Under the pieces are notes generated by a model. That model did not search any database, was not told the origin of the DNA, and saw nothing but the letters and a program-made list of their open reading frames with translations. From the NCBI RefSeq assembly GCF_000024365.1, contig NC_013235.1, forward strand, positions 4,960,001 to 5,024,000: 64,000 nucleotides of DNA. The letters are read 5' to 3'. This stretch comes from Nakamurella multipartita DSM 44233 (GTDB lineage Bacteria > Actinomycetota > Actinomycetes > Mycobacteriales > Nakamurellaceae). Both the position numbers and the translations under genes were made by a program. How positions within the stretch are numbered: the stretch's first letter is position 1; the number at the start of each line of letters is the position of its first letter. Below are positions 1 through 64,000 of this stretch, piece after piece.

Positions 1-278
1 GCGACATCGGCGCTAAGGCGTTCAACCGCTGAAGCCAAGGACTCCGGCCGACTGGCGGTCAGACCGGTGGTGATCCACGTCCGAAGCAGTGTCGACACCG
101 GCAGCCCGGCTTGTTCGGCCAGCACTTCGACCTCGGCCGCGTCCTCCGGGGTCAAACGGACGGCAACCACCACCGACTTGTTCGGCCGGGTGGAGGAAGC
201 GCCAGCCGGCATGGGATCCTCGGCCGTTACGTCCGCCTCAGTCGCGATGTCCTCAATCTCACGGGCGATGCCACTCAT
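1..278 (-). CDS. BrnA-like antitoxin, 3' end cut by the window edge
   Basis: The reading frame starts at an ATG at 278 and runs off the left edge, giving about 92 visible residues. After a charged N-terminus it has a Val-rich strand (VVVAVRLTPEDAAEVE) and an amphipathic stretch (LPVSTLLRTWIT), which resembles the ribbon-helix-helix region of BrnA-type antitoxins. Its start overlaps the stop of the upstream small toxin gene as ATGA, so the two are probably translationally coupled, with toxin first and antitoxin second as in BrnT/BrnA modules. The expected role is DNA-binding autorepressor and toxin neutraliser. Family assignment is by gene order and motif shape only. Confidence 0.6.
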   Translation of the reverse strand, partial: MSGIAREIEDIATEADVTAEDPMPAGASSTRPNKSVVVAVRLTPEDAAEVEVLAEQAGLPVSTLLRTWITTGLTASRPESLASAVERLSADV

Positions 279-562
279 GGCCTGTTCCCTTCCTGATAAG
301 TCCGTCGATCAGCGCTGTTGGCCCGCCAACTGTTCGCTCCCCACCATCCTGCCGACCCGTCCCGGCGCACCAGGATCACTACCAGCACGGCTGCCGATGT
401 TGGCGAATAGCCGAACAGTCGCGCACTCTTTCCCGAACGACTCTTGGGATCCGGGTCGAACAGGAGCGCGTCCGGGTCGTTCAATGCCTCCGTGGCTTCG
501 GCAACGGTGATCTGGTGCTTGGCCCACATGTGCGCTTCGCCATGCGTCCAATCAACATCCAC
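275..562 (-). CDS. BrnT-like ribonuclease toxin of a type II toxin-antitoxin pair
   Basis: A 95-aa protein starting at GTG (562). Its N-terminus has the pattern of small BrnT/DUF4258-like toxins: W-x-x-x-H early on (DWTHGEAHMWAKHQIT), then EATEALNDPDALLFDP, then a strand-rich C-terminus containing VVILVRRDG. BrnT proteins are RelE-fold RNases that stop translation when freed from BrnA. The stop codon overlaps the ATG of the antitoxin by ATGA. The C-terminus (WRANSADRRTYQEG) fits the usual ending of such proteins. Assignment to the BrnT family rather than another RelE-like family is an inference. Confidence 0.6.
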   Translation of the reverse strand: MDVDWTHGEAHMWAKHQITVAEATEALNDPDALLFDPDPKSRSGKSARLFGYSPTSAAVLVVILVRRDGSAGWWGANSWRANSADRRTYQEGNRP

Positions 563-715
563 CTACCCAAGTTTACGTTCGCAAACGCGTGTTGACAAGG
601 ACGAGGCCGAGCTGCTCGACGACCAACCCGGCCTCAACACAGCCAAGCTGCTCACCATCAACGGAGCGGCAGCAGGGATGCGCAACACCGTCTGACCGGC
701 ACTTTGACGCCTTTT

Positions 716-741
716 ACAACACAACACTACTGTTGTGTTGT
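716..741. promoter_or_regulatory. Perfect 11-bp palindrome upstream of the Xre gene, candidate operator
   Basis: ACAACACAACA (716-726) and TGTTGTGTTGT (731-741) form perfect inverted arms around a 4-nt spacer. A further degenerate half-site (TTGTGTCGTGTTG) follows at about 750-762. The site lies about 85 bp upstream of the Xre-type gene at 825, where an autoregulator of this class would bind. Repressor binding is an inference; the symmetry is seen directly. Confidence 0.55.
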
Positions 742-824
742 GCTGGAGGTTGTGTCGTGTTGCCACCTCTTGATGCCGCCACCGGGAACCTCCCCGTCGC
801 AATCGACCTTGTGGAGGAGCTGAA

Positions 825-1262
825 ATGATTGCCAACGAGCGCCAGTACAAGATTTCGAAGAAGGAGCTCGAGAAGTTCGAGAGCGCGTACGCAGCGGCCC
901 TTGCCAGCGCACCCGACCCCGGTGTTCATCGGCGTCTTCATCAAGCAATGCAGGAGGGCCTGGCCTCTCAGATAGACGACTTGCGCTCGCAGATCAAACG
1001 GTACGAAGCACTGAGAGCAGGCGATGTGAGAGGGACGGTCCTCACATCCATAGTCGCACTACTGCCTGCGTTGATCGAGGCCAGGATCGCGGCCGGGCTG
1101 ACGCAGCTGGCTCTTTCGCAACTACTGGGAGTGGCCGAGCAGCAGGTGCAGCGCTGGGAGGCGACGGGCTATGCGGGTGTGAGTGTCGAAAAGGTCCAGG
1201 CAATCGCAGACGCAGTGGGACTGTCCGTCAGGGAAGAAGTCAGCTACACGGTGTCTGCCTGA
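825..1262 (+). CDS. Xre/HigA-type helix-turn-helix regulator
   Basis: A 145-aa protein with a strong ribosome-binding site (GGAGGAG at 813-819) before ATG 825. The N-terminal half is a charged coiled region; residues about 75-135 form a Cro/C1-type HTH (IEARIAAGLTQLALSQLLG, then EQQVQRWEATGY). This layout matches HigA2-like antitoxins that sit in two-gene toxin-antitoxin units. No intact toxin lies upstream: 590-700 only holds a short open stretch ending in a stop at about 695, possibly a remnant. Autoregulation through the palindrome at 716-741 is likely. The 3' end overlaps the convergent broken gene at 1240 by 23 bp. Confidence 0.7.
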   Translation: MIANERQYKISKKELEKFESAYAAALASAPDPGVHRRLHQAMQEGLASQIDDLRSQIKRYEALRAGDVRGTVLTSIVALLPALIEARIAAGLTQLALSQLLGVAEQQVQRWEATGYAGVSVEKVQAIADAVGLSVREEVSYTVSA

Positions 1263-1510
1263 CCGTTTCGGGCCGCGCTGTGCCCAAGTCTTGGTCGATG
1301 GCGGGCGGCAGACTACTCATCCGCGGGGCCGACTCAAGGAATGCGACGAACTCCTCGTCGGTCAGCTCGATCACTCCGTCTGGGTCCGGACCAGGGGCAG
1401 AGGCAGAGGATCTCTTCCAGCGTGCGGACCTCATCGCTCGGGCACGAGCCATCGAATAGCCGCAGCTCCAGATCCTCGCCAGCCGGGTACCACCTCCTCG
1501 TGTCGCCGCC
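1240..1510 (-). pseudogene. Frameshifted small gene of unknown function
   Basis: Two - strand frames each look like part of one protein. Frame one gives RRWYPAGEDLELRLFDGS followed by SDEVRTLEEIL (about 1510-1405). Frame two continues with PDPDGVIELTDEEFVAFLES (about 1405-1330) and ends at 1240. Joining them needs a shift near 1395-1410. I do not recognise the family; acidic composition and position beside an Xre gene would fit a toxin-antitoxin relic. The upstream boundary is not defined. Confidence 0.35.
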
Positions 1511-1563
1511 ATGGCACTCCTGCTGCAGGCCACGCCACGCCCCGCCGATGCCGCTGCTGACAC

Positions 1564-1805
1564 GCCTATCGGCGGCTACGAAATGATGATCGCCGGGCAC
1601 GTACGGTCAGCAGGCCTGTGTCGATCCATCAGTGCAGTGGCGAGCGAGATGCGCAACACAAAGTCATCGCCACAGCGAGCGTGTTACGCTATTCGAGTGA
1701 TATGCTGATCCTCTTTCCGGAGAAGTAGTCGTCATATGGCACCTATTAGTACACGGCCTTGCGCCGTTCGATTGACAAAGCGCTAGTCACGGGGGCACAC
1801 AAGAC
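1564..1805. other. Intergenic region before the dehydrogenase gene
   Basis: No gene recognised. It presumably carries the promoter of the polysaccharide genes; TTGACA occurs at 1772-1777, but it is too close to the start codon at 1806 for a well-spaced -10 box. Confidence 0.3.
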
Positions 1806-3123
1806 ATGGTGACGATGACCGTGATCGGCTGCGGCTACCTGGGTGCGGTGCACGCCGCCTGTATGGCCGAGCTCGGTCACGACGTGCTCGGTATCGACGT
1901 CGACGCCGCCAAGATCGCCAAGCTGAACGACGGGGTCGCCCCGTTCTACGAGCCGGGATTTCCCGAGGTACTGGCCCGCCAGCTGGCCGGCGGCCGGCTC
2001 CGGTTCAGCGCGGACATGGCCGACGCGCAGGGCCGGCAGGTGCACTTCGTCTGCGTCGGCACCCCCCAGAAGCGCAACGAGTACGCGGCCGACATGGCCT
2101 ACGTGGACGCCGCGGTCACCGCGCTGCTGCCGCACCTGTCAGCCGGCGACCTGGTGGTCGGCAAGTCCACCGTCCCGGTGGGCACCGCGGCCCGGCTCGC
2201 CGGCCTGGTCGCCGACGCCGAACCGGACGCCCTGCTGGCCTGGAACCCGGAGTTTCTCCGTGAGGGCTTCGCGGTCGAGGACACGCTGCACCCGGACCGC
2301 ATCGTCTACGGCCTGCCGGACGGCAAGGCAGCGCAGCGAGCCCGCGCACTGCTCGACGAGGTCTACGCCACCCCGTTGGGCAAGGGCACCCCGCTGGTGT
2401 CCACCGACTACCCCACCGCCGAGCTGGTGAAGGCGGCGGCCAACTCCTTCCTGGCCACCAAGATCTCGTTCATCAACGCGATGGCCGAGGTCTGCGAGCG
2501 CCAGCGGCGCCGACGTCACCCAGCTGGCCGACGCCATCGGCTACGACCCGCGGATCGGCCGACGATTCCTGAACGCGGGGCTGGGCTTCGGCGGCGGCTG
2601 CCTGCCCAAGGACATCCGGGCGTTCATGGCCAGGGCCGGTGAGCTGGGCGCCGATCAGGCGCTGGCGTTCCTGCGGGAGATCGACTCGATCAACATGCGC
2701 CGCCGGGTCCGGATGGTCGACCTGGCCCGCGAATCGCTCGGCGGATCGATCGTCGGCCGCCGCATCGCCGTGCTCGGGCTGGCGTTCAAACCGAACAGCG
2801 ACGACATCCGCGACTCCCCCGCACTCAACGTCGCCGCGCAGATGCGGCTGCAGGGCGCCTCCGTGATCGTCACCGACCCACAGGCGGTGCCCAACGCACA
2901 GCGGGCCTGGCCGGACCTGGAATACGCCGACTCACCCTTCGACGCGGCCAAGGAGGTCGACCTGGTGATGGTGCTCACCGAATGGGACGAGTACCGCAAC
3001 CTCGACCCGGCCGAACTGGGCAAGGTCGTCGCCGGCCGCCGGATCCTGGACGGCCGCAACGCGCTGGACCCGCAGGCCTGGCGGTCGGCCGGCTGGAGCT
3101 ACCGGGCGCTCGGGCGACGGTGA
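1806..3123 (+). pseudogene. UDP-glucose/GDP-mannose dehydrogenase family gene with a one-base frameshift
   Basis: The full product would be about 439 aa, normal for UDP-glucose 6-dehydrogenases that make UDP-glucuronate for polysaccharides. The N-terminal Rossmann motif is VIGCGYLGAVHAACMAELG; the middle domain has STVPVG and NPEFLREGFAVED; the C-terminal domain has LAFKPNSDDIRDSP. The frame breaks after codon GAG at 2496-2498: one extra base at about 2499 puts the catalytic Cys segment (FGGGCLPKDI) into another frame, which then continues to 3123. Both halves are otherwise uneroded, so this is either a very recent mutation or an assembly error. First gene of the polysaccharide block. Confidence 0.85.
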
Positions 3124-3397
3124 TCAACCCCGACAATCTGATGATCGATCGGATGGCATCGCAACATCTAGTCTGTTCGCACTTCGTACAATTCTAGCGG
3201 CGGGTGCCGCGGTGACACTACTCCTTTTAGGTGCACGGGTTCCACATCTCGACTACACTGAGCTATAGTACGTGTGAGTTGGCTGTGACAGGCTGACTGA
3301 CGACTTGGCTAACCACCCTGGGTGAGGTCACGTCTTTCCCGCCGTGCCTGACCACACTCGCTGGAATCGGACGCCGATCCACTCGGAGGGATGATCG
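3124..3397. promoter_or_regulatory. Intergenic region with a possible promoter for the GT4 gene
   Basis: A TATAGT box at 3264-3269 with TTCCAC 18 bp upstream (3240-3245) could be a weak sigma-70-type promoter. Otherwise nothing is recognised in this stretch. Inference only. Confidence 0.3.
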
Positions 3398-4828
3398 ATG
3401 ACCTCGCGTTCTGCTACGGCTACCGACGAGGCCTGCGTGACGAAACGGTTGAGAGTGTCTTCCGGTAAGTCAGGCCCCCCTCGGGTGCTGATCATCGTCC
3501 AGAATCTGCCAGTCCCTCTGGACCGGCGGGTGTGGCTGGAGTGCCAAGCGCTCAAGGCGAACGGCTACTCGGTCAGTGTGATCTGCCCGAAAGGTCCAGG
3601 CGACCCATCCCGCCAGGTTATCGACGGGATCGCCATCTACAAATACCGACCAGCGCCGGGCGCCAAGGGTTTGGGTGGCTTCGCTTTGGAGTTCATTTAC
3701 TCGTGGCTGCGCACCGCAGCGCTGTCGATCCAAGTACGACGCGAGCGGGGGTTCGACGTCATCCAGGCGTGCAATCCACCGGATACCTATTGGTTGCTGG
3801 CCCGACTGTGGCGTCTGGGTGGCACAAAGTTCATCTTTGACCAGCACGACCTTAATCCTGAGCTATACCTTTCCAGGTTCGGAGAGCCGAAGGCCCTCGG
3901 CGGCAAACTGCAACTACGGGGGTTGCGCTGGCTGGAGCGGATGACCTACCACACCGCCGATCACGTCATCTCCACCAATGAGTCCTATAAGCGATTGGCC
4001 ATCACGCGAGGCGGGAAGGCCGACAACCACGTCACCGTCGTCCGCAGTGGTCCGGACACCCGTTCGATGCGTCCCGTCTACCCTCCTACATTCATTCGCA
4101 GTGGCGCCGACAAACTGCTCGTATACCTCGGGATCATGGGCCCGCAAGATGGTGTCGAGATGATTCTGCACGTCGCCGACGATCTGATTCATCGGCGCGG
4201 GCGGACGGGGCTGCGGGTGGCTCTACTTGGATTTGGCGATTGTCTGGAGGATTTGAAGCGCCAATGCACCGAACTCGGTCTTGACCAGCACGTCATCTTC
4301 ACCGGTCGAGCCGACAGAGCCATGATCGCTGACTACCTCAGTGCAGCCGACGTCGGGCTGTGCCCAGATCTCAAGACCCCACTCAACGATGTCTCGACGA
4401 TGAACAAGACCATGGAGTACATGGCCTACGCGTTGCCGTCCGTGTCCTTTGATTTGATCGAGACTCGGGTCTCCGGCGCCGACACTGTGACATATGTGCC
4501 TTCCGGCGACAAATCGGCCTTCGCCGACGCTATCGAGGAGTTGCTGAACGATTCCGATCTCCGCGTATCGCGAGGAATCGCGGCGCGGGCTCGCGTCAGC
4601 AAAGTCCTGGATTGGGCTCCCCAGGCAAGTAGATACGTGAGCGTCTTTGACGATCTGACGGGCAAGTCAGCTGACCCGAGCGCGCACGTTGGGCCCGGTG
4701 ACCAACCTGCCCCCCCGAAAGGTCGGACTTTCGTCGACTTGGAAGCTGAGGCCGAACTCAGGCGCTTCATCATCGAGCGGACGGGTTTGCCGGCCAACGA
4801 TGCAAATCCGGCGGTCACGGTCGCCTGA
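3398..4828 (+). CDS. GT4-family glycosyltransferase
   Basis: 476 aa, ATG at 3398 preceded by GGAGGG. A GT-B fold enzyme expected to transfer a nucleotide-activated sugar to a lipid-linked glycan at the cytoplasmic face. The N-terminal domain starts at about residue 28 (RVLIIVQNLPVPLDRRVWLE) and includes FDVIQACNPPDTYW and FDQHDLNPEL. The C-terminal domain has LLVYLGIMGPQDG, HVIFTGRAD and the donor-binding stretch NKTMEYMAYALPSVSFD with the E-x7-E-like pattern. The last 50 residues form a Pro/Asp-rich tail beyond the catalytic fold. It lies between the dehydrogenase and the propeller protein in the same direction. Donor and acceptor cannot be told from sequence. Confidence 0.88.
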   Translation: MTSRSATATDEACVTKRLRVSSGKSGPPRVLIIVQNLPVPLDRRVWLECQALKANGYSVSVICPKGPGDPSRQVIDGIAIYKYRPAPGAKGLGGFALEFIYSWLRTAALSIQVRRERGFDVIQACNPPDTYWLLARLWRLGGTKFIFDQHDLNPELYLSRFGEPKALGGKLQLRGLRWLERMTYHTADHVISTNESYKRLAITRGGKADNHVTVVRSGPDTRSMRPVYPPTFIRSGADKLLVYLGIMGPQDGVEMILHVADDLIHRRGRTGLRVALLGFGDCLEDLKRQCTELGLDQHVIFTGRADRAMIADYLSAADVGLCPDLKTPLNDVSTMNKTMEYMAYALPSVSFDLIETRVSGADTVTYVPSGDKSAFADAIEELLNDSDLRVSRGIAARARVSKVLDWAPQASRYVSVFDDLTGKSADPSAHVGPGDQPAPPKGRTFVDLEAEAELRRFIIERTGLPANDANPAVTVA

Positions 4829-5139
4829 CTGAACCTGACCGACTCCAACATCGAGAGCGACAGCGGCGCGGCTACACGCGTCCTTGCGTTCTCTGACGGT
4901 CTCTCATCGATCGCCTGAATGGGGCTATCGTCGCCGATCGCGCTCGACCGTACCGACAACGGTCAGGGGTCAAGTAGTCTCTCCAGAGAGAGCTGATCAC
5001 TCTTTAGGCTTATGCCCCGCCCGCCGTGTCGTGTTTCTTGCTAACTAGGCGTAGTCTCACGTGCAAACGGGGGATGCGCACTCGAGATGTCTGTGCACCA
5101 GCCTCGGAGGGTCGGTACATCCAGCCACGGAGGAATTGA
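4829..5139. other. Intergenic region before the propeller-protein gene
   Basis: No convincing gene; it probably contains the promoter of the secreted protein at 5140. A GGAGG ribosome-binding site lies just upstream of 5140. Confidence 0.4.
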
Positions 5140-7014
5140 ATGGCATTGGGGATCTCTCGCCGCACGACACCCGTCAGGACGCGGCTACTATCGGTTGCGG
5201 CTGTGCTTGCCATGCTTGGCTCGGTCCTAGTCGCGCTCGCACCCGCGGCAGGCGCAGACCCGCAGCCCAAGACAATCGTCGCGTGGGGTCGAAACACCTG
5301 GGGCGAATCCAACATTCCGACTGGGATGAGCGATGTCAAAGCGATTTCGACAGCCGCGCACAGCCTCGTTCTCAAAAATGACGGTACGGTTGTTGCTTGG
5401 GGAGACAATGAAGCTGGCGAGACCAACGTTCCGGCCGGATTGTCCGATGTTGTTGCAATCGCCGCTGGCGGATTCCACAGCCTGGCGTTACGTAGCGACG
5501 GCACAGTCGTCGCATGGGGCGCGAATGTCTACAATCAATCGTCGGTACCCGCCGGCTTGACCGACGTCGTGGCGATTTCCGGCGGCCGGTATCACAGCCT
5601 GGCTTTGCGCGGGGACGGCACGGTCGTGGCCTGGGGTCAGAACAACTACGGTCAATCGAACGTCCCTGCCGGCCTGAACGATGTAGTCGCCATCGATGCA
5701 GGCGGCACCCACAGCCTCGCTCTGCGAAGTGACGGCACCGTCGTTGCGTGGGGCAACAATGCAAATGGACAGGCCACCGTGCCTGCTGGGTTGTCCGATG
5801 TCGTTGCAGTGGCCGCCGGATGGAACCATAGCCTGGCGTTGCGTGGGGATGGCACCGTTGTGGCCTGGGGCAGCAACGCCGACGGTCAGGCAACCGTTCC
5901 GGCTGGGTTGTCCAATGTGGTCGCCGTGTCCGCTGGCGCCACACACAGTCTCGTTGCGCTGGCTGATGGCACGGTAGTGGCCTGGGGCGGCAACGCCTAT
6001 GGCGAGACCAGAGTTCCGGTCGGCCTGAGTGGAGTCACCGCCATCACCGGCAAGGCCATGAACAACATGGTTCTGGCCGATGACCCACCGCCAACCCCGG
6101 TCACCAACCTCGCCGCCCCAACCGTCACCGGCAGCAAGGTCCGTCTGACCTGGCAGTATCCCGCACAAGCTACCGATCGGGACATTCAAAGCATTGTTGT
6201 TCGTCGGTCGGCCGGCGTCACTCCACCGGCATCGCCGACCGATGGCGACAACATCCCTATGAGCAGACCACTCGTCGAATACACCACCGACATCCACTCC
6301 CTGCTGCCCGGCCAGCAGTTCACCTACGCCGTGTTTGCCATTGACAAGGCCGGAAATGTTGGTGCTCCCGCTAGCATCACAGTCCCCGCACAGTTCCCGA
6401 GCCCAGTGACAAGTGCGCAAGCCACCGCAAACAGCCCATTCGACATCTCGCTGACCTGGCACAACCCGACCGATGTGCCGTTGACGAAGGTTGTCGTCCG
6501 ACGTGCGGACGGGGCAACTCCTCCACCGACGGCGACCTCTGGAAAGGGGATCTCGCTGTCACCGGCGCTGGCCGAATCGACCGAGAACGGCGGCCTACTG
6601 CCGAATCATCAATACAGCTACTCGATCTTCGTCAGGGATGGAATCGGCAACGACAGCGAACTCGGTCCCGAGAGCACCGTCACAATTACCACCCCGGCTG
6701 ATCTGACACCCCCGCCCCCGGTCAGCGATCTTCAACTCCAGGCGAGTACTTCGACCACCGTCACCTTGGCTTGGGTCAACACTGCCTCGCCCGACAATGA
6801 TCTCAACCGAATTGTCGTTCGCCGATTCGATGGTGCGACGAGCGATGTTTCCCCCACCGGGGGGCGTAACATCGGGGTCCGTCCGACGCTGGGTGAGTCG
6901 ACCACTGATGGGGCAGTAGTCACGGGCCGTACCTACACGTACGCCGTGTACGAGCAGGATCGGTCAGGGAACTCGAGTACGCCTGCCGTGATCACCGTTT
7001 CAGTGCCGGCGTAG
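5140..7014 (+). CDS. Secreted RCC1-like seven-bladed beta-propeller with FN3-like domains
   Basis: 624 aa, ATG 5140 behind GGAGG. A twin-Arg-containing N-terminus and hydrophobic core (LLSVAAVLAMLGSVLVAL) form a Sec-type signal peptide with likely cleavage near residue 39. Residues about 46-318 contain exactly seven tandem 39-residue units of the form VVAWGxNxxGQxxVPAGLx then DVVAIxAGxxHSLALRxDGT; seven is the blade number of RCC1 propellers. Residues about 324-624 hold three repeated FN3-like units, each with a conserved ITWx...RRxDGAT...Y core. There is no sortase motif or membrane anchor, so it is probably secreted or bound to the envelope through the propeller. The position among flippase and polymerase genes suggests a surface or matrix role; an enzymatic role is not indicated. 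Confidence 0.85.
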   Translation: MALGISRRTTPVRTRLLSVAAVLAMLGSVLVALAPAAGADPQPKTIVAWGRNTWGESNIPTGMSDVKAISTAAHSLVLKNDGTVVAWGDNEAGETNVPAGLSDVVAIAAGGFHSLALRSDGTVVAWGANVYNQSSVPAGLTDVVAISGGRYHSLALRGDGTVVAWGQNNYGQSNVPAGLNDVVAIDAGGTHSLALRSDGTVVAWGNNANGQATVPAGLSDVVAVAAGWNHSLALRGDGTVVAWGSNADGQATVPAGLSNVVAVSAGATHSLVALADGTVVAWGGNAYGETRVPVGLSGVTAITGKAMNNMVLADDPPPTPVTNLAAPTVTGSKVRLTWQYPAQATDRDIQSIVVRRSAGVTPPASPTDGDNIPMSRPLVEYTTDIHSLLPGQQFTYAVFAIDKAGNVGAPASITVPAQFPSPVTSAQATANSPFDISLTWHNPTDVPLTKVVVRRADGATPPPTATSGKGISLSPALAESTENGGLLPNHQYSYSIFVRDGIGNDSELGPESTVTITTPADLTPPPPVSDLQLQASTSTTVTLAWVNTASPDNDLNRIVVRRFDGATSDVSPTGGRNIGVRPTLGESTTDGAVVTGRTYTYAVYEQDRSGNSSTPAVITVSVPA

Positions 7015-7020
7015 GATCTA

Positions 7021-7070
7021 GGCCCTGGGGGGACGGTACGTCGCTTGTGACGCACCGTCCCCCCAGGGCC
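7021..7070 (+). terminator. Strong GC hairpin terminator after the propeller gene
   Basis: GGCCCTGGGGGGACGGT (7021-7037) pairs perfectly with ACCGTCCCCCCAGGGCC (7054-7070), 17 bp. The stem can extend by CGTC/GACG after an A-C mismatch, closing a 6-nt loop. There is no U-run, which is usual in high-GC actinomycetes. It starts 6 bp after the stop codon. Confidence 0.85.
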
Positions 7071-7202
7071 TGACCAAATTTGTCCCAGCATGCTGTGGAC
7101 TTGCAGTTGTCAGGCGGCCGGGTGAGGGACTGTTCGGGTGCTGGGCAGTTTTTGTGTGTAGCTACACTTTGGCAGAGTGGCAATTCTGAACGGCAGGGTC
7201 AT

Positions 7203-8684
7203 GTGAACAGGTCGGCACCGGGGAGCACGAAGCGGACCAACCTTCGCGGAGCTGCGGCATGGTCTTACGCACAGAACCTCGGCCGTATGGCAATCACCAG
7301 CGGACTGACCCTTATCCTTGCCGCCTTCCTTGGCCCGAGGGTGTTTGGCGTCATGTCTCTTGCTCTCGCATTTACTGGCCTCATCGAAATGCTGCAGAAA
7401 CAAGGGCTAGCCCCAGCAATTGTTTCTCGAAAAGAACTTACCGGGCCCCAGGCGGACACGGCATTCTGGTTGGTCGTCGGTATAGGGATGATCCTGACGG
7501 GCATCGGAGTCGTGATTGCGCCGGTTTGGGCCGGCATGAACGATCTTCCGGAACTCGCCGGAGTCGTACGCGTCCTCGCGTGTGGCATCCCGATCACCTC
7601 GCTCGTGGTCGTCCAGGAAGCCTTGCTAACCCGGGAACTCGCGTTCAAAGCGCTTGCCGTTCGTACCTGGGTCTCAGCCGCAATTGGCGGGATCGTCGGC
7701 GTGGTCGGGGCATTGTTGTCCTGGGGTGTTTGGGCTCTCGTCGCGCAGCAACTCACCACCTCCGTGGTCGCTGCCATCGTGCTCTGGGGAGTGGCCACTT
7801 GGCGACCGCGGCTGCGCGTTGACTTGGCCGCGGCCCGAACACTTTGGAGCTATTCGATGCGCTCGGCCGGTGGCAGCATCGGAGTATTTCTGGGCGGTCG
7901 GTTGGATGTGTTGATGGCCGGCCCGCTGTTCGGCCCCGTGATAGTTGGCCTCTACAGGATGGCCAACCGACTGACAACGCTTGTCGTCGATATTTCTGCC
8001 CGATCCATGCAGGCGGTAGCGCTGCCCGGACTCTCGGCGCTGCAAGATGACATACCAGCCTTCCGTGACCGCCTACTCTCCATGACTCGTGCGACCACGT
8101 TGCTTTGTATGCCGGCGCTGGGGATCGTCATCGGAATGTCTGACAGCATCGAAACCATACTCGGTGCGGAGTGGCACGGAGTGTCGTTGGCCATCCGTTT
8201 GGTTGCCATCGGTCAATTGGCAACGTCCGGATCACTGCTGATCGGGCCGGCTCTCCAAGCGGTCGGACGCCCAGGGCTTACCTCGCTCCTTGCCTGGTGC
8301 TGGGTCGGCACCAGCGCCCTAGCCATCGCAGGAGCGGCTGCATTCGGATCTTCAGCGCTGGTGTCGCTTTGTGCCGGCTTGAGCCTGAGCGCGATCATCA
8401 GCACCACCTCATTCGTCGCGGTCGGCATGCATATCTTCCGGTTCAAAGCCCGGAGAATGTGGGTAGCCTGGTTCCCCGGAATGGTCGGCGGGATCGCTGG
8501 GGCGCTCAGCTCCGCGGCAGTTGCCGCCGTCATCGCCGGCGCCCACAGCTGGGCGCGAGCCGTACTGGCGGGCGCGAGCGGGCTCGCCATGGCGGCCATC
8601 GCCGTTCTGCTGGCCGCACCCGACCTCAGGAGGGCGCTGCGAAGCCAAGTTCGACGCCGTCGGCAGCTTGCGCGTACGGTCTAG
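7203..8684 (+). CDS. Polysaccharide flippase, Wzx/MOP family
   Basis: The frame is open from 7080, but the likely start is GTG 7203 (AGGG a few bases upstream), giving 493 aa. It has 12-14 hydrophobic segments spread over the length, beginning WSYAQNLGRMAITSGLTLIL. The sequence YRMANRLTTLVVDIS in the middle is typical of polysaccharide-export MOP proteins. It should move undecaprenyl-linked repeat units to the outer face of the membrane. The C-terminus is basic (RSQVRRRRQLART) and cytoplasmic. A perfect 12-bp palindrome, GTGTAGCTACAC, at 7156-7167 lies just upstream and may be part of the promoter or operator. It precedes Wzz-like and Wzy-like genes, which supports a Wzx/Wzy pathway. Confidence 0.87.
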   Translation: MNRSAPGSTKRTNLRGAAAWSYAQNLGRMAITSGLTLILAAFLGPRVFGVMSLALAFTGLIEMLQKQGLAPAIVSRKELTGPQADTAFWLVVGIGMILTGIGVVIAPVWAGMNDLPELAGVVRVLACGIPITSLVVVQEALLTRELAFKALAVRTWVSAAIGGIVGVVGALLSWGVWALVAQQLTTSVVAAIVLWGVATWRPRLRVDLAAARTLWSYSMRSAGGSIGVFLGGRLDVLMAGPLFGPVIVGLYRMANRLTTLVVDISARSMQAVALPGLSALQDDIPAFRDRLLSMTRATTLLCMPALGIVIGMSDSIETILGAEWHGVSLAIRLVAIGQLATSGSLLIGPALQAVGRPGLTSLLAWCWVGTSALAIAGAAAFGSSALVSLCAGLSLSAIISTTSFVAVGMHIFRFKARRMWVAWFPGMVGGIAGALSSAAVAAVIAGAHSWARAVLAGASGLAMAAIAVLLAAPDLRRALRSQVRRRRQLARTV

Positions 8685-9104
8685 TGACCTGTCCGCTGAC
8701 TTTATGCGGTGGATGGCCCGTCCTCAGGTGACTTGTCAACGATGTCCTTAGCCGGTGCTCCGGTGTTCCGCGCCCAGGTGGCCGTCGCCTGGGTGAGGTC
8801 CACCAACTCGAGGTTGGCCTGAAATGCAGCACCGTGGAGCTCCTGGCGTCGGTAGGCCTCACTACGTACAGTTGCCGCGCATTTCTGACACGTGATCACC
8901 GTTGACGGAGCCCGCCGGCCGGCCCCTTGACCCAGACCGGGACCGGAGCCATTCGGCGGTGACTTGTGTCACCTTCTGTCAGAGACGCCTCCGCTCTCCC
9001 ACCCGAAATGACGATACCTCTCACCCATTCAGCGGGGTACTATGGGTTCGTCGCGACCATTCGAACTACAGGCTGTGGTCAGACAGTGACATCGGGAGGG
9101 TCCG
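8685..9104. other. 420-bp intergenic region, possible small - strand frame
   Basis: A 65-codon - strand frame at 8702-8899 begins MITCQKCAATVRSE, with one CxxC pair, and could be a small unrecognised protein, but nothing else supports it. The rest probably contains the promoter for the Wzz-like gene. Confidence 0.25.
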
Positions 9105-9944
9105 TTGGACGTCTGGGGTATTACGATCGCGGCACTTCGACGGTGGTATATCTTCCTGGCAATCTTCGCACTCGCGGGGTTCGGTGCCTACTCCGCTGGC
9201 AAATCGGCGCATCCTGAGTACGAAGCGTCCGCATCTGCCTTGCTCACTCCCCCGCCTACGGTCGCACCGGTCGCTAACCCATTCGGGAATGTCGACGGAG
9301 CCAACCAGGCGCTCGCCATCATCCTCAACGGTCCAGACACCGAGACAGCACTCGCGCAACAGGGCCTGATCCCATCGTTCACCGTGACAAGTCAAGCACG
9401 AAGCTCGATCTTCAACATCGGCGTTCGCGGCGAGAACCCGAACCAAGTGGTCGCCACCGCGCAAGCAGCGCTGGACATCGCCACGACCCAACTCAAACAG
9501 CGTCAAACGGCCGGTGGGGTACCCGACGCCAACCAGATCGGGCTGCAGGTGTTGTCAGCACCGGTGATCACGAACGTTGTCACAGACGGCGCCCTTCGGG
9601 TTCAAGCAGTGATTCTCGTGCTCGGTGCTGCGGTTGCCTTGGCAGTCGCGGTATTATTTGACGACATTGTCGGGCTGCTTCGTCGGCGACGTCGGAACAA
9701 GAAGGTCGCCGCCCAGTCTGATTCCGCGGTACCGGGCCATCGCGAAATCACCGGCACGACGGCTTCACGTGTTCCAATGCCGCAGAGTGGGCCGACCGAA
9801 ACCGGCGCCACTCGCCAATCCAGGCGTCTCCGGCCCCGAGATCCGGCGCCATCCCGCGGACCGGCCGGCGGGTCTACCAGCACGTCATATCAGCCCGCTG
9901 TCCAGGCCATCGGTTCCTCGTCCGCCAGCGGTTCCCGCCGGTGA
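9105..9944 (+). CDS. Wzz-like polysaccharide chain-length/co-polymerase protein
   Basis: 279 aa from a TTG start (9105) preceded by GGGAGGG. A membrane segment at residues about 15-30, a periplasmic-type region of about 130 residues, and a second membrane segment at about 166-186 (VILVLGAAVALAVAVLF) give the Wzz/YveK two-helix layout. The cytoplasmic tail of about 90 residues is Pro/Ser/Arg-rich with no Walker motifs, so there is no fused tyrosine kinase. It probably sets chain length with the polymerase downstream. The stop overlaps the next start by GTGA, indicating coupling. No separate BY-kinase is present in the window. Confidence 0.78.
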   Translation: MDVWGITIAALRRWYIFLAIFALAGFGAYSAGKSAHPEYEASASALLTPPPTVAPVANPFGNVDGANQALAIILNGPDTETALAQQGLIPSFTVTSQARSSIFNIGVRGENPNQVVATAQAALDIATTQLKQRQTAGGVPDANQIGLQVLSAPVITNVVTDGALRVQAVILVLGAAVALAVAVLFDDIVGLLRRRRRNKKVAAQSDSAVPGHREITGTTASRVPMPQSGPTETGATRQSRRLRPRDPAPSRGPAGGSTSTSYQPAVQAIGSSSASGSRR

Positions 9945-11470
9945 GCAGCGGCGTACTCGACCGCCCTCGTACCAGCACCGGAACTTGGCAGCCGACCATC
10001 CTGCGCAAGCACCATGTAAGCAACGACACGGTGCTGCTGCTGCGGTCCTATCGGATCACCACTTTTGGCATTCTAATCGTCTTTCTCGCTCTGCAGTTCT
10101 TGATCCCCGCGCGGCTGGTCGTTAGCGGCATGGGTGCCGCGGGGCGCCCATCTGTCGCAGTTGGGATCTTGCTGGTCTTCCTCTGGGCCCTAGCCGCACT
10201 GCGTCCAAAAGGGTTGCCTGCAGGTCGGCAGCCGATCCGATGGCTAGTCGGCATCTACGTGGCCGTGCAATTGGCCACATATGCGGTCGGATTCGATCGC
10301 GGACCAACCCAGATCGAGGCCAACAGCGCAGACCGTTGGTTGATATTCACATTTGCGATGGCCGGTGTGGCGCTGGCCGTCTGTGACGGACTTGTAACAC
10401 GACGTCAGCTTGATCTGCTGCTCCGCGCGATGGTGGGATTCGCGGCCGTAATGGCGATCGTCGGAATATTGCAGTACGCCCGAATTGTAAATCTCGTCCT
10501 CTACATCCGGATTCCTGGGTTGACGGCCAACAGTCAATTGCTCATACAGGGAGCCCGTGGTGACGGTGATTTCGCGCGGGTGGCCGGAACAGCGACACAC
10601 TACATAGAATTTGGCGTAGTTTTGGCCATCATGCTTCCACTGGCGTTGCACTACGCCCTGTTTTCCAAACGAGCACGTTGGGCCCGCGTGCTCTCCTGGG
10701 TGCAGGTTGGTCTAATCGTCTCTGCGATTCCAATGTCCATATCGCGATCGGCCATGCTAACCACCGCGGTTGTACTCCTCCTCATGCTCTTTGTGTGGAA
10801 GTGGCGCTTACGTTACAACGTGATCGTCATAGGATCGATCGCACTAGTGACGTTCCATCTTGTCAACCGCGGCCTATTAGGGACCATCTGGGCGCTCTTC
10901 ACTAATGTCAACAACGACCCCAGCATTCAGCACCGGCTCTCCGATACGGCCACGGTGGTTCAGCTTTTTGAATCGCGACCAGTCTTGGGTCGCGGCGCTG
11001 GGATGATCATCCCGGAGCAATACTTGCTGCTGGACAACCAATTCTACGTTACGTTGCTAGCAAGCGGTGTTGTTGGTGTCGCCACACTCGCAGCACTCTA
11101 CTTGGTTCCCTATTTCCTAGCGCGCAGTATTCGACTGCGGACCCCCTGCGAGGCCGACCGGCACCTCGCGCAAGCGCTGGCTGTAACATTTCCTGCTGCG
11201 ATGTTGGCCGCCGGAACATTCGATGCCTTCTCGTTCGCAACCTATGTCGGCGTATTCTTTGTCCTCATAGGGAGCGTGGGGGCGCTATGGAGATTTACCC
11301 GTGGCTCCGTGCCAAAGGGCGCTCCTCAGCCGCTATATTGGTCGCCAGACGACCGGTTCGTATGCGCGCCGCTCATGGCCCTTGATCATCCTCGCTGGAG
11401 TTCACCGTTCTTGCGGACTTCCGCCGCAAGAACAAAGAGTGAATCGGAAAAGCAACTAACGAGAGTGTAA
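9941..11470 (+). CDS. Wzy/O-antigen-ligase-like polysaccharide polymerase
   Basis: 509 aa starting at GTG 9941, inside the stop of the Wzz-like gene. About 11 hydrophobic segments and a large loop in the C-terminal half, with RHxx-like and ESRPVLGRGAGM/DNQFYVTLLASGVVG motifs typical of the O-antigen ligase/Wzy_C superfamily. It would polymerise flipped repeat units at the outer face. The soluble tail after the last helix (about residue 440 on) is basic and unusual. The element inserted downstream starts 63 bp after the stop, so the operon may originally have continued. Confidence 0.83.
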   Translation: MSSGVLDRPRTSTGTWQPTILRKHHVSNDTVLLLRSYRITTFGILIVFLALQFLIPARLVVSGMGAAGRPSVAVGILLVFLWALAALRPKGLPAGRQPIRWLVGIYVAVQLATYAVGFDRGPTQIEANSADRWLIFTFAMAGVALAVCDGLVTRRQLDLLLRAMVGFAAVMAIVGILQYARIVNLVLYIRIPGLTANSQLLIQGARGDGDFARVAGTATHYIEFGVVLAIMLPLALHYALFSKRARWARVLSWVQVGLIVSAIPMSISRSAMLTTAVVLLLMLFVWKWRLRYNVIVIGSIALVTFHLVNRGLLGTIWALFTNVNNDPSIQHRLSDTATVVQLFESRPVLGRGAGMIIPEQYLLLDNQFYVTLLASGVVGVATLAALYLVPYFLARSIRLRTPCEADRHLAQALAVTFPAAMLAAGTFDAFSFATYVGVFFVLIGSVGALWRFTRGSVPKGAPQPLYWSPDDRFVCAPLMALDHPRWSSPFLRTSAARTKSESEKQLTRV

Positions 11471-11611
11471 CATCCTAGCCAGTAAGCACTTCGTGGCCCA
11501 GGCCAATAGTGTCGCGTGAGGTCCGATTTGCGCTGACAAGGCCCCCCGCGACCGGTCCACGTGTTGTGAGAGTCTTGCCGCCCGTTGGACGGGCAGGGAG
11601 GCTCGGAATCG

Positions 11612-13063
11612 GGGTCTTCGGACTTGATAGGGCTCCGGGCCTCCGACCTGCGGCGGCGTGTCGGGTGAGATGAGGGCTCGTGGCCTTCGAAACTGGTTGT
11701 TCTCTACGCAACCTGCCGAAGGACCACGAGCATGGACCAGAGTAGTTCGCTGCTGTTGGACATCGACGGGCTGGTCGTCGACCAGGTCGTCCGCGACGAC
11801 GTCGGCCGACGGGTCGTGCACTGCTCGACCGACCCGCAGCTGGCCGGCTGGTGCCCGGAGTGCGGTGAGCAGTCGAGGTCGCCGAAGGCGTGGGTGACGA
11901 CCCGCCCGCGGGACGTCCGGCTGGGCGAGGATCGGCCGATCCTGTTGTGGCGCAAACGCAAATGGCGCTGCCAGGTCGACGGCTGCGAGCGGAAGGTGTT
12001 CACCGAGTGCCTGCCCGAGCAGATCCCCGCCCGGGCCCGGATCACCACCCGGGCCCGCCGACTGGCGGCCGAGGCGATCGGCGACCACACCCGGCCGGTG
12101 TCCGGTGTGGCGGCCGAATTCGGCATGGACTGGCGCGTTGCGCACGACGCGTTCGTCGCGCACGCCGCGCAGGTGTTGCCCGAGCAGCCGCCGCCGGTGA
12201 CCGTGCTGGGCGTCGACGAGACCCGCCGCGGCAAGGCCCACTACGAGACCGACCCCACCACCGGGGCGAAGACCTGGGTGGACCGCTTCGACACCGGCCT
12301 GGTCGATCTGAGCGGCAACGGCGGGCTGTTCGCGCAGGTCAACGGCCGCACCAGCAAGGTCCTCATCGAGTGGCTGCAGGCGCAGGACCCGGACTGGCTC
12401 GCCAACATCACCCACATCTCGATGGACACCAGCGCGACCTACGCCCGGGCCGCCCGGCTGGCCCTGCCCGATGCTGTCGTGGTCGTGGACCGGTTCCATC
12501 TGTCCGCCCTGGCCAACAAGGCGGTCACCGACTACCGGCGGGAGTTGGCCTGGGCGCTGCGTGGCCGGCGGGGCCGCAAGAGCGACCCGGAGTGGGCGCA
12601 ACGGAACCGGCTGCTGCGGGCCGCGGAGTCCCTGACCGACGACGAGCTGGCCAAGGTGCAGGATGCGATGCGTCGGGCGGACCCGTCCGGCGGCCTTGAG
12701 AAGTGCTGGCAGGGCAAGGAACTGCTCCGCAAGCTGCTCAAGCTGGCTGGCACGAACCCGGACCGCGGACGGATCTTCAACGCGCTGACCGCGTTCTATC
12801 TGCATTGCGCCGACTCCGGGGTCGCGCAGCTGCGGCGGCTGGCGTGGACGGTGCACGCCTGGCAGAACTCGATCATCGCCGGGCTGCACACCGGGATCAG
12901 CAACGGCCGCACCGAGGGCTACAACCGGATCGTCAAACACATCGGCCGGATCGCCTTCGGCTTCCGCAACCAGGACAACCAGAAGCGCCGGGTACGCTAC
13001 GCCTGCACCCGGAAATCCCGGGCGTCAACCAGCCACGCGAAGCCCTGCTAACTCTGAAGAGCC
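11612..13063 (+). mobile_element. ISL3-family element nested in the IS3
   Basis: 1452 bp. The left repeat GGGTCTTCGGACTTGATAGG and the right repeat read inward, GGCTCTTCAGAGTTAGCAGG, match at most positions. The 8-bp direct repeat CGGAATCG occurs immediately outside both ends (11604-11611 and 13064-13071), the duplication length typical of ISL3. It sits directly upstream of the IS3 orfA start codon. Confidence 0.9.
11732..13051 (+). CDS. ISL3-family transposase
   Basis: 439 aa, ATG 11732. The N-terminal zinc-binding domain has WCPECGEQS followed by WRCQVDGCERKVF (zf-ISL3 pattern), then a helix-turn-helix region (VSGVAAEFGMDWRVAHDAF). The DDE catalytic part includes VLGVDETRRGK, ISMDTSATYARAA, VVVDRFHLS and, near the C-terminus, SNGRTEGYNRIVKHIGR. 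All DDE landmarks are present and the frame is open, so it is probably functional. It is contained within the ISL3 terminal repeats. Confidence 0.93.
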   Translation: MDQSSSLLLDIDGLVVDQVVRDDVGRRVVHCSTDPQLAGWCPECGEQSRSPKAWVTTRPRDVRLGEDRPILLWRKRKWRCQVDGCERKVFTECLPEQIPARARITTRARRLAAEAIGDHTRPVSGVAAEFGMDWRVAHDAFVAHAAQVLPEQPPPVTVLGVDETRRGKAHYETDPTTGAKTWVDRFDTGLVDLSGNGGLFAQVNGRTSKVLIEWLQAQDPDWLANITHISMDTSATYARAARLALPDAVVVVDRFHLSALANKAVTDYRRELAWALRGRRGRKSDPEWAQRNRLLRAAESLTDDELAKVQDAMRRADPSGGLEKCWQGKELLRKLLKLAGTNPDRGRIFNALTAFYLHCADSGVAQLRRLAWTVHAWQNSIIAGLHTGISNGRTEGYNRIVKHIGRIAFGFRNQDNQKRRVRYACTRKSRASTSHAKPC

Positions 13064-13071
13064 CGGAATCG

Positions 13072-13353
13072 ATGGCTACGAGGAAGCGGCATACGCCGGA
13101 GCAGGTCGTGCGGAAGCTCGCGCAGGCCGATCGGATGCTCGGCGAGGGCAAAGAGGTCGCTGATGTGTGCCGGGAGCTGCAGGTGTCGGAGCAGACGTAC
13201 TACCGGTGGCGCAACCAGTTCGGTGGACTGAAGGCCGACGACGCGAAGCGGTTGAAGGACCTGGAGAAGGAGAACTCCACGCTGAAGCGGCTGCTCGCCG
13301 ACGCGGAGCTGGAGAAGGCGGCGTTGAAGGAGATCGCCCGGGGAAACTTCTGA
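13072..13353 (+). CDS. IS3-family OrfA (helix-turn-helix/leucine zipper)
   Basis: 93 aa starting at ATG 13072, the base after the right target copy of ISL3. HTH residues about 10-50 (TPEQVVRKLAQADRMLGEG, ELQVSEQTYYRWRNQFGG), then a leucine-zipper-like helix (RLKDLEKENSTLKRLLADAE). OrfA binds the ends and lets OrfB be made by frameshift. Its original ribosome-binding site (GGGAGG at about 11596-11601) is now 1.47 kb away beyond ISL3, so expression is probably lost or depends on readthrough from ISL3. Confidence 0.9.
   Translation: MATRKRHTPEQVVRKLAQADRMLGEGKEVADVCRELQVSEQTYYRWRNQFGGLKADDAKRLKDLEKENSTLKRLLADAELEKAALKEIARGNF
13341..13347 (+). promoter_or_regulatory. Slippery heptamer G GGA AAC for -1 frameshifting
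   Basis: In the OrfA frame the codons are GGA AAC TTC TGA, so GGGAAAC is a canonical X XXY YYZ site 3 nt before the OrfA stop. OrfB lies in the -1 frame and continues GGG AAA CTT CTG AGC. This is the expected way to make the OrfAB transposase in IS3 elements. Confidence 0.75.
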
Positions 13354-14195
13354 GCCCGGCACGCCGCCGCGCCGCCGTCCACCACCTGATCACGGTTCTC
13401 GGGGTGAGCGAGCGGTTCGCGTGTCGGGTGACCGGGCAGCACCGAGCCACCCAACGCCACCAACCGCCGGCGCAGACGCCGGCCGACCCCGACGCCACGC
13501 TCCGCAACTGGCTGCGGGCGTACGCGGCCAAGCATCCGCGGTGGGGTCACCGCCGCGCCTACCACGACGCACGCGCCGACGGTTGGGCGGTGAATCACAA
13601 GAAGGTGCAACGGCTTTGGCGGGAGGAAGGACTGCGGGTGCCGCAGCACCGCCGCCGCAAACGCGTCGGCACCAGCACCACACAGGAGCGGCCGACAGCA
13701 GACGCCCCGAACATCGTCTGGGCCGTGGACTTCCAGTTCGACGCCACCACCGACGGGCGGCCGGTCAAGATCGTGTCGCTCGTTGACGAACACACCAGGG
13801 AGACGTTCGGCGGTCTCGTCGACCGCTCGATCACCGCCGATCGGCTCATCGATGAACTCGACAGGGTCGCCGCGGTTCGCGGCTACCCGGCGGTGCTTCG
13901 CTGCGACAACGGCCCCGAACTGGCGTGTGCGGCGATGGCCGACTGGGCCGGGCAACGCGTCGGTCTGTCGTTCATTCCGCCCGGTGAACCGTGGCGCAAC
14001 GGGTACATCGAATCGTTCAACGGCCGGCTCCGCGACGAATGCCTGAACATCAATCAGTTCTGGTCGCTCACCCACGCCCGAGTCGTCATCGACGACTGGA
14101 AGCTCGAGTACAACCAGCACCGCCGGCACTCAGCGCTGGGCTACCAGACACCGGCTGGATACGCTGCCAGCTGCACCCACCAATCCACCAACTGA
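13341..14195 (+). CDS. IS3-family OrfB catalytic domain (rve integrase core)
   Basis: About 284 residues downstream of the frameshift site, starting GKLLSPARRRAAVHHLI-like sequence. It has the HTH_21-type region (HPRWGHRRAYHDARADG) and DDE core: WAVDFQFDATTDGRPVKIVS, LRCDNGPELAC and PWRNGYIESFNGRLRDECLN, with conserved D, D and E. The frame is open upstream to 13167 but that part has no homology and is only the overlap with OrfA. No damage is visible in the catalytic part. Confidence 0.9.
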   Translation, partial: GKLLSPARRRAAVHHLITVLGVSERFACRVTGQHRATQRHQPPAQTPADPDATLRNWLRAYAAKHPRWGHRRAYHDARADGWAVNHKKVQRLWREEGLRVPQHRRRKRVGTSTTQERPTADAPNIVWAVDFQFDATTDGRPVKIVSLVDEHTRETFGGLVDRSITADRLIDELDRVAAVRGYPAVLRCDNGPELACAAMADWAGQRVGLSFIPPGEPWRNGYIESFNGRLRDECLNINQFWSLTHARVVIDDWKLEYNQHRRHSALGYQTPAGYAASCTHQSTN

Positions 14196-14366
14196 CTCTC
14201 AAACCAGGTGGACCAGTTCAAGGGGTCAGGTCAGCGCTTCTAGCCTTCTTCCCTCGCCGCTGGCCGACACACTGTTAACCTGTGTTGGCCAGTTCGCGCG
14301 CTGTCATTTTCGGGCTGACCCTGTCGGGCATCGCAAACCCAGCGCAACGCAATGCTGCGACCTTTA

Positions 14367-14776
14367 CTATCTGTTCTTCTCGTCAAGCTTGCTGATGTTG
14401 GTCTGGGTGATCAACACCTTGGCCAGGATCTCGTCAGTGGTCGCGGTCCACACGAAGGGTCACGCGTGGCTGTTCCAGTGCGTGATGTAGTCCCGGATCC
14501 GGCCGATCAGTGCCTTCACCGATGCGAACGTGCCGTGGCGGATCGACTGGCGGGTGACGACAATGCCGAACCAGTTCTCGATCTGGCTGAGCCAGGAGGA
14601 TCCGACCGAGGTGAAATGGAAGTCCACATTGGGGTTCTGGGCCAGCCAGGCTTCGACGTCTCCGCTTTTGTGGGTGGACAGGTTGCCCAGTACGACGTGC
14701 ACTCGCGGCCGCTGTACGGTTCGACAGCGACCTTTGACGAACGCCAGGAAGTCGGCCCCCTCCCGGGTCGGCTTGC
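14367..14776 (-). pseudogene. 3' fragment of an IS630-family transposase
   Basis: The - strand reads GADFLAFVKGRCRTVQRPRV, then SSWLSQIENWFGIV and VKALIGRIRDYITHWNSHA, which is the C-terminal DDE region of IS630 transposases. A frameshift after NSHA (about 14460) moves the end PFVWTATTDEILAKVLI into another frame, finishing at a stop at 14367. The motif normally written LDNLSTHK reads LGNLSTHK here, so a catalytic Asp is lost as well. The N-terminal half is missing. A dead remnant. Confidence 0.8.
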
Positions 14777-14816
14777 CACAGCACGATCCGCGGCCGTGGT
14801 CGCGGATCGTGCTGTG
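14777..14816. repeat. 16-bp perfect inverted repeat at the break of the IS630 remnant
   Basis: CACAGCACGATCCGCG (14777-14792) and CGCGGATCGTGCTGTG (14801-14816) with an 8-nt loop. It lies exactly where similarity to IS630 transposase stops, so it may be a foldback created during the rearrangement or a terminator of the - strand operon next to it. Confidence 0.6.
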
Positions 14817-14963
14817 ACATCCCGGCCCGTTCAGCATCCACCACCTGCAGCTACGACCGATCCTCCGCGTCCACCCACCCAGTCAACAACACAAGCAGTC
14901 AAGCCAAATCCTAGTCGACCTAGTGTAGTCAGAAGCGTGCGCAATCCCGGACTTTCTGAAAGT

Positions 14964-15950
14964 TCAGACGATTTCCTGAACCGGCGCAGCCAATTCAGGC
15001 GGAAGATGCATATACCGGGTTGAACGGCGCTTCTGATCGATGTCACCGTAAACTCGGCGTACCTGCTCAGACGTCAGGCCGACAGCCGCCGCCACGTCGC
15101 TGACTGGCACGTCGTTGTTCTTTCCATACAACACGAGGTCCATTTTGTCGTGCGGTAAAGAAAAATAGAACTCCTCCTGGGATTGAGGTAGAGAATATGT
15201 GTCGGTTGTTGATGGTCTCGCTATGACGGCCTTCGGAACACCCAGATGCTTCGCCAAGGCATAAACTTGCGATTTATAGAGGTGAGCGATGGGTTTAATG
15301 TCGGCCGCCCCGTCGCCGAGCTTAACGAAAAATCCCTGGTCGTACTCCAAACGGTTTGGCGTGCCAGAGGTAGCATAGTTTAGACGATCTGCATGGTAGT
15401 ACTCGAACGCCTTACGAACACGCTGCTTGAAGTTTGTAGCAGCCACGATTCCCAGGTAGGCGTTCTGAGACAGACGATAAGAAGTCTCCAGGCCGGACGG
15501 ATCGACGACAACGACCGAATACAGCCGGAGCTGATGCGAATCAACTACCGACGGAAGGACGATCTTCGATCGAAAGCCAGGTCCGTACTCGGGGCACACT
15601 AACCGTATTGCATCATCACGGCGGCGGTATGCTCCAAATGCCTCGAGTGGCGCCGTGATGTCCTCAACCACAGAATCGATCCCAAAAGTGTCCGAAACCG
15701 ACTGGCTGATAGCCAGCGTTTCGTTCGAAGACTCTCGCTCAGGCATGTGGAGCCCGAACACTCGTTCCGGCCCCAACGCGCGGACCGCAAGGGCCGCGAC
15801 GAGACTTGAGTCGATACCTCCTGACAGTGCAACTACTAGACCATGTCGCCGGACGCTGGCAAGATAGCTCGTTATGGACAAACGAATGCGCTCAAACTCG
15901 TACTCGAGGTCGAGAGTCAGAACGTCGGGCCCGAAAGCCGCCGCGGTCAT
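14964..15950 (-). CDS. NAD-synthase-like ATP-pyrophosphatase (N-type amidoligase)
   Basis: 328 aa, ATG 15950 overlapping the asparagine-synthase stop as ATGA. The PP-loop SGGIDSSLVAAL is at residues about 43-54, followed by NadE features (TNFKQRVRKAFEYYHADRL, TPNRLEYDQGFFVKLGDGAADIKPIAHLYKSQVYALA). NadE enzymes adenylate and amidate nicotinate adenine dinucleotide. Its place in a surface-polysaccharide locus, coupled to an asparagine synthase and an ACP-like protein, suggests a recruited paralogue amidating a carboxylate of another substrate rather than housekeeping NAD synthesis. No glutaminase domain is fused, so ammonia may come from the neighbouring AsnB. That role is an inference. Confidence 0.75.
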   Translation of the reverse strand: MTAAAFGPDVLTLDLEYEFERIRLSITSYLASVRRHGLVVALSGGIDSSLVAALAVRALGPERVFGLHMPERESSNETLAISQSVSDTFGIDSVVEDITAPLEAFGAYRRRDDAIRLVCPEYGPGFRSKIVLPSVVDSHQLRLYSVVVVDPSGLETSYRLSQNAYLGIVAATNFKQRVRKAFEYYHADRLNYATSGTPNRLEYDQGFFVKLGDGAADIKPIAHLYKSQVYALAKHLGVPKAVIARPSTTDTYSLPQSQEEFYFSLPHDKMDLVLYGKNNDVPVSDVAAAVGLTSEQVRRVYGDIDQKRRSTRYMHLPPELAAPVQEIV

Positions 15951-17947
15951 GAAAAGCTCCCATCATTTACTAGATTGTCGATAACCGTTGTAGGGCTTGA
16001 AATGCGGGGGCCGTCGCCCTTGTGCTGACCTCCTTGTACAACAAATATCTCGTGCAGGAGCTGCGTTGATAGCACGGCCATGATCCGCATATTGTCGGTA
16101 TTGCTCATTCGCAGTCCTTGTGTTCGCTGGCATTTTGCGACGAGCGCTTCGACAACCCTAGGCTGGAAGATGCCTGCGTCCTCGACCGCCGACGGGGACA
16201 ACAACTCTGCCATCCAATCCGGTCTGGTACCTGGACCAAAGAACGACGATGCGTCGGGTGCACGGTAAGGCTGTTTGGGTCGGGTAAGGATGGACTCGGG
16301 AACAATGTCTTCAAACGCGCGCTTGAGGATGTGCTTCTCATCGAGTCCGAGCATTTTATGTCTTGCCGGCAACTTCGCAGCGAACTCGACCACGTCCTTG
16401 TCCAGAAAGGGAAAACGTCCTTCGACCGAGTTCGCCATCAGCATCCGGTCACCTTGCGATGCAAGGATGTAGCCTGGGAGAAGTGTCGTTGCCTCGAGCC
16501 ATTGTGCACGACTAAGCAGGTCCCACCTGTCAGCGCCCGCTGACATCCGCGCGAGCAGCGGCGCGATCGGGTCGACGATGGAAGCGCGAAGATCGGGGCT
16601 AAGAAGATGGAGCAAGACTGCGGTTGAGTTCCAGCGAGGACGGTGCGATAAGGCAAGATCACTTGCCGTAAGGTCCAAGCCAAAGAATTGTCTCGCAAAC
16701 GACGGTGCCGCTGTGGGTGATCGATGTAACCACGGGTATAGGAGCTCCACTCCGCGATCACGGACCTTAGATGATGGATCGCGCAACCAGAACTCCCGGA
16801 GTCGCGCTTCTCGGAAGATGTCATAGCCGGCCAGCACCTCGTCGGCCCCCTCGCCGGTGACAACCACCTTGTACCCCGAGTCGGCGACTAGGCGCGATAA
16901 CAGGAAAAGTGGTGCCGGCGCCGACCGGAGCAAAGGATTCTCCGCGTGAAATACCACGTCCGGAAACACGTCCGCGATGTCTTTCGATTCGACAACGACT
17001 TCGTGGTGTTCGGTCCCTAATCTCCCCGCAAGTTCTTGCTGGTACTTCCCCTCATCGAACTCACGGTCAGCAAATCGAAGCGAGAAGGTCCTAACAGGCG
17101 CGGATGTGACCGACGCTACAACGGAGGCTGTGATGGTGGAGTCCAGGCCGCCCGATAGGTAGGCCCCGACGGGCACATCTGAACGTTCGAAGCGCAGGCG
17201 CGTTGCCGCCTCAACAAGGCGCCGAAGCTCGGTCGCGTTCTCTTCAATATCCTGGAGGACTTCTCGTCCCGCGTCGGGAAAATTCAAATGCCAGTACTGC
17301 CGTGTCCGCTCGCCGTGCTGATCGATCAGCATGTAGCACCCGGGTGGAACCTGTCTTATTCCGGTGAATACCGAGACGGGCGCTACCGTCGACCAAAGTG
17401 TCAGCGCCTGGCCAAGTCCCTCCGGATCAATACCACGCGCGACATCAGGATGCGCGAACAGGGCCTTTACCTCGGACGCGAAGATGATGTCTGATCCAGC
17501 TCTTGAAGTGTAGAGTGGTCGGACGCCGAGTCGATCTCGACTGAGGATCAATCGACGCGTGCGAGATTCCCAAAGGGCGAGCGCCCATTGTCCGTTGAAC
17601 CGCTCGAAGGCGTCAGGTCCCCATTCTTCCCAGGCATGGACGATGACTTCGGTGTCGCTCACCGTTCTGAACCGATGACCGAGCGTCCGTAGCTCGGCCG
17701 CCAGTTCAAGGTAGTTGAATATCTCACCATTGAACGAGACCCAAACCGTGCCGTCCTCGTTTGCCAGAGGCTGCGCACCGCCTGCAGTGTCGATAATGGA
17801 GAGCCGTGAATGACCGAGTGCTATCCACCGGTCCCGGTAGTACCCGCTGCTGTCTGGACCCCTATGGCTCAACCGACCGATCATGCTGCAAATCAGATCG
17901 CGGTCTGGCGCGTCACGGAAACTGAGGATGCCCGCAATACCACACAT
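15947..17947 (-). CDS. Asparagine synthase (glutamine-hydrolysing) family protein
   Basis: 666 aa from ATG 17947, chosen because it gives the N-terminus MCGIAGILSFRD with the catalytic Cys2 of class II glutamine amidotransferases. The frame upstream to 18001 lacks support. The N-terminal glutaminase domain includes RGPDSSGYY, WVSFNGEIFNY and LSRDRLGVRPLY; the synthetase domain has the PP-loop AYLSGGLDSTITASV and VVTGEGADEVLAGYD. Full length for AsnB. It shares one base with the stop of the ACP-like gene upstream (TAATG) and four with the NadE-like gene downstream, so the three are translated as one unit. Substrate unknown; a polysaccharide or ACP-bound carboxylate is plausible. Confidence 0.88.
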   Translation of the reverse strand: MCGIAGILSFRDAPDRDLICSMIGRLSHRGPDSSGYYRDRWIALGHSRLSIIDTAGGAQPLANEDGTVWVSFNGEIFNYLELAAELRTLGHRFRTVSDTEVIVHAWEEWGPDAFERFNGQWALALWESRTRRLILSRDRLGVRPLYTSRAGSDIIFASEVKALFAHPDVARGIDPEGLGQALTLWSTVAPVSVFTGIRQVPPGCYMLIDQHGERTRQYWHLNFPDAGREVLQDIEENATELRRLVEAATRLRFERSDVPVGAYLSGGLDSTITASVVASVTSAPVRTFSLRFADREFDEGKYQQELAGRLGTEHHEVVVESKDIADVFPDVVFHAENPLLRSAPAPLFLLSRLVADSGYKVVVTGEGADEVLAGYDIFREARLREFWLRDPSSKVRDRGVELLYPWLHRSPTAAPSFARQFFGLDLTASDLALSHRPRWNSTAVLLHLLSPDLRASIVDPIAPLLARMSAGADRWDLLSRAQWLEATTLLPGYILASQGDRMLMANSVEGRFPFLDKDVVEFAAKLPARHKMLGLDEKHILKRAFEDIVPESILTRPKQPYRAPDASSFFGPGTRPDWMAELLSPSAVEDAGIFQPRVVEALVAKCQRTQGLRMSNTDNMRIMAVLSTQLLHEIFVVQGGQHKGDGPRISSPTTVIDNLVNDGSFS

Positions 17948-18216
17948 TAGCGGCCAGCCAAATGCCTGCGCACGGTCGCTTCGAGGGAATCTGGGTCGCA
18001 AAGATGCTCAGGATCAAGTTCGTTGTCCGTCAGTACGATTCCAAAGGAATGTTCGACCGCGACGGCGATCGCGATTGCGTCATTTGCGGAGCCGCCCTTG
18101 ATGAGAGGGAGTATCTCTGCCAGTCGGTGACGTAGCGGCTCCTCCACTTCCTGGACTCCTGCATCGTCTGCCGGGCGCGCAGATGCGCAGGGACCTGACG
18201 GATCAACCTCGGTCAT
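17947..18216 (-). CDS. Small acyl-carrier-protein-like protein
   Basis: 89 aa, ATG 18216. After an acidic leader of about 25 residues, helix I is EEPLRHRLAEILPLI, helix II ANDAIAIAVAVEHSFGIVLT and helix III SLEATVRRHLAG, which is the ACP/PCP helix pattern. In a simple alignment to ACP, the serine of the GGSAND segment (Ser43) is one position before the phosphopantetheine serine and an Ala occupies the canonical place, so modification is uncertain. First gene of the ACP-AsnB-NadE-like operon; the leading CDS start overlaps nothing upstream. It may act as a carrier for the group amidated downstream. Confidence 0.6.
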   Translation of the reverse strand: MTEVDPSGPCASARPADDAGVQEVEEPLRHRLAEILPLIKGGSANDAIAIAVAVEHSFGIVLTDNELDPEHLCDPDSLEATVRRHLAGR

Positions 18217-18552
18217 GCCTCATGCCTCTTTGACTGGCCGTCTCTGGACACAGTTTGATTCATCCCCCTGCTTTGGCCATTCACCTCGATAGAGAGATAA
18301 TGTACCAGATACGCGCACAACCACGAACCCGCTTCGAACCCGGTCGGCGGTCAGACAACCAGTTGGTGGGCCGCTGACGAGACGGGAGTAGGCGTGTTGA
18401 CTGCCGGTAGTCGACATGGCACTGCCCGATAGGTCCGCGACCTAAGACATGGTGGTCGTTGATCGAGTGGCGACCTCGGTGGAAGCCCAACTCGCAACCG
18501 GACGAAGCACTGCGAACGGACGCAAAGACCCGTTGCCGAGCGTTGGCGTACC
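18217..18552. other. Divergent intergenic region
   Basis: No gene recognised. It separates the - strand ACP/AsnB/NadE operon from the + strand beta-helix gene and should hold both promoters. Confidence 0.4.
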
Positions 18553-19707
18553 ATGGAATCCGTCGCAACAGAGTCGGCGGCCGAGAGCGACTTGTTCCCC
18601 CAAATTCGGCCCTATCCGATGCTTCGAAGGACAGGGACTGTGATCAAAGCCGCTAAGGGTAGCAGCCATCGTGCTCGAATTCGCAAGCTTTGGATTGCTG
18701 GGATAGTCGCCTTGGCGCTCGTTGGTAGCACGATAGTCGTAGCGATGACACACAAGATGGCCTCCAGTTCTGGTGCGCAGTCCGAGGTGAGCCCTAGCGA
18801 GACCGAGACATCACAATCATCGGATGCGTCGGCTTCGTCACCGAGCCCATCATCATCATCACCGTCTAAGGAAGCACGCGGTGTTCCGCCCCCTTCCGCT
18901 GGATTTCCGCCAAATCTAGCGGGTTTTCCGTCACCGGAAAACACTGGTCCGCGATCGACGGGTCCTGAAATTGCTGGGCCGATAGCGACGTCAAGCTCAG
19001 GCCAAGTGATTGAAGACGTGACCGTGGACGGGAATATCACCATCCAACATGACGATGTTGTCGTACGCGATGTGAGAGTGATGGGCACCGGGAACTACAT
19101 GATTAACATCCGGCCAAAATCGGATGGCGCTTGCCCGGCCAATATTCGAATAGAGTTTGTTGAAATTGACGGCGAGAATGCTCCGTCCGAGGCAATAGCG
19201 GTCTACGGAAGTGAAGCGAACTGCGGATTCACCTTTGATCATAGTAAGATTGTCGACACTGGCCGCGGTATTCGTATGGGTAGCAATGTAGCCGTCTCGA
19301 ACTCTTACATCTACGTCAACAGGACATGGGACGGCGCGCATCGCACGGCATTGAGCGATAACGGCGGATCCAACCTGCAGATCAAAAATAATACGCTCTT
19401 CTGCGAACTTCCCGGGTGCTCGGCTGCGCTGAGCCTGTATGGAAGTCTAGCCCCTATTGAAAACGTTTTGATAGAGGGCAACTTGATGTCGACCACCGGA
19501 CAGTACTGTATTCACGGAGGATCTGTTTCCTCTAAGGACTTTCCAAGCGGGTCCAATATACGGATTGTCAATAACCGGTTCTCGACGTCGCTTGGTGCGC
19601 GCTGTGGGAAAGCGGGCCCCGTGGCAAGTTTCGATGACGGCCAGGACGGCAACGCGCTTAGTGGCAACGTTTGGCACGAGAATGGAGAGCCAGTCGGTAC
19701 CGAATAG
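18553..19707 (+). CDS. Membrane-anchored right-handed beta-helix protein (paralogue 1)
   Basis: 384 aa from ATG 18553 (ATG 18619 is an alternative; neither has a good ribosome-binding site). The N-terminus is basic, with one membrane helix at about 46-66 (LWIAGIVALALVGSTIVVAM), then a Ser/Pro-rich linker of about 60 residues. Residues about 150-384 form a beta-helix with short repeats such as VIEDVTVDGNITIQHDDVVV and RDVRVMGTGNYMINI, and paired Cys (CELPGC, YCIHGG). It is about half identical by eye to the C-terminal parts of the proteins at 24417 and 33605. The fold is that of polysaccharide lyases and epimerases, but no catalytic set can be assigned. Probably exposed on the cell surface. 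Confidence 0.75.
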   Translation: MESVATESAAESDLFPQIRPYPMLRRTGTVIKAAKGSSHRARIRKLWIAGIVALALVGSTIVVAMTHKMASSSGAQSEVSPSETETSQSSDASASSPSPSSSSPSKEARGVPPPSAGFPPNLAGFPSPENTGPRSTGPEIAGPIATSSSGQVIEDVTVDGNITIQHDDVVVRDVRVMGTGNYMINIRPKSDGACPANIRIEFVEIDGENAPSEAIAVYGSEANCGFTFDHSKIVDTGRGIRMGSNVAVSNSYIYVNRTWDGAHRTALSDNGGSNLQIKNNTLFCELPGCSAALSLYGSLAPIENVLIEGNLMSTTGQYCIHGGSVSSKDFPSGSNIRIVNNRFSTSLGARCGKAGPVASFDDGQDGNALSGNVWHENGEPVGTE

Positions 19708-19787
19708 CGAATAGCAGGCGGTCAGATGCGCACGATCCAGCAATCCGCTACTCGGAGGGAAACTACAAATGCAACGACAAACACTAG

Positions 19788-21507
19788 CCTCGACTTTGCG
19801 TGGGTGAGTCGATGAGTGTGGTCGACACGGCTGGTGGTATGCGAAAGTGCCTGTCTCGTAACGGATAATCGAACTTGTCTAAGGTTCCGATGTCCGCAGG
19901 GGAAGGCACTTTCTGGGTGAAGACTACAGCGATGGTCCCGCGGGTCAAGGTCAGCGCCGACGGGGCGGGGGTGGTGTCCCACGCCGGGGTCGGCATGCTG
20001 CGGGAACTGGCCGATCTGACCGGGCAGGTCAGCGCGGTGCTGGCGGACACCTACAAGGGTCCCTGGCTGCATGATCCGGGCCGCATGTACGCCGATCTGG
20101 CGGCCGCGGTCGCCGACGGCGCGGACAGCGTCTCGGGGATCGGCACACTGATCGACCAGCAGGCCCAGCACGGGCCGGTGGCGTCGGTGACCACGGCGTG
20201 GCGGCTGATCGACGGCCGGGTCGACGCCGCCCACCTGACCGGGGTGAAGCAGGCTCGGGCCGTGGCCCGGGAGGTGGCGTGGGCGGCCGGTGCGGCCCCA
20301 CCCGCGGGGGTGGAGTTGGTGATGGACGTGGACGCCACGATCACCATCGATCATTCCGACGGGAAGCAGAACTCGGCTTCCACGTGGAAGAAGACCTACG
20401 GGTTCCACCCGTTGCTGGTGTTCCTGGACCGGCCGGATATCGCCGGCGGCGAGGCGCTGGCCGGGCTGCTCCGGGCTGGCAACGCGGGCAGCAACACGAC
20501 CGCCGATCACATCGCGGTGCTGACCGAAGCGCTGGCCGCGTTGCCCGAAGCGTACCGGCCCCGGCCCGACGACCCCGCCGGCGCCGACGGTCCGCGGTTG
20601 CTGATCCGGTCCGATTCTGCCGGTGCCACGCACGGTTTCGCCGCGGCGTGCCGCAAGGCCGGGGTGAGCTTCTCGTTCGGGTTCCCGGTCACCGCCCCGG
20701 TCCGGGACGCCGTCGCGACGCTGGTCGAAGCCGAATCGGTGGCCGCCGAGCGGGGCTGGACGGTGTGGTATCCGGCGATCGAGCGCGACGGGAGCGTCCG
20801 GGACGGGGCCCGGTTGGCCGAGGCCACCGGCCTGGTCGACCTGTCCGCGTGGCCGCCCCGGACCCGGCTGATCCTTCGGAAGGAGCGGCCCCACCCGGGC
20901 GCCCAGCTCACCTTCGCCGACCAGGACGGGCATCGGGTCACCGCGTTCATCACCGACACTCCGATCGGCGCGGTGCCCGGCCAACTGGCCGGTCTGGACC
21001 TGCGGCACCGGCGGCACGCCCGGGTCGAGGACCGCATCCGGCAGGCTAAGGCGACCGGGCTGCGCAATCTGCCTTGCTTCTCGTTCGCGTCCAACAGTGC
21101 CTGGTTGGAGATCGTGCTGACCGCGACCGACCTGCTCGCCTGGTGCAAGCTCATCGCGTTCATCGACGAGCCCGACCTGGCCTGCTGCGAGGTCGCGACC
21201 TTCCGCTACCGGGTGCTGCACGTCGCCGCCCGGATCGGCCGCGCCGCCCGGAAGACGCACCTGCGGATCGACCGGACCTGGCGGTGGGCCACGGCGATCG
21301 CCACCGGCTGGCACCGCATCCGCGCCGCCTTCACCTGACACCCGGCCCCTGTCTCAACAACCCGAAAGGACCCGTCCCGGCGGTGGAACCGGCGGCCACC
21401 CGAGCCGACACTCGGACAATCGGGCAACCCGAAACACCGAAACCCCTGCTCTGAAAGCCTTCTCAGGCCAGCGACCACCGATCCAGGCCTACCGTGCAAG
21501 ATCGAGG
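19788..21507 (+). mobile_element. IS1380-family element, copy 1 (intact)
   Basis: 1720 bp. The left end CCTCGACTTTGCGTGGGTGA and the right end read inward, CCTCGATCTTGCACGGTAGG, are imperfect terminal repeats. CTAG flanks both sides (19784-19787 and 21508-21511), a 4-bp target duplication as expected for IS1380. The ends were confirmed by comparison with copy 2 at 35024-40618. An inner inverted repeat, GAAAGTGCC (19843-19851) with GGCACTTTC (19905-19913), brackets the leader just before the transposase start. Confidence 0.88.
19917..21338 (+). CDS. IS1380-family transposase
   Basis: 473 aa. GTG 19917 is chosen because in copy 2 the codon before the equivalent GTG is a stop; the frame here is open to 19875 by chance. 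The protein begins VKTTAMVPRVKVSADG. DDE landmarks are VELVMDVDATITIDHSDGKQ, LIRSDSAGATHGFA and the C-terminal HARVEDRIRQAKATGLRNLP. No frameshift or stop is seen, so this copy should be active. The inverted repeat over the leader could hide the start in an mRNA hairpin and reduce translation from outside promoters, a known way for IS elements to limit transposition. Confidence 0.92.
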   Translation: MKTTAMVPRVKVSADGAGVVSHAGVGMLRELADLTGQVSAVLADTYKGPWLHDPGRMYADLAAAVADGADSVSGIGTLIDQQAQHGPVASVTTAWRLIDGRVDAAHLTGVKQARAVAREVAWAAGAAPPAGVELVMDVDATITIDHSDGKQNSASTWKKTYGFHPLLVFLDRPDIAGGEALAGLLRAGNAGSNTTADHIAVLTEALAALPEAYRPRPDDPAGADGPRLLIRSDSAGATHGFAAACRKAGVSFSFGFPVTAPVRDAVATLVEAESVAAERGWTVWYPAIERDGSVRDGARLAEATGLVDLSAWPPRTRLILRKERPHPGAQLTFADQDGHRVTAFITDTPIGAVPGQLAGLDLRHRRHARVEDRIRQAKATGLRNLPCFSFASNSAWLEIVLTATDLLAWCKLIAFIDEPDLACCEVATFRYRVLHVAARIGRAARKTHLRIDRTWRWATAIATGWHRIRAAFT

Positions 21508-21528
21508 CTAGCGGGGTCCAGGTTCGGA

Positions 21529-22785
21529 TCAATGAGTTTCGACATCAGCGCTTGCAGCAGCTGATTCGGGTTCGCGAAGTCGCTTGACACGAATCCGCTT
21601 GAGTGTCCCTAGTACCGACGAGAGCTTTTGGCGGGGCGTAAGGCGCAGCCATAGACGGAACGACGGTAGGTTGCTGAAACTTGGTGCCGCCACTCCCGCA
21701 ATTCGGAGCGTATGGATTCTGCCCCACAATGCGCCCCGGGTAGCCTCCAAGTTTGGTTGAGACGCAGGCAGTAATTCGATCGGGATCGGGCCGCCTTCAA
21801 GCGCACCATCGGCCAACGCTTTGGTCAAGGCGACCCGGCCACGTTCAGTGCGAACGACAACTAGTGAACGACCGGGCTCGTCGTCCGAGATTTTCCGATA
21901 CCAGGGATCGCCAACGGAAAGGTCAGCGAATTCCCCCGTGTGGTCCGGGCAGATCATGCAACGCCATTGGCGGCCCTTGCTCAGGGTACCGTCCCATGCT
22001 TCCGCGTATGTTGCAGCAGCTCGATATCCACTCCTGGTCTCGACCCGAAAGTTCCCGGGCCAACCGTCACCGCGGTAGTCCAATCGACAGACCGACTGAG
22101 GTTCGACCCCTAGCGACGTGATCATCTTCTCGGTTGTTCGTGTTGACGGTGTTCCGGCGCAAAATATTGCGATCGTCAAGCCAACCTTGTCATCCAGTTC
22201 TGTTCGCCGGCCAGCGGCAGCCCGCGTACCAGCCACGTCGCAAGGCTTGCCGACCACAACGCACGGTCCCGCTGCGCCCTCGACTAGGTCTAGCCGCTCC
22301 CCCGGGCTGGCCGGGGAGTACCTAGAGCCTGCGGATTCGAAGACGGCATCACTGGTCGTGTTGAGCACTGTTTCGTTGAGCAAGGGCGCGTCTGGACGCG
22401 CGCGTACCTGCAGCACCCCAACGGCAGCCCCTGACTCGAGCGCGTGTGCAGCTAGAGCCGAAACAACCCCCCCGGAAGACCCCCGACGCCGCACTCTCGG
22501 ATCGGTGGACCAACATTCGAAGAGGTCAAGCACCGGCCCCCAGGTCCCCTTGAACGGCGCACCGGCAAGCTCGTCTGGCGTGTGAGCCAGCGCGCGTCCA
22601 GGGCAAACTTCGACAGCGTCGCCACGGACGCCACCGGTGATCGCGACGATCGGTAACGGACGGCGTCCAACGTTGGGGAGCTCGTGCATTGCAAGTCGCG
22701 GTTCAAGGTACGTACAGACACCGCAGCCGGTGCACAGATGCGCATTTACCACAGACTCGATCGAGTCGAGGCGCTTGCCGATCAT
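21529..22785 (-). CDS. FrhB/FdhB-type iron-sulfur flavoprotein of a polysaccharide cluster
   Basis: 418 aa, ATG 22785 overlapping the pyruvyltransferase stop by ATGA. Residues 18-24 (CTGCGVC) and Cys61 (VCPG) give a ferredoxin-like 4Fe-4S site; later come RGSSGGVVSALAAHAL, VVVGKPCDVAG and the signature CMICPDHTGEFADLSVGDPW, all typical of coenzyme F420 hydrogenase/dehydrogenase beta-subunit C-terminal domain proteins. Members next to polysaccharide pyruvyltransferases are common in surface-glycan loci, where their redox role is not settled. The 3' end lies 21 bp from IS1380 copy 1, which inserted just downstream. Confidence 0.83.
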   Translation of the reverse strand: MIGKRLDSIESVVNAHLCTGCGVCTYLEPRLAMHELPNVGRRPLPIVAITGGVRGDAVEVCPGRALAHTPDELAGAPFKGTWGPVLDLFECWSTDPRVRRRGSSGGVVSALAAHALESGAAVGVLQVRARPDAPLLNETVLNTTSDAVFESAGSRYSPASPGERLDLVEGAAGPCVVVGKPCDVAGTRAAAGRRTELDDKVGLTIAIFCAGTPSTRTTEKMITSLGVEPQSVCRLDYRGDGWPGNFRVETRSGYRAAATYAEAWDGTLSKGRQWRCMICPDHTGEFADLSVGDPWYRKISDDEPGRSLVVVRTERGRVALTKALADGALEGGPIPIELLPASQPNLEATRGALWGRIHTLRIAGVAAPSFSNLPSFRLWLRLTPRQKLSSVLGTLKRIRVKRLREPESAAASADVETH

Positions 22786-24080
22786 GCGATCGTGCCTGGT
22801 ATGACACCCATCGTCCAGGAGTGCACGGCGCCGAGTATGTCCGTCATCTGGTCGCGTGCGCGCTGAACAACCGGCGGGGCTGACCGCGCCAGGATTTCTC
22901 TGGTGAGTTCGCGGCGTGCGAATGCATCGAGCATGAGCCTGACGGCTTCTTCGCCCTCGGCACTTCGCGCGTCTGCGATCTCGCTAGCGAGACCACACGT
23001 CTGAAAGACACCACCGCTCTTGTCGCTATAAGCGAAACCAAAGGTTGGAATCTGCTGCGACAGCCCTGCGATCGTCGCGTGCATTCGGCTTCCGACAAGC
23101 CAATCGAGACGCGAAATGCACCACTTTAATTCTGCGGCGTCCAGAATCGCAGGCAGCGTGACAACTCGCTCTCGTTCGGTCGGTGTGAGCTGGGCCGACA
23201 CCGCATTGATCGCGTTCATGTCGCTCTCCCCTGAACCGTCCGCTCTATGAACATGAGGGACGAACACGATCACGACACCATCAGCGATCAGCTTACGGAC
23301 GAGCATCACAAATACAGAGATGTAGTCGCCGAGGATCCGAAACTGGCGCTGCCCTTCGGGGGTACTCAACAGCCCGCTGACGTTGATCCCCACCCGTACG
23401 ATCGTCTCATCAGAGAGGCTCGCTTCGAGCCGGGAGTCCAGGTCGGGGCGCTGAGAGGGAAGCGCGAAGGCCACATCCACTCCGGATCGGCAACGCGCGT
23501 GGTCAACTCCGCGTCCAGCCAGCTCAAGTAGCCGCACGTGGCTCCGAGGGTCACGGGAGTAGGCAAGGGCGGCACCCCTGACCAGTCTCTCGGCCTTGCG
23601 ACGGCCGGCTGCCGTGTCAAACGGTCCATAGGTCTGCGGCATCAGCACCAGAGGCGTGCCTACCCGCAATGCCGCTTCCTTCGGTGCGCTCACTGACGCT
23701 AGTCGGTCCCATCCATACATGTCGGTGAAGCTGTCTCCCCCCGAGATGTCAAGGACTGCATTCGCGCGCGCGAGACGGATGGCGACGTGATTCCCGCCCG
23801 AGCCCAGTGCCTGATCCCAACGGACTCGCGCCCAGCTCTCGGGACGGTGCAAGCGACGTGATCGGCGGACCCCGACTGCTTCAACGACCGTGTGCCCGTG
23901 CCAGACTTCGTCGGATCGGCGGACACCCCAGCCGTCATCGAGCATTGCAACGAGAGCTTGCTCACCCGCACGCGACGCCCAGTCATCGATTCCGCCGACC
24001 ACCGATCGGCCCAATGCTTGAACGCCGCGGTTTCCGTTGCTCAACGGTGCTCCGGCGAGGACAAGTTTGACGACGCTCAC
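22782..24080 (-). CDS. Polysaccharide pyruvyltransferase family protein
   Basis: 433 aa from GTG 24080 (VSVVKLVLAGAPLSNGNRGV); the frame upstream to 24140 does not look coding. It shows the PS_pyruv_trans/WcaK pattern: NxGNRGVxALG at the N-terminus, AVLDISGGDSFTDMYGW, LVLMPQTYGPFD, then in the C-terminal domain VGINVSGLL, WLVGSRMHATIAGLSQQIPTFGFAYSDK. These enzymes add ketal pyruvate from PEP to sugar residues, giving negative charge to exopolysaccharides. Coupled by ATGA to the FrhB-like gene, so both probably act on the same glycan. Confidence 0.85.
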   Translation of the reverse strand: MSVVKLVLAGAPLSNGNRGVQALGRSVVGGIDDWASRAGEQALVAMLDDGWGVRRSDEVWHGHTVVEAVGVRRSRRLHRPESWARVRWDQALGSGGNHVAIRLARANAVLDISGGDSFTDMYGWDRLASVSAPKEAALRVGTPLVLMPQTYGPFDTAAGRRKAERLVRGAALAYSRDPRSHVRLLELAGRGVDHARCRSGVDVAFALPSQRPDLDSRLEASLSDETIVRVGINVSGLLSTPEGQRQFRILGDYISVFVMLVRKLIADGVVIVFVPHVHRADGSGESDMNAINAVSAQLTPTERERVVTLPAILDAAELKWCISRLDWLVGSRMHATIAGLSQQIPTFGFAYSDKSGGVFQTCGLASEIADARSAEGEEAVRLMLDAFARRELTREILARSAPPVVQRARDQMTDILGAVHSWTMGVIPGTIA

Positions 24081-24416
24081 CCGGCCATTATCCGTGCTAG
24101 ATCGACCTTGGCCAGCTCGCCAGCATCGGCGGCTAGGCAAGCATCGCGAAGCTAGTCGTTGTAGTCAGACACCCACTACAGGTCAACGTGACCTTCGTCA
24201 TGATTTCAGCCTCCGACGGCGTCGCGTATACCTCCTGAACGGCTGCTTTGGCTTCGGCGACCGCGCCGCTGGTGGGTGTTCCTCTACCTGTTCGCTGACT
24301 GTAACTCGCCGCGCACGATGAGTACTGATACGGTCACGTCTTCATAACGGCAACCACCAAGGGGGCGCCCTTCAGGGTGTGGTGAGCACTGAGAGCGAGC
24401 TTCCGAGCTCGGTAGA
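24081..24416. other. Divergent intergenic region
   Basis: No gene recognised; promoters for the - strand pyruvyltransferase operon and the + strand beta-helix gene are expected here. Confidence 0.4.
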
Positions 24417-25826
24417 GTGAAACGAGGACGTCTGATCGTGAGAAGTGTCGTACATCGCATAGGCCCCACCCGATGGCCGATAGTCGCTCTTGGAGTGGCA
24501 CTCGGCATGGTCGTACTGATGTTTGGGTTTACTCCAGCGTCAGCTGCTCCCGCGAGAGCCCAACACTCTGGCGACATCATCGTCGACGACGCGGGCGCTG
24601 TGGTCGAGAACCTAGACATCACGGGGTCGATCTTCGTCAAAGCCAACAACGTTACGATCCGCAACGTCACTGTTCGCTACAAGTACTACCACTCGATACG
24701 GATCGAGCCGGGCACCAAGGGTACGCGGATCTATGACACCGACGTCCAATGCCTCGGTGACCGCACCAACGGCGTGGTCTTCGGCGGCTATTACGCCGAG
24801 CGGGTCCACGTGAATGGATGCCGTCACGATTTCCTTTTCTCCGACGAGAATCCCGCCACTATTGTGGATAGCAGCATTGATGGAGTGCCGTATTCCAACG
24901 TATCCGGTACCACGAACTCATCGTCGACCGCCTCGACCACAAGGACATCGACGCCGACATCAAGCGCACCGACGACAACCAGCAGATCGACAACCAGTTC
25001 CCAAGCACCGAGCACTTCCGCGGCGTCTCCGGTCATTGATGCTGCGTGGCCCACCCCAGATTCCACCGGCCCACGACAGTCATCGCAACGCACCACCGGA
25101 AACCTCTCCTCATCCGCCGCCGGAGAACTCATCTCCCGCGTCACGGTCGCCGGCCGCCTCACAATCCGCCACGACAACGTCACCGTACGTGACGTGACAG
25201 TGAACGGAACCGGCACCTACATGATCCAAGTGCTCAAGAAATCAGACGGCACCTGCCCACGCAACGTCCGCATCGAGTACACCGAGATCAACGGCGCAAA
25301 CGCCGCAGAAAATGACATCCCGCTGTACTCACCAGACTGCGGATACGTCTTCGACCACGGCTACATCCACAACGTCGGCCGCACATCACGACTGGTCAAC
25401 GACACAACCATCAGCAACTCCTACGTCTTCTCGAACCGCACCGGATCCTCAGGCGCACACCGCGGCGCCGTCGGCACCAACGGCGGCAACAACAACCAGA
25501 TCATCAACAACGTGCTGATGTGCGAGGGCGTCGGCTGCTCGGCAGCCATCCCAATGTACGGAGACTTCATGCCCGTAACAGGCCTGCTAGTCCAACACAA
25601 CCTGCTAGCCACCACAGGCTCCTACTGCGCATACGGCGGCTCCGTCGACTCAAAGCCCTACCCGAACGGATCAAACATCCGCTTCATCGACAACCACTTC
25701 TCCACACGATACTTCCCAACCTGCGGACGATACGGCCCCATCATCGGCTTCGACAACGGAGTCCGCGGCAACGTCTGGACCGGCAACGTCTGGCACGAAA
25801 CCGGCCGAGCAGTCAGCGCCAACTAA
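24417..25826 (+). CDS. Secreted double beta-helix protein (paralogue 2)
   Basis: 469 aa from GTG 24417 (GTG 24438 is an alternative). Signal peptide: WPIVALGVALGMVVLMFGF then TPASAAPA. Residues about 45-150 are a first short beta-helix block (IIVDDAGAVVENLDITGSIF, VTIRNVTVRYKYYHSIRIEP) containing two Cys. Then come a Ser/Thr linker of about 45 residues and, from about residue 203, a second beta-helix domain with TCPRNVRIEYTEINGANAAE, two CxxxxC-like pairs and GNVWTGNVWHETG near the end. The second domain is encoded by an 807-bp block almost identical to one in the gene at 33605. There is no anchor, so it is probably released or bound to the glycan. A surface-polysaccharide binding or processing role is an inference. 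Confidence 0.78.
   Translation: MKRGRLIVRSVVHRIGPTRWPIVALGVALGMVVLMFGFTPASAAPARAQHSGDIIVDDAGAVVENLDITGSIFVKANNVTIRNVTVRYKYYHSIRIEPGTKGTRIYDTDVQCLGDRTNGVVFGGYYAERVHVNGCRHDFLFSDENPATIVDSSIDGVPYSNVSGTTNSSSTASTTRTSTPTSSAPTTTSRSTTSSQAPSTSAASPVIDAAWPTPDSTGPRQSSQRTTGNLSSSAAGELISRVTVAGRLTIRHDNVTVRDVTVNGTGTYMIQVLKKSDGTCPRNVRIEYTEINGANAAENDIPLYSPDCGYVFDHGYIHNVGRTSRLVNDTTISNSYVFSNRTGSSGAHRGAVGTNGGNNNQIINNVLMCEGVGCSAAIPMYGDFMPVTGLLVQHNLLATTGSYCAYGGSVDSKPYPNGSNIRFIDNHFSTRYFPTCGRYGPIIGFDNGVRGNVWTGNVWHETGRAVSAN
25020..25826 (+). repeat. 807-bp long direct repeat, copy A (beta-helix domain)
   Basis: Matches 34217-35023 over the same length with no gaps. Only three base differences were seen by eye; they change Ala to Thr, Ile to Thr and Val to Ala. 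It begins in the linker (GCGGCGTCTCCGGTCATTG) and ends at the stop codon. Confidence 0.9.
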
Positions 25827-25858
25827 GCAGAACGAGTTTGCACTTGTTCCGCAAATAG

Positions 25859-25906
25859 CCAAATCAACCATAGGAGACTTAAAAAAGCCTCCTATGGTTG
25901 ATTTGG
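25859..25906 (+). terminator. Rho-independent terminator after beta-helix gene 2
   Basis: CCAAATCAACCATAGGAG (25859-25876) pairs perfectly with CTCCTATGGTTGATTTGG (25889-25906), 18 bp, and the stem can extend by CTT/AAG. TTTT follows at once. It is unusually AT-rich for this DNA. Confidence 0.88.
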
Positions 25907-25910
25907 TTTT

Positions 25911-26318
25911 GTGAACTCAAACAACGCCCGATATGGGTGGCTGAAAGGCAGGTGCGAGATAGACGGGCCAAGGGGCACGGGCAGTTGTGCTTCGGATAGC
26001 GGTCGTCTGCCCGGCCAGGGCGACAGAAGATCATCCGACGTGGGCTCCGCCCAGACCTGCGCCATCTACGTAAGGTACTGTGCGCGCAAGCACTCAAGAG
26101 ACAAGCGCCGGGCAGAGGGCCCGACCATGAACCGGTTTTTCACCGCCGGTAGCCTACGCCAAGGACGGTGGCCTCGGGTTCCAAGGCGCGTGAAGTGAGG
26201 CTCATGCTGAGAGGTCATATGCCTGACAGGTCACCGACCACCGTGGTGCCGGCTGATCGCCAGCACGGGTGACACGGCACTAATCGAGCTTGATTCGCAC
26301 CTAGGCTAGGGGGTTGGA
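25911..26318. other. Intergenic region, nothing recognised
   Basis: About 400 bp between the terminator and the next start codon with no convincing frame, repeat or clear promoter. Confidence 0.4.
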
Positions 26319-28196
26319 GTGTCCCATGAGATCCTGCTCATCGCGGGTGGCTCAACTTCATCCGCACAGGATCATCGACGCCGGGTACTTGAGCACACTG
26401 CGTTACTCGTGCCGGGCGCAGACACATGGACCATCCATGTTAACAGCCACGTGAGCGTAGCGCTCGTCACCACCGTGCCAAGCAATGGCACCGTCGCTTA
26501 CGCCGATACCGACGAGCGTGGGAGACTCATCATTCTTGGCGCATCCGAGGATGCCGTCAAGGCAGCACGGGACGGTCGCCAGGAGAGCCATCTATATGGA
26601 GCCGAGGCCGGTCATATCAAGGTCACACTTGGCAGCAATGGAGAGTTGGACATCACCTGTGACGGGGTTGGCTCCCTACCCTCGTTCTGGTCGTCGAGTC
26701 AGGGTGAGTTCCTATTCGCCACTCACCTAGCCTCAATGGTTAGTCTCGGAGTGCGCCCGATTCCGGACGAGGCTGGCATGGTTGAGTACCTTGTAACATT
26801 GCATCCGTTGAATAATCGGACCGTCCTGCGAGACGTCACATTACTTCCCGGTGGCGGGCGGATAACTTGGGCACCGAACTCGCGCCCACGCTTGAGCGTC
26901 AATAGACTTTATCTTCCCTCGGACGACCGCATGAGCGATGATGGCGCCATTGCCGAATTTGAGACCGTTTGGTCAACCGTGATGGTCGATATGGCCGGGC
27001 GCATTGGTACGAAGAGAGCTGGTCTTGGCCTTAGTGGTGGACTGGACAGCCGAGCGATCGCGGGCGGATGCGTGGATCACGGATTCCGACCTGCGACGTT
27101 TACCTATGGCAACGTGCACACGAATGAAGGGCGGGTGTCTTCACATGTCGCCGAGGTTCTCGGGCTCGACCACACCATAATACCGGTGCGACAGGACTGC
27201 TTACTCAGGGACACGTCCAGGGCCGTTAGCCTACTCGACGGCGCGCATAGTCCAGCAGAGATGTACGAATTGTGGTTCTGCGATGTCCTTAGAAACTTTG
27301 CCGACGTCGTTATCAATGGTCTCGACGGAGATGTATTCTGGGGCAATGACAAGGCCCTAGGGGTCGTCGGGTCAGACGGCATTCTCCACGCCCAGCTTCG
27401 CCGGTATGGTCCGGAGCTTGCCAGGCTTCGAGAATTCCTCGCTCCGGACTTCGGAAATTGGGCTACGGATCAATTTACGCGGAGTCTAGACGAGTCTATG
27501 ACCGAGTGGGATCTGTCCTCGCGGGCTGACATGGTGGTATTCTGGCGAATTTACAACCGTCAGCTCAGGTGGGGGAACGCTCTCACTACCGCCCTACGGC
27601 GCTCGGGCCTACGAACAGAGCTTCCTTTCCGCGATTCTCGGTTCCTACGCTTCAGCGCCAGACTCACACCCGCACAGCGACGGAATGGTCAGCTCTACCT
27701 TGAAACGCACCGGAGACTCTTCTCGCAGATCTCAGGGATCGCGCGTAGTAGTGATGGGAACGCACCCGACCACCTGGATCATGTCTATTGGTCTGGAGAA
27801 TCCCCTTATACTAGACAACTGGCGCGTTTGGCAATGCGGCACCCAGTATCGGCGGCGCGACGAGCGGCTCGCCAACTCGAAAAAGTGGCTGTGAACAGAT
27901 CCCCCGATTGGTTGCCACTGGTTCCATGGAAGAATCGTAGCGTCTCGCGCTCTTCTATTTTTCCCGCGGATCTCTGGTTGAGGACCAGTCGCATCTACCG
28001 AGAACGACTGCTTGAATTGCTCGAATCGTCGCCAACTCTCTCCATCTTCTCATCGCTTGCCATAGACCAGTTCGCTGACAGCATCAGGAGTGGTCAGGCG
28101 AATAGTGGGGCACTCCTGCTCGCAAAGATTGCGACATTGCAGGCTTGGTTCGCGGATTACTCTCGGCGAGAGGCTTCCCGCCAATTGCTCACATGA
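26319..28196 (+). CDS. Asparagine-synthase-related protein without the catalytic Cys
   Basis: 625 aa from GTG 26319. The C-terminal half has the synthetase PP-loop AGLGLSGGLDSRAIAGG at about residue 235, and NGLDGDVFWGNDK in the place of the usual GEGADE segment. The N-terminal about 200 residues keep the shape of the glutaminase domain but start MSHEILLIAGG, so the Cys2 nucleophile is absent and glutamine hydrolysis is not expected. Such homologues make amide or ester bonds by adenylating a carboxylate and occur in both glycan and peptide clusters. No B1/B2 lasso genes or precursor lie beside it, so a glycan-linked job is more likely. The 3' end overlaps the convergent GT2 gene by 8 bp. Confidence 0.8.
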   Translation: MSHEILLIAGGSTSSAQDHRRRVLEHTALLVPGADTWTIHVNSHVSVALVTTVPSNGTVAYADTDERGRLIILGASEDAVKAARDGRQESHLYGAEAGHIKVTLGSNGELDITCDGVGSLPSFWSSSQGEFLFATHLASMVSLGVRPIPDEAGMVEYLVTLHPLNNRTVLRDVTLLPGGGRITWAPNSRPRLSVNRLYLPSDDRMSDDGAIAEFETVWSTVMVDMAGRIGTKRAGLGLSGGLDSRAIAGGCVDHGFRPATFTYGNVHTNEGRVSSHVAEVLGLDHTIIPVRQDCLLRDTSRAVSLLDGAHSPAEMYELWFCDVLRNFADVVINGLDGDVFWGNDKALGVVGSDGILHAQLRRYGPELARLREFLAPDFGNWATDQFTRSLDESMTEWDLSSRADMVVFWRIYNRQLRWGNALTTALRRSGLRTELPFRDSRFLRFSARLTPAQRRNGQLYLETHRRLFSQISGIARSSDGNAPDHLDHVYWSGESPYTRQLARLAMRHPVSAARRAARQLEKVAVNRSPDWLPLVPWKNRSVSRSSIFPADLWLRTSRIYRERLLELLESSPTLSIFSSLAIDQFADSIRSGQANSGALLLAKIATLQAWFADYSRREASRQLLT

Positions 28197-29127
28197 GCGC
28201 AGGCGTGGACAATTCAGCAGGAGGGTTGGGTCCAACCTTCAGTAGAGCCTTAACCGCAGCGCGATGAGTGGGTCGGCCTAAGAGGCTCCTCACCGCTTCA
28301 TTCCCCAACACGACCAACCAATAGAATAGGCTAGGAACCAATGAGTGACGCTTTCGGTAGAGTCGAGTCCGGTTGATCGCGACCAAGCTCCATAGGTATG
28401 GCGAGGTGCTCATTGAACCTCCGGGGTGCCTGACCTCCGCACTCATGACAAGGCAAAGGCGAGAGCCGGCATCTGCAAGGCGCAGCGCATAGTCAGTCTC
28501 CTCCGAGTAGAGCCAGAACCGCTCGTCCCATTCACCGATCGCATCGATGGTTGCCCGAGAGACAAGCATCGCTGCTCCAGTGGCCCAATCGGCGGTTGCG
28601 CCGTCGCAGTAGTATGCAGGATTTCTGATCATATCCCCGAGCTTGGGAAAGCGTGCTGCGCGATGCCCGCCGAGAAGAGCCTCTCCGACTGCGCGCATGA
28701 TCGTGGGTTCGCGGCGAAGAGAGAACTTGAGGGTTCCGTCTACGGCCAGCACGGCTGGCACTGCAATCCCAACACCTGGAGCGCTTTCGACGGCGTCAAG
28801 CAACCTCACGACGCTGCCGGGCGAAGGAACTGCGTCAGGGTTGAGAATGTAGACCCCCCGGGAGCCTAGACCATTTCGCAGGGCAATGTTGATGCCACCA
28901 GCGTATCCTGAATTCGATCCTGCTTCGATCAGTCGCACCCACGGTGCTCTCTGCTTAACGATCGCGGGCGTGCCATCGCTCGAATCGTTATCGACAATGA
29001 CGACGCGGCAGGTCGCGATCGATTCCAGCGCAGACGGCAGCGCAGCCAGCAATGCTTCGATAACAGCGGAACTGTTATAGGTAACACACACGACGACGAC
29101 ATCAGGTTCTGATGAACCAGTAGCCAT
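28189..29127 (-). CDS. GT2-family glycosyltransferase (rhamnosyltransferase-like)
   Basis: 312 aa from ATG 29127; the frame is open to an ATG at 29223, but that would overlap the upstream gene by 70 bp. GT-A features: DVVVVCVTYNSSAVIEALLA, VVIVDNDSSDGTPAIV, AGSNSGYAGGINIALRNG, YILNPDAVPSPGS, and the acceptor-side WDERFWLYSEETDYALR, as in dTDP-rhamnosyl and related transferases. It has no membrane helix except a weak C-terminal segment (LFYWLVVLGNEAV). Same direction as the GT2 gene at 29154, so the pair may build consecutive linkages. Confidence 0.83.
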   Translation of the reverse strand: MATGSSEPDVVVVCVTYNSSAVIEALLAALPSALESIATCRVVIVDNDSSDGTPAIVKQRAPWVRLIEAGSNSGYAGGINIALRNGLGSRGVYILNPDAVPSPGSVVRLLDAVESAPGVGIAVPAVLAVDGTLKFSLRREPTIMRAVGEALLGGHRAARFPKLGDMIRNPAYYCDGATADWATGAAMLVSRATIDAIGEWDERFWLYSEETDYALRLADAGSRLCLVMSAEVRHPGGSMSTSPYLWSLVAINRTRLYRKRHSLVPSLFYWLVVLGNEAVRSLLGRPTHRAAVKALLKVGPNPPAELSTPALM

Positions 29128-29153
29128 CAGGTTCGCGGGCGGGGGCAACGAGG

Positions 29154-30002
29154 TTACCACTTGGCTGGCCGCCCCATAGCGAGCCTGATTCGGCGGCTTA
29201 CCAACTTTAGTTTGCGTCGCCATCCGGAGTAGGTCCGGGGATCAAGCGATGCGGTTTGTAGCACTATGGCGCTCTGCTGAAGTTGAGCTGTCCACTGCTC
29301 GACCGTCATGACTCCGTTGGCTCTAGCGGACAACGGCATTCGATCTAATAGATCTTGGTCGCTATGGATCAATGTGTGCGGTGACCGCGGATCATCCATG
29401 TGATCCTCGGGCACGAACGGATAATAGAAGCCATTAACCGCGCCTGCCTCGGCCAAGCGCATGCAGTATCCTGTGAAGGACTCGCTTTCTCCGAGTGGCC
29501 CATTCGCATCGACCCTTGCGCGTGGCATCAGGTAGCCACTCCCTTGGACCCAGTTGTTGCGCATCAATGAGTGACCACCAGCAAAAGCCTGGATCTTTCG
29601 GCGCGCTAGCTCGGGTCGAAAATCTTCCTCGGGATGTCGCCAGCTTCCAATCACCCCAAACTCTGGGTTTGCCATGTGAGCTGAAGCGAAGGTGTCGAGC
29701 CAGCCGGGGGAAACAAGGCAATCGTCATCGACTTTGGACACGAACCGCGCCCGTGAATTCTGCCACAGCCAGTTCGTTGGCTCACGTAGCCGAACATTTT
29801 CACGACTGTGGTGATAATGTGCAACGCGGTCGTCAGAAACAAAGGGGCGAAGCGCCTCAATCGTCGCCTCGTCGTCGCCATTGTGCCACAGCCAAACCCG
29901 ATCGTCATCGCCGAGGGTCTCAAGCAAGCGAGGAAGCGAGAGGCGGATGTACATCGCGCTGCGATACGTGATCATGACGATGTCGGCACGGCCGCCCATA
30001 TA
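29154..30002 (-). CDS. GT2-like glycosyltransferase
   Basis: 282 aa from ATG 30002, placed by the ribosome-binding site GAGGTGG 5 bp upstream and by the family N-terminus GGRADIVMITYRSAMYIRLS. The open frame continues to 30485 but that part is Arg/Pro-rich and looks non-coding. Core motifs: DRVWLWHNGDDEATI, FVSKVDDDCLVSPGWLDTFA (DDD in the metal-binding position), PEFGVIGSWRHPEED and SGYLMPRARVD. Resembles bacterial GT2 enzymes with a WHNG-type start. Probably one of several transferases assembling the repeat unit. Confidence 0.75.
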   Translation of the reverse strand, partial: YMGGRADIVMITYRSAMYIRLSLPRLLETLGDDDRVWLWHNGDDEATIEALRPFVSDDRVAHYHHSRENVRLREPTNWLWQNSRARFVSKVDDDCLVSPGWLDTFASAHMANPEFGVIGSWRHPEEDFRPELARRKIQAFAGGHSLMRNNWVQGSGYLMPRARVDANGPLGESESFTGYCMRLAEAGAVNGFYYPFVPEDHMDDPRSPHTLIHSDQDLLDRMPLSARANGVMTVEQWTAQLQQSAIVLQTASLDPRTYSGWRRKLKLVSRRIRLAMGRPAKW

Positions 30003-30617
30003 TCCACCTCGTTCGGACTCGGGCCGGCGTCGCGACGAACCCGGCGAGCAGTTTCGAGCGTCGAGATTACCTTGCCCCGCGGTCAAGTTGGCGAACCAGC
30101 GCTCCAGGCCCGATTGATCCAAGTCCAGGTACTCCGGGGACCGCGCTAGCCGTTGGGGCAGGCTGTTGATCACTGTACCGCCCGGTGGGCCGAACGCGGT
30201 GAACGGGCTCGTGATACCGGATCGGGCGAAGTCAGGTCGCGCTCCAGCACGCGGCGTCACCGAAAGGCACGTTGTGATCGGGCTGACGCCCAACTCTACG
30301 AGGTCGCGTTCCCCACGGCACGTCCGCGGCCTCCGATGAACTAGCGGAGAACCGATGTGAGCTGAGGGCGAACCGACGCCGTCGGGCCCTTGTGCAGGTA
30401 CCGTGGCTCTGTGCACGCCTGAACCGGTCCTTGCGATGCAGGTCGAGCCCGAACGCCAGCCAGATCCAACCGACCGACCGCGCACGCCGACAGATCGGAT
30501 CTAACTGCCATCTCTTGCCTTACGAGTGCGTCGCATGCGCCAGTATGAGCAACCACCTACCCAACATGGCCGATGTCGATCATTCGGCTCGCGGAGCGTC
30601 GCACAGGCACAGGCCAC
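30003..30617. other. 615-bp region with no recognised gene
   Basis: The - strand frame stays open to 30485 with a protein-like patch (SLPQRLARSPEYLDLDQSGL) that may be the remnant of an older gene. Nothing else is supported. IS701 inserted at its right edge. Confidence 0.35.
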
Positions 30618-30621
30618 CTAG

Positions 30622-32328
30622 TACTACAGGGCGTGATCTTCTAAGGTTGTGACGTTTCCGCAGGTCGTCGCGCTGTCGGCTCCTCCTCACGGGGGCCTGC
30701 CGTCGGGCTCCGTCCAGTCGGTCGCTCAACACCCGCTGACCGTCCCCCAGTCGCCGGGAACTGCGCTGGGCAACCTGTTCGTCGCGGCCTTGCCCTGGCG
30801 GCCGATCTTGACGGATTCCGGACACCCGCCGATTTCGAAGCGCCAAAACCGGCGACGTCGATCGTCGACCTAAGAATGAAAGTCGCGGTGTTTCTTTCGG
30901 CGCGCCTGCGATGATTCGACCGGACAAATGAAATCCTTGGGCATGCCGGTAATTCGTGTGTCGGAGCAGCCGATTGTGTACGATGGCGCGGTGACCCGAG
31001 CCGACCTGGATACATGGAATGCCGGCCTGGAGGACCTGCTCGCCCGGATGACCCCGATATTCTATCGAACCGAATCACGAAGACACGCCGAACAATACCT
31101 GCGTGGTCTGCTGTCGCCGCTGCAACGCAAGAACGGGTGGACGATCGCCGAACACGTCGGCGAATCCGAGCCCAAGGCCTTACAACGGTTCCTGAACATC
31201 TCACCGTGGGACGTCGAGCAGTTGCTGGTCCTGAACCGTGATTATGTCATGGGTCATCTGGCGTCTCCGGAGGCGATCCTGGTCGCCGATCCGACCGGGT
31301 TCGCGAAGAAGGGCAAAAAATCGGTCGGTGTCCAACGACAGTATTCGGGGACGTTGGGGCGGATCGACAACTGCCAGATCGCGACCTTCCTGGCTTACGT
31401 CACTCCCGGCCGGGACCGGGTGCTGATCGATCGGCGGCTCTACCTGCCGGAGAAGTCCTGGCTGGCCGACCCGGCGCGATGCGCAGAAGCGGGAGTGACT
31501 GCCGACACCGTGTTCCGGACCAGACCGGAGCAGGTCATCGAGATGATCAAGGTGGCCCGCGCGGCCGACGTGCCGTTCGCCTGGTTCACCGCGGACGAGG
31601 AATTCGGACAGAACCCGGGGCTGCGGGAATACCTCGAAAACACCGGCATCAGCTACGTGATGGCCATCCCGAAGAACACCACGTTCACCGACCACACCGG
31701 CCGTTCACGTCCAGTCTCAGAAATTCCCCTTTCGTTGAAGCCGACCGCCTGGCAACGTCGCGCCTGCGGCATCGGCGCGAAAGGATACCGCGTCTACGAC
31801 TGGGTCCTGATCGAAACCGACGACCCTTCCAACCAATTCATGATCCGCCGCTCGACCGACAACGGTGAACTTGCCTTCTACCACTGCCACAACCCGAACC
31901 GCACCGGATTCGGTCAACTCGTCACCGTGGCCGGCGCTCGATGGCCGATCGAGGAATGTTTCGGCGCCAGCAAGAACGAAACCGGTCTTGATCAATACCA
32001 GGTCCGAAAACACAACGCATGGCATCGCCACATCACCCTGGCCATGCTCGCCCACTCCTTCCTCACGATCACCGCACATCAGGCCAAAAAGGGGGATCCG
32101 GACCACCACCCGACGGTTCCCCCGGACTCGCCGAAAAGCTCCGGCGCCTCATCGCGCTCACCGTCGCCGAAATACGTCGACTCCTGAACATCGACCGGCG
32201 AAACGACGCCGCCGTCAACCGTGCACTGACCTGGTCGACCTGGCGGCGGGCGCATCAGGCCGTCGCCCGCCGCTGCCACATCCGCGCCCGGCTGGCCCGT
32301 CAAGTCCTAATGATCTAGCCCTGTAGTA
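30622..32328 (+). mobile_element. IS701-family element
   Basis: 1707 bp. The ends are TACTACAGGGC and its exact inverse GCCCTGTAGTA (32318-32328), with partial match continuing inward (GATC). CTAG flanks both sides (30618-30621 and 32329-32332), the 4-bp target duplication known for IS701. Confidence 0.9.
30928..32318 (+). CDS. IS701-family transposase, C-terminus in the -1 frame
   Basis: The first frame (ATG 30928, stop at 32187) encodes an IS701 DDE enzyme: MTPIFYRTESRRHAEQYLRG, LVADPTGFAKKGKKSVGVQ, AWFTADEEFGQNPGLREYL, WPIEECFGASKNETGLDQYQ and WHRHITLAMLAHSFL. The family-typical ending (LRRLIALTVAEIRRLLN ... WRRAHQAVARRCH) lies in the -1 frame and stops at 32318 inside the right terminal repeat. 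The shift must occur at AAAAAGGGGG (32086-32095), where A AAG GGG (32088-32094) is a shift-prone heptamer. Whether this is programmed frameshifting or a one-base mutation in the homopolymers is open. Confidence 0.85.
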
Positions 32329-32477
32329 CTAGACGACGACACAGTCCCGAACCGCTGTCGCGTTCGCTCTTTTGGTTGGCCGGAGGCCGAGAGCAAACTG
32401 GCAGTGACGCCTAGCGAACTGGTTGGCTCGGCAAACGCGGTTCGGTCGGTTGGGGTCAGACGAAGGATACTGCCTTC

Positions 32478-33299
32478 ATGGTGAGCATCGTCATCCCCGC
32501 GCACAACGAAGAGCGGGGCATTCCTCGCTTGCTGGAAGCCCTCGGCGTACCGAACGAAGGGTCGTTTGAGGTGATTGTCGTCGCTAACGGCTGCAACGAT
32601 GCCACCGTGGAGATCGCGACCAAGTTGGGCGCAACCGTCATCGAGACGCCGGAGCCGTCGAAGATTAAGGCTATCGCCCTGGGTGATACGGCCGCCACGA
32701 CCTTCCCACGGTTGTACGTCGACGGCGACGTCATGATCGACACGGACAGCGTGGTGGCACTCTGCGAGCGGCTGACAGGCGGGGTCCACGCTGCCGGACC
32801 CGAGAGGATTCTGCCAATGGGGGGAGTGTCGTTGCCAGTCCGCTGGTACTACGACATCTGGGGGCGCCTCGACGGAGTACGGACGGAGCTATATGGACGC
32901 GGCGTCATTGCAGTCGATCAGATCGGGCACGCACGATTGGCGGACTGGCAGGATGTGATGGCGGACGATGGTCTGATTGCGATGAGTTTCGCGCCGCATG
33001 AGCGGGTGGTTGTGCGCAACGCCCGCGTGACGATCTGGCCACCGAAGACCTATCGAGATCTTCTCCGTCGGCGGATCCGGGTTGCGACAGGCAACGCGAT
33101 GATGGCCGGCCAGCCATCGTTCGAACGTCCTTCGGGCGCCTCGGCAAGATGGATGCTCCGCCTAGCCGTGACGCAGCCGGTGCTCCTCCCCAAGATCGCT
33201 GTCTTTGCTGGGACCACCGCGATCGTCCGTCTTCGAAAGAGACTGTCCCGGCGCACTTCCGACCGAGTCTGGTTGCGCGATGAGAGTAGTCGGGTCTGA
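32478..33299 (+). CDS. GT2-family glycosyltransferase
   Basis: 273 aa, ATG 32478. Starts directly with the GT-A signature MVSIVIPAHNEERGIPRLLE, then EVIVVANGCNDATVEIA, KIKAIALGDTAA and the metal-binding LYVDGDVMIDTDSV. The C-terminal part (PPKTYRDLLRRRIRVATGN) resembles polyprenol- or lipid-directed GT2 enzymes. One weak hydrophobic stretch (LLPKIAVFAGTTAIV) near the end could associate with the membrane. It follows IS701 by 146 bp, so its original promoter context has been changed by the insertion. Confidence 0.8.
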   Translation: MVSIVIPAHNEERGIPRLLEALGVPNEGSFEVIVVANGCNDATVEIATKLGATVIETPEPSKIKAIALGDTAATTFPRLYVDGDVMIDTDSVVALCERLTGGVHAAGPERILPMGGVSLPVRWYYDIWGRLDGVRTELYGRGVIAVDQIGHARLADWQDVMADDGLIAMSFAPHERVVVRNARVTIWPPKTYRDLLRRRIRVATGNAMMAGQPSFERPSGASARWMLRLAVTQPVLLPKIAVFAGTTAIVRLRKRLSRRTSDRVWLRDESSRV

Positions 33300-33604
33300 T
33301 CGGAGAATCGTTCTCATTGGTGACCGTGACCGCACGACAATGGGCTGACTCGGTGCTGTGACCACCTGGTTGATGGCCGCCAGAAGTCGATCGGCCGCCG
33401 ACCCACCACGACAGCAGACCGCGCTGACCACGACGGGAACGCGAACGTCGAATGCCCGTTGCTCCTTGTACCGAACCGCTCCACTTGCGTCGGGCTGGAA
33501 GTGACGTTCTCTTTGATCACTCATAGTGACGTAGCAATCGCACTCGGTAGTCGCTACCATGCGGTCAGCGTTGTCGTCCGGCAACGCCGCGAGGGGGGCC
33601 AAAG
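33300..33604. other. Intergenic region, nothing recognised
   Basis: Presumed promoter region of the beta-helix gene 3. The ribosome-binding stretch GAGGGGGG lies at about 33590-33597. Confidence 0.4.
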
Positions 33605-35023
33605 TTGCGTGCCGATGCGAGTTCGGGTACACGAACCAAGCTCAATCGACGTCATCTGAGATGTCTGCCCGCCTTTTCTTGCGCAGCGCTCATTTGGATC
33701 ATGTGCGTGACGGCTGGATCCGCAGACGCTGTCGCGCTGCACGAACGCCCCCTCACGAGTTCAGCCGGGATTCAGAACGAGCGTGGTGAACCGACCAACG
33801 GAGCGGTGGCTCTCAGAGCGGAAGTCAATGGCCGCTATGTAGTCGCAGAGAACGCCGGCCAATCGCCCCTGATCGCAAACCGCTCTGCGGTCGGCCCGTG
33901 GGAAAGCTTCGACATGATCCAGATCAATAGCACAGATATCGCGCTGCGCGCCCAAGCCAATCGCAAATACGTCTGCGCTGAGTCGGGCGGTGCGAACCCC
34001 TTGATCAGTAATCGTGACGCTGCCGGCGCTTGGGAAACATTTCAATTAATTCACAATTCCGACGGCACTGTAAGCCTAAGATCACGCGCCAATGGTCGCA
34101 TCGTCACGGCTGAAAGCGCCGGAGACGCACCCCTCATTGCGAATCGTACGGACGTTGGCCCTTGGGAAAAATTCACGCTTGTCCAGTTAGGCACTTCTCA
34201 GCCAAACCCCGGCGGAGCGGCGTCTCCGGTCATTGATGCTGCGTGGCCCACCCCAGATTCCACCGGCCCACGACAGTCATCGCAACGCACCACCGGAAAC
34301 CTCTCCTCATCCGCCGCCGGAGAACTCATCTCCCGCGTCACGGTCGCCGGCCGCCTCACAATCCGCCACGACAACGTCACCGTACGTGACGTGACAGTGA
34401 ACGGAACCGGCACCTACATGATCCAAGTGCTCAAGAAATCAGACGGCACCTGCCCACGCAACGTCCGCATCGAGTACACCGAGATCAACGGCACAAACGC
34501 CGCAGAAAATGACATCCCGCTGTACTCACCAGACTGCGGATACGTCTTCGACCACGGCTACATCCACAACGTCGGCCGCACATCACGACTGGTCAACGAC
34601 ACAACCATCAGCAACTCCTACGTCTTCTCGAACCGCACCGGATCCTCAGGCGCACACCGCGGCGCCGTCGGCACCAACGGCGGCAACAACAACCAGATCA
34701 TCAACAACGTGCTGATGTGCGAGGGCGTCGGCTGCTCGGCAGCCATCCCAATGTACGGAGACTTCATGCCCGTAACAGGCCTGCTAGTCCAACACAACCT
34801 GCTAGCCACCACAGGCTCCTACTGCGCATACGGCGGCTCCGTCGACTCAAAGCCCTACCCGAACGGATCAAACATCCGCTTCATCGACAACCACTTCTCC
34901 ACACGATACTTCCCAACCTGCGGACGATACGGCCCCATCACCGGCTTCGACAACGGAGTCCGCGGCAACGTCTGGACCGGCAACGTCTGGCACGAAACCG
35001 GCCGAGCAGCCAGCGCCAACTAA
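33605..35023 (+). CDS. Secreted fascin-like beta-trefoil plus beta-helix protein (paralogue 3)
   Basis: 472 aa from TTG 33605 behind GAGGGGGG. Signal peptide: CLPAFSCAALIWIMCVTAGS. Residues about 68-198 hold three repeats of about 43 residues with the pattern VALRAxxNxxYVxAExxG then PLIANRxxxGxWExF, a fascin/RICIN-like beta-trefoil that normally binds sugars. From about residue 205 follows the beta-helix domain, encoded by the 807-bp block shared with the gene at 24417. The stop codon (CTAA) is also the target duplication of IS1380 copy 2, so the gene escaped damage. A sugar-binding head on a common beta-helix tail fits a surface-glycan role. Confidence 0.8.
   Translation: MRADASSGTRTKLNRRHLRCLPAFSCAALIWIMCVTAGSADAVALHERPLTSSAGIQNERGEPTNGAVALRAEVNGRYVVAENAGQSPLIANRSAVGPWESFDMIQINSTDIALRAQANRKYVCAESGGANPLISNRDAAGAWETFQLIHNSDGTVSLRSRANGRIVTAESAGDAPLIANRTDVGPWEKFTLVQLGTSQPNPGGAASPVIDAAWPTPDSTGPRQSSQRTTGNLSSSAAGELISRVTVAGRLTIRHDNVTVRDVTVNGTGTYMIQVLKKSDGTCPRNVRIEYTEINGTNAAENDIPLYSPDCGYVFDHGYIHNVGRTSRLVNDTTISNSYVFSNRTGSSGAHRGAVGTNGGNNNQIINNVLMCEGVGCSAAIPMYGDFMPVTGLLVQHNLLATTGSYCAYGGSVDSKPYPNGSNIRFIDNHFSTRYFPTCGRYGPITGFDNGVRGNVWTGNVWHETGRAASAN
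34217..35023 (+). repeat. 807-bp long direct repeat, copy B (beta-helix domain)
   Basis: Partner of 25020-25826. It ends precisely at the stop codon; sequence beyond the stops and upstream of the linker is unrelated between the two genes. Confidence 0.9.
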
Positions 35024-35192
35024 CCTCGATTCTTCATGCCGGTGATTCGGCTGCCTGGGTCTGATCCAGAGCCCTCGCGGGGCAGTGATTTTGGCTTGCG
35101 GGCGGCGTTTGGTGACCGAGTGTCGGCTCGGGTGGCCGCCGGTTCCACTTCCGGTGGTTGGACTTTCGGGTCGTCGGGACGGTTGAGCGGGG

Positions 35193-36137
35193 TCAGGTGA
35201 ACGCGACGCGGATGCGGTGCCAGGCGGCGGCGATCGCTGGGGCCCAGCGCCAGGTGCGGTCCAGGCGCAGCCGGACCTGTCGGGCGCCACGGCTGATCCG
35301 GGCGGCCACGTGCAGCACCCGGTAGCGGAAGGTCGCGACCTCGCAGCAGGCGAGATCGGGCTCGTCCGGGAAGCCGATGAGCTTGCACCAGGCCAGCAGG
35401 TCGGTCGCTGTCAGCACGATCTCCAACCAGGCGCTGTTGGACGACCAGGAGTGGCAGGGCAGATTCCGAAGCCCGGTCGCCTTCGCTTGGCGGATGCGGT
35501 CCTCCACCCGGGCGTGTTGTCGGTGCCGAAGGTCCAGCCCGGCCAGTTGACCGGGGACCACACCGATCGGGGTGTCGGTGATGAACGCGGTGATCCGGTG
35601 CCCATCGGCGTCGGTGAAGGTGAGTTGGGCCCCGGGGTGAGGCCTTTCCTTGCGCAGGATCAGCCGGGTCCGCGGCGGCCAGGCGGACAGATCGACCAGC
35701 CCGGTCGCCTCGGCCAACCAGGCACCGTCCCGGATGCTGCCGTCGCGCTCGATCGCCGGGTACCACACCCTCCACCCCTGCGCGGCGCCCAGCTCAGCGG
35801 CCTGCGCCAGGACCTCGACCGCGTCCCGGACCGGCGCGGTGACCGGGAACCCGAACGAGAAGCCGATCCCGGCGGCCCGGCACTCGGCGGCGAAACCGTG
35901 GGTGGCACCGGCGGAATCGGATCGGATCAGCACCCGCGGGCCGGTCGGGTCGTCGGGCCGGGGGCGGTACGCCTCGGGCAACGACGCCAACGCCTCGCCC
36001 AGCACCTGGATGTGGTCGGCGGTGGTATTGCTGCCCGCGTTCCCGGCCCGCAGCATCCCGGCCAGGGCCTCGCCGCCGGCGATGTCGGGGCGGTCCAGGA
36101 ACACCAGCAGCGGGTGGAACCCGAACGTCCGTTTCTT
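35193..36137 (-). pseudogene. IS1380 copy 2 transposase, C-terminal part (315 codons)
   Basis: Reads KRTFGFHPLLVFLDRPDIAGG through the DDE and C-terminal region (HARVEDRIRQAKATGLRNLP) to the normal stop at 35193. It continues the N-terminal part at 40008-40487 in the same frame once the insert is removed. No other lesion was seen. Confidence 0.88.
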
Positions 36138-36180
36138 CTCTGCACCAACCAAACCGGACATATCAGCTGGTATGGGGCGG

Positions 36181-38676
36181 TCAGTTCGGCGTGGTCCTTC
36201 CGTTCACGGCTCGCCCGGCGGAATCGCCGAAGGACGGCAGGCCGAGCGGGACGCTGCGGCGGTCGTCGGCGATCTGATCGACCTGCTCGAGCTTGTGCCG
36301 GGCGGCGTGCAGGCTGACCTGGAGTCCTTCGACCTCACCGAGCCACCCCTGCTGGCGGGCCTCGGCGATGCGGGCGATGAGATTGTCGCGGATCTCGACG
36401 AGCCGGTTACGTTTGTCCGGGTCCGGTCGCATGAGCGGGCATCTCAGGCATGCGTGTTCGTGGATGCAGGGGGTGGCGTAGGAGCGGCCGCAGGTGCCGA
36501 GGGCGAGTTTGCGGTGTTGGAAGTGGCCGAGGAACTCGTCCCATTCCTGCTCGGTCGGGACCCGGTATTCCTCGGCCGGACGCAGGGCGCGTCGGCGGGC
36601 GATGAACGCGCGGTGCCCGGTGATGACTTCCTCGGGGTAGACGGCCTTGTATCCCATGGTGGTGTTGATGTCTCGATGGCCGGCGACGAGTTGGGCGATG
36701 TGCGGGGGCATGCCGTGCAGCACGGCGTCGGTGATGAACAGCCGGCGGAAGTCGTGCGGGGTGAACCGCAGCGGTTGCCCGGCGGCGTCGGTGATGCCGG
36801 TGCCGTGCAGGGCCTGGGTGAGCCAGTCGGCGATGGTGCCGCCGGGGATGGCACGCTGCTCGAGGCTGAACCGACGCTGGAACAGCAGCGGCATCGGCGG
36901 GTTCCAGATCCGTTCATGGGAGTCGTAGGAGGCGACGCAGCCGACCGAGCCGTCGGGTCGGCGGATGCGTGTGATGATCGCGGCCAGCATATCGGCAAGT
37001 TCTGGGCTGACCACCAGCAGCCGTTCGGTGTCGCTCTTGGACGGCGCGATCTGCAGCAGCGGAACCAGTTCCCCGGTGTCGGGCAGGGTGTACTGGATGA
37101 GACTGTGATGGGACAGCTCGCTGAGCTCCTCGATGCGAACGCCGGTGTGTCGCAACGTTTCCACCGCGGCCCAGGTCCAGAACGCGCGGTCCTCCTCACC
37201 GGTCAGGTCGCGTCGCTTACCACCGGTGCTGGGTTCGGCCCAGACCCGTGCCGATCCGCTGCCGGTCACGGTGCGGCGCAATTGCTCGCCGGCGGTGGTG
37301 AAAGTTGCGCCGAGGTCGGTGTCGCGGGCGGCCTGCAGCCGGATGGCGGCGTCGACGCGGGTCGCGTGCACCTGCCGGGCCAGAAGAGGCAGGACCGGCA
37401 GCCGTTCCCGGGTCCGCTGGTCCATGCGCGACTTGCGGGACCGCAACTCCTTCTGCCGGGCCAGGTCCTCGGCGCGGATCGGACACGGCGCGGCCCATGG
37501 TGCCCAACGGCCCGGTTCCTCCATCGCCCACTGCGCGATGTCCAGGTAGAAGGCGCGGACCGCGGCGAGGTTGTCCGGCCCGGCCGCGCGGCGCTCCCGC
37601 ACCTGGCCGACCTGCCCGTCCGGGCCGACGACCCGCCGGGTCTTGACCATCACGCGTTGCTTCCACGCGGCGGCGACGTCGGCAGGCAGGTGCAGCGAGT
37701 CGATGCCCGGGTGGTGCCGTTCCAGGTCGCGCCAGAACAAGCCGCCCAGCACGGCGGCCAGACCCGTCAGGCTGTTGTGGTCCAGCGTCGGCTGCCGTTC
37801 CTGCAGATACGCGACGAGCAGATCACGCACCGGCCGGCAGGCGATGCCGTGCCGGTCGATGAGCTGGGCCGGGCTGAGCTGGCCCTGGGTGGTGAACGCG
37901 CGCATCCGCGGCGGGGCGTCGGGGCCGAACACCCCCATCGTGTGCAGCAACTAGTAGAACCCCATGGCCGCGTTGCGGCGCACCGACCGGCCGTCGACCG
38001 CGGCCGACAACTCCAGGCAGTCGCCGATGGTGATGTCACGCAGGGCACCACCCTTGACCGCCAGAATCGTCGCCGCGCGGCGAAGCGCTGCCTTCCTCAT
38101 AGTCCGGCCGGCGCCGGAGCTGTCGCACAACGCGGTGAGCTCGGCGAACCCGGCCGGGTCACGCAGCCGGGCCATCAACGGCACCAGGTTCTGCGGCGCC
38201 CGCGGAGTGAGCACCCACCCCATGCTCGGGCGGATCACGTCGGCGCCCACCAGGACCTGCGCGCACACCCGAAGGCCACTGCACACCGTCACCGAGTCGG
38301 CGCTTCGGCCCGGCCGTGCGGCCAGCACCGGCCGCACCCAGTCCGCGTTGCCCATCGCGTCGGCGCCGCTGGAGCGCCACCGCGCCTGCCAGGTGTCGCC
38401 GGGATGGCCGGACAACCAACCCAACACCCACCGCATACCGCGTTCCCGCCGATGCAAACCATCACGGCTGTCTGCGATGTCGGCGGTGAACGGCGGCGAG
38501 AGCAGCCGCGCCGACACCGCCTCGGCAGACAGCTCGGTCGCCGGCCACATCGGCACACCGGGCCGGGGTGGATAGGAGCTCCGCAGCCGCTGCATGTCCG
38601 GGCCGATCGCCGCGGCGGCCGGGCCCGACGTCCCCCGCTCCGCCGTCACGTCGTCGGAGGTGACCGAGGCGGTCAT
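36181..38676 (-). pseudogene. Large site-specific tyrosine recombinase with an in-frame amber stop
   Basis: One frame of 831 codons from 38676 to 36181 is interrupted by a single TAG at 37951-37953 (context GGG TTC TAC TAG TTG CTG). The 241-codon upstream part has no catalytic residues. The 589-codon downstream part has the complete recombinase core: TGVRIEELSELS (Arg), PHDFRRLFITDAV (HxxR), VAGHRDINTTMGYKAVY (His, Tyr), and a Cys-rich C-terminus (CIHEHACLRCPLMRPDP). CAG to TAG is the simplest explanation. TTG directly after the stop could allow a restart and two separate proteins. The start overlaps the upstream recombinase stop by ATGA. Confidence 0.78.
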
Positions 38677-39941
38677 CGGGTCCGACCGGCGAACAGCACG
38701 TCCAGCGTGTCCTGGGCATACCCGCCGAGGCCGGCCTCACCCGGCAGTGGGCGAGCAGGATGCTCAACCTGCTGCTCGCTACGGCGATGGTGGGCCAGCA
38801 TGCCGGCGATCACGTCGCCCGGCCGGGCCGTGAGGTAGATCTGCGTGGTGGACAGATGGGCGTGACCGAGGACCCACTGCACATCGGTCAACGGCACCAA
38901 CGGGTCTCGCGCCATCCGATACGCCGCCGTGTGACGCAGATCGTGCAGGGTCCAGTTCGCGCCCAACGCGCCGGCCGCCCGGCCGAACATGGCCCGCGCC
39001 GCCGGATACGTCAACGGCCGCCGAGGTCGGCGCAGCGTCAGCCACAGCGGATCGTCCCGACCCGCGGGCGTCGTGTCGTCCAGCGTCGCCTGGTAGAGCC
39101 GCAGCCACACGAACGCATCCGGCGAGGCCGGCAGCTGCTGCACCGCGCGGCTGCCCTTGCGGACCACCGTGACCAACTGCTGGCCCGGGTCGACATCCCC
39201 GCGGCGGACGCCGAGCAGCTCCGCCGACCGCGCCCCGGTCGACACCCACAGCGCAACAAGGGCTCGGTCCCGGTGCGAGCCCAACTCGGCGAACAGCCGG
39301 TTGAACAACTCATCCGGGATGGACCGCGGGACCCGCCGCGGCGCCCGCGGTCGATACAACCCCACCCGCTCGTTTCGGAACGGCTCCATCGGGTTGTGGT
39401 GCGCGTTCGCCCGCCCACTGCTGCGCTCCCGCACCAGCGGGAACGGGTTCACGATCGGCCCGGTCCCAGCCTCCCGGTGGAACTCGTAGAACCCGCGCAG
39501 CACCGTCTCCGAATGGGCCCGGGTCGCCACCGCGTACCGATCACCCGGCCCGGCCCGCCCGGTCACCGCGTTGGGCTGACCGCGGACCACCCCGTCACCG
39601 GCACTCGACGGTTGGGAGGGCTTTTCCCGCAACGACAGCCAGCGACAGAAGTCGCGGGCCTCCACCCGGGTGGCCTGATCCCACGACACGTCGATCGCCC
39701 AACCGAACCGAAACCAGCGCAGCAGGTCCATCTCATACGACCGCTGCGTGGCCGCCGACCGCCCCGACGCCTGCAGGTCCTGCAGGAATGCGCGGACCGC
39801 CCCGACCACAGCACCGCCGGCATCGAGCAGCCGGACCGGCTCCCACACGTCATCGACCGCGACGACGGACCCCGCTGCCGGCACCACCAGCGACGCGAGA
39901 TCACGTTCTCCACCAAGGGCATCGGCCATGCCCGGGACCAT
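38673..39941 (-). CDS. Tyrosine recombinase/integrase, first of the pair
   Basis: 422 aa, ATG 39941. The N-terminal SAM-like DNA-binding domain (VRAFLQDLQASGRSAATQRS, DLLRWFRF) is followed by the catalytic domain with VSTGARSAELLGVRRGDVD (Arg), LHDLRHTAAYRMARD (HxxR), LGHAHLSTTQIYL (His and Tyr). All active-site residues are present. It corresponds in position and size to TnpA of Tn554 or the first recombinase of RIT elements. No lesion seen; it may still act on the element if its partner is functional. Confidence 0.87.
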   Translation of the reverse strand: MVPGMADALGGERDLASLVVPAAGSVVAVDDVWEPVRLLDAGGAVVGAVRAFLQDLQASGRSAATQRSYEMDLLRWFRFGWAIDVSWDQATRVEARDFCRWLSLREKPSQPSSAGDGVVRGQPNAVTGRAGPGDRYAVATRAHSETVLRGFYEFHREAGTGPIVNPFPLVRERSSGRANAHHNPMEPFRNERVGLYRPRAPRRVPRSIPDELFNRLFAELGSHRDRALVALWVSTGARSAELLGVRRGDVDPGQQLVTVVRKGSRAVQQLPASPDAFVWLRLYQATLDDTTPAGRDDPLWLTLRRPRRPLTYPAARAMFGRAAGALGANWTLHDLRHTAAYRMARDPLVPLTDVQWVLGHAHLSTTQIYLTARPGDVIAGMLAHHRRSEQQVEHPARPLPGEAGLGGYAQDTLDVLFAGRTR

Positions 39942-40007
39942 AGGTCGACGCCCACCGCCCTCTCGGCAACGCCACGCCCGGCCGGTGCGTTAGTTCGGTC
40001 AACAGGA

Positions 40008-40487
40008 CCACGTCGCCGCCGCGTTCTCCTTCCGGTCGGAGTGGTCGATGGTGATCGTGGCGTCCACGTCCATCACCAACTCCACACCATCGGGTGGGGC
40101 GGCGCCGGCCGCCCACGCCGTACACCTCGCCGCCGCCCGAGCGGCCTTCACGGCGGTCAGGTGGGCCGCGTCGACCCGTGCGTCGATCAGCCGCCACGCC
40201 GTGCTGACCGAGGCCACCGGCCCGTGCTGGGCTTCCTGATCGCCAAGGGCCCCGATCCCCGAGACGCAGTCCGCGCCGTCGGCGACCGCCGCCGCCAGGT
40301 CCGTGAACACCCGCCCCGGGTCGTGCAGCCACGGTCCCTTGTAGGTGTCGGCGAGCACCGCGCTGACCCCGCCGGTCAAACCGGACAGATCGGCCACCTC
40401 GCGAAGCAGCCCGACGCCGGCGTGCGAGACCACGCCGTCGCCGTCCGCGCTGACCTTGACCCGCGGGACCATCGCGATAGTCTTCAC
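40008..40487 (-). pseudogene. IS1380 copy 2 transposase, N-terminal part (160 codons)
   Basis: Starts at GTG 40487 (VKTIAMVPRVKVSADGDG), preceded directly by an in-frame stop, and ends in ENAAATW at 40008, where the recombinase element begins. The first two catalytic-region segments (VELVMDVDATITIDHSD) are intact. Confidence 0.88.
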
Positions 40488-40804
40488 TCAGGAAGTGCCT
40501 CTCTCGTGCGGATGTCGGAACCTTCAGCAAGTCCCATTATCCGTTACGAGACAGGCACTTTCGCCCATCAACCGGTCGTGTCGAGCAGGCTCAGACACTC
40601 ATCCGTGAACGATCCAGGCTAACTACAGCCTCCTTTTTTGACTGTTGGAGCGCGTCACCGCAGCGCCACGGTCTCGGCCAAACAACTGCCCGCCGCCGGT
40701 TGCGGGAGGTCAGCACCAGAATAGAGCTCGGCCATCGCCTTGCACAGGCATCGCTCCCCTGCCAACGGGCCAAATGCATCCGACCAACCCGCGGCCGTCA
40801 GCGA

Positions 40805-41278
40805 TTAGGGACACAGGACGTTCGGAGTCAATGCCTCGCCGTATTGGCCAGCACCTTTCTGTTCGGCATGCCCGAGGTACTCCCCGGTTTGATCACAGCT
40901 AAAGTCGACCCGTACAACATTGCCAAAGCGAACCCAGAGTTCGGTCGTGATTTGCCGGGCACTCATCGTCGACCAGCCACCACCGACTGCCACGTGAACA
41001 CTGCGGATATGGTTCCCGGCAGCGTCATCTAACTCCGTGGCTGACACCGCCTGCCAGCTTGCGTCGGTCGCAGTGCTTGTCACGACCGATGCCTCCGAAG
41101 CTGCAGTCTGAACGATCAAGCTCGACGTAGCCTCACCTACGGTTTGGTCCGCAATCGGCGCCTGGTTAAACACCACACTAAACATGAAGATCAAGGCCAG
41201 GGCGGCCACGGTGCCGATCAAGACTTGCAACCAAAGAGGCAGACGCCGCGTTGAATCCGGCCCTTCTGAGACAGCCAT
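40805..41278 (-). CDS. Membrane-anchored protein of unknown function
   Basis: 157 aa. A basic N-terminus is followed by one membrane helix at about 18-38 (LQVLIGTVAALALIFMFSVV), then a Thr/Ser/Ala-rich stalk and a small outside domain ending with a Cys pair (DFSCDQTGEYLG and NVLCP). It could be a small envelope protein or a pseudo-lipoprotein. It is the only gene between IS1380 copy 2 and the acyl module, and convergent with neither. I do not recognise the family. Confidence 0.6.
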   Translation of the reverse strand: MAVSEGPDSTRRLPLWLQVLIGTVAALALIFMFSVVFNQAPIADQTVGEATSSLIVQTAASEASVVTSTATDASWQAVSATELDDAAGNHIRSVHVAVGGGWSTMSARQITTELWVRFGNVVRVDFSCDQTGEYLGHAEQKGAGQYGEALTPNVLCP

Positions 41279-41758
41279 CTTGTTGCGCCTCCAAGGCGGG
41301 TCTTGTGCCCATACCCTTGAGCCTAGAGCGTAGCGAGCGACCTCGACACCGCGGGCGACGTACCACCGCGCCGCTCGCGACCGGGCGGGTGCGGGCCCCA
41401 GCCGGGGAGCTGCTCAGCCGGCTCGCCCAGGTGTTCACGCCCAACTGCTGGCCGCGGGAGCGACCCAAAGAGGTACAGAATCCAATCGCCGCAGCCAACA
41501 GGGGTGGCTTTCGAGACCGTTGTCGGATAGAAGACATCATCGCGTCGGGCCGCTGGGGCTTGAGCGACAGCACACCGCCGGCCGAGGCAACCTTGGGCGG
41601 CGATTGAGGTCGTGCCTGGTCGGAGACCACCACTTGTGGACTCAGCCCGACCTCCGTGTGAGTCCACCGATGGGCGGACCAGATTGCCGAACCGCCAAGG
41701 TAGGATGGTAGGCCGTTGCATCCTCGGCCGACAGTCCGCAGAACACTAGGCAGGTACC
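41279..41758. other. 480-bp region with no recognised gene
   Basis: Open frames on both strands here have no protein-like composition. It should contain promoters for the acyl module (+) and for the small membrane protein (-). Confidence 0.4.
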
Positions 41759-42028
41759 ATGGAATCAAGAGTCGCTGCTGACATCAGACAGTTCATCATC
41801 AGTACGTTCCTGTTTGGGGATGAAGCACGCATGCCGGCCGATACTGACTCTCTTCTGGAGACCGGTACTATCGATTCCACGGGAATTCTCGAATTGATCG
41901 AATTTCTCGAATCAGAATATCTGTTCAGTGTCGCCGACAGTGAGACTGTGCCGGAGAACCTCGGCAGCGTGGCCAACCTGGTCCGATACGTCGGAGAGAA
42001 GGCTGGTCAGGCCGCTGACGTCAGCTGA
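41759..42028 (+). CDS. Acyl carrier protein
   Basis: 89 aa, ATG 41759. It has the standard ACP form: helix I VAADIRQFIISTFLFG, loop, then TGTIDSTGILELIEFLESEY with Ser40 in the DS phosphopantetheine motif, and a final SVANLVRYVGEK helix. A holo-ACP synthase gene 3.4 kb downstream would load the arm. Together with the AMP ligase at 43022 it should carry an activated acyl group for transfer to the glycan or to another envelope acceptor. Unlike the ACP-like protein at 17947, the canonical serine is present. Confidence 0.88.
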   Translation: MESRVAADIRQFIISTFLFGDEARMPADTDSLLETGTIDSTGILELIEFLESEYLFSVADSETVPENLGSVANLVRYVGEKAGQAADVS

Positions 42029-42049
42029 CGCCGGCGATTCGACGACTGA

Positions 42050-42709
42050 TCATTCACCGGCGCCAGCGGAACCATTGTGAGGATCAAATGCCTCTATAAA
42101 GCGCTGGATATCATCCGACATCATGAGGTCTAGGGTGGCCGAGATTCGACCGATGGGCCAATTCCACCAGGAAATTCGCTGGAGCGCAGCAATCTGATCA
42201 GCAGGGAACCTGAATCCAGCCACCCGACTCGGGTTGCCCGCCACAATTCCATACGGTGGAATATCATGCCGCACCACACTGCCGGCGCCGATCACAGCTC
42301 CATCGCCAATTGTGACACCTGACAGGATAAGCGCTTCATTCCCGACCCATACATCGTTCCCAATCGTCACCGATCCGCGCGTCGCGGATGTCCGCGACGC
42401 GAGATTTCCCGAAGAGTCTTGGAACTCCGGATACGCGGGGAAGCGATACGTTGAAACAAAGTCCGTCCGGTGCTCGCCGCCTAGCAAAATATGTACGCCG
42501 TAAGCAAGCGAACAGAACTGACCAATTTGTAAGGTGGCACCCGGCGTCCTGTTCGATACCGTGAGGTGGCCCCAAGTATAGCGACCGATCTCGAACTGCT
42601 CGAGGTCCTTGCGCTGATCCAGTCGGGTGGCGGCCGGTAGAGCAGAAGCTGAACCACGCTGCAGTAGGCGTCGCGCCCGCGTGACCAAGGATGACGGAAT
42701 GCCGGTCAC
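42050..42709 (-). CDS. CatB-like hexapeptide-repeat O-acyltransferase
   Basis: 219 aa. A left-handed beta-helix is encoded by repeats such as LQIGQFCSLAYGVHILLG, VTIGNDVWVGNEALILSG and VTIGDGAVIGAGSVV, with the catalytic-type His in GGEHRTD and the family end DIPPYGIVAGNPSRV. These trimeric enzymes acetylate sugar hydroxyls or amines using acetyl-CoA. It faces the ACP gene convergently and lies within the acyl module, so it may O-acetylate the same polymer. The substrate is not determinable. Confidence 0.83.
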   Translation of the reverse strand: MTGIPSSLVTRARRLLQRGSASALPAATRLDQRKDLEQFEIGRYTWGHLTVSNRTPGATLQIGQFCSLAYGVHILLGGEHRTDFVSTYRFPAYPEFQDSSGNLASRTSATRGSVTIGNDVWVGNEALILSGVTIGDGAVIGAGSVVRHDIPPYGIVAGNPSRVAGFRFPADQIAALQRISWWNWPIGRISATLDLMMSDDIQRFIEAFDPHNGSAGAGE

Positions 42710-43021
42710 GCTGAATGCCGTCCCATACCGACGCGACCAAACTCTGGGCTCTCAGCAAACGCCGACCATGCCATCTACGTACCTTTCCGCAAGCTAGTTT
42801 CCCGGAGAGTCACTCGACCACTCCTTGTGAAGCACCTGACACTCACGGTGAGAACCTGGCGGCGCACGCCTCACCATTCGTCCGTTTCACCCCTATAGAG
42901 TATCCCCTCGTCACGATGATTGCCGACGATCGAAGAAGTCGGTATCCTGTGAGAGGGGTCACGAGCGTTGGCGTTCGCTATTGTCGCGCGTTGGCCGTTG
43001 AGGATCTTGGAGCGCATGTCG
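42710..43021. other. Divergent intergenic region
   Basis: Probably promoters for the acetyltransferase (-) and the ligase operon (+). GGAG at 43009-43012 is the likely ribosome-binding site of the ligase. Confidence 0.4.
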
Positions 43022-44575
43022 ATGATGAACACCGCAGAGTATCTGCTTTCGCGAGCTGATTCGAGCTCGATCGCCATAGTTGACGGTGAGTCGACATTCA
43101 CTTATGGACAGTTGCGCGCGACGGTTTCGCGATTGAGCGCCGACATTGCAGCTGTCGGCACCCGACCCGGAGAGCGCGTCGGGATCCTGGCCCGCAACTC
43201 GTTCTTCTGGGTTACGGCCTATCTCGCGACAATGTACTCCGGCCGAGTTGCCGTGCCCCTGCCGACCACCAATACGCCTGACCAGATGCGTCGTCACTCC
43301 GAGTTGGTCGATATTCAATCCTTCCTGGTTGATCGTCCTCAGATCCGACGATTCGCGACCGTGCTCGACCATAGCCCCACCATAGAGGATCCAGGTATCT
43401 ACGACGGCTCTGACAGCGACGAGTGGGCACCGGTTCCTGTCGAACCAGACTCGGATGCGGTATTCCAACTCACGTCAGGGACCACCGCAGCGCCCAAGGC
43501 CGTGCGGGTCACCCACGCCAACATCCAGGCGAATACCGCATCAATCATCGAGTATCTTCGACTCGATGCGGACGATCGCATGTTGGTCGTGTTGCCCTTC
43601 TCCTACTGCTTCGGAGCGTCGCTTCTCCACACCCACCTATGTGTGGGTGGCAGCGTAGCGCTGTGTCATAGCCTGACATTCCCGGAGACGGTGATCGACG
43701 CTATTGACACGCACGGGTGCACCGGATTTGCTGGAGTGCCCTCGACATACCAACTACTATTGCGCGCGAGCTCCCTTCGGCACCGTCGGCTACCTACCCT
43801 GCGCCACCTCCAGCAAGCCGGCGGAAAGCTACCACCGAATATCGTTGATGACCTCGTCAGAGCGCAACCGCATGCCCGCACGTTCGTTATGTATGGACAG
43901 ACGGAAGCGACTGCCCGACTCTCTTATCTCCCGCCTCAGGAGATCGAACGGCACCGCGGCTCGATCGGGAGGGGAATTGCCGGAGTCACCCTCCAGATAT
44001 TGGACAGCGACGACCACGAGGTCGCATTTGGCGAGGTGGGAGAACTCGTGGCGACCGGGCCAAGCATTACCAAAGGATACTGGAACGATCCGGTAGCAAC
44101 CGCAGAGAAGTATCGGGGCGGCGTTCTGCGCACAGGCGACCTCGCGACCGTCGATGAGGATGGGTTCATCTATATAGTCGACCGCCTTGGTGACTTCATC
44201 AAGTCATGGGGCTTCCGAGTATCGAGCCATGAGGTCGAAGATGCCGCCCTTCAAATCGCTGGTGTCTTTGCCGCGGCCGCTGTGGGAGTGCCTGATGAGG
44301 ACGCTGGCGAGGCGATCGCACTCTTTGTCGTCTGCGACTCGGAATCAGTCGCCGATGGTCAAATTCTAAGTGAGCTCAGAGGCCGACTGCCCAAGCACAT
44401 GGTACCGAGGTGGGTGCAGTCGCTGCCGGAGCTGCCACTAAATGCAAATGGAAAACCGATAAAAGCCGAACTTCGAGAGCTGTCGAGGTCCTTTCGGGAA
44501 CGGCCACCCGGGCCGCGCGAAACCGGACGCAGATCTGCCGCGTCATCAAATACCGCAGGGATGAGAGGTCGCTAG
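43022..44575 (+). CDS. AMP-forming acyl/amino-acid ligase (ANL superfamily)
   Basis: 517 aa from ATG 43022 (9 bp after GGAG; 43016 is also possible). The ANL core motifs are all present: FQLTSGTTAAPKAVRVTHAN (A3), YGQTEATARLSYLPP (A5), LRTGDLATVDEDGFIYIVDR (A7) and RLGDFIKSWGFRVSSHEVED (A8), with the catalytic Lys in PLNANGKPIKAEL (A10). It activates a carboxylate as adenylate and should load the ACP at 41759. The downstream start lies 2 bp after its stop, so SGNH and AcpS genes belong to the same operon. Substrate could be a short or branched acyl acid or an amino acid. Confidence 0.87.
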   Translation: MMNTAEYLLSRADSSSIAIVDGESTFTYGQLRATVSRLSADIAAVGTRPGERVGILARNSFFWVTAYLATMYSGRVAVPLPTTNTPDQMRRHSELVDIQSFLVDRPQIRRFATVLDHSPTIEDPGIYDGSDSDEWAPVPVEPDSDAVFQLTSGTTAAPKAVRVTHANIQANTASIIEYLRLDADDRMLVVLPFSYCFGASLLHTHLCVGGSVALCHSLTFPETVIDAIDTHGCTGFAGVPSTYQLLLRASSLRHRRLPTLRHLQQAGGKLPPNIVDDLVRAQPHARTFVMYGQTEATARLSYLPPQEIERHRGSIGRGIAGVTLQILDSDDHEVAFGEVGELVATGPSITKGYWNDPVATAEKYRGGVLRTGDLATVDEDGFIYIVDRLGDFIKSWGFRVSSHEVEDAALQIAGVFAAAAVGVPDEDAGEAIALFVVCDSESVADGQILSELRGRLPKHMVPRWVQSLPELPLNANGKPIKAELRELSRSFRERPPGPRETGRRSAASSNTAGMRGR

Positions 44576-44576
44576 C

Positions 44577-45440
44577 GTGACTAGACGGAGGAAACTTTGG
44601 CTGACCGCTGTTGCGGGGGTGGTCGCTATTGGCCTAGCCGGCGCATACCTTGTCCGGCCAGCGTCGTCGGTCGTACGCCAAGAGGCGTACCAGGTGCCGA
44701 CGGCAACTGGTAGCCAGCTCGAACGGGCGGCAAGCTTGAAGATTTTCTTCGCGCACCAGTCGGTCGGTAGAAATATGATTGAAGCGGTTCCCGCGGTCTA
44801 CGCCGCGGCCGGTATTCAACCCCCAGAAATTATCGCCTCTGACCAGGCTCAACTTGCAAGCTCCCATGGATATATTCAGCACGTCCTGGTCGGAAGGAAT
44901 GGTGATCCACTCGGTAAGATCAACGAATTCGACCGGCTTATTCGCTCGGGAATTGGGAGCCAGGTCGACGTTGCTGCTCTCAAGCTGTGCTATGTCGACT
45001 TCCGTAGCGGAGACGACACGGAGAGAGTATTCGAAGCCTACAGCAACACGTTAGCCGCCCTTCAGCGGGACTTTCCATCAGTTACGTTCCTGGCAATCAC
45101 TGTGCCGCTCACCACCGAACAGGGAATCCTCGGTCGGACAAAAGAGCGCCTCGGCTTGGGCGACCCCTACGGTCCTCAACACAACGTCACCCGCGAAACC
45201 TTCAACGCGAAGATCCGGGCTGAGTACGCGGATACCGGGCGGCTGTTCGATATCGCAGCCATGCAGTCGACGTCCTCAGACGGGATTCGTCTCGTTCGCA
45301 CCTTTGCAGGTGCTGAATATTTTTCAATGGAGGAGGCATCTGCGAAAGATCCAGGGCATCTGAACTCGACGGGCTCCGCGCTTGCTACGAGCGCCTTTCT
45401 CAGGACGATCGCCGGCGCCGCGGCGGCTAGCGCTCAGTGA
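44577..45440 (+). CDS. Membrane-anchored SGNH-like hydrolase/acyltransferase
   Basis: 287 aa from GTG 44577. One N-terminal membrane helix (LWLTAVAGVVAIGLAGAYLV) anchors an outside domain. LKIFFAHQSVGRNMIEAVP near residue 55 replaces the usual GDS block with an HQSVG variant; later blocks are VAALKLCYVDFRSGDD, VTFLAITVPLT and DPGHLNSTGSALATSAF with the terminal D-x-x-H-x-N. This is the SGNH/GDSL fold with altered nucleophile context. Located between the ligase and AcpS, it may transfer the ACP-carried group onto the glycan outside the membrane, or remove it. The stop overlaps the AcpS start by GTGA. Confidence 0.7.
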   Translation: MTRRRKLWLTAVAGVVAIGLAGAYLVRPASSVVRQEAYQVPTATGSQLERAASLKIFFAHQSVGRNMIEAVPAVYAAAGIQPPEIIASDQAQLASSHGYIQHVLVGRNGDPLGKINEFDRLIRSGIGSQVDVAALKLCYVDFRSGDDTERVFEAYSNTLAALQRDFPSVTFLAITVPLTTEQGILGRTKERLGLGDPYGPQHNVTRETFNAKIRAEYADTGRLFDIAAMQSTSSDGIRLVRTFAGAEYFSMEEASAKDPGHLNSTGSALATSAFLRTIAGAAAASAQ

Positions 45441-45841
45441 ACGTCGCCATCGGGACCGACATCGTCGAGGTTTCTCGAGTGGCACGACTGCTTGCTAGCG
45501 GCGAGCAGCGCTTCATGCGCCACTGGTTCACCGACGAGGAAATCACATATTGCACGTCAAAGGCATTCCCCGCCAGGCATCTGGCAGCACGGCTCGCAGT
45601 GAAGGAATCCATGCTCAAGGCGTTGCGGTGGCGGTGGGCCAGTGCAGCGCGGTGGCCGGAGATCAGCGTCATGCCAAGTCCTGACGGTGCGCCTCTCGTT
45701 GAGGTTGCCGGTTCAATCGCTGAAGTCGTCCGGGTGCGCGGATTGCGCTGGACGGTGTCAATGGCGCATGAACGGGAATGGGCAACGGCGACGGTCGTCA
45801 TGTGGAGCTCCAGCATTGGTGGGACGCCGATGGCGACCTAG
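45437..45841 (+). CDS. acpS: Holo-ACP synthase (4'-phosphopantetheinyl transferase)
   Basis: 134 aa from GTG 45437 inside the preceding stop (GTGA). AcpS signature residues: IGTDIVEVSRVARLLA (Asp for Mg), WFTDEEITYCTSKAFPARHL and ARLAVKESMLKAL (Glu). It moves the phosphopantetheine arm from CoA to the apo-ACP serine; the ACP at 41759 is the obvious substrate. A dedicated copy inside a decoration operon shows that this module is self-sufficient. Length and motifs are normal for AcpS; it may be additional to a housekeeping copy elsewhere. Confidence 0.88.
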   Translation: MNVAIGTDIVEVSRVARLLASGEQRFMRHWFTDEEITYCTSKAFPARHLAARLAVKESMLKALRWRWASAARWPEISVMPSPDGAPLVEVAGSIAEVVRVRGLRWTVSMAHEREWATATVVMWSSSIGGTPMAT

Positions 45842-46009
45842 TTTCATGCACTTCCCGAATCCCGCCCCACAAATAGGTGCGCAGAGGCTAGCTCGTTATT
45901 GCGTCCCAGACCCTGTCTATTGATCGCGAAGCCGATCCGAACCACCACCCGACTGCGGAACTGCTATAGTTGGCGAGTCGCCGACGCGGCGAGGAAGAAG
46001 GGGGTGCGG

Positions 46010-46282
46010 ATGAGCATGACCGAGGAAACGATACGCATTCGACCAGACGATATTGTCTGGCAAGACCTCGACGGGGAATTGGTCATCCTGGACTTGAAGC
46101 GATCGGCCTACCTGGCCACAAATGCCACCGGCACCCTCCTGGCAAAGTATCTGACCGAACCTCGAACATTGGCCGAGCTGGCAGACCACTTGGTGGCCGA
46201 GTTCGGGATCGATCGGGAACTGGCGCTCGCCGACGCGCAGGCATTCGTCACGCAACTCCGAGAGAAGCATCTGCTTGCCTAG
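46010..46282 (+). CDS. Lasso-peptide B1: PqqD-like leader-binding protein (RRE)
   Basis: 90 aa from ATG 46010, preceded by an AAGAAGGGGG ribosome-binding stretch. The frame upstream to 45899 is not protein-like. The PqqD/RRE winged-helix core is visible as IVWQDLDGELVILDLKRSAY, LATNATGTLLAKYLT and LADHLVAEFGIDRELALAD. In lasso clusters this protein binds the precursor leader and presents it to the B2 protease. It starts a short + strand pair with the ABC transporter 36 bp downstream, and converges on the - strand A-C-B2-kinase operon. Confidence 0.88.
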   Translation: MSMTEETIRIRPDDIVWQDLDGELVILDLKRSAYLATNATGTLLAKYLTEPRTLAELADHLVAEFGIDRELALADAQAFVTQLREKHLLA

Positions 46283-46318
46283 TATCAAGGTCTCGTTCCG
46301 AATGACGCGCTTCCGCCG

Positions 46319-48184
46319 ATGAGCAACGACGACGAACCAGCGCCACTCGACCCCATCGAACTACGTCTGCAAGCGAAAGCTGGTCGTCGCAGCGCTGGCC
46401 GCCTTGGGTCACTTGTCCACAAATCGACACGGCTAATGTGGCAGGCAGGCCCTCGCAAGTCAATCGTCCTTACCTGCATACAGGTCATCAACGCAGCGCT
46501 ACTTGCAGCCCAGGTCGTAGTCGTTGAGCGACTGGTTTCTGTGGTCATCGACCTGTCCTCCGGCGCAACCATGCGGGATCTGCTTCTGCCACTCGTGGCA
46601 TTTGCGGTGTTGACCGCGATCACCACCGTCATCGGCTCGGTCCAAACGCAGATAGGCCGATTGCTAGCAGAATCAGTGGCGCGTCTGATGTGGCGCTCGG
46701 TGTCCGGTGTGGCAGCAGCTGTGACGCTACGTCATTTCGAGGCTCCCGACTTCTACGACCTCTTGCAACGGGTGCAAAGCAATGCCACGCGCCCCTTCCA
46801 GGTGACTCAGGCCCTTTTGCGCATTCTTGGTGGCCTGACCGCGACCGTCGGTGTCGGTGCCGTACTTTTCGCGATCCATCCCATCCTCGTCCCGCTACTG
46901 GCGGTTGGGGGTCTGCCGCTGATCCTTACCAACCGTGCCGAGAGCAGGCTCGAGTTCAAATTCGCCGTCGACCAAACCACTAACCAACGCGAACGCGCTT
47001 ATCTCACTTTCTTACTGACTGGGAGAGTCGAAGCCAAGGAGATTCGCGCATTCGACTTGGGTGGACAATTCGCTGATAGACTGGACCGCCGACACGACGA
47101 GTACATCACGGCCATGCACGCGCATGTTCGTCATCGGCTGCGGCTCAATCTCGTCGGCAATCTGCTGAGCGCGATCCTCCTGAGCTGCACCATGATCATC
47201 GTTGCCTGGTTCATCGCAGATGGCCAAATCGACGTTAGTCAAGCCAGCGCCGCGATCGTGGCGATTCGCATGCTACAAGGCCAACTCCAGACGCTGCTCG
47301 GCGGAGTCCAAACCATCTTCGAGTCGGGCTTGTTCTTGGATGATGTCGAGTTGTTCCTTCGACTCGGCGCTGAGGCAGAGCGCGATGAGGACGGCGCACA
47401 ACCGCCGTCAGAATTCGAGACAATCACGGTCGATAATCTCGGATTCCGATACCCTGGAAGCACCCAGCACGCACTCCGCAATGTGAATATGCATATCCGG
47501 TCCGGATCACTTGTGGCTTTGGTCGGAGAGAATGGCTCGGGAAAGACGACATTGGCCAAAATCCTAGCTGGCCTCTACGACTGCGAGGAAGGGGCCGTGC
47601 GATGGGACGGTGTTGATACTCGCGAGTTCTCGAGAAAGGCTATCCGATCGCGGGTGGCGGTCATCTTTCAGGACTTCGCACGTTACGCATTTACGGCGAG
47701 AGAGAACATTGCTACCGGAGATGGTGCGCATCCCATCAATGATGATCGGGTGGTTGCGGCGGCGCGATCTGCCGGGGCCGACGGATTCCTGTCTCGCCTC
47801 CCGAAGCAATATCATACTATTCTTTCCAGACTGTTTCGTGGAGGACGGGACCTCTCCGGCGGACAATGGCAGCGTGTCGCTATCGCCCGAGCTTACTATC
47901 GAGACGCACCTCTGGTCATTCTCGACGAACCAACTGCATCGCTCGATGCTCGTGCTGAGCACGACCTCTTCGCGTCGTTGCGGGCAGTCCTGAAGGGCAG
48001 AACCGCCATATTTGTTTCCCACCGCTTTTCGACGGTCCGTACGGCAGATCTCATCGTTGTGCTGCACGCCGGGCAGATTGTTGAGTCCGGATCTCACGAC
48101 GAACTAATGGCACGGGGCGGCCGATATGCCGAGCTCTTCCGTCTTCAGGCTGCCGCTTACCTAGCAGATGTCGACGAGAATTAG
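46319..48184 (+). CDS. Lasso-peptide export ABC transporter (fused permease-ATPase)
   Basis: 621 aa, ATG 46319. Six hydrophobic segments in the first 320 residues (for example IVLTCIQVINAALLAAQVVV and LLSAILLSCTMIIVAWFIA) form the permease; the ATPase follows with Walker A LVGENGSGKTTLAK at about 400-413, signature LSGGQWQRVAIARA at about 512 and Walker B LVILDEPTASLD at about 533. This is the D component typical of lasso operons, exporting and often giving self-immunity to the peptide. Its stop lies 50 bp from the convergent kinase gene. Confidence 0.9.
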   Translation: MSNDDEPAPLDPIELRLQAKAGRRSAGRLGSLVHKSTRLMWQAGPRKSIVLTCIQVINAALLAAQVVVVERLVSVVIDLSSGATMRDLLLPLVAFAVLTAITTVIGSVQTQIGRLLAESVARLMWRSVSGVAAAVTLRHFEAPDFYDLLQRVQSNATRPFQVTQALLRILGGLTATVGVGAVLFAIHPILVPLLAVGGLPLILTNRAESRLEFKFAVDQTTNQRERAYLTFLLTGRVEAKEIRAFDLGGQFADRLDRRHDEYITAMHAHVRHRLRLNLVGNLLSAILLSCTMIIVAWFIADGQIDVSQASAAIVAIRMLQGQLQTLLGGVQTIFESGLFLDDVELFLRLGAEAERDEDGAQPPSEFETITVDNLGFRYPGSTQHALRNVNMHIRSGSLVALVGENGSGKTTLAKILAGLYDCEEGAVRWDGVDTREFSRKAIRSRVAVIFQDFARYAFTARENIATGDGAHPINDDRVVAAARSAGADGFLSRLPKQYHTILSRLFRGGRDLSGGQWQRVAIARAYYRDAPLVILDEPTASLDARAEHDLFASLRAVLKGRTAIFVSHRFSTVRTADLIVVLHAGQIVESGSHDELMARGGRYAELFRLQAAAYLADVDEN

Positions 48185-48234
48185 TGCTGACAACATCTTC
48201 ACAGGCACACGGCCAGCAACAATCGATAGTGAGA

Positions 48235-49176
48235 TTACGAGCCGAATATCCGGACCTCGTCCGGCCTAGCGGCCGCGTCGGCGATAGTGCTGGCGATATC
48301 GTTGCGAAAGGGCGGTCCCCAGGGAACCTTGGCGCCAAAAACCGGAATCGTGTCAGCCACCGCGCTTGCTAGTCCGAACATCGTGCGAATGACTTTTGGA
48401 TCCTGCCAGCCCAAGAGTCGCGGATACCGCATCAAGGAGACATGTGCCTCCGGCTTGCTTAGGCGGAACACCTCCAGCACGCTTTCCCGGTTGGGAAGTG
48501 GAATGAAGATGGCGTCCAGGCGGCGCTCGGACATCGTGACGTGCTCGGAACGCAAGGGAACCACTAGTCGTGCGTCCGCGCTCGTCCGGAATGATCCAAC
48601 CGCCAAGGCTCGCGCCGCCTCGCGTAGTCTCACTTCGGGAGACCCGACCGCGACAGTTACCGGACGCTGACAAACGACCGGTAGCACGTCGTCGGTCAAG
48701 AGTTCGGCGCCCTGTTGGCACATCAGCGCCGCCAGTGTCGACTTTCCCTGACCCGACCGACCCAGGAATGCGATGGTTCGACCGTCCGCGCACGTGACAG
48801 CGCTCGAGTGCATCACGGGAATATCATCGAGATAGAGGAGGAGAGCTGGGATGGTCCCGGTGGCCATCACCTGCGCCATACCTAGGTCAGCATCGGGCAG
48901 CAGCGCAATCCTAATACTGTTTCTCTCAGCGTTGACGAAGATGTCGCACAGGCCATAGACCCTCATGGTCAATTCACCATCGGGCAAGCGTCCAACCGAG
49001 TACCAGCGGCGACCACGCGCTTGGTAATCGAGCAGTATCTTTCCCGGCGGCAGTTCAGCTGACTGGGAGGCCAGCTCCTCCAGTCGCAACCGGAGGTTGG
49101 GCTTGTCGGAATCAGTTGGCAGATGCAGTGGAAAGTCGGCATCTACGGCCCAGCCGTACATTCGGTAGGTGGTCAT
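48235..49176 (-). CDS. HPr-kinase-like lasso-peptide tail kinase
   Basis: 313 aa from ATG 49176, overlapping the B2 stop as ATGA; the longer frame to 49206 overlaps B2 needlessly. Walker A GRSGQGKST at residues about 139-147, the HPrK capture histidine region VMHSSAV at about 122-128, and LLTDD at about 159-163 match the C-terminal kinase core of HprK. In paeninodin- and pseudomycoidin-type clusters such kinases phosphorylate the C-terminal Ser of the lasso precursor. The precursor here ends in Ser, which agrees. Last gene of the precursor operon. Confidence 0.85.
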   Translation of the reverse strand: MTTYRMYGWAVDADFPLHLPTDSDKPNLRLRLEELASQSAELPPGKILLDYQARGRRWYSVGRLPDGELTMRVYGLCDIFVNAERNSIRIALLPDADLGMAQVMATGTIPALLLYLDDIPVMHSSAVTCADGRTIAFLGRSGQGKSTLAALMCQQGAELLTDDVLPVVCQRPVTVAVGSPEVRLREAARALAVGSFRTSADARLVVPLRSEHVTMSERRLDAIFIPLPNRESVLEVFRLSKPEAHVSLMRYPRLLGWQDPKVIRTMFGLASAVADTIPVFGAKVPWGPPFRNDIASTIADAAARPDEVRIFGS

Positions 49177-49664
49177 GAGACGGTCGCTGACTTTGCGGAC
49201 ACCCATTGCGCGTTGAAGTCTAGAGACGCATCTGGATCCAGGCTGACCCCGTCGATCTCCAGCCAGGCATGCGCCTTGAATCCGTCAGCGGTGCGCAGAA
49301 CTCCAATCCGCACGGCGTGATCTCTGCGGCGCATCAGGCATGCGCCGATAATTGAGCGCCGCAGGCATGTCGAATTAAAGGGACCGATATCTAGGACCCG
49401 CCAGGCGATCGCTAGAGCACGGCGCTCCCGGTCAGTTAGGCGAAGTTCGGCATGCGAACTATCTGGCACGCCCGGCCCGCCTTCGAGCCGTACCCGAATC
49501 CTCAATAGATTCGCCGTCCGCTGAATGGCGATCGTTCGGAGAAGGAGTTCAACCATCGGCGCCAATACTGCAGCGCGCATGGCGACCATAATATCTGAAG
49601 CTGTTAGTCTGCGCAGCCGCGAAAGGACACGGCGGAACGAGAGTACTCGAGTCACGGCGAACAT
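49173..49664 (-). CDS. Lasso-peptide B2 leader protease (transglutaminase-like)
   Basis: 163 aa, starting 13 bp inside the end of the cyclase gene. The B2 fold is marked by an N-terminal hydrophobic/basic region and the catalytic triad Cys100 (FNSTCLRRSIIGACLMRRR), His132 (KAHAWLEIDG) and Asp143 (VSLDPDAS). The segment RVLDIGPFNSTCLRRS is typical. With B1 it removes the leader before cyclisation. Length is normal and no lesion is visible. Confidence 0.9.
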   Translation of the reverse strand: MFAVTRVLSFRRVLSRLRRLTASDIMVAMRAAVLAPMVELLLRTIAIQRTANLLRIRVRLEGGPGVPDSSHAELRLTDRERRALAIAWRVLDIGPFNSTCLRRSIIGACLMRRRDHAVRIGVLRTADGFKAHAWLEIDGVSLDPDASLDFNAQWVSAKSATVS

Positions 49665-50890
49665 CTCAGAGAGTCTATTTCACTGGCGTGCTCGGCGGTC
49701 CAGGCGACATGAAGAAGGAAATCAGCCTGTGGGGCGGGAGATTCGCTGAGCCACTCCGCACGTAGCTTGTCGGCGTGAATTCGAGTCGTATCGATGCCTG
49801 ATCCAGTCCAGGACTTCGCAAATTCGCGCTCCCCCGGACCCCATCGCGTTTCATTGAAGGATGCCTTCGTCGTGCGGGAAATGACCTGTCGAGGTAGGAG
49901 ATCACCCACGAGATAGTCAAAGGTGAGGCTTCGACTGCCAAAACCAAACGGACCGCCCTCTCGAGCCAGCGCCGCGAGGAACGCCGGCTCAACAAACGGT
50001 GTGATCGGGCGGAGATCTAGCTCAGCAATCGTGGATTTGACATTTGTAAACAGCACTTGGGCGCCAGGCGACTGCAGTACCGTCCGCGTTCGGATATCCC
50101 ATCGCAAAGGATCCTTCTGGTGCAATGCGGAGCGCAATTCTTCGGCTCCAGCGTCGGTATACCAGGATGGTACTTCGATCGACCACCGTCGCCGAAGCAC
50201 AGCGCGTCTGCTTGCTCGAAGTACACTCCGGCGCGGTGGCCAGTTATGGGTCAGCTTCCTGAGCGGCGCTGCACGCCCTCCGGCGACGACGTTATCGCCA
50301 CCCTCCCCGCTGACGAACGACGAACCTGACTCCAATCCGGCTAGCAGCGCTCCCTGCAATTGGGCGGCTTCCGGCCAAACGAGCCCATGTCGCCGCATGG
50401 CAGTCGTGGCTGTCTCTCCAAGCAACCGCTGTTCGTGGTGGATTCGGACGACAATCCGCTCGGTCATCCCGAGATAATTCAGCACGAGCTCCTGCCATTG
50501 GGCCTCGTCAGAACGCGGTGCATGGGGGTATACCGCAGTCACTGGAATCGGGGGCGGCAGTCCATCCCGACGGGCGACATGAGCCGCGACTGCGAGCAGG
50601 GCCGATGAATCGCGTCCACCCGAAAATGCCACATAGCATGGGCTCGCCACGAGCGCACCTCGAAGCGCATCCTCCATGACTTGCCTGGCGGTCCTGGAGT
50701 CGGTGGGTCGGCTGACCACAGGCGGTCGCCCTCGGTCCTCGAACGGAAACGCGAACTGTTCCTCGACCGAGGACAGCCTGGCAAATGTGACCGCGTCCGG
50801 CGCTGTCAAGGATCTCCCCCAATCGACACTGATGGTGGTGGCGGACGTTCGTCTGCCACCACCATCAGCTTCGGTCGACATGCCAGTCAT
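49652..50890 (-). CDS. Lasso-peptide cyclase (asparagine-synthetase-like, short form)
   Basis: 412 aa, ATG 50890, 7 bp after the precursor stop (an ATG at 50881 is also possible). The PP-loop VAFSGGRDSSALLAVAAHVA is at about 87-106, and FVSGEGGDNVVAGGRAAPLR, LTFDYLVGDLLPRQVISRTT and FNETRWGPGEREF follow as in lasso C proteins. It should adenylate the ring acid side chain and join it to the Gly1 amine. The usual N-terminal glutaminase-like domain of about 200 residues is nearly absent, so this is a short-form cyclase; the first 60 residues are a variable stub. Confidence 0.88.
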   Translation of the reverse strand: MTGMSTEADGGGRRTSATTISVDWGRSLTAPDAVTFARLSSVEEQFAFPFEDRGRPPVVSRPTDSRTARQVMEDALRGALVASPCYVAFSGGRDSSALLAVAAHVARRDGLPPPIPVTAVYPHAPRSDEAQWQELVLNYLGMTERIVVRIHHEQRLLGETATTAMRRHGLVWPEAAQLQGALLAGLESGSSFVSGEGGDNVVAGGRAAPLRKLTHNWPPRRSVLRASRRAVLRRRWSIEVPSWYTDAGAEELRSALHQKDPLRWDIRTRTVLQSPGAQVLFTNVKSTIAELDLRPITPFVEPAFLAALAREGGPFGFGSRSLTFDYLVGDLLPRQVISRTTKASFNETRWGPGEREFAKSWTGSGIDTTRIHADKLRAEWLSESPAPQADFLLHVAWTAEHASEIDSLRCSP

Positions 50891-50897
50891 GCTGGCG

Positions 50898-51047
50898 TCA
50901 CGAGCCTACCGAAGGATCACCCCACGGATCGGGGATCGAGTGTCCCCAGAACTGGAAGGTGTCGCGTTCCGGACCCCACTGGATCTGACCCAGAGTGAGG
51001 TTCTCGACCGATCCCAGCTCGGTGATGACGGGCGAGACGTATGCCAT
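50898..51047 (-). CDS. Lasso-peptide precursor, 49 aa
   Basis: ATG 51047 with a very strong ribosome-binding site (GGGGGGAGGTG at 51052-51062), stop at 50898. The leader, residues 1-19, contains Y3-x-x-P6-x-I8-x3-G12-x5-T18-x, which is the conserved RRE-recognition pattern of actinobacterial lasso leaders, with Thr at -2. The core, residues 20-49, starts GQIQWGPERD: Gly20 is core position 1 and Glu27 is position 8, allowing an 8-residue macrolactam ring. The 22-residue tail is rich in aromatic residues and Pro (FQFWGHSIPDPWGD) and ends ...SVGS, with a C-terminal Ser as target for the kinase. First gene of the A-C-B2-K operon. It is too short for usual ORF cutoffs. Confidence 0.85.
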   Translation of the reverse strand: MAYVSPVITELGSVENLTLGQIQWGPERDTFQFWGHSIPDPWGDPSVGS

Positions 51048-51338
51048 GATTCACCTCCCCCCAGATCACGAACGGACTCACGCGAACCGGATCAAAGGGT
51101 CAGTCCGGCGGCGCAATGCAAAGGGTAGCGGCTGGGTGGCCAACCTACGCGCCGGATCACCCGATGTCACCAGCACATCACCCATTCGGTGACGCAACGT
51201 GGCCAGACCCGCGTCAAAGTCGTCGTTATGGTTGGCAACTGCTCACGTCTGATCACGATCATCGGGCGGTCGAGCCTTTCGGCCGCACGGCGCACAAGGA
51301 CAGCACGCTGGTGGACGGAGTGGGGTGCCACATGTCCG
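51048..51338 (-). promoter_or_regulatory. Leader region upstream of the lasso precursor
   Basis: 291 bp between the nucleotidyltransferase stop and the precursor start, with no frame of its own. It is expected to hold the precursor promoter; only the ribosome-binding site GGGGGGAGGTG (51052-51062) is clear. Confidence 0.5.
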
Positions 51339-52472
51339 CTACCTCTGACTCGAAGCCTCGACCGTGCGCAGAAAGCGGTCATAGGTCGCTGCGGAGGCGG
51401 GGACTCGGCCATGGTCGACTTGCGCATCACGCCGAACCCGGTCGGCGACGCCGAGAGCGGCATGCTGAACGGCGACGGAGAGCGTTGCCCGGAATGAAGC
51501 CCGCACGGCCCGGGCACCAAAGCGACTGAGGTCGTGGACGTGGCGCACCTGCGCAACCGGGGCGACCCGGTCGACAGCTGAGAACATCCCCCGCAGAGGG
51601 GCACTAATCCCAAGGGAATCGCTCAGGCCTTCGGGCAGTGGCGTTCCTAGATTCGCTTGAGCGCGATGTAGAACGAGCCAGACCTGAGCCTGGGCTCGCC
51701 ATTGATGAGCCCGTTCGATCACCGTCTCCCAGTTGGTGACACTTCTCGCCACTGAATCCGTATCAACCAGTTGCAGCAGGCGAGCGGAGCCATCAAGCGC
51801 CGCATGGAGACATGTGTGGACGACCGTGTCCTCAGGGTTCAGCGTTGGAACGCTGGTGAGACCCACCGTCGCGGTCACGCGGCGTGAGAGGAGTCCGTCA
51901 GTCTGGATATCGAAGAGATCACGCCGGACGGCGCTATTGATCATCGACCAATGCAGGTCGAGCTGCAGTCCATGAGGACTAAGCCAATGCATTTCACCCG
52001 GCGGCCGGTCACGGGACAACATGTCGTCATAGTCCAAGAGCCGCCAGCCAGCCGCGCGCAGTCGCTCGCACGCGTCACGGAGCGCGCGCGGGTGTATCAA
52101 CACATCGATGTCTGTGAAAGTTCGGAGTCCTGGCACAGGGTGGTGGTTCATGGAGAGGACCAGGCCCTTGAACGTCAGCCATGGCAATCCATCCAAGGCT
52201 TGCCTGATCGAACCCAATGTCAGCGTGGCCTTGAAAGTGGTCGCCAGCGCGCGATCACGATCCTCTCGGACCCGCCCCGCGACGACGTCATCGAGGCCGC
52301 GAGTCGCTACATATGCCAGGGGCGCGATCCGGTGCAGCCGCGCAGCGTCCACGAACTCGTCAATCTCCGTGGCGGACAGACCACTAGGTGGCCATGTCGC
52401 ACGACACGCGGACAGCAGCGCGCGGGTGACTGACGGGTTCCGGGATGAAGCTCGACGGCGCCGAACGGCCAT
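51339..52472 (-). CDS. Nucleotidyltransferase-family protein of the lasso cluster
   Basis: 377 aa, start at 52472. It matches the NTP_transf_5 type: LPWLTFKGLVLSMNHHPVPG, then LRTFTDIDVLIHPRALRDAC with the DxD metal pair, AAGWRLLDYDDMLSRDR, GLQLDLHWSMINSAVRRDLF and EDTVVHTCLHAALDGSARLL. This family is often found beside lasso kinases; in the pseudomycoidin cluster the homologue PsmN glycosylates the phosphorylated tail. A similar tail modification is inferred here. It is transcribed in the same direction as the precursor, 291 bp upstream, so it may have its own promoter. Confidence 0.82.
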   Translation of the reverse strand: MAVRRRRASSRNPSVTRALLSACRATWPPSGLSATEIDEFVDAARLHRIAPLAYVATRGLDDVVAGRVREDRDRALATTFKATLTLGSIRQALDGLPWLTFKGLVLSMNHHPVPGLRTFTDIDVLIHPRALRDACERLRAAGWRLLDYDDMLSRDRPPGEMHWLSPHGLQLDLHWSMINSAVRRDLFDIQTDGLLSRRVTATVGLTSVPTLNPEDTVVHTCLHAALDGSARLLQLVDTDSVARSVTNWETVIERAHQWRAQAQVWLVLHRAQANLGTPLPEGLSDSLGISAPLRGMFSAVDRVAPVAQVRHVHDLSRFGARAVRASFRATLSVAVQHAALGVADRVRRDAQVDHGRVPASAATYDRFLRTVEASSQR

Positions 52473-53220
52473 CCGATTACCCCCTCAATGACCAGAAGCT
52501 GCCTGCGTGACACGGGCACCGGCGCTCAACAACTGGCATCCAGAAGGCACGATCCTCGCATGTTCAGCCGCGCTCCGGTAATCACGTGGGGTCGGGTAGC
52601 CCGGCTCGGCCACGGAGAAGACACCGGCACGAGCGCGATCGCGAGTGGCTTGAGCGGTACCGACGTCACCGGTCGGTCCTTCGATCCCCTCGGCGACTCC
52701 TACCGCGTGCACAGCCGTCGGAACTCGACTCGCGCGCAGGTTCCCTCGCTCAGCTCAGTGATCAGCCATGTACTGGTCGGCCAGCTTCGCCAGACCATCG
52801 CGGCTCCGCCCCAGCTCCTAGCCACCGGCTAACGCAACGGCCTTCTTGAACGACCTCATCGTCTCCCGACCGAACAGACAGAAGCCGGTACCTCGCGTGC
52901 CGGCTCTGCGCGCCCCAGAGGTCGATCCAGCACCACGGATGTGGTATTTGGTCCCGAACGCCGACGTCCGAGGATGCAGAGTCCGTCCTACTCTTGCAGG
53001 ACCAAGACGCGCCGGTTAGGCCGTTCAGGGTCCATGTGGAGGACTGCCGCACATCGCAGTGCCATTCAGGTATCGATCAGGGGGTCTTTGTTCCGCTGAA
53101 CGAGTGAGCTTTTACTTCCACTGGCCGCTCGGTCTGTGTACTCTATGTGCAGAGAATGAGAATGTCGAGCGGACCAGTTCCCCGTTGCAGCCCGATGGTG
53201 ACACCTTGGCATCGGAAGGG
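52473..53220. other. 748-bp region with no recognised gene
   Basis: Several frames are open by GC bias, but none has protein-like composition. It separates the lasso cluster from the lipoprotein. Confidence 0.4.
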
Positions 53221-53790
53221 ATGGTTCCCGACGTGAAGCGTCCACTCGCCGCGTTGGCGGTCCTGCTTCTCGGCACGCTGATCGTCAGTTGTGGTTCCGA
53301 TCCCCAACCGGTCGCCGCGACGCCGAGTACCACGGTCGTCACCACCACGGTGCTGTCCAAGACCACGTCGGTGTCCAAGACGACGGTCACCACCACCGTG
53401 ACCGCAACCCCCGGCGCGGGGCCGGCGACACTCAGCAGCGGCGGCGCCGTCACCGTGCCCGCCGGGTTCGACGCCTACGGGGTGTTCTTCGGCGGCCGAT
53501 TCGCCGACATCACCGACGCCGAAAACACCGAGTGCGGCGCCAGCGCCTGCTGGCCGGTCGAGGCCTGGACAGCGATCGAATGCCCGGCCGGCATTCAGGT
53601 CAAGCTCACCGTGTACGACGGCCCGGCCGACAACGATGCCGCACCGGTGCTGCAGACCGTCACCCAGAAGCTCAAGCCGGCAGGCAGCATCGAGGCCGGT
53701 AGCACCACCCGAGTCCTGGTGAAGGCATCCCGGGCCAACGCGACGTCGGACCGGCTGTCCGCCGAACTCACCGACGTCGCCTGCGCGTAA
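53221..53790 (+). CDS. Secreted lipoprotein of unknown function
   Basis: 189 aa from ATG 53221 (GTG 53233 is also possible; the frame upstream is not convincing). Lipobox: RPLAALAVLLLGTLIVSCGS, with Cys near residue 22. A Thr/Val-rich linker (TTVVTTTVLSKTTSVSKTTV) of about 45 residues leads to a compact domain with two Cys pairs (ECGASACW, IECPAG, VACA). Anchored on the outside of the membrane by lipid. No family recognised. Confidence 0.75.
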   Translation: MVPDVKRPLAALAVLLLGTLIVSCGSDPQPVAATPSTTVVTTTVLSKTTSVSKTTVTTTVTATPGAGPATLSSGGAVTVPAGFDAYGVFFGGRFADITDAENTECGASACWPVEAWTAIECPAGIQVKLTVYDGPADNDAAPVLQTVTQKLKPAGSIEAGSTTRVLVKASRANATSDRLSAELTDVACA

Positions 53791-53924
53791 GCCCGCGCTT
53801 TACACCTCCACAACCTTCTGGCGCCCCTCCCAGATGCGCCCAGAACTCGTTCCAGGTCCACCGCGGCCGGGCCCCGCCACAGACGATGCCTATCGATCTT
53901 GAGGCCCGCTCGACGCGACTTGTG

Positions 53925-54179
53925 TCACCGAATTGAACCCCAATCAACCCTGATATAGACCAGTTCCGCATCGCGGTCGGCACACTCAATCCTTCCGATA
54001 CCGGCGATGTCGTCTTCCGGCTCAAGGACTCGGACAACCATCCCGGCCTCCGCTCCACTGGTGACCAGCTCCGTCGGGACCGGGGTCAATCCATCAGGCG
54101 TTCGAGCATTGAGATCGATCTGCGCCTGCAACTCCGGCCCAGCGCTGACGCGAAGGGCGCCCCGGATGTGGTCATACAT
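53925..54179 (-). CDS. Small protein of unknown function
   Basis: 84 aa from ATG 54179 (the frame is open to 54194). Acidic, strand-rich sequence beginning MYDHIRGALRVSAGPELQAQ and ending IYIRVDWG-like VYIRVDWGSIR. No motif assigned. Codon pattern fits a real gene. Neighbouring toxin-antitoxin relics suggest an accessory gene. Confidence 0.5.
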   Translation of the reverse strand: MYDHIRGALRVSAGPELQAQIDLNARTPDGLTPVPTELVTSGAEAGMVVRVLEPEDDIAGIGRIECADRDAELVYIRVDWGSIR

Positions 54180-54574
54180 GGTCATCCTTCCCATGCCGGT
54201 TGCTCCTGCGGCCAGCGTCCATGACTGCGCGAGCGGGACAAACCAGATCTCGCAGACGCAGTCCCATGTGACTCAGGAAGCCAGCCAGACCCTACCGAGC
54301 GATCGGCGGGACGGCCCCTCGACGACGTCCGGCCTCGCCGTCACCAAGTCCCCCACACTGCACCGGCCGCGCCTGACCGTGACCGGGTGATTCCGCGATA
54401 GCGTTCGGCCGCAGCCTCCTGTTGAACGACAGGCTCCAGCCAGCGCGGGGCGGTTCAGGTCGCGCGGTTCAGCGACTGACCTCCTCGATTGTCGAGTGCT
54501 GGCCGGCATCCCAAGGGCCGACTACCGCCCCGGTCGAGCCGACCTACAGGCGGAAGGCGTGCGACGCTGGACCG
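54180..54574. other. 395-bp region, nothing recognised
   Basis: No convincing frame on either strand. Confidence 0.35.
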
Positions 54575-54852
54575 ATGACGAGCACGGGTTCCCGCCTCGA
54601 CCGGATCTCCGTCGACCCGGAGATCGTGCACGGAAAGCCCGTGATCCGAGGCACCCGCGTCACGGTCCAGGTGTCCTCGAACTGCTCGCCGCGGGCGAGA
54701 CCATCGACGAGCTTCTGTCGGAATACGACGAATTGACGGCCGACGACGTCCGTGCCGCCCTCGAATACGCCGCATCAGTGGTCGGTGGTGCACAGGTCAT
54801 CCCGCTGCGGCGGAATCACCGAGCCAGCACCCCGGGCGGTCGCCCGTCCTGA
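54575..54852 (+). pseudogene. DUF433-family antitoxin with a one-base deletion
   Basis: Starts at ATG 54575: RLDRISVDPEIVHGKPVIRG then TRVTVQV, the DUF433 N-terminal signature. At about 54673 one base (probably G) is missing, and the family continuation LELLAAGETIDELLSEYDEL then TADDVRAALEYAAS is in the next frame to 54852. DUF433 proteins are partners of PIN-like DUF5615 toxins; no such toxin follows. Either a fresh mutation or a sequencing error. Confidence 0.8.
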
Positions 54853-54908
54853 TCACGGATGGTGTCCGTGCGCTCGCCCTCCGTGCTGGTCACCGATAGG
54901 CTGCGCCC

Positions 54909-55169
54909 ATGAACGCAGCGGCTGCGAGCTCCTACGTGGTGACCTCACCGTTCGTCGGCGTCTTTCAGCGGAGGCCGGCGCCGGACTCGGCCCCATTCGT
55001 CGAGCCGGGGAGCGTCGTTGCGGAGGGTCAGACCGTCTGCGTCGTCGAGGCGATGAAGCTGCTCAATGAGATCGAGGCCGAACAGGCCGGCGTCGTGGAG
55101 CAAATCCTGGTCGAGGATCTCGCACCCGTCGAGTTCGGTCAGCCGCTGATGAGGGTCCGAGCGTCGTAG
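54909..55169 (+). CDS. Biotin/lipoyl-attachment domain protein (BCCP-like)
   Basis: 86 aa, ATG 54909. It consists of a single biotinyl domain: VTSPFVGVFQRRP, VVAEGQTVCVVEAMKLLNEI with the modification Lys in EAMKL, then ILVEDLAPVEFGQPL. This corresponds to the C-terminal half of AccB-type biotin carboxyl carrier proteins. No carboxylase subunits are nearby, so its partner enzyme is elsewhere or it is a stray paralogue. Confidence 0.8.
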   Translation: MNAAAASSYVVTSPFVGVFQRRPAPDSAPFVEPGSVVAEGQTVCVVEAMKLLNEIEAEQAGVVEQILVEDLAPVEFGQPLMRVRAS

Positions 55170-55229
55170 CCTCGAGCATGCCGCGAACCTGTCGGCGACG
55201 CTCGACCTTGCCAACAGCGGAGGTGACTC

Positions 55230-55559
55230 GTGTCGGTGACGCAGATCGATGTGGACGATGAGGCGCTGGCCGAGGTGCTACGGCGCTCGGGTCTGGCGAC
55301 GAAGAGCGACGCGGTGAACGAGGCGCTGCGCCACTATGCGGCCACACTGCGTCGCGCCGCCGGGTTCGACGGCTACATCCAGCGGGCCCAGGGGTGGGAC
55401 TACGAGGGCTGGAAGGAACTGCGGGCCCAGGACAAGGCTTGGTACCCCCTGAGCGGGCCGCCCGCGACAACCGGTCCGGGTCACGACCGGCCCGGCAGCG
55501 CCGCCGACGCCGGGCCAGACTGGAGCCATGGCGAGTCCGACCAACGTCCGGTTCAGTGA
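55230..55559 (+). CDS. VapB-type antitoxin (ribbon-helix-helix)
   Basis: 109 aa from GTG 55230 after AGGTGA. N-terminus TQIDVDDEALAEVLRRSGLA, TKSDAVNEALRHYAATLRRA is the DUF2191/VapB pattern. The expected core ends near residue 75 (LRAQDKAWYP); the remaining Pro/Gly-rich tail may be readthrough after loss of the original end. The PIN toxin that should follow is missing, replaced by the overlapping gene at 55528. Confidence 0.65.
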   Translation: MSVTQIDVDDEALAEVLRRSGLATKSDAVNEALRHYAATLRRAAGFDGYIQRAQGWDYEGWKELRAQDKAWYPLSGPPATTGPGHDRPGSAADAGPDWSHGESDQRPVQ

Positions 55560-55950
55560 GCCCGTGCGCGCGGCGCTCGCACGATTTGCACACCGCACCG
55601 GTCAGCCCAGGTCCGCCGTGGTCAACACCGCAGTGTCCGAATGGTTGGCGATGCAGGCCCACCCGCGCGTCCGGTTCGTCACGCTTGAGACTGGCGAGCG
55701 CCGAGCGGCGCTGGTGGACGGACCTCAGGTCTGGACGGTCGCCGAGGCCTGGCTCGACCACCCACCGGCTGATCGAGACGCCGCGAGACTCGGTGAGGTA
55801 CTGGGACTCTCGCCGGTCTCCACGGAAGCCGCGCTGGCGTACTGGGCCGACCATCGCCCGGAGATCGACGGGATCATCGAACGCCATCGCACCGCTCAGG
55901 ACGAAGCCCTCGCCGCGTGGGAGCAGCGCCAACCACCTGCGCCGGGCTGA
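55528..55950 (+). CDS. CopG-like DNA-binding antitoxin-type protein
   Basis: 140 aa, ATG 55528, overlapping the previous gene by 32 bp. N-terminal ribbon-helix-helix: TNVRFSEPVRAALARFAHRT, RSAVVNTAVSEWLAM. The second half (VWTVAEAWLDHPPADRDAAR, LAYWADHRPEIDGIIERHRT) resembles domains of antitoxins that bind PIN-type or DUF5615 toxins. No toxin gene follows directly. Confidence 0.6.
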   Translation: MASPTNVRFSEPVRAALARFAHRTGQPRSAVVNTAVSEWLAMQAHPRVRFVTLETGERRAALVDGPQVWTVAEAWLDHPPADRDAARLGEVLGLSPVSTEAALAYWADHRPEIDGIIERHRTAQDEALAAWEQRQPPAPG

Positions 55951-56133
55951 GACATTCCGCCGCCAAGCGTCGTACGGTCCACGCAACGGACCGCGACGTG
56001 CAACCGCCACCGGCACTGGACGCATGGGAAGCGTGAGCGCGTCGGGAGAAACCTGGAACTGGTCCTGCGAGCTCAGCGAAGACGACGAGATCCACGACTG
56101 GGGCCGAGGCGTTCACCCGCAACCCGGCCGAGG

Positions 56134-56361
56134 TCAGGCGTTGGCACGGTCGAGTACTACGGCGAACTCGCTGCGCTTCAAGTCGCGGATGAGCGCGGAC
56201 GACGCCGCATTCAGCTTCAGCCACTCGCGGATGGCCTTCACGACGACATCCTTCGGCTCATCCGGCACGCCGAGGTGCTGCCGAAGCACACCCACCACAT
56301 GGATCGGCTGCCGAGCGTTGGGCGCGCGGAAATCCAGGTCCTCCGTGAAACGGACGCTCAC
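56134..56361 (-). CDS. Small protein of unknown function
   Basis: 75 aa from GTG 56361. MSVRFTEDLDFRAPNARQPI then VVVKAIREWLKLNAASSALI; a short strand followed by helices, as in small regulators. It could be a further antitoxin remnant. Family not recognised. Confidence 0.4.
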   Translation of the reverse strand: MSVRFTEDLDFRAPNARQPIHVVGVLRQHLGVPDEPKDVVVKAIREWLKLNAASSALIRDLKRSEFAVVLDRANA

Positions 56362-56604
56362 CTAGACCTGGTCGCGCTGCTGTTCTTCCCAACCCGGCGA
56401 CGGGTAGGGCGCGCCGGCCCCGCGGACGTTGCGCGCTGTCGGTGGACGTCGCACGGCGCATGCGTGGTGCAACGTTCACTCTTGTGGTGCGACGTGGCCC
56501 GGGACTTCCCGGTAGGCGGGTAGGCGGACCGTCCCACCTCGACCGGGCGCGTGACATGTGTGCCGGCTGTTGCTTGCACTGGACCCAGCCCTTGGCGGTA
56601 AGCC

Positions 56605-56919
56605 TTGTCCTCGTTGTGGCTGCGGCTGTTGCACCAGGCGAGCCGGCTGCTGATCGAGTCCAGACAGGGCCGTGATCACCTCGACCGGATCGGTCAGATC
56701 ACCGTCCCTATCGACGTCCGTCGACGCCTTCACCTGGTACCGGGCGGCAAGGTGTTGTTCCTGGAGAAGCCGAACGGCGAGGTTGTGGTCGCCAAGGCGG
56801 CGCTTGCTGCTCTCGCTCAGGCGCAGGAGGTGTTCGCAGATGCGGCTGCTGACTTCGGGGTGGCCGACGCAACCGACGTCCAGGAGGTCATCGATAGCTT
56901 GCGGGGGCCCGGTGCATGA
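56605..56919 (+). CDS. AbrB/MazE-type antitoxin
   Basis: 104 aa in the open frame; the true start is uncertain since the first about 25 residues are not family-like. The SpoVT-AbrB swapped-hairpin motif is LDRIGQITVPIDVRRRLHLV then PGGKVLFLEKPNGEVVVAKA. It overlaps the PIN gene ATG (56916) by ATGA, the normal antitoxin-toxin arrangement of VapB/VapC. Confidence 0.7.
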   Translation: MSSLWLRLLHQASRLLIESRQGRDHLDRIGQITVPIDVRRRLHLVPGGKVLFLEKPNGEVVVAKAALAALAQAQEVFADAAADFGVADATDVQEVIDSLRGPGA

Positions 56920-57000
56920 CACGTGTCCTCGTCGACACGAACGTCGTCATCTCCGCCCTACTGTTCCCGACCTCAGTTCCTGCGCAGGCTCTCGCGATCA
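56916..57000 (+). pseudogene. Truncated PIN-domain toxin (VapC-like), first about 28 codons
   Basis: MTRVLVDTNVVISALLFPTS followed by VPAQALAII is the N-terminus of a PIN RNase with the first catalytic Asp. Similarity stops at about 57000 and the frame runs into sequence belonging to the - strand gene at 57035. The toxin is therefore dead and its antitoxin orphaned. Confidence 0.75.
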
Positions 57001-57034
57001 TCCTTGGTGTGGTGGCGGAACACCGTCGGCGCGC

Positions 57035-57391
57035 TCACTTCTTCGCAGCTGTCCGAACGACGGCGCCCCCCTTGCCGTCGCCGACGATCCAGGTATCACC
57101 GGCCGCGGTGAATTCGGCTGCGAAGTTCAGCTCGCCGATGCCGTCCGCGATGCGTTCATCCCACTCCGCCCGCACGACTGCCTGCCCACCCTCGTTCAGT
57201 GACGCGTAGGGACCGAGCCCGGCCAGCACCCGCTGAACCTCCCGGATGCTGACATCCGGGGACGCCTCCAGTTCCCGGCCTACCCGGGCCCAATGGGCGA
57301 TCTGCTGCGCCGTGCTGCGACTCGCGACGGCCGCCGCGCGCCTGGCGGCCTCGTAGAGGTCGTCGGGTAGGCGGGTAGGCGGACTGCTCAC
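57035..57391 (-). CDS. ParD-like antitoxin
   Basis: 118 aa, start at 57391. TRLPDDLYEAARRAAAVASR then STAQQIAHWARVGRELEASP is the ParD-like antitoxin N-terminus found in actinobacteria; the C-terminus is Gly-rich (AAGDTWIVGDGKGGAVVRTA). No toxin is adjacent. Its 3' end abuts the truncated PIN gene, so insertion of this segment probably cut that gene. Confidence 0.7.
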   Translation of the reverse strand: MSSPPTRLPDDLYEAARRAAAVASRSTAQQIAHWARVGRELEASPDVSIREVQRVLAGLGPYASLNEGGQAVVRAEWDERIADGIGELNFAAEFTAAGDTWIVGDGKGGAVVRTAAKK

Positions 57392-57558
57392 AGTGCGAAT
57401 GTAGCTAATTGCTACCGATCCGTACCCGACCCTGGTGATCCCTGGTCGACGGGCCGGCGGACCGGCTGCAACAGCCGCAGCCCACCCTTCTTGTTGAACA
57501 AGATCCTAGCCAGGATGGGCGTTCCTGAGTAGGATTATGTACACATCGAGGGGGAGCC

Positions 57559-58140
57559 GTGCCCGGATCGTCGGACAGAGAGCTGCCGAACACGTTCACC
57601 GCGGCGCAAGCCGAGCAGAGCGGATTGTCACGTCGCGGTCTTGCGTCATTGCAGCACGCAGGTGAGGTCGAGCGGATCGGCCACGGCCTGTTCCGGCGCA
57701 CGTCCGCACCTCTGGTGGACCTGGACCTGGTGGAGATCGCGGTGAAAGCACACAAGCCGACCCTGTGCCTGGTCTCGGCGCTCGCGCGGCATGATCTCAC
57801 CGATCAGATCCCCGCCAAGCACGACATTGCGGTTCCGCGCGGACAGTGGCAGCCGAAGGTGTCGGCACCGGTGCGCTGGCACAAGTTTGACCCGGTGACC
57901 TTCGATGTGGGCCGCACCGAGATCACCGTCGACGGCGACTACACGATGGGCCTGTACGACGCCCCGCGAAGCATCATCGACGCCTTCCGCATGCGCACTA
58001 CCCTCGGACCGGACGTCGCCAACGAGGCATTACGACGGTGGCTTCGCCAAGGTGGACAAGCGAATCTGCTCCTGCGTCACGTCAAGTCCTTCCCGCGTAC
58101 CCGGACCGCCGTGCTCACTGCACTGCAGATCCTGCTCTGA
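57559..58140 (+). CDS. AbiEi-family antitoxin of a type IV toxin-antitoxin system
   Basis: 193 aa from GTG 57559 behind GAGGGGGAG. A winged-helix N-terminus (TAAQAEQSGLSRRGLASLQH, EVERIGHGLFRR) is followed by the AbiEi C-terminal domain (LCLVSALARHDLTDQIPAKH, YDAPRSIIDAFRMR). AbiEi represses its own promoter and counteracts the AbiEii nucleotidyltransferase without direct binding; the pair can act as phage-abortive infection. The AbiEii gene follows. Confidence 0.85.
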   Translation: MPGSSDRELPNTFTAAQAEQSGLSRRGLASLQHAGEVERIGHGLFRRTSAPLVDLDLVEIAVKAHKPTLCLVSALARHDLTDQIPAKHDIAVPRGQWQPKVSAPVRWHKFDPVTFDVGRTEITVDGDYTMGLYDAPRSIIDAFRMRTTLGPDVANEALRRWLRQGGQANLLLRHVKSFPRTRTAVLTALQILL

Positions 58141-58255
58141 TCCGGCCGAGCCGTGCTGACGGCGGCCATCGTCACTGGGAGAAGTCATCACCAACAAGCC
58201 CACTCGATCGACGGTCAGCGGCCGGGCCTACCTCGACCTGCAGAAACGGGCCAGG

Positions 58256-59107
58256 GTGGACGGCCGCATCGCCGCCGAGTACTTCAGGCTGTACGCGTTG
58301 GAGGGGCTCCTGCTGCGGCTCTCGCACTCCGTCCACCGCGACCGGTTCGTGCTCAAAGGCGGCGTGTTGCTGGCCGCCTACCAGCTCCGCCGGCCTACCA
58401 CGGACATCGACTTCGCGGCCCTGGCCACCTCCAACGACCTTGAGGAAATCCGGCAGACCGTCATCGAGATCGCCCGGACTCCGCTCCCGCCCGACCTCGA
58501 CGACGGTCTTGTCTTCGACCTGGGCGCGGTCACCGCAAGAGTGATCCGCGACCAGGATCAATACAGCGGCGTACGTGTACGACTGGGCGCCCGGCTGGTC
58601 ACTGCCTGGGAACTGTTCCACGTGGACGTCAACGTCGGCGATCCCATCTGGCCGGCCCCCGCCGACGTCGAACTACCCCGGTTGCTCGACCAGCCGGCAA
58701 TCCCGCTGCGCGGGTATCCGATGGAGATGGTCCTCGCCGAGAAGGTCGTCACCGCGCTACAACTGGGCATAGCCAGCACCCGGTGGCGGGACTACGGCGA
58801 CATCTACCAGCTGACCGGCCGATACGACTTCAACTCAGGGCTGGTCCGAGATGCCGTCGCCGCCGTCGCCGCCTATCGCGAGATCGAACTCACGGCCTTG
58901 ACCGACGAGCTGGCGGGCTACGCCGAACTGGCCCAGACCAAATGGTTCGCGTGGCGATCCCGGCAGGACCTGATCGATCGGCTACCGGCCTCCTTCACCC
59001 AGGTTCTTACCGCGGTCGCCGGCTTCGCCGACCCGGTGCTCAGCCCGACCGACGACGTCGGGTCAGCCCGATGGAGCCCGCAGACCCGATCCTGGGTCGA
59101 CGTCTGA
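58256..59107 (+). CDS. AbiEii/AbiGii-type nucleotidyltransferase toxin
   Basis: 283 aa from GTG 58256, but homology extends about 20 codons upstream (TVSGRAYLDLQKRARVDGRI) with no ATG, GTG or TTG before an in-frame stop at 58157; the true start may be ATC 58187 or CTG 58175. Motif 1 FVLKGGVLLAAYQLRRPTTD and IDFAA give the nucleotidyltransferase GG and DxD; EMVLAEKVVTALQLGIASTR and WRDYGDIYQLTG complete the family. It blocks growth by modifying tRNA or other RNA when AbiEi is absent. Confidence 0.83.
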   Translation: MDGRIAAEYFRLYALEGLLLRLSHSVHRDRFVLKGGVLLAAYQLRRPTTDIDFAALATSNDLEEIRQTVIEIARTPLPPDLDDGLVFDLGAVTARVIRDQDQYSGVRVRLGARLVTAWELFHVDVNVGDPIWPAPADVELPRLLDQPAIPLRGYPMEMVLAEKVVTALQLGIASTRWRDYGDIYQLTGRYDFNSGLVRDAVAAVAAYREIELTALTDELAGYAELAQTKWFAWRSRQDLIDRLPASFTQVLTAVAGFADPVLSPTDDVGSARWSPQTRSWVDV

Positions 59108-59143
59108 CATATCGGCACGGCATTCCGCCCGCTGGATTGGTTG

Positions 59144-59247
59144 TGTCAGGTTTGAGTGGCCCCGCCGGAGCAGGGAATCGCAGGTTTGAGTGGCCCCACC
59201 TGCGACTCTCCGGGCAGGTTCTGTCAGGTTTGGGTGGCCCCACCTGA
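59144..59247 (+). repeat. Three direct terminal repeats at the left end of IS21
   Basis: Copies of the unit CAGGTTTGaGTGGCCCC occur at 59147, 59181 and 59225 (approximate unit starts); the last has a G for A change and continues ACCTGA. IS21 elements carry multiple terminal repeats that bind the transposase. Confidence 0.8.
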
Positions 59248-59280
59248 TCGTCGTCGGAGGCGACGACGTCAGGAGGAGAC

Positions 59281-60948
59281 GTGAGGTCCAAGGTCATGCT
59301 GTTCGAACAGATCCGGCGGGATTCCCGGGTGGAGGGCTTGTCGGTGCGGGCGTTGGCCAAGCGCCACCATGTGCACCGTCGAACGGTGCGGCAAGCGTTG
59401 GCGTCGGCGGCGCCGCCGGAGCCGGCCCGGCGCAGGTGGCAGTCCCGCAAGATCGACCCGTTCGTGACCGCGATCGACGCAATGTTGCGGTCGGATCTGA
59501 CGGCCCCGCGCAAGCAGCGACACACCACGGTGCGGATCCTGGACCGGTTGGTCGAGGAGCATCAGGCGACCGGGTTGTCGTATTCGACGCTGCGGGCCTA
59601 TGTCGCCCAGCGGCGGCGGGAGATCTGGGCTGAGGCGGGCCGGCCGTTGGCGGAGGTGTTCGTCCCGCAGACGCATCAGCCGGCCGCCGAGGGTGAGGTC
59701 GACTTCGCCGAACTGTGGGTGGATCTGCCCGCCGGTCGGACGAAGTGCTACCTGTTCACGATGTGGTTGTGCTTCTCGGGTCGGTCGGTGCATCGGGTGT
59801 TCCCGACTCAGTCGCAGGAGGCGTTCCTCGAGGGTCATATCGCCGCGTTCACCGAGCTGGGTGGTGTTCCAACGGTGCACGTGAAGTACGACAACCTCAA
59901 GTCCGCGGTCTCGGCCGTGCTGTTCGGCACCGACCGGCGGCGGACCGAGAACGAGCGGTGGGTGCTGTTCCGTTCGCACTACCAATTCGATGGGTTCTAT
60001 TGCCTGCCCGGCGTCCACGGAGCCCACGAAAAGGGCGGTGTGGAGGGCGAAGGCGGCCGGTTCCGGCGCAACCATCTGGTCCCGGTGCCGAAGGTGAAAT
60101 CGTTGGCCGAGCTGAATGTTCGGCTGGCCAAGGCGGACCGGGCCGATGACCACCGGCGGATCAACGGCCGGGTGCGCACCGTGGGCGAGATGTTCGCCAT
60201 CGAGCAGCCCCTGCTCCGGCCGTTGCCGACCGAGGTGTTCGAACCGGGCCTGTCGTTGAACCCGCGGGTCGACCGGCACGCCCGGATCATGGTGCGTAAC
60301 TGTCAGTACTCGGTGCCAGCCAAGTTCATCGGACGCCGGGTCCGGGTCCACCTCCGGGCGGGTGAGGTGATCGTGTTGGATGGCCGGACCGTCATCGCCA
60401 CCCACGAGCGGTCGGGCCGTAAGGGCGCCCAGGTGTTGGACCTGGATCACTACCTGGAGGTGCTCAAGTACAAACCCGGCGCCCTGCCCGGGGCGACCGC
60501 CCTGGTCCAGGCTCGCGCCTGCGGGGCGTTCACCAGTGCGCACGAGGCGTTCTGGGCGGCGGCCCGCAAGGCTCACGGCGACGCCGCCGGCACCCGGGAA
60601 CTGATCGACGTGCTGCTGCTGCATCGGCACATGCCGGCGGTCGACGTCGTCGCCGGGTTGACCGCCGCCCTGCGAGTCGGCGCGACCCAGGCCGATGTGG
60701 TGGCCGTGGAAGCCCGCAAACAGCAGCGTGGGGCCACGCAACCCGAGCATCCCGTCGGTCAGGACGACAGTGCCGGGCAGCGGGTGGTCAGTCTGACCGA
60801 GCGGCGGCTGTCCGACCCGACCGCGGTGATCGCCGGGCTGCCGCCGGATTCCCGGCCGTTGCCGTCGGTCGACCGTTACGACGAGCTGCTCACCCGCCGC
60901 AAGACCGCGCCGCCGGCGGCGGACCTGTCGAAAGGCAACGTGTCATGA
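59281..60948 (+). CDS. istA: IS21-family transposase IstA
   Basis: 555 aa from GTG 59281 behind AGGAGG. N-terminal HTH: VMLFEQIRRDSRVEGLSVRA, LAKRHHVHRRTVRQAL. DDE core: EVDFAELWVDLPAGRTKCYL, VHVKYDNLKSAVSAVLFG and VHGAHEKGGVEGEGGRFRRN. The C-terminal domain is complete. The stop overlaps the IstB start by ATGA. Confidence 0.93.
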   Translation: MRSKVMLFEQIRRDSRVEGLSVRALAKRHHVHRRTVRQALASAAPPEPARRRWQSRKIDPFVTAIDAMLRSDLTAPRKQRHTTVRILDRLVEEHQATGLSYSTLRAYVAQRRREIWAEAGRPLAEVFVPQTHQPAAEGEVDFAELWVDLPAGRTKCYLFTMWLCFSGRSVHRVFPTQSQEAFLEGHIAAFTELGGVPTVHVKYDNLKSAVSAVLFGTDRRRTENERWVLFRSHYQFDGFYCLPGVHGAHEKGGVEGEGGRFRRNHLVPVPKVKSLAELNVRLAKADRADDHRRINGRVRTVGEMFAIEQPLLRPLPTEVFEPGLSLNPRVDRHARIMVRNCQYSVPAKFIGRRVRVHLRAGEVIVLDGRTVIATHERSGRKGAQVLDLDHYLEVLKYKPGALPGATALVQARACGAFTSAHEAFWAAARKAHGDAAGTRELIDVLLLHRHMPAVDVVAGLTAALRVGATQADVVAVEARKQQRGATQPEHPVGQDDSAGQRVVSLTERRLSDPTAVIAGLPPDSRPLPSVDRYDELLTRRKTAPPAADLSKGNVS

Positions 60949-61736
60949 CCGCACCGATTCGCCGCCGCCGCGGCCTGACCGAGCAGGCCGCGTCCGCGGC
61001 GATCGACACGGCCTGCCGGCAACTACGCCTGCCGACCGTCCGCGGGCTGGTCACCGACATGGTCACCGTCGCGGAGAAGGAACAACTCACCTACCAGGGA
61101 TTCCTCGCCGAGCTACTCCTGGCCGAATGCGACGACCGGGCCCGTCGCCGCTCTGTCCGCCGGGTCAAGGCGGCCGGCTTTCCACGAGAGAAGTGGCTGG
61201 CCGATTTCGACTTCGACGCGAACCCGAACATCAACTCGGCGACCATCCACACCCTGGCCGGATGCGGCTGGATCCGCGCCGGGCAACCGTTATGCCTGAT
61301 CGGAGACTCCGGCACCGGCAAGTCGCATCTGCTGATCGGGTTGGGCACCGCCGCCGCGGAGAACGGGTTCCGGGTGAAATACACCCTGGCCACCAAGCTG
61401 GTGAACGAACTCGTGGAGGCCGCCGACGACAAGATCCTGGCCAAGACCATTGCCCGATACGGACGGGTTGATCTTCTCTGCATCGATGAACTCGGCTATA
61501 TGGAACTCGACAAACGCGGCGCGGAGCTACTTTTCCAGGTTCTCACCGAACGGGAAGAGAAGAACTCCGTGGCCATCGCCTCCAACGATTCCTTCTCCGG
61601 CTGGACAAAAACGTTCACCGACGCCCGCCTCTGCGCCGCGATCGTCGACCGGCTCACCTTCGGCGGGAACATCATCGAGACCGGAACCGACTCCTACCGG
61701 CTGGCCCGGACCAAGGCCCAACAAGCCGCCAGCTAA
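60945..61736 (+). CDS. istB: IS21-family helper ATPase IstB
   Basis: 263 aa, ATG 60945. AAA+ ATPase with Walker A CLIGDSGTGKSHLLIGLGTA and Walker B VDLLCIDELGYMELDKRGAE. The arginine-finger region follows. It selects target DNA and stimulates IstA. Complete. Confidence 0.93.
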   Translation: MTAPIRRRRGLTEQAASAAIDTACRQLRLPTVRGLVTDMVTVAEKEQLTYQGFLAELLLAECDDRARRRSVRRVKAAGFPREKWLADFDFDANPNINSATIHTLAGCGWIRAGQPLCLIGDSGTGKSHLLIGLGTAAAENGFRVKYTLATKLVNELVEAADDKILAKTIARYGRVDLLCIDELGYMELDKRGAELLFQVLTEREEKNSVAIASNDSFSGWTKTFTDARLCAAIVDRLTFGGNIIETGTDSYRLARTKAQQAAS

Positions 61737-61862
61737 GACCCATCAACGTCAAGCTCCAGGCGGGGATCCGCTAAACCAACCTCGCCCACGGGTGGAGCTG
61801 TTGACCGGCGCTCTACATGGCGATGTTGGCATCGTCGTTGTTGACGATGGTCTGGGTGTTGA

Positions 61863-61895
61863 AAGGCCCCGCCCGGTGGTGGTGGGCGGGGCCTT
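61863..61895. terminator. Bidirectional GC hairpin between IS21 and the next transposon
   Basis: AAGGCCCCGCCC (61863-61874) pairs perfectly with GGGCGGGGCCTT (61884-61895), 9-nt loop. It lies between the converging istB (+) and ATPase (-) genes. Confidence 0.75.
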
Positions 61896-61932
61896 GGTGG
61901 TCATGGCGGCGGGGTCGTCGTCAATGTGAGGG

Positions 61933-62748
61933 TCATTCGCCTCCTGTTTCGGCGATCGCGGCCCGGGCTGATTTCTCGTCGACGATGGCCTGGTTGCGGG
62001 CGAACGCCGCGGTCAGGGCGTTGATCGCGAGGTTGTTGATGGCGCGGGGGTAGCCGCGGGCGGCGTTGTGGATCAGGGTGGTGGCGTCGCCGCTGAACAG
62101 GGTGTCGCTGCGGCCGGCGATCTTGAGGTGGTGGGTGAGGTAGTCCGCGGTTTCCTGGTCGGTCATCCCGGTCAGGGTGCAGCGCACCGAGATCCGTTGG
62201 TCCAGCGCGGCGAGCACGCCGAGGCGCAGCCGGTGCCGCAGGGTGGGTTGCCCGACGAGCAGCGCGGCGAACGGGCTGCCGGAGTCCATGTCGTGGTTGG
62301 ACAGCATGCGCAGTGCTTCGAGTTGCTGGTTGTCCAACAGGTGCGCCTCATCGATCACGACCACGGGGGTGCGGCCGCGTTCGGCGTGTTCGGCCGCGAG
62401 GGCGTCGGCGGCTTGCGGGGCCAGGATCGAGGTGTAGAACGACGGGGTCCGGCCCAGGGCGGCGACGATGTGGTGGAGCATGCCGCGGACCCCGACGGAC
62501 GGGTTGGGCAGGTAGATGACGACGTGCCGGCTGCTGTCCAGGGCGGCGGTGGCGGCGCGGACGGCGACGGTCTTGCCGGCGCCGACCTCGCCGGTGATCA
62601 CGCCGAGGGCGTGTTGGTCGACGCACCAGCTGATCCGGGCGATCGCTTCGCCCAGTCCGCGGTGCCGATGCAGCATGCCCGGGGCCAGGTTCCGGCCGAA
62701 CGGCATCCGGGTGAAGCCGTAGTGGGCCTGAAGGCGTTGCACGCTCAC
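61933..62748 (-). CDS. ExeA/TniB-type AAA ATPase of a transposon
   Basis: 271 aa, ATG 62748 overlapping the transposase stop by ATGA. Begins VQRLQAHYGFTRMPFGRNLA, as ExeA-like ATPases do; Walker A VITGEVGAGKTVAVRAATAA and Walker B VVVIDEAHLLDNQQLEALRM; the sensor region GQPTLRHRLRL follows. It is a target-selection ATPase partner of the DDE transposase upstream, like TniB. Confidence 0.85.
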   Translation of the reverse strand: MSVQRLQAHYGFTRMPFGRNLAPGMLHRHRGLGEAIARISWCVDQHALGVITGEVGAGKTVAVRAATAALDSSRHVVIYLPNPSVGVRGMLHHIVAALGRTPSFYTSILAPQAADALAAEHAERGRTPVVVIDEAHLLDNQQLEALRMLSNHDMDSGSPFAALLVGQPTLRHRLRLGVLAALDQRISVRCTLTGMTDQETADYLTHHLKIAGRSDTLFSGDATTLIHNAARGYPRAINNLAINALTAAFARNQAIVDEKSARAAIAETGGE

Positions 62749-64000
62749 CGGGCCACCGCCTGACCATCGTCGTTGCCGTCGTTGCCGTCGTTGCCGTCGT
62801 TGCCGTTGAGGTCGGCCAGGGCGTCGTCGATGCTGCGCTGCCCGGGCAGCTCACCTGGGTAGAGGGCGTGATAGTTGATCTTCTGGTCGGCACTGATCTG
62901 TTGCTGGTGGTCCTGCGCGACCAGCGCCAGGTAGTCGATCCCCGTCCGCGGTGTCGTTGCCGGTTCAGGGGTCTCGGGTCTGGCCTTGGGATGGGTGTGC
63001 CGGGTGATCCGATGCGGCACCGCCGGCCCGTGGTCCCGGCCGTCGTAGCGGACCCGCAGGGTTTCCAGATCGAACGGGGAGAACACCAACTCGACTTTCC
63101 GACCGACCAGCCCCGCCTGAACCTGGTAGGTGTTGCCGTGCAGCGACACCGTCGCGGTCCTGGTGACCACGCGTTGTTCGGACCACAGGAACGCCTCGGT
63201 CAGATCCGCGGGGGTCGGCATCGCCGGAGACCGGCCGGCCCGCTGCCACCCGTCGGTCCAGCGTTGCAAGGGGCTCTGCCCGGTCTCGGAATGCACGTGG
63301 TGGTGATAGGACGCCTCGACCCAGGCGGTGAACAACCCGTTGAGTTCCAGCAGGGCGCCGGCGGGGGTCATCCCGGTATCCCGGATCTGGTCGGCGGTGC
63401 TGTCATCGATCTCGACCAGGAACTGGTCGCGCACGCTGCGGAACCAGCGTTCGATCTTGCCCCGCCCCTGCGGCTGCCCCGGACGGCTGTGGACGAGCCG
63501 GATCCCGAGCACCGCGCAGGCCCGCAGCAGCCAGTTGTCGACGAACGCGGACCCGTTGTCGACGTAGACCGAGCCGGGGACGCCGCGGCTGCCCAACGCG
63601 GGTTGCAGGGCCGCGGCCAGCCGGACGGTGTCCTCGGCGAACCCGAACCGATACCCCACGGCCACCCGGCTGTGGTCGTCCAGGAACGCGAACAAGTACG
63701 TTTTCCGGCCGGCGACCCTGGGCCCGTGCAGGGCGTCGCCGACCCACCGTTCGTTGCAATCGGCCGCTTCGAACCGGCCGAACACGGCCGGCCCGGCGCC
63801 GCCGGGCACCATCAGGTCCAGCCGGTGGAAATGCCGCAGCAGCGTCGTTTCCGACGGTGACCAGCCGGTCGAGGATCGCAGGATCCGGGCGACCTGGGCG
63901 ACCGTGCGGGCCGGGTTCTCCCGTTTCAGACCGGCGGCCAGCTCGAACACGCCGGTGTCGATCCGGGTGCCGGGTTCCCGGGGCGACGGGCACAGACCTT
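62745..64000 (-). CDS. DDE transposase (rve core), 5' end beyond the window
   Basis: At least 418 codons; the frame is open past 64000, and the GTG at 63950 is unlikely to be the true start. Core: ERWVGDALHGPRVAGRKTYL then FAFLDDHSRVAVG (D), SVYVDNGSAFVDNWLLRACA (D), QGRGKIERWFRSVRDQFL (E). The C-terminal beta-barrel has TVSLHGNTYQVQAGLVGRKV. It ends with repeated NDG units from a 9-bp tandem repeat. It pairs with the ATPase downstream, as in Tn552/Tn5053-like systems. Confidence 0.85.
   Translation of the reverse strand, partial: GLCPSPREPGTRIDTGVFELAAGLKRENPARTVAQVARILRSSTGWSPSETTLLRHFHRLDLMVPGGAGPAVFGRFEAADCNERWVGDALHGPRVAGRKTYLFAFLDDHSRVAVGYRFGFAEDTVRLAAALQPALGSRGVPGSVYVDNGSAFVDNWLLRACAVLGIRLVHSRPGQPQGRGKIERWFRSVRDQFLVEIDDSTADQIRDTGMTPAGALLELNGLFTAWVEASYHHHVHSETGQSPLQRWTDGWQRAGRSPAMPTPADLTEAFLWSEQRVVTRTATVSLHGNTYQVQAGLVGRKVELVFSPFDLETLRVRYDGRDHGPAVPHRITRHTHPKARPETPEPATTPRTGIDYLALVAQDHQQQISADQKINYHALYPGELPGQRSIDDALADLNGNDGNDGNDGNDDGQAVAR
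62771..62806 (-). repeat. Four tandem 9-bp units in the transposase 3' end
   Basis: CGTTGCCGT occurs four times in a row, encoding GND/NDG repeats near the C-terminus. Copy number may vary between strains without changing frame. Confidence 0.85.

Follow-up and report, generated by a model that had tools for sequence, protein, structure and literature searches.

Gene content and organization of the locus

The 64,000-nucleotide window analyzed here (positions 4,960,001 to 5,024,000 of contig NC_013235.1 of Nakamurella multipartita DSM 44233) carries, between positions 46010 and 52472, the genes for a precursor (A), a cyclase (C), a protease (B2), a kinase (K), a nucleotidyltransferase-like protein (N), a leader-binding protein (B1) and an exporter (D) (Table 1). 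The preliminary description of this locus as a complete lasso peptide cluster holds, since all seven genes are in place and their catalytic motifs are intact. The Pfam family of B2 and the family of N each gave a single match in the whole genome, in both cases at the lasso locus. This cluster belongs to the paeninodin/pseudomycoidin (K plus N) type, and its product is very probably a lasso peptide. In the open-access literature on lasso peptides from Nakamurella, Georgenia or Cellulosimicrobium, none of the titles found describes the present cluster.

Table 1. Genes of the lasso peptide locus, with coordinates given in the window
Gene	Predicted product	Coordinates	Strand	Profile match
B1	PqqD-like leader-binding protein (RiPP recognition element), 90 aa	46010..46282	+	PF05402 PqqD 1e-15
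D	ABC exporter, 621 aa, convergent with K	46319..48184	+	ABC_tran PF00005 8e-33
K	HPr-kinase-like peptide kinase, 323 aa	48235..49206	-	PF07475 0.005 (weak HPr-kinase match)
B2	Leader peptidase, transglutaminase-like fold, 163 aa	49173..49664	-	NF033537 (lasso_biosyn_B2) 5e-14; PF13471 3e-13
C	Lasso cyclase, asparagine-synthetase-like, without glutaminase domain, 412 aa	49652..50890	-	Asn_synthase PF00733 7e-11
A	Precursor, 49 aa	50898..51047	-	lasso_leader_L3 NF033521 6e-5 (above domain cut-off)
N	NTP_transf_5 family nucleotidyltransferase-like tailoring protein, 377 aa	51339..52472	-	PF14907 9e-45

B1 matched the lasso PqqD models NF033530 and NF033536 partially and under their cut-offs, and shared 43 to 66% identity with its counterparts in most kinase clusters of actinobacteria. 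Both matches of B2 exceeded the model cut-offs, and alignment of B2 proteins, in which the L139 row came from an incorrect frame and is disregarded, revealed conservation of its Cys and His residues. Cyclase C contains the ATP-binding motif SGGRDSS and gave weak matches only in comparisons with solved structures. This cyclase had been described as short; its length of 412 residues is normal for the family, most relatives comprising approximately 390 to 460 residues, which ruled out length as a distinguishing trait. The gene order had likewise been regarded as unusual. However, B1 and D encoded on the opposite strand and converging on K recurred in 19 of the 56 kinase clusters examined, ruling out the layout as a distinguishing feature; convergence of D on K was found in 29 of the 56, and an N gene lay near 40.

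The gene junctions are tight, with a gap of 7 nt between A and C and an overlap of 13 nt between C and B2. Translation of K probably starts at the 11th codon of the open reading frame (49176), where the ATG overlaps the stop codon of B2 as ATGA. A strong ribosome-binding sequence, GGGGGAGGTGA, immediately precedes the ATG of A. A search of the 291-nt gap between N and A for a second precursor revealed no lasso leader. The ligase, ACP and AcpS genes located upstream (41759-45841) were considered as candidate peptide acylators and were not adopted, these genes being situated in a polysaccharide locus.

Precursor, kinase and probable tail modification

The existence of the 49-residue precursor was confirmed by its leader domain, which scored over the cut-off. 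The precursor consists of the leader MAYVSPVITELGSVENLTL followed by a 30-residue core, GQIQWGPERDTFQFWGHSIPDPWGDPSVGS. The leader fits the YxxPxL-type motif (Tyr-17, Pro-14 and Ile-12), which is located at -17 to -12 and has been used to set residue 1 (PMC10368454), and it contains Thr-2. The core displays Gly1, Glu8, Asp10 and Ser30 and ends in PSVGS; Glu8 is its acidic residue in positions 7 to 9, and Asp10 is the acidic residue common to the cyclase clade described below.

A profile of K matched HPr kinase structures weakly, and K was counted as a lasso kinase because of its 32 to 49% identity to kinases encoded in other lasso loci. Residues H133, K155, D172 and D173, forming a His/Lys/Asp-Asp site, were invariant across 18 kinases. 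Together, this site and these identities support the earlier assignment of K as an HprK-like kinase. For N, the PF14907 match upheld the proposed family, and residues D121, D123, D172 and K102 were invariant in 15 homologues, the three Asp residues constituting the nucleotidyltransferase site. A search of solved structures with the N sequence afforded no match. The predicted model of N (pLDDT 83) matched nucleotidyltransferase folds, including a toxin nucleotidyltransferase (5e-5) and, more weakly, LnuA and ANT(2''); these matches, which assign a fold class only, suggest resemblance to antibiotic and toxin nucleotidyltransferases. The assignment of N to the pseudomycoidin type is based on its Pfam family and gene neighborhood. 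PsmN has been described either as glycosylating the phosphate or as nucleotidylating it ahead of a host glycosyltransferase (PMC9266682).

A C-terminal Ser was present in all of the 40 distinct cores associated with cyclases outside the window's clade and in none of the recognizable lasso-like precursors from kinase-free control clusters. With K and N present and the window core ending in Gly-Ser, these results, together with precedent from characterized kinases and PsmN (PMC9266682), are in agreement with the tail-modified product proposed previously: the lasso tail probably carries a phosphate and a further decoration, and Ser30 is a likely site of phosphorylation. Among the eight nearest clusters, seven have a core ending in GSR instead of a terminal Ser, and the specificity of this kinase branch for a terminal Ser is therefore uncertain. 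A carboxypeptidase that might trim the terminal Arg of these relatives was sought among flanking open reading frames; those scanned belonged only to housekeeping or glycosyltransferase families or had no match.

The lack of this C-terminal Arg in the window core could also signal loss of function, and we considered a silent or decayed cluster making no lasso product in its host. Within the genus, K was found in only 1 of 17 genomes and a B2-family match over the cut-off in 2 of 17, the locus is surrounded by many insertion sequences, and a promoter scan, which covers one promoter type only, detected no sigma-70-like promoter. However, none of the seven reading frames is interrupted, their motifs are intact and their translation is tightly coupled, and decay or silence appears very improbable.

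Asp10 and the size of the ring

A tree built from the C proteins alone placed the window cyclase inside a clade of 14 cyclases (support 92/95), as the sister of the Cellulosimicrobium marinum cyclase (100/98). The bootstrap support of the clade is 92, not 95. All 14 cyclases have a precursor with Asp10. Both Gly1 and Asp10 were found in all 16 distinct cores of the clade, whereas an acidic residue occurred at position 9 in none, at position 8 in three and at position 7 in six. Cores of other cyclases showed the reverse distribution, with an acidic residue at position 9 in 35 of 40 and at position 10 in none. Each of the intact Georgenia cores (6/6) has Asp10 as its sole acidic residue among the first 14, as exemplified by GKLASGPKKD, GRQTPGPKKD, GKVPTGPQRD, GKLAWGPQKD and GSQFLAAYTD, which contain no acidic residue at positions 7 to 9. 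These precursors make the test of ring size clean, since Asp10 is the only candidate.

The rings of characterized natural lasso peptides comprise 7 to 9 residues (PMC8498205, PMC10368454, PMC13352647). The conserved Asp10, which is absent from the preliminary description, points to an unprecedented ring size, and the conservation pattern suggests a predicted ring one residue larger than any characterized natural one. For the window product, we lean toward a Gly1-Asp10 macrolactam with a 10-residue ring. The broader proposal, that 10-residue Gly1-Asp10 rings are formed naturally by an actinomycete cyclase lineage with members in Nakamurella, Georgenia, Cellulosimicrobium, Propionicicella and others, stands at about even odds in our assessment. 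Precedent for a ring of this size comes from the fusilassin system, in which an analogue containing ten ring residues was obtained in vitro (PMC8498205); against it, changing ring size by one residue usually lowers production in known systems (PMC13352647). A nearby trio of cyclases is associated with a conserved Asp at position 13, which hints at further ring enlargement.

Alternatively, C could join Gly1 to Glu8, forming an 8-residue ring like those of microcin J25 and caulosegnin I, in which case Asp10 would lie in the loop, conserved for some other function, and the cluster would be an ordinary member of the paeninodin/pseudomycoidin kind. Glu8 sits in a G..GPE context, inside the accepted range of 7 to 9, and the Cellulosimicrobium cluster and a further one (L177) carry Asp8, so that such a ring could form in these three systems. 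However, this alternative appears unlikely, as Georgenia cores of the same subclade have Lys, Gln, Met or Tyr at position 8 and no acidic residue before Asp10, cores of the other subclade are acidic at position 7 rather than 8, and Asp10 is the only acidic residue common to the 16 clade cores. Glu would also be an unusual acceptor, since position 9, the usual site, is Asp in 38 of 43 relatives and Glu in none.

A ring of nine residues, as in the sister clades, would be retained if B2 cut the leader one residue further on, at LTLG|Q, placing Thr at -3 and linking Gln1 to Asp9 in the resulting numbering. In a distant group (L148, L149 and L152), the ring motif GKQFG.KSD is constant and lies at two distances from Thr, indicating that the cleavage site may not be fixed relative to Thr-2 throughout the superfamily. 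Such a shift is nonetheless quite unlikely in the window's clade, where the leader keeps its usual register (Tyr-17, Thr-2): Tyr lies at -17 relative to Gly1 in 13 of 13 precursors, as in 42 of 43 others, and Gly1 is invariant, whereas residue 2 is Lys, Arg, Leu, Gln, Ser, Trp or Gly. Gly6, frequent in relatives with 9-residue rings (26/40), keeps its distance to Thr-2 in the nearest relatives of the window, the extra residue being located between Gly6 and Asp.

If natural, a 10-residue ring would change the 7-to-9 rule for lasso rings and would provide cyclases for building larger threaded rings. It would also mean that searches demanding an acidic residue at positions 7 to 9 overlook a family, and it would allow natural 9- and 10-residue cyclases to be compared for identification of the ring-size determinant.

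Proposed pathway and comparison with known systems

From the observed gene content, intact motifs, Gly1 and Asp10 conservation, terminal Ser and leader register, we infer every chemical step of the following pathway. B1 would bind the leader through Tyr-17, Pro-14 and Ile-12, and K would phosphorylate the C-terminal Ser30 on the linear precursor. B2 would cut the leader after Thr-2/Leu-1, and C would adenylate the side chain of Asp10 before linking it to the Gly1 amino group, thereby trapping the tail in a 10-residue macrolactam ring. N may then attach a nucleotidyl or sugar-bearing group to the phosphate, and D would export the product.

The paeninodin cluster of Paenibacillus dendritiformis (PadeK/ThcoK kinase family) similarly combines A, C, B1, B2 and D with an HPr-kinase-like K (PMC9266682). 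In both systems, a kinase with a His-Lys-Asp-Asp site is encoded beside a core ending in Ser. The window differs from paeninodin by its actinobacterial origin, two convergent operons, 30-residue core, predicted Gly1-Asp10 ring and the presence of N. The pseudomycoidin (psm) cluster of Bacillus pseudomycoides also encodes a kinase (PsmK), a nucleotidyltransferase-like N (PsmN) and a core ending in Ser (PMC9266682), and the N gene of the window has an intact Asp triad; the two clusters come from different phyla and order their genes differently. In Bradymonas sediminis, the bsf cluster (BsfK, BsfN) resembles the window in carrying B1, B2, C, D, K and N as separate genes (PMC10368454). Unlike the window, with Thr-2 in the leader and Gln2-Ile3 in the core, bsf has Ile-2 in the leader, and its related kinase BsfK phosphorylates Ser3 of the core (PMC10368454). 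Since Ser3 is absent from the window core, Ser30 is the likely target of K.

The uncharacterized kinase clusters of Georgenia and Cellulosimicrobium marinum (L136-L139, L172 and L051) encode proteins 48 to 55% (cyclase), 56 to 60% (D) and 57 to 66% (B1) identical to those of the window, and the Georgenia clusters have the same layout, with B1-D convergent with A-C-B2-K. Cores from both genera share Gly1 and Asp10 with the window and end in GSR, whereas the window core ends in GS; unlike the window core with its Glu8, those of Georgenia have no acidic residue at positions 7 to 9.

Gene content and layout of the cluster

The genes named in the preliminary description, which had proposed a lasso-peptide cluster with kinase and nucleotidyltransferase tailoring genes, were all found where it had placed them. 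The ABC exporter (D) and HPr-kinase-like peptide kinase (K) genes are convergent, their matched ends being separated by 57 nt. A strong ribosome-binding sequence lies directly 5' of the gene for precursor A (MAYVSPVITELGSVENLTL + GQIQWGPERDTFQFWGHSIPDPWGDPSVGS), which is separated by 7 nt from that of the lasso cyclase (C). His133, Lys155, Asp172, and Asp173 of K were invariant (n = 18 homologues), as were Asp121, Asp123, and Asp172 of the NTP_transf_5 nucleotidyltransferase-like protein N (n = 15); Cys and His were conserved in the leader peptidase (B2). The predicted catalytic residues of K, B2, and N are intact, and the cluster is, as judged from its sequence, a real, intact lasso cluster with a kinase and N, of a known kind.

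Kinase-containing loci were sought in 395 genomes belonging to the class, in 84,980 species genomes (64 loci), and in further actinobacterial groups; most of the large set obtained carried the lasso genes. The nearest cyclase and kinase were from the locus assigned to Cellulosimicrobium marinum (L051), followed by those of loci assigned to Georgenia (L136 to L139 and L172), whose clusters resemble that of the window in that a pair formed by B1 (PqqD-like leader-binding protein) and D converges on A-C-B2-K. This arrangement, previously described as unusual, is not, because D is convergent on K in 29 of 56 kinase clusters, 19 of which also have B1 on the opposite strand. N was found near the cyclase in 40 of the 56.

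Genomic setting

The host genome is a single contig of 6,060,298 bases, in which B2-family and N-family matches occur at this locus only. K was found in 1 of 17 genomes of the genus, and a B2-family match over the cutoff in 2 of 17. This rarity and the surroundings of the cluster, a polysaccharide locus with many insertion sequences, would fit an origin of the cluster outside the genus. The three genes just upstream of B1 probably belong to the polysaccharide locus.

Features of the window and precursors of related loci
Feature	Locus	Coordinates	Strand	Remark
B1, D	window		+	
N, A, C, B2, K	window		-	
Acyl-carrier-like protein	window	41759-42028	+	Just upstream of B1
AMP-dependent acyl ligase	window	42968-44575	+	Just upstream of B1; related to exosortase-associated family
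AcpS-type phosphopantetheinyl transferase	window	45437-45841	+	Just upstream of B1
Three secreted-looking proteins	window	18553-19707, 24417-25826, 33605-35023	+	Between insertion sequences; similar C-terminal domain, nearly identical in last two; no Pfam match for the one checked
Asparagine-synthase-like protein, 625 aa	window	26319-28196	+	PF00733, 5e-12; polysaccharide region, adjoins glycosyltransferases, ~18 kb from lasso cluster
Core, Georgenia	L137	8400-8519		Diverges from relatives near end; usual stop absent
Precursor	L148	9496-9642		Weak kinase match
Precursor	L149	10751-11081		Weak kinase match
Precursor	L152	5979-6311		Weak kinase match
Precursor	L176	9459-9638	-	GYPQNCKYGHGAD
Precursor	L179	8293-8472	-	LPIQACKYGYGAD
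Precursor	L180	8327-8512	-	EPIQACKLGFGSD

C-terminal residue, kinase, and N

The window core terminates in Ser30. Terminal Ser was present in 40/40 distinct cores of cyclases outside the clade of the window cyclase, and the recognizable lasso-like precursors of kinase-free control clusters of the same class, a small sample (~10) biased to a few families, end in other residues. Among the eight nearest clusters, the window core alone ends in -GS, the other seven (L136, L137, L138, L139, L172, L051, and L177) ending in Gly-Ser-Arg, not Ser. Kinases of this type are reported in reviews to act on the linear precursor, in which they phosphorylate the C-terminal Ser; PsmN then leads to a hexose on the phosphate, direct glycosylation and nucleotidylation both being possible (PMC9266682). 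The related kinase BsfK targets core Ser3 (PMC10368454); this and the -GSR ends of the seven near clusters call for caution in the tail reading for K. The structure model of N (mean pLDDT, 83) has the predicted fold of small nucleotidyltransferases, e.g., MenT1, LnuA, and ANT(2'').

Position of the ring acid

The window core contains two acids, Glu8 and Asp10. A maximum-likelihood tree of cyclase proteins only (66 rows) placed the window cyclase in a clade of 14 (support, 92/95), with an inner set of 8 around it (100/99). All 14 are associated with a precursor carrying Asp at core position 10, an independent association, since the tree was built without precursors. Precursors were identified by pattern searches near the cyclase, by which some may be missed, and a few chance reading frames were excluded. 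Gly1 and Asp10 were each present in 16/16 distinct cores of the clade, with an acid at positions 9, 8, and 7 in 0, 3, and 6 cores, respectively; among 40 cores of other cyclases, an acid occurred at position 9 in 35 and at position 10 in none. The first acid of the intact Georgenia cores (n = 6) is residue 10; one Georgenia core, in L137 (8400-8519), entered the counts with its first residues only. Displacement of the predicted ring acid to position 10 in this lineage is clear and apparently unreported. An 8-residue ring is possible for the window peptide, because its core keeps Glu8.

The published landmark for residue 1 is YxxPxL at -17 to -12 (PMC10368454). Tyr occupies -17 from Gly1 in 13/13 clade precursors and in 42/43 others, the lone exception being a misparsed leader; the predicted leader register of the clade is unshifted. 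A leader cut one residue later is possible for the window peptide, since in the distant group L148, L149, and L152 the ring motif does not keep a constant distance from Thr. Gly6 is common in relatives with 9-residue rings; in the nearest relatives of the window its distance to Thr-2 is unchanged, and one extra residue lies between Gly6 and Asp. Together, the clade counts, the unshifted register, and the Gly6 spacing favor a ten-residue Gly1-Asp10 ring.

Other precursor types were observed. Those of L148, L149, and L152, clusters whose kinase matches are weak, carry the Asp as core residue 10 or 11, and GKQFG.KSD lies at either of two distances from the Thr of the leader; within a single cluster, the leader may be cut differently or the ring may differ in size. 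Those of three related cyclases (L176, L179, and L180) have no acid at positions 7 to 10, a conserved Asp13, Cys6, and another Cys near the C terminus, suggesting either cleavage at another site or a ring that is larger still.

Structurally characterized lasso peptides have rings of 7, 8, or 9 residues (2026 review, PMC13352647). In the literature examined, a 10-residue ring was found only in a fusilassin analogue (PMC8498205), which was engineered and made in vitro.

Follow-up and report, generated by a model that had tools for sequence, protein, structure and literature searches.

A kinase-linked lasso peptide precursor of Nakamurella multipartita whose ring acid is most likely Asp10

The stretch analysed here, hereafter the window, comprises 64,000 nucleotides (positions 4960001-5024000 of contig NC_013235.1) of the single-contig genome of Nakamurella multipartita DSM 44233 (6,060,298 bp). 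It holds a complete lasso peptide gene set, in which the genes for the precursor (A), the cyclase (C), the leader peptidase (B2) and a kinase (K) follow one another on one strand, those for the leader-binding protein (B1) and an ABC exporter (D) lie on the other, and a nucleotidyltransferase gene (N) is found upstream. The features, in window coordinates, are as follows:

46013..46282, plus strand: B1 leader-binding protein, PqqD family (PF05402), by family match
46319..48184, plus strand: ABC exporter D, by family match; conserved among relatives
48235..49206, minus strand: HPr-kinase-like tailoring kinase K, by family match and conserved motif
49173..49664, minus strand: leader peptidase B2, Transglut_core3 (PF13471); NF033537 at 52.8 bits, cut-off 33
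49652..50890, minus strand: lasso cyclase C, Asn_synthase fold (PF00733), by family match
50829..50869, minus strand: strong RNA hairpin right behind the stop codon of A, by folding energy
50898..51047, minus strand: lasso precursor A, 49 aa; leader, residues 1-19, MAYVSPVITELGSVENLTL; core, residues 20-49, GQIQWGPERDTFQFWGHSIPDPWGDPSVGS
50901..50903, minus strand: codon of the C-terminal Ser (core Ser30), predicted phosphorylation site
50961..50990, minus strand: codons of core residues 1-10 (GQIQWGPERD), predicted ring from Gly1 to Asp10
50961-50963 and 50967-50969, minus strand: codons of Asp10 and Glu8, respectively
51051..51062, minus strand: strong Shine-Dalgarno sequence of the A gene, GGGGGGAGGTGA, followed by ATC and the ATG start
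51339..52472, minus strand: nucleotidyltransferase N, PF14907 (NTP_transf_5), E 9.4e-45

By the features of its sequence, the 49-residue frame is a genuine lasso peptide precursor. Its leader fits the motif YxxPx(L/I)x3Gx5Tx exactly, as the original prediction had stated, and residues 3-21 also match the NCBIfam model NF033521 (lasso_leader_L3) with 22.9 bits, above the cut-off of 19. It is the sole small ORF with the strict motif in the 64-kb window; in 100 first-order Markov simulations, which covered this window, the number of such ORFs expected by chance had a mean of 0.03 and a maximum of 1. The original prediction had also called a lasso precursor with a core starting at Gly1, and both points are supported; moreover, close relatives place their precursor just upstream of C, so that a precursor located elsewhere in homologous clusters, which would have spoken against the call, was not what we found. 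The call of the precursor thus stands; the Gly1-Glu8 ring proposed with it most likely does not (see below).

The ribosome-binding site of the A gene had been described as exceptionally strong, which agrees with the order GGGGGGAGGTGA-ATC-ATG, and the precursor genes of relatives have Shine-Dalgarno sequences of comparable strength. The hairpin behind A folds with an energy of -48.7 kcal/mol over 91 nt (z -4.75), and hairpins of like strength, differing in sequence, stand behind every precursor of the clade with Asp10 (see below), with a median of -37.5 kcal/mol versus -24.2 kcal/mol for stretches taken at random from the same loci. It probably sets the ratio of A to C expression or shields the A message. 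Given this strong structure behind the stop of A, the true start of C is probably the TTG at 50809, beyond the hairpin and preceded by GGGGGAG, rather than the ATG at 50890.

The predicted model of the cyclase has a pLDDT of 90.5 and its nearest solved folds are of the asparagine synthetase/beta-lactam synthetase type; among the sequences of the PDB, the cyclase profile had no match. For the kinase, encoded by the third gene downstream of A (C and B2 lie between), a profile search reaches HPr kinase structures. Its conserved residues are H133, G149, G154-K155-S156 and D172-D173; among these, H133, K155 and D172-D173 are invariant across the 12 kinases compared, and the motif is the same as in characterised lasso kinases. 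The nucleotidyltransferase is retained in most related clusters.

Related clusters, roughly 100, were gathered through cyclase and kinase searches from Cellulosimicrobium, Georgenia, Luteimicrobium, Micropruina, Microbacterium, Occultella, Jiangella, Nocardioides, Isoptericola, Amycolatopsis and other genera, and their precursors were read beside the respective cyclases (loci are denoted here by L numbers). Genome contigs screened by the window cyclase on its own gave no match; with the kinase alignment, 78 loci were obtained.

The original prediction had named Glu8 as the ring acid and had proposed looking for conserved core positions in homologous clusters. Gly1 and Asp10 turned out to be fixed, being invariant in all 17 distinct cores of the window's cyclase clade, and position 8 to be free, occupied among homologous clusters by E, D, Q, K, Y, W, N, F or L. 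Furthermore, six of the 17 cores (L076, L077, L154, L174, L175 and L191) have no acid at positions 7-9, the range in which the window core has its Glu8. These observations do not support the assignment of Glu8 and together indicate that the ring acid is most likely Asp10, the conserved acid of the clade. A MAFFT alignment has zero gaps from the leader Thr to Asp10. The commonest precursors carry the acid at position 9 of the core (76 cores, in 75 of which it is Asp), and the neighbouring cyclase groups combine Asp9 with the same downstream aromatics; Asp10 is the counterpart of Asp9, because both stand 4-5 residues before the same aromatic positions. We therefore regard the window gene as, very probably, a lasso precursor with Asp10 as its ring acid. 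The likely product would be a lasso closed from Gly1 to Asp10 (ring of 10 residues, tail of 20), phosphorylated and perhaps glycosylated at its terminal Ser.

In a tree of 78 cyclases, the 13 enzymes of the Asp10 type form exactly one clade (support 99/96), and the trait requires a single change on the tree versus 12.3 in shuffles. Loci fetched later agree, in that Asp10 is present in L191 and L193, which fall inside the clade, and Asp9 in L192, which falls outside it; as L193 and L100 have identical cyclases, the new cases are L191 and L192 only. The most economical reading of these sequences is that one cyclase lineage lengthened the ring by one residue. Among the positions listed as separating Asp10 from Asp9 cyclases is Trp350, shortly after the conserved Lys342, which is present in 13/13 Asp10 cyclases and also in L099, their sister. 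Locus L029, whose core has both E8 and D10, was removed from the Asp10 group, given its distant cyclase and a first acid at ring distance that stands at position 8. In Georgenia (L173, L175), one locus has an Asp10 and an Asp9 cluster within ~12 kb, and another has two differing Asp10 precursors.

What counts against Asp10 is that Glu8 in the window, as well as Asp8 in its sister and nearest relative L074, occupy a normal ring position, and these two could therefore have switched. A Gly1-Glu8 lasso with an 8-residue ring, which would leave Asp10 in the loop, would also fall within the 7-9 residues of the natural rings known so far. Nevertheless, we consider this reading unlikely: position 8 is not conserved within the clade (it is Q in L076 and L191, K in L154 and L174, and Y in L077), the invariance of Asp10 would be left without a reason, and the conserved acid across the family is Asp, not Glu (75/76 cores of the D9 type, 17/17 of the Asp10 type). 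The L191 core in particular (GKLAWGPQKD), a close match to GQIQWGPERD, could not use position 8 at all.

A normal nine-residue ring closed by the same Asp would result if the leader were cut one residue later, so that the core began at Gln2, in agreement with the usual ring size and with the Asp9 relatives. However, neither the leader spacing nor the Thr at -2 differs from that of the Asp9 relatives, and position +1 holds Gly in 17/17 cores, whereas position +2 is occupied by K, G, R, S, Q, W, L or D; an invariant Gly would be unexpected as the last residue of a leader, and a later cut appears very improbable. That the locus yields a branched or unthreaded cyclic peptide, or is silent or decayed, and does not give a working lasso, is hardly to be believed, as all the genes are intact, their motifs are kept, and so are the ribosome-binding site and the hairpin behind A.

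The core of A has 30 residues and ends in Ser. Its length had been described as long for a lasso peptide, which is true in general, but is ordinary in the kinase-linked family, where cores have 18-40 aa (22-35 aa in the Asp10 clade and 18-40 aa in the D9 type); we thus rejected the idea that a 30-residue core is unusual in this family. The match between the C-terminal Ser and the kinase of the cluster, also part of the original prediction, is supported by the kinase gene and by the terminal Ser of relatives, 102/109 of the related precursors terminating in Ser or Ser-Arg. By analogy with paeninodin and pseudomycoidin, Ser30 is probably phosphorylated and perhaps glycosylated. The window gene ends Gly-Ser-stop (50890-50905), no Arg codon intervening; in most members of its subclade (L074, L076, L077, L154 and L174) the end is Gly-Ser-Arg-stop, with an Arg after the kinase Ser.

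At 41759-45841, leading into B1 and D, the window encodes an ACP-like protein (DST motif; no Pfam match), a hexapeptide transferase, an acyl-AMP ligase, an SGNH-like protein and AcpS. In Pseudactinotalea (L097/L180) and Nocardioides (L109, L123), the same acyl-carrier set adjoins lasso clusters of the kinase type, and the ligase is present in L133. The SGNH-like protein was found in 5/394 genomes of the class; among the other four, L189 has lasso-like genes nearby and three do not. A lipidated phospho-glyco-lasso, in which the 10-residue ring of a shifted cyclase lineage would be combined, in this genome, with a tail that is phosphoglycosylated and also acylated by this module, is conceivable but improbable.

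Among the other loci, the precursors of L082:12336- and L129:15241- have two Cys (GYPQNCKYGHGADN... and LPIQACKYGYGADN...), with the first possible ring acid 13 residues past the usual cleavage point; if cut before Cys6, they would yield a Cys1-Asp8 ring. In the nucleotidyltransferase-linked L013, L016, L017, L167, L170 and L171, the cores start with Q, D, R, L or S and have their first acid at 10 or 11; these are possibly a second large-ring group, or reflect another cleavage site. Cores with Glu, an uncommon first residue, and Asp9 occur in L079, L092, L081, L113 and L139 (EGQLALNYD..., EQQFAFDYD...). Finally, in L034-L037, L094 and L106 (Pseudonocardiaceae-like, several from Amycolatopsis), a single kinase and a single exporter are surrounded by two cyclases and two precursors (GQSSGSRLDADF... 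and ANLFGSSPDNLTW...).

From the observed cluster and leader, the conservation of the kinase motif and the finding that Gly1 and Asp10 do not vary within one cyclase clade, we infer a pathway of phosphorylation, ring closure at Asp10, threading, glycosylation and export. B1 would bind the leader via Tyr-17, Pro-14 and Ile-12, and K would phosphorylate the C-terminal Ser30 of the core. B2 is predicted to cut after Leu19, one residue past the conserved Thr, a position suggested by the conservation of this Thr at -2. C would then adenylate the side chain of Asp10 and couple it to the amino group of Gly1, the 10-residue ring closing around the tail; the phosphate may receive one or two sugars from N, and D presumably exports the product.

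If true, a natural 10-residue ring would be of a size absent among structurally characterised natural lasso peptides, whose rings have 7, 8 or 9 residues (2026 review, PMC13352647), and it would characterise a whole clade with its own cyclases beside sister cyclases for nine-residue rings. With such sister groups, the way in which a cyclase measures ring size becomes directly testable, by enzyme swap or by insertion or deletion of one residue. Precursor finders limited to acids at positions 7-9 would misplace the ring, at Glu8 in the present case, or miss the acid, as in 6/17 cores.

A natural ring of ten residues did not turn up in the open-access literature, a search in which most subscription papers are missing; the single example found is an analogue of fusilassin made in vitro (2021 review, PMC8498205), which shares the ten-residue macrolactam ring and is a variant rather than a natural sequence family. 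Among clusters with a kinase, that of bsf from Bradymonas sediminis has A, B1, B2, C, D, a kinase and a nucleotidyltransferase, but differs in the Ile at -2 of its leader and in its C-terminal Asp; BsfK phosphorylates Ser3 and not the C-terminus, which calls for caution regarding Ser30 (PMC10368454). Paeninodin, a phosphorylated class II lasso peptide (kinases PadeK/ThcoK), resembles the present system in the split B1/B2, in C, D and the HPr-like kinase, in the His-Lys-Asp-Asp motif of the kinase and in the C-terminal Ser as the kinase site (PMC9266682); it differs in coming from a Firmicute, in a core unrelated to that of the window and in the 10-residue ring predicted here. The phosphoglycosylated pseudomycoidin, in which the terminal Ser is phosphorylated and one or two hexoses are then added to the phosphate, likewise has a kinase and a nucleotidyltransferase gene (PMC8498205); it is also from a Firmicute, its ring size differs by prediction, and sugar transfer by the window's enzyme is putative. 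The kinase-type Asp9 clusters of Occultella, Jiangella, Pengzhenrongella and Nocardioides share with the window the gene set, the leader, the terminal Ser and the DxxxWF after the ring acid, but have that acid at position 9 and cyclases outside the Asp10 clade.
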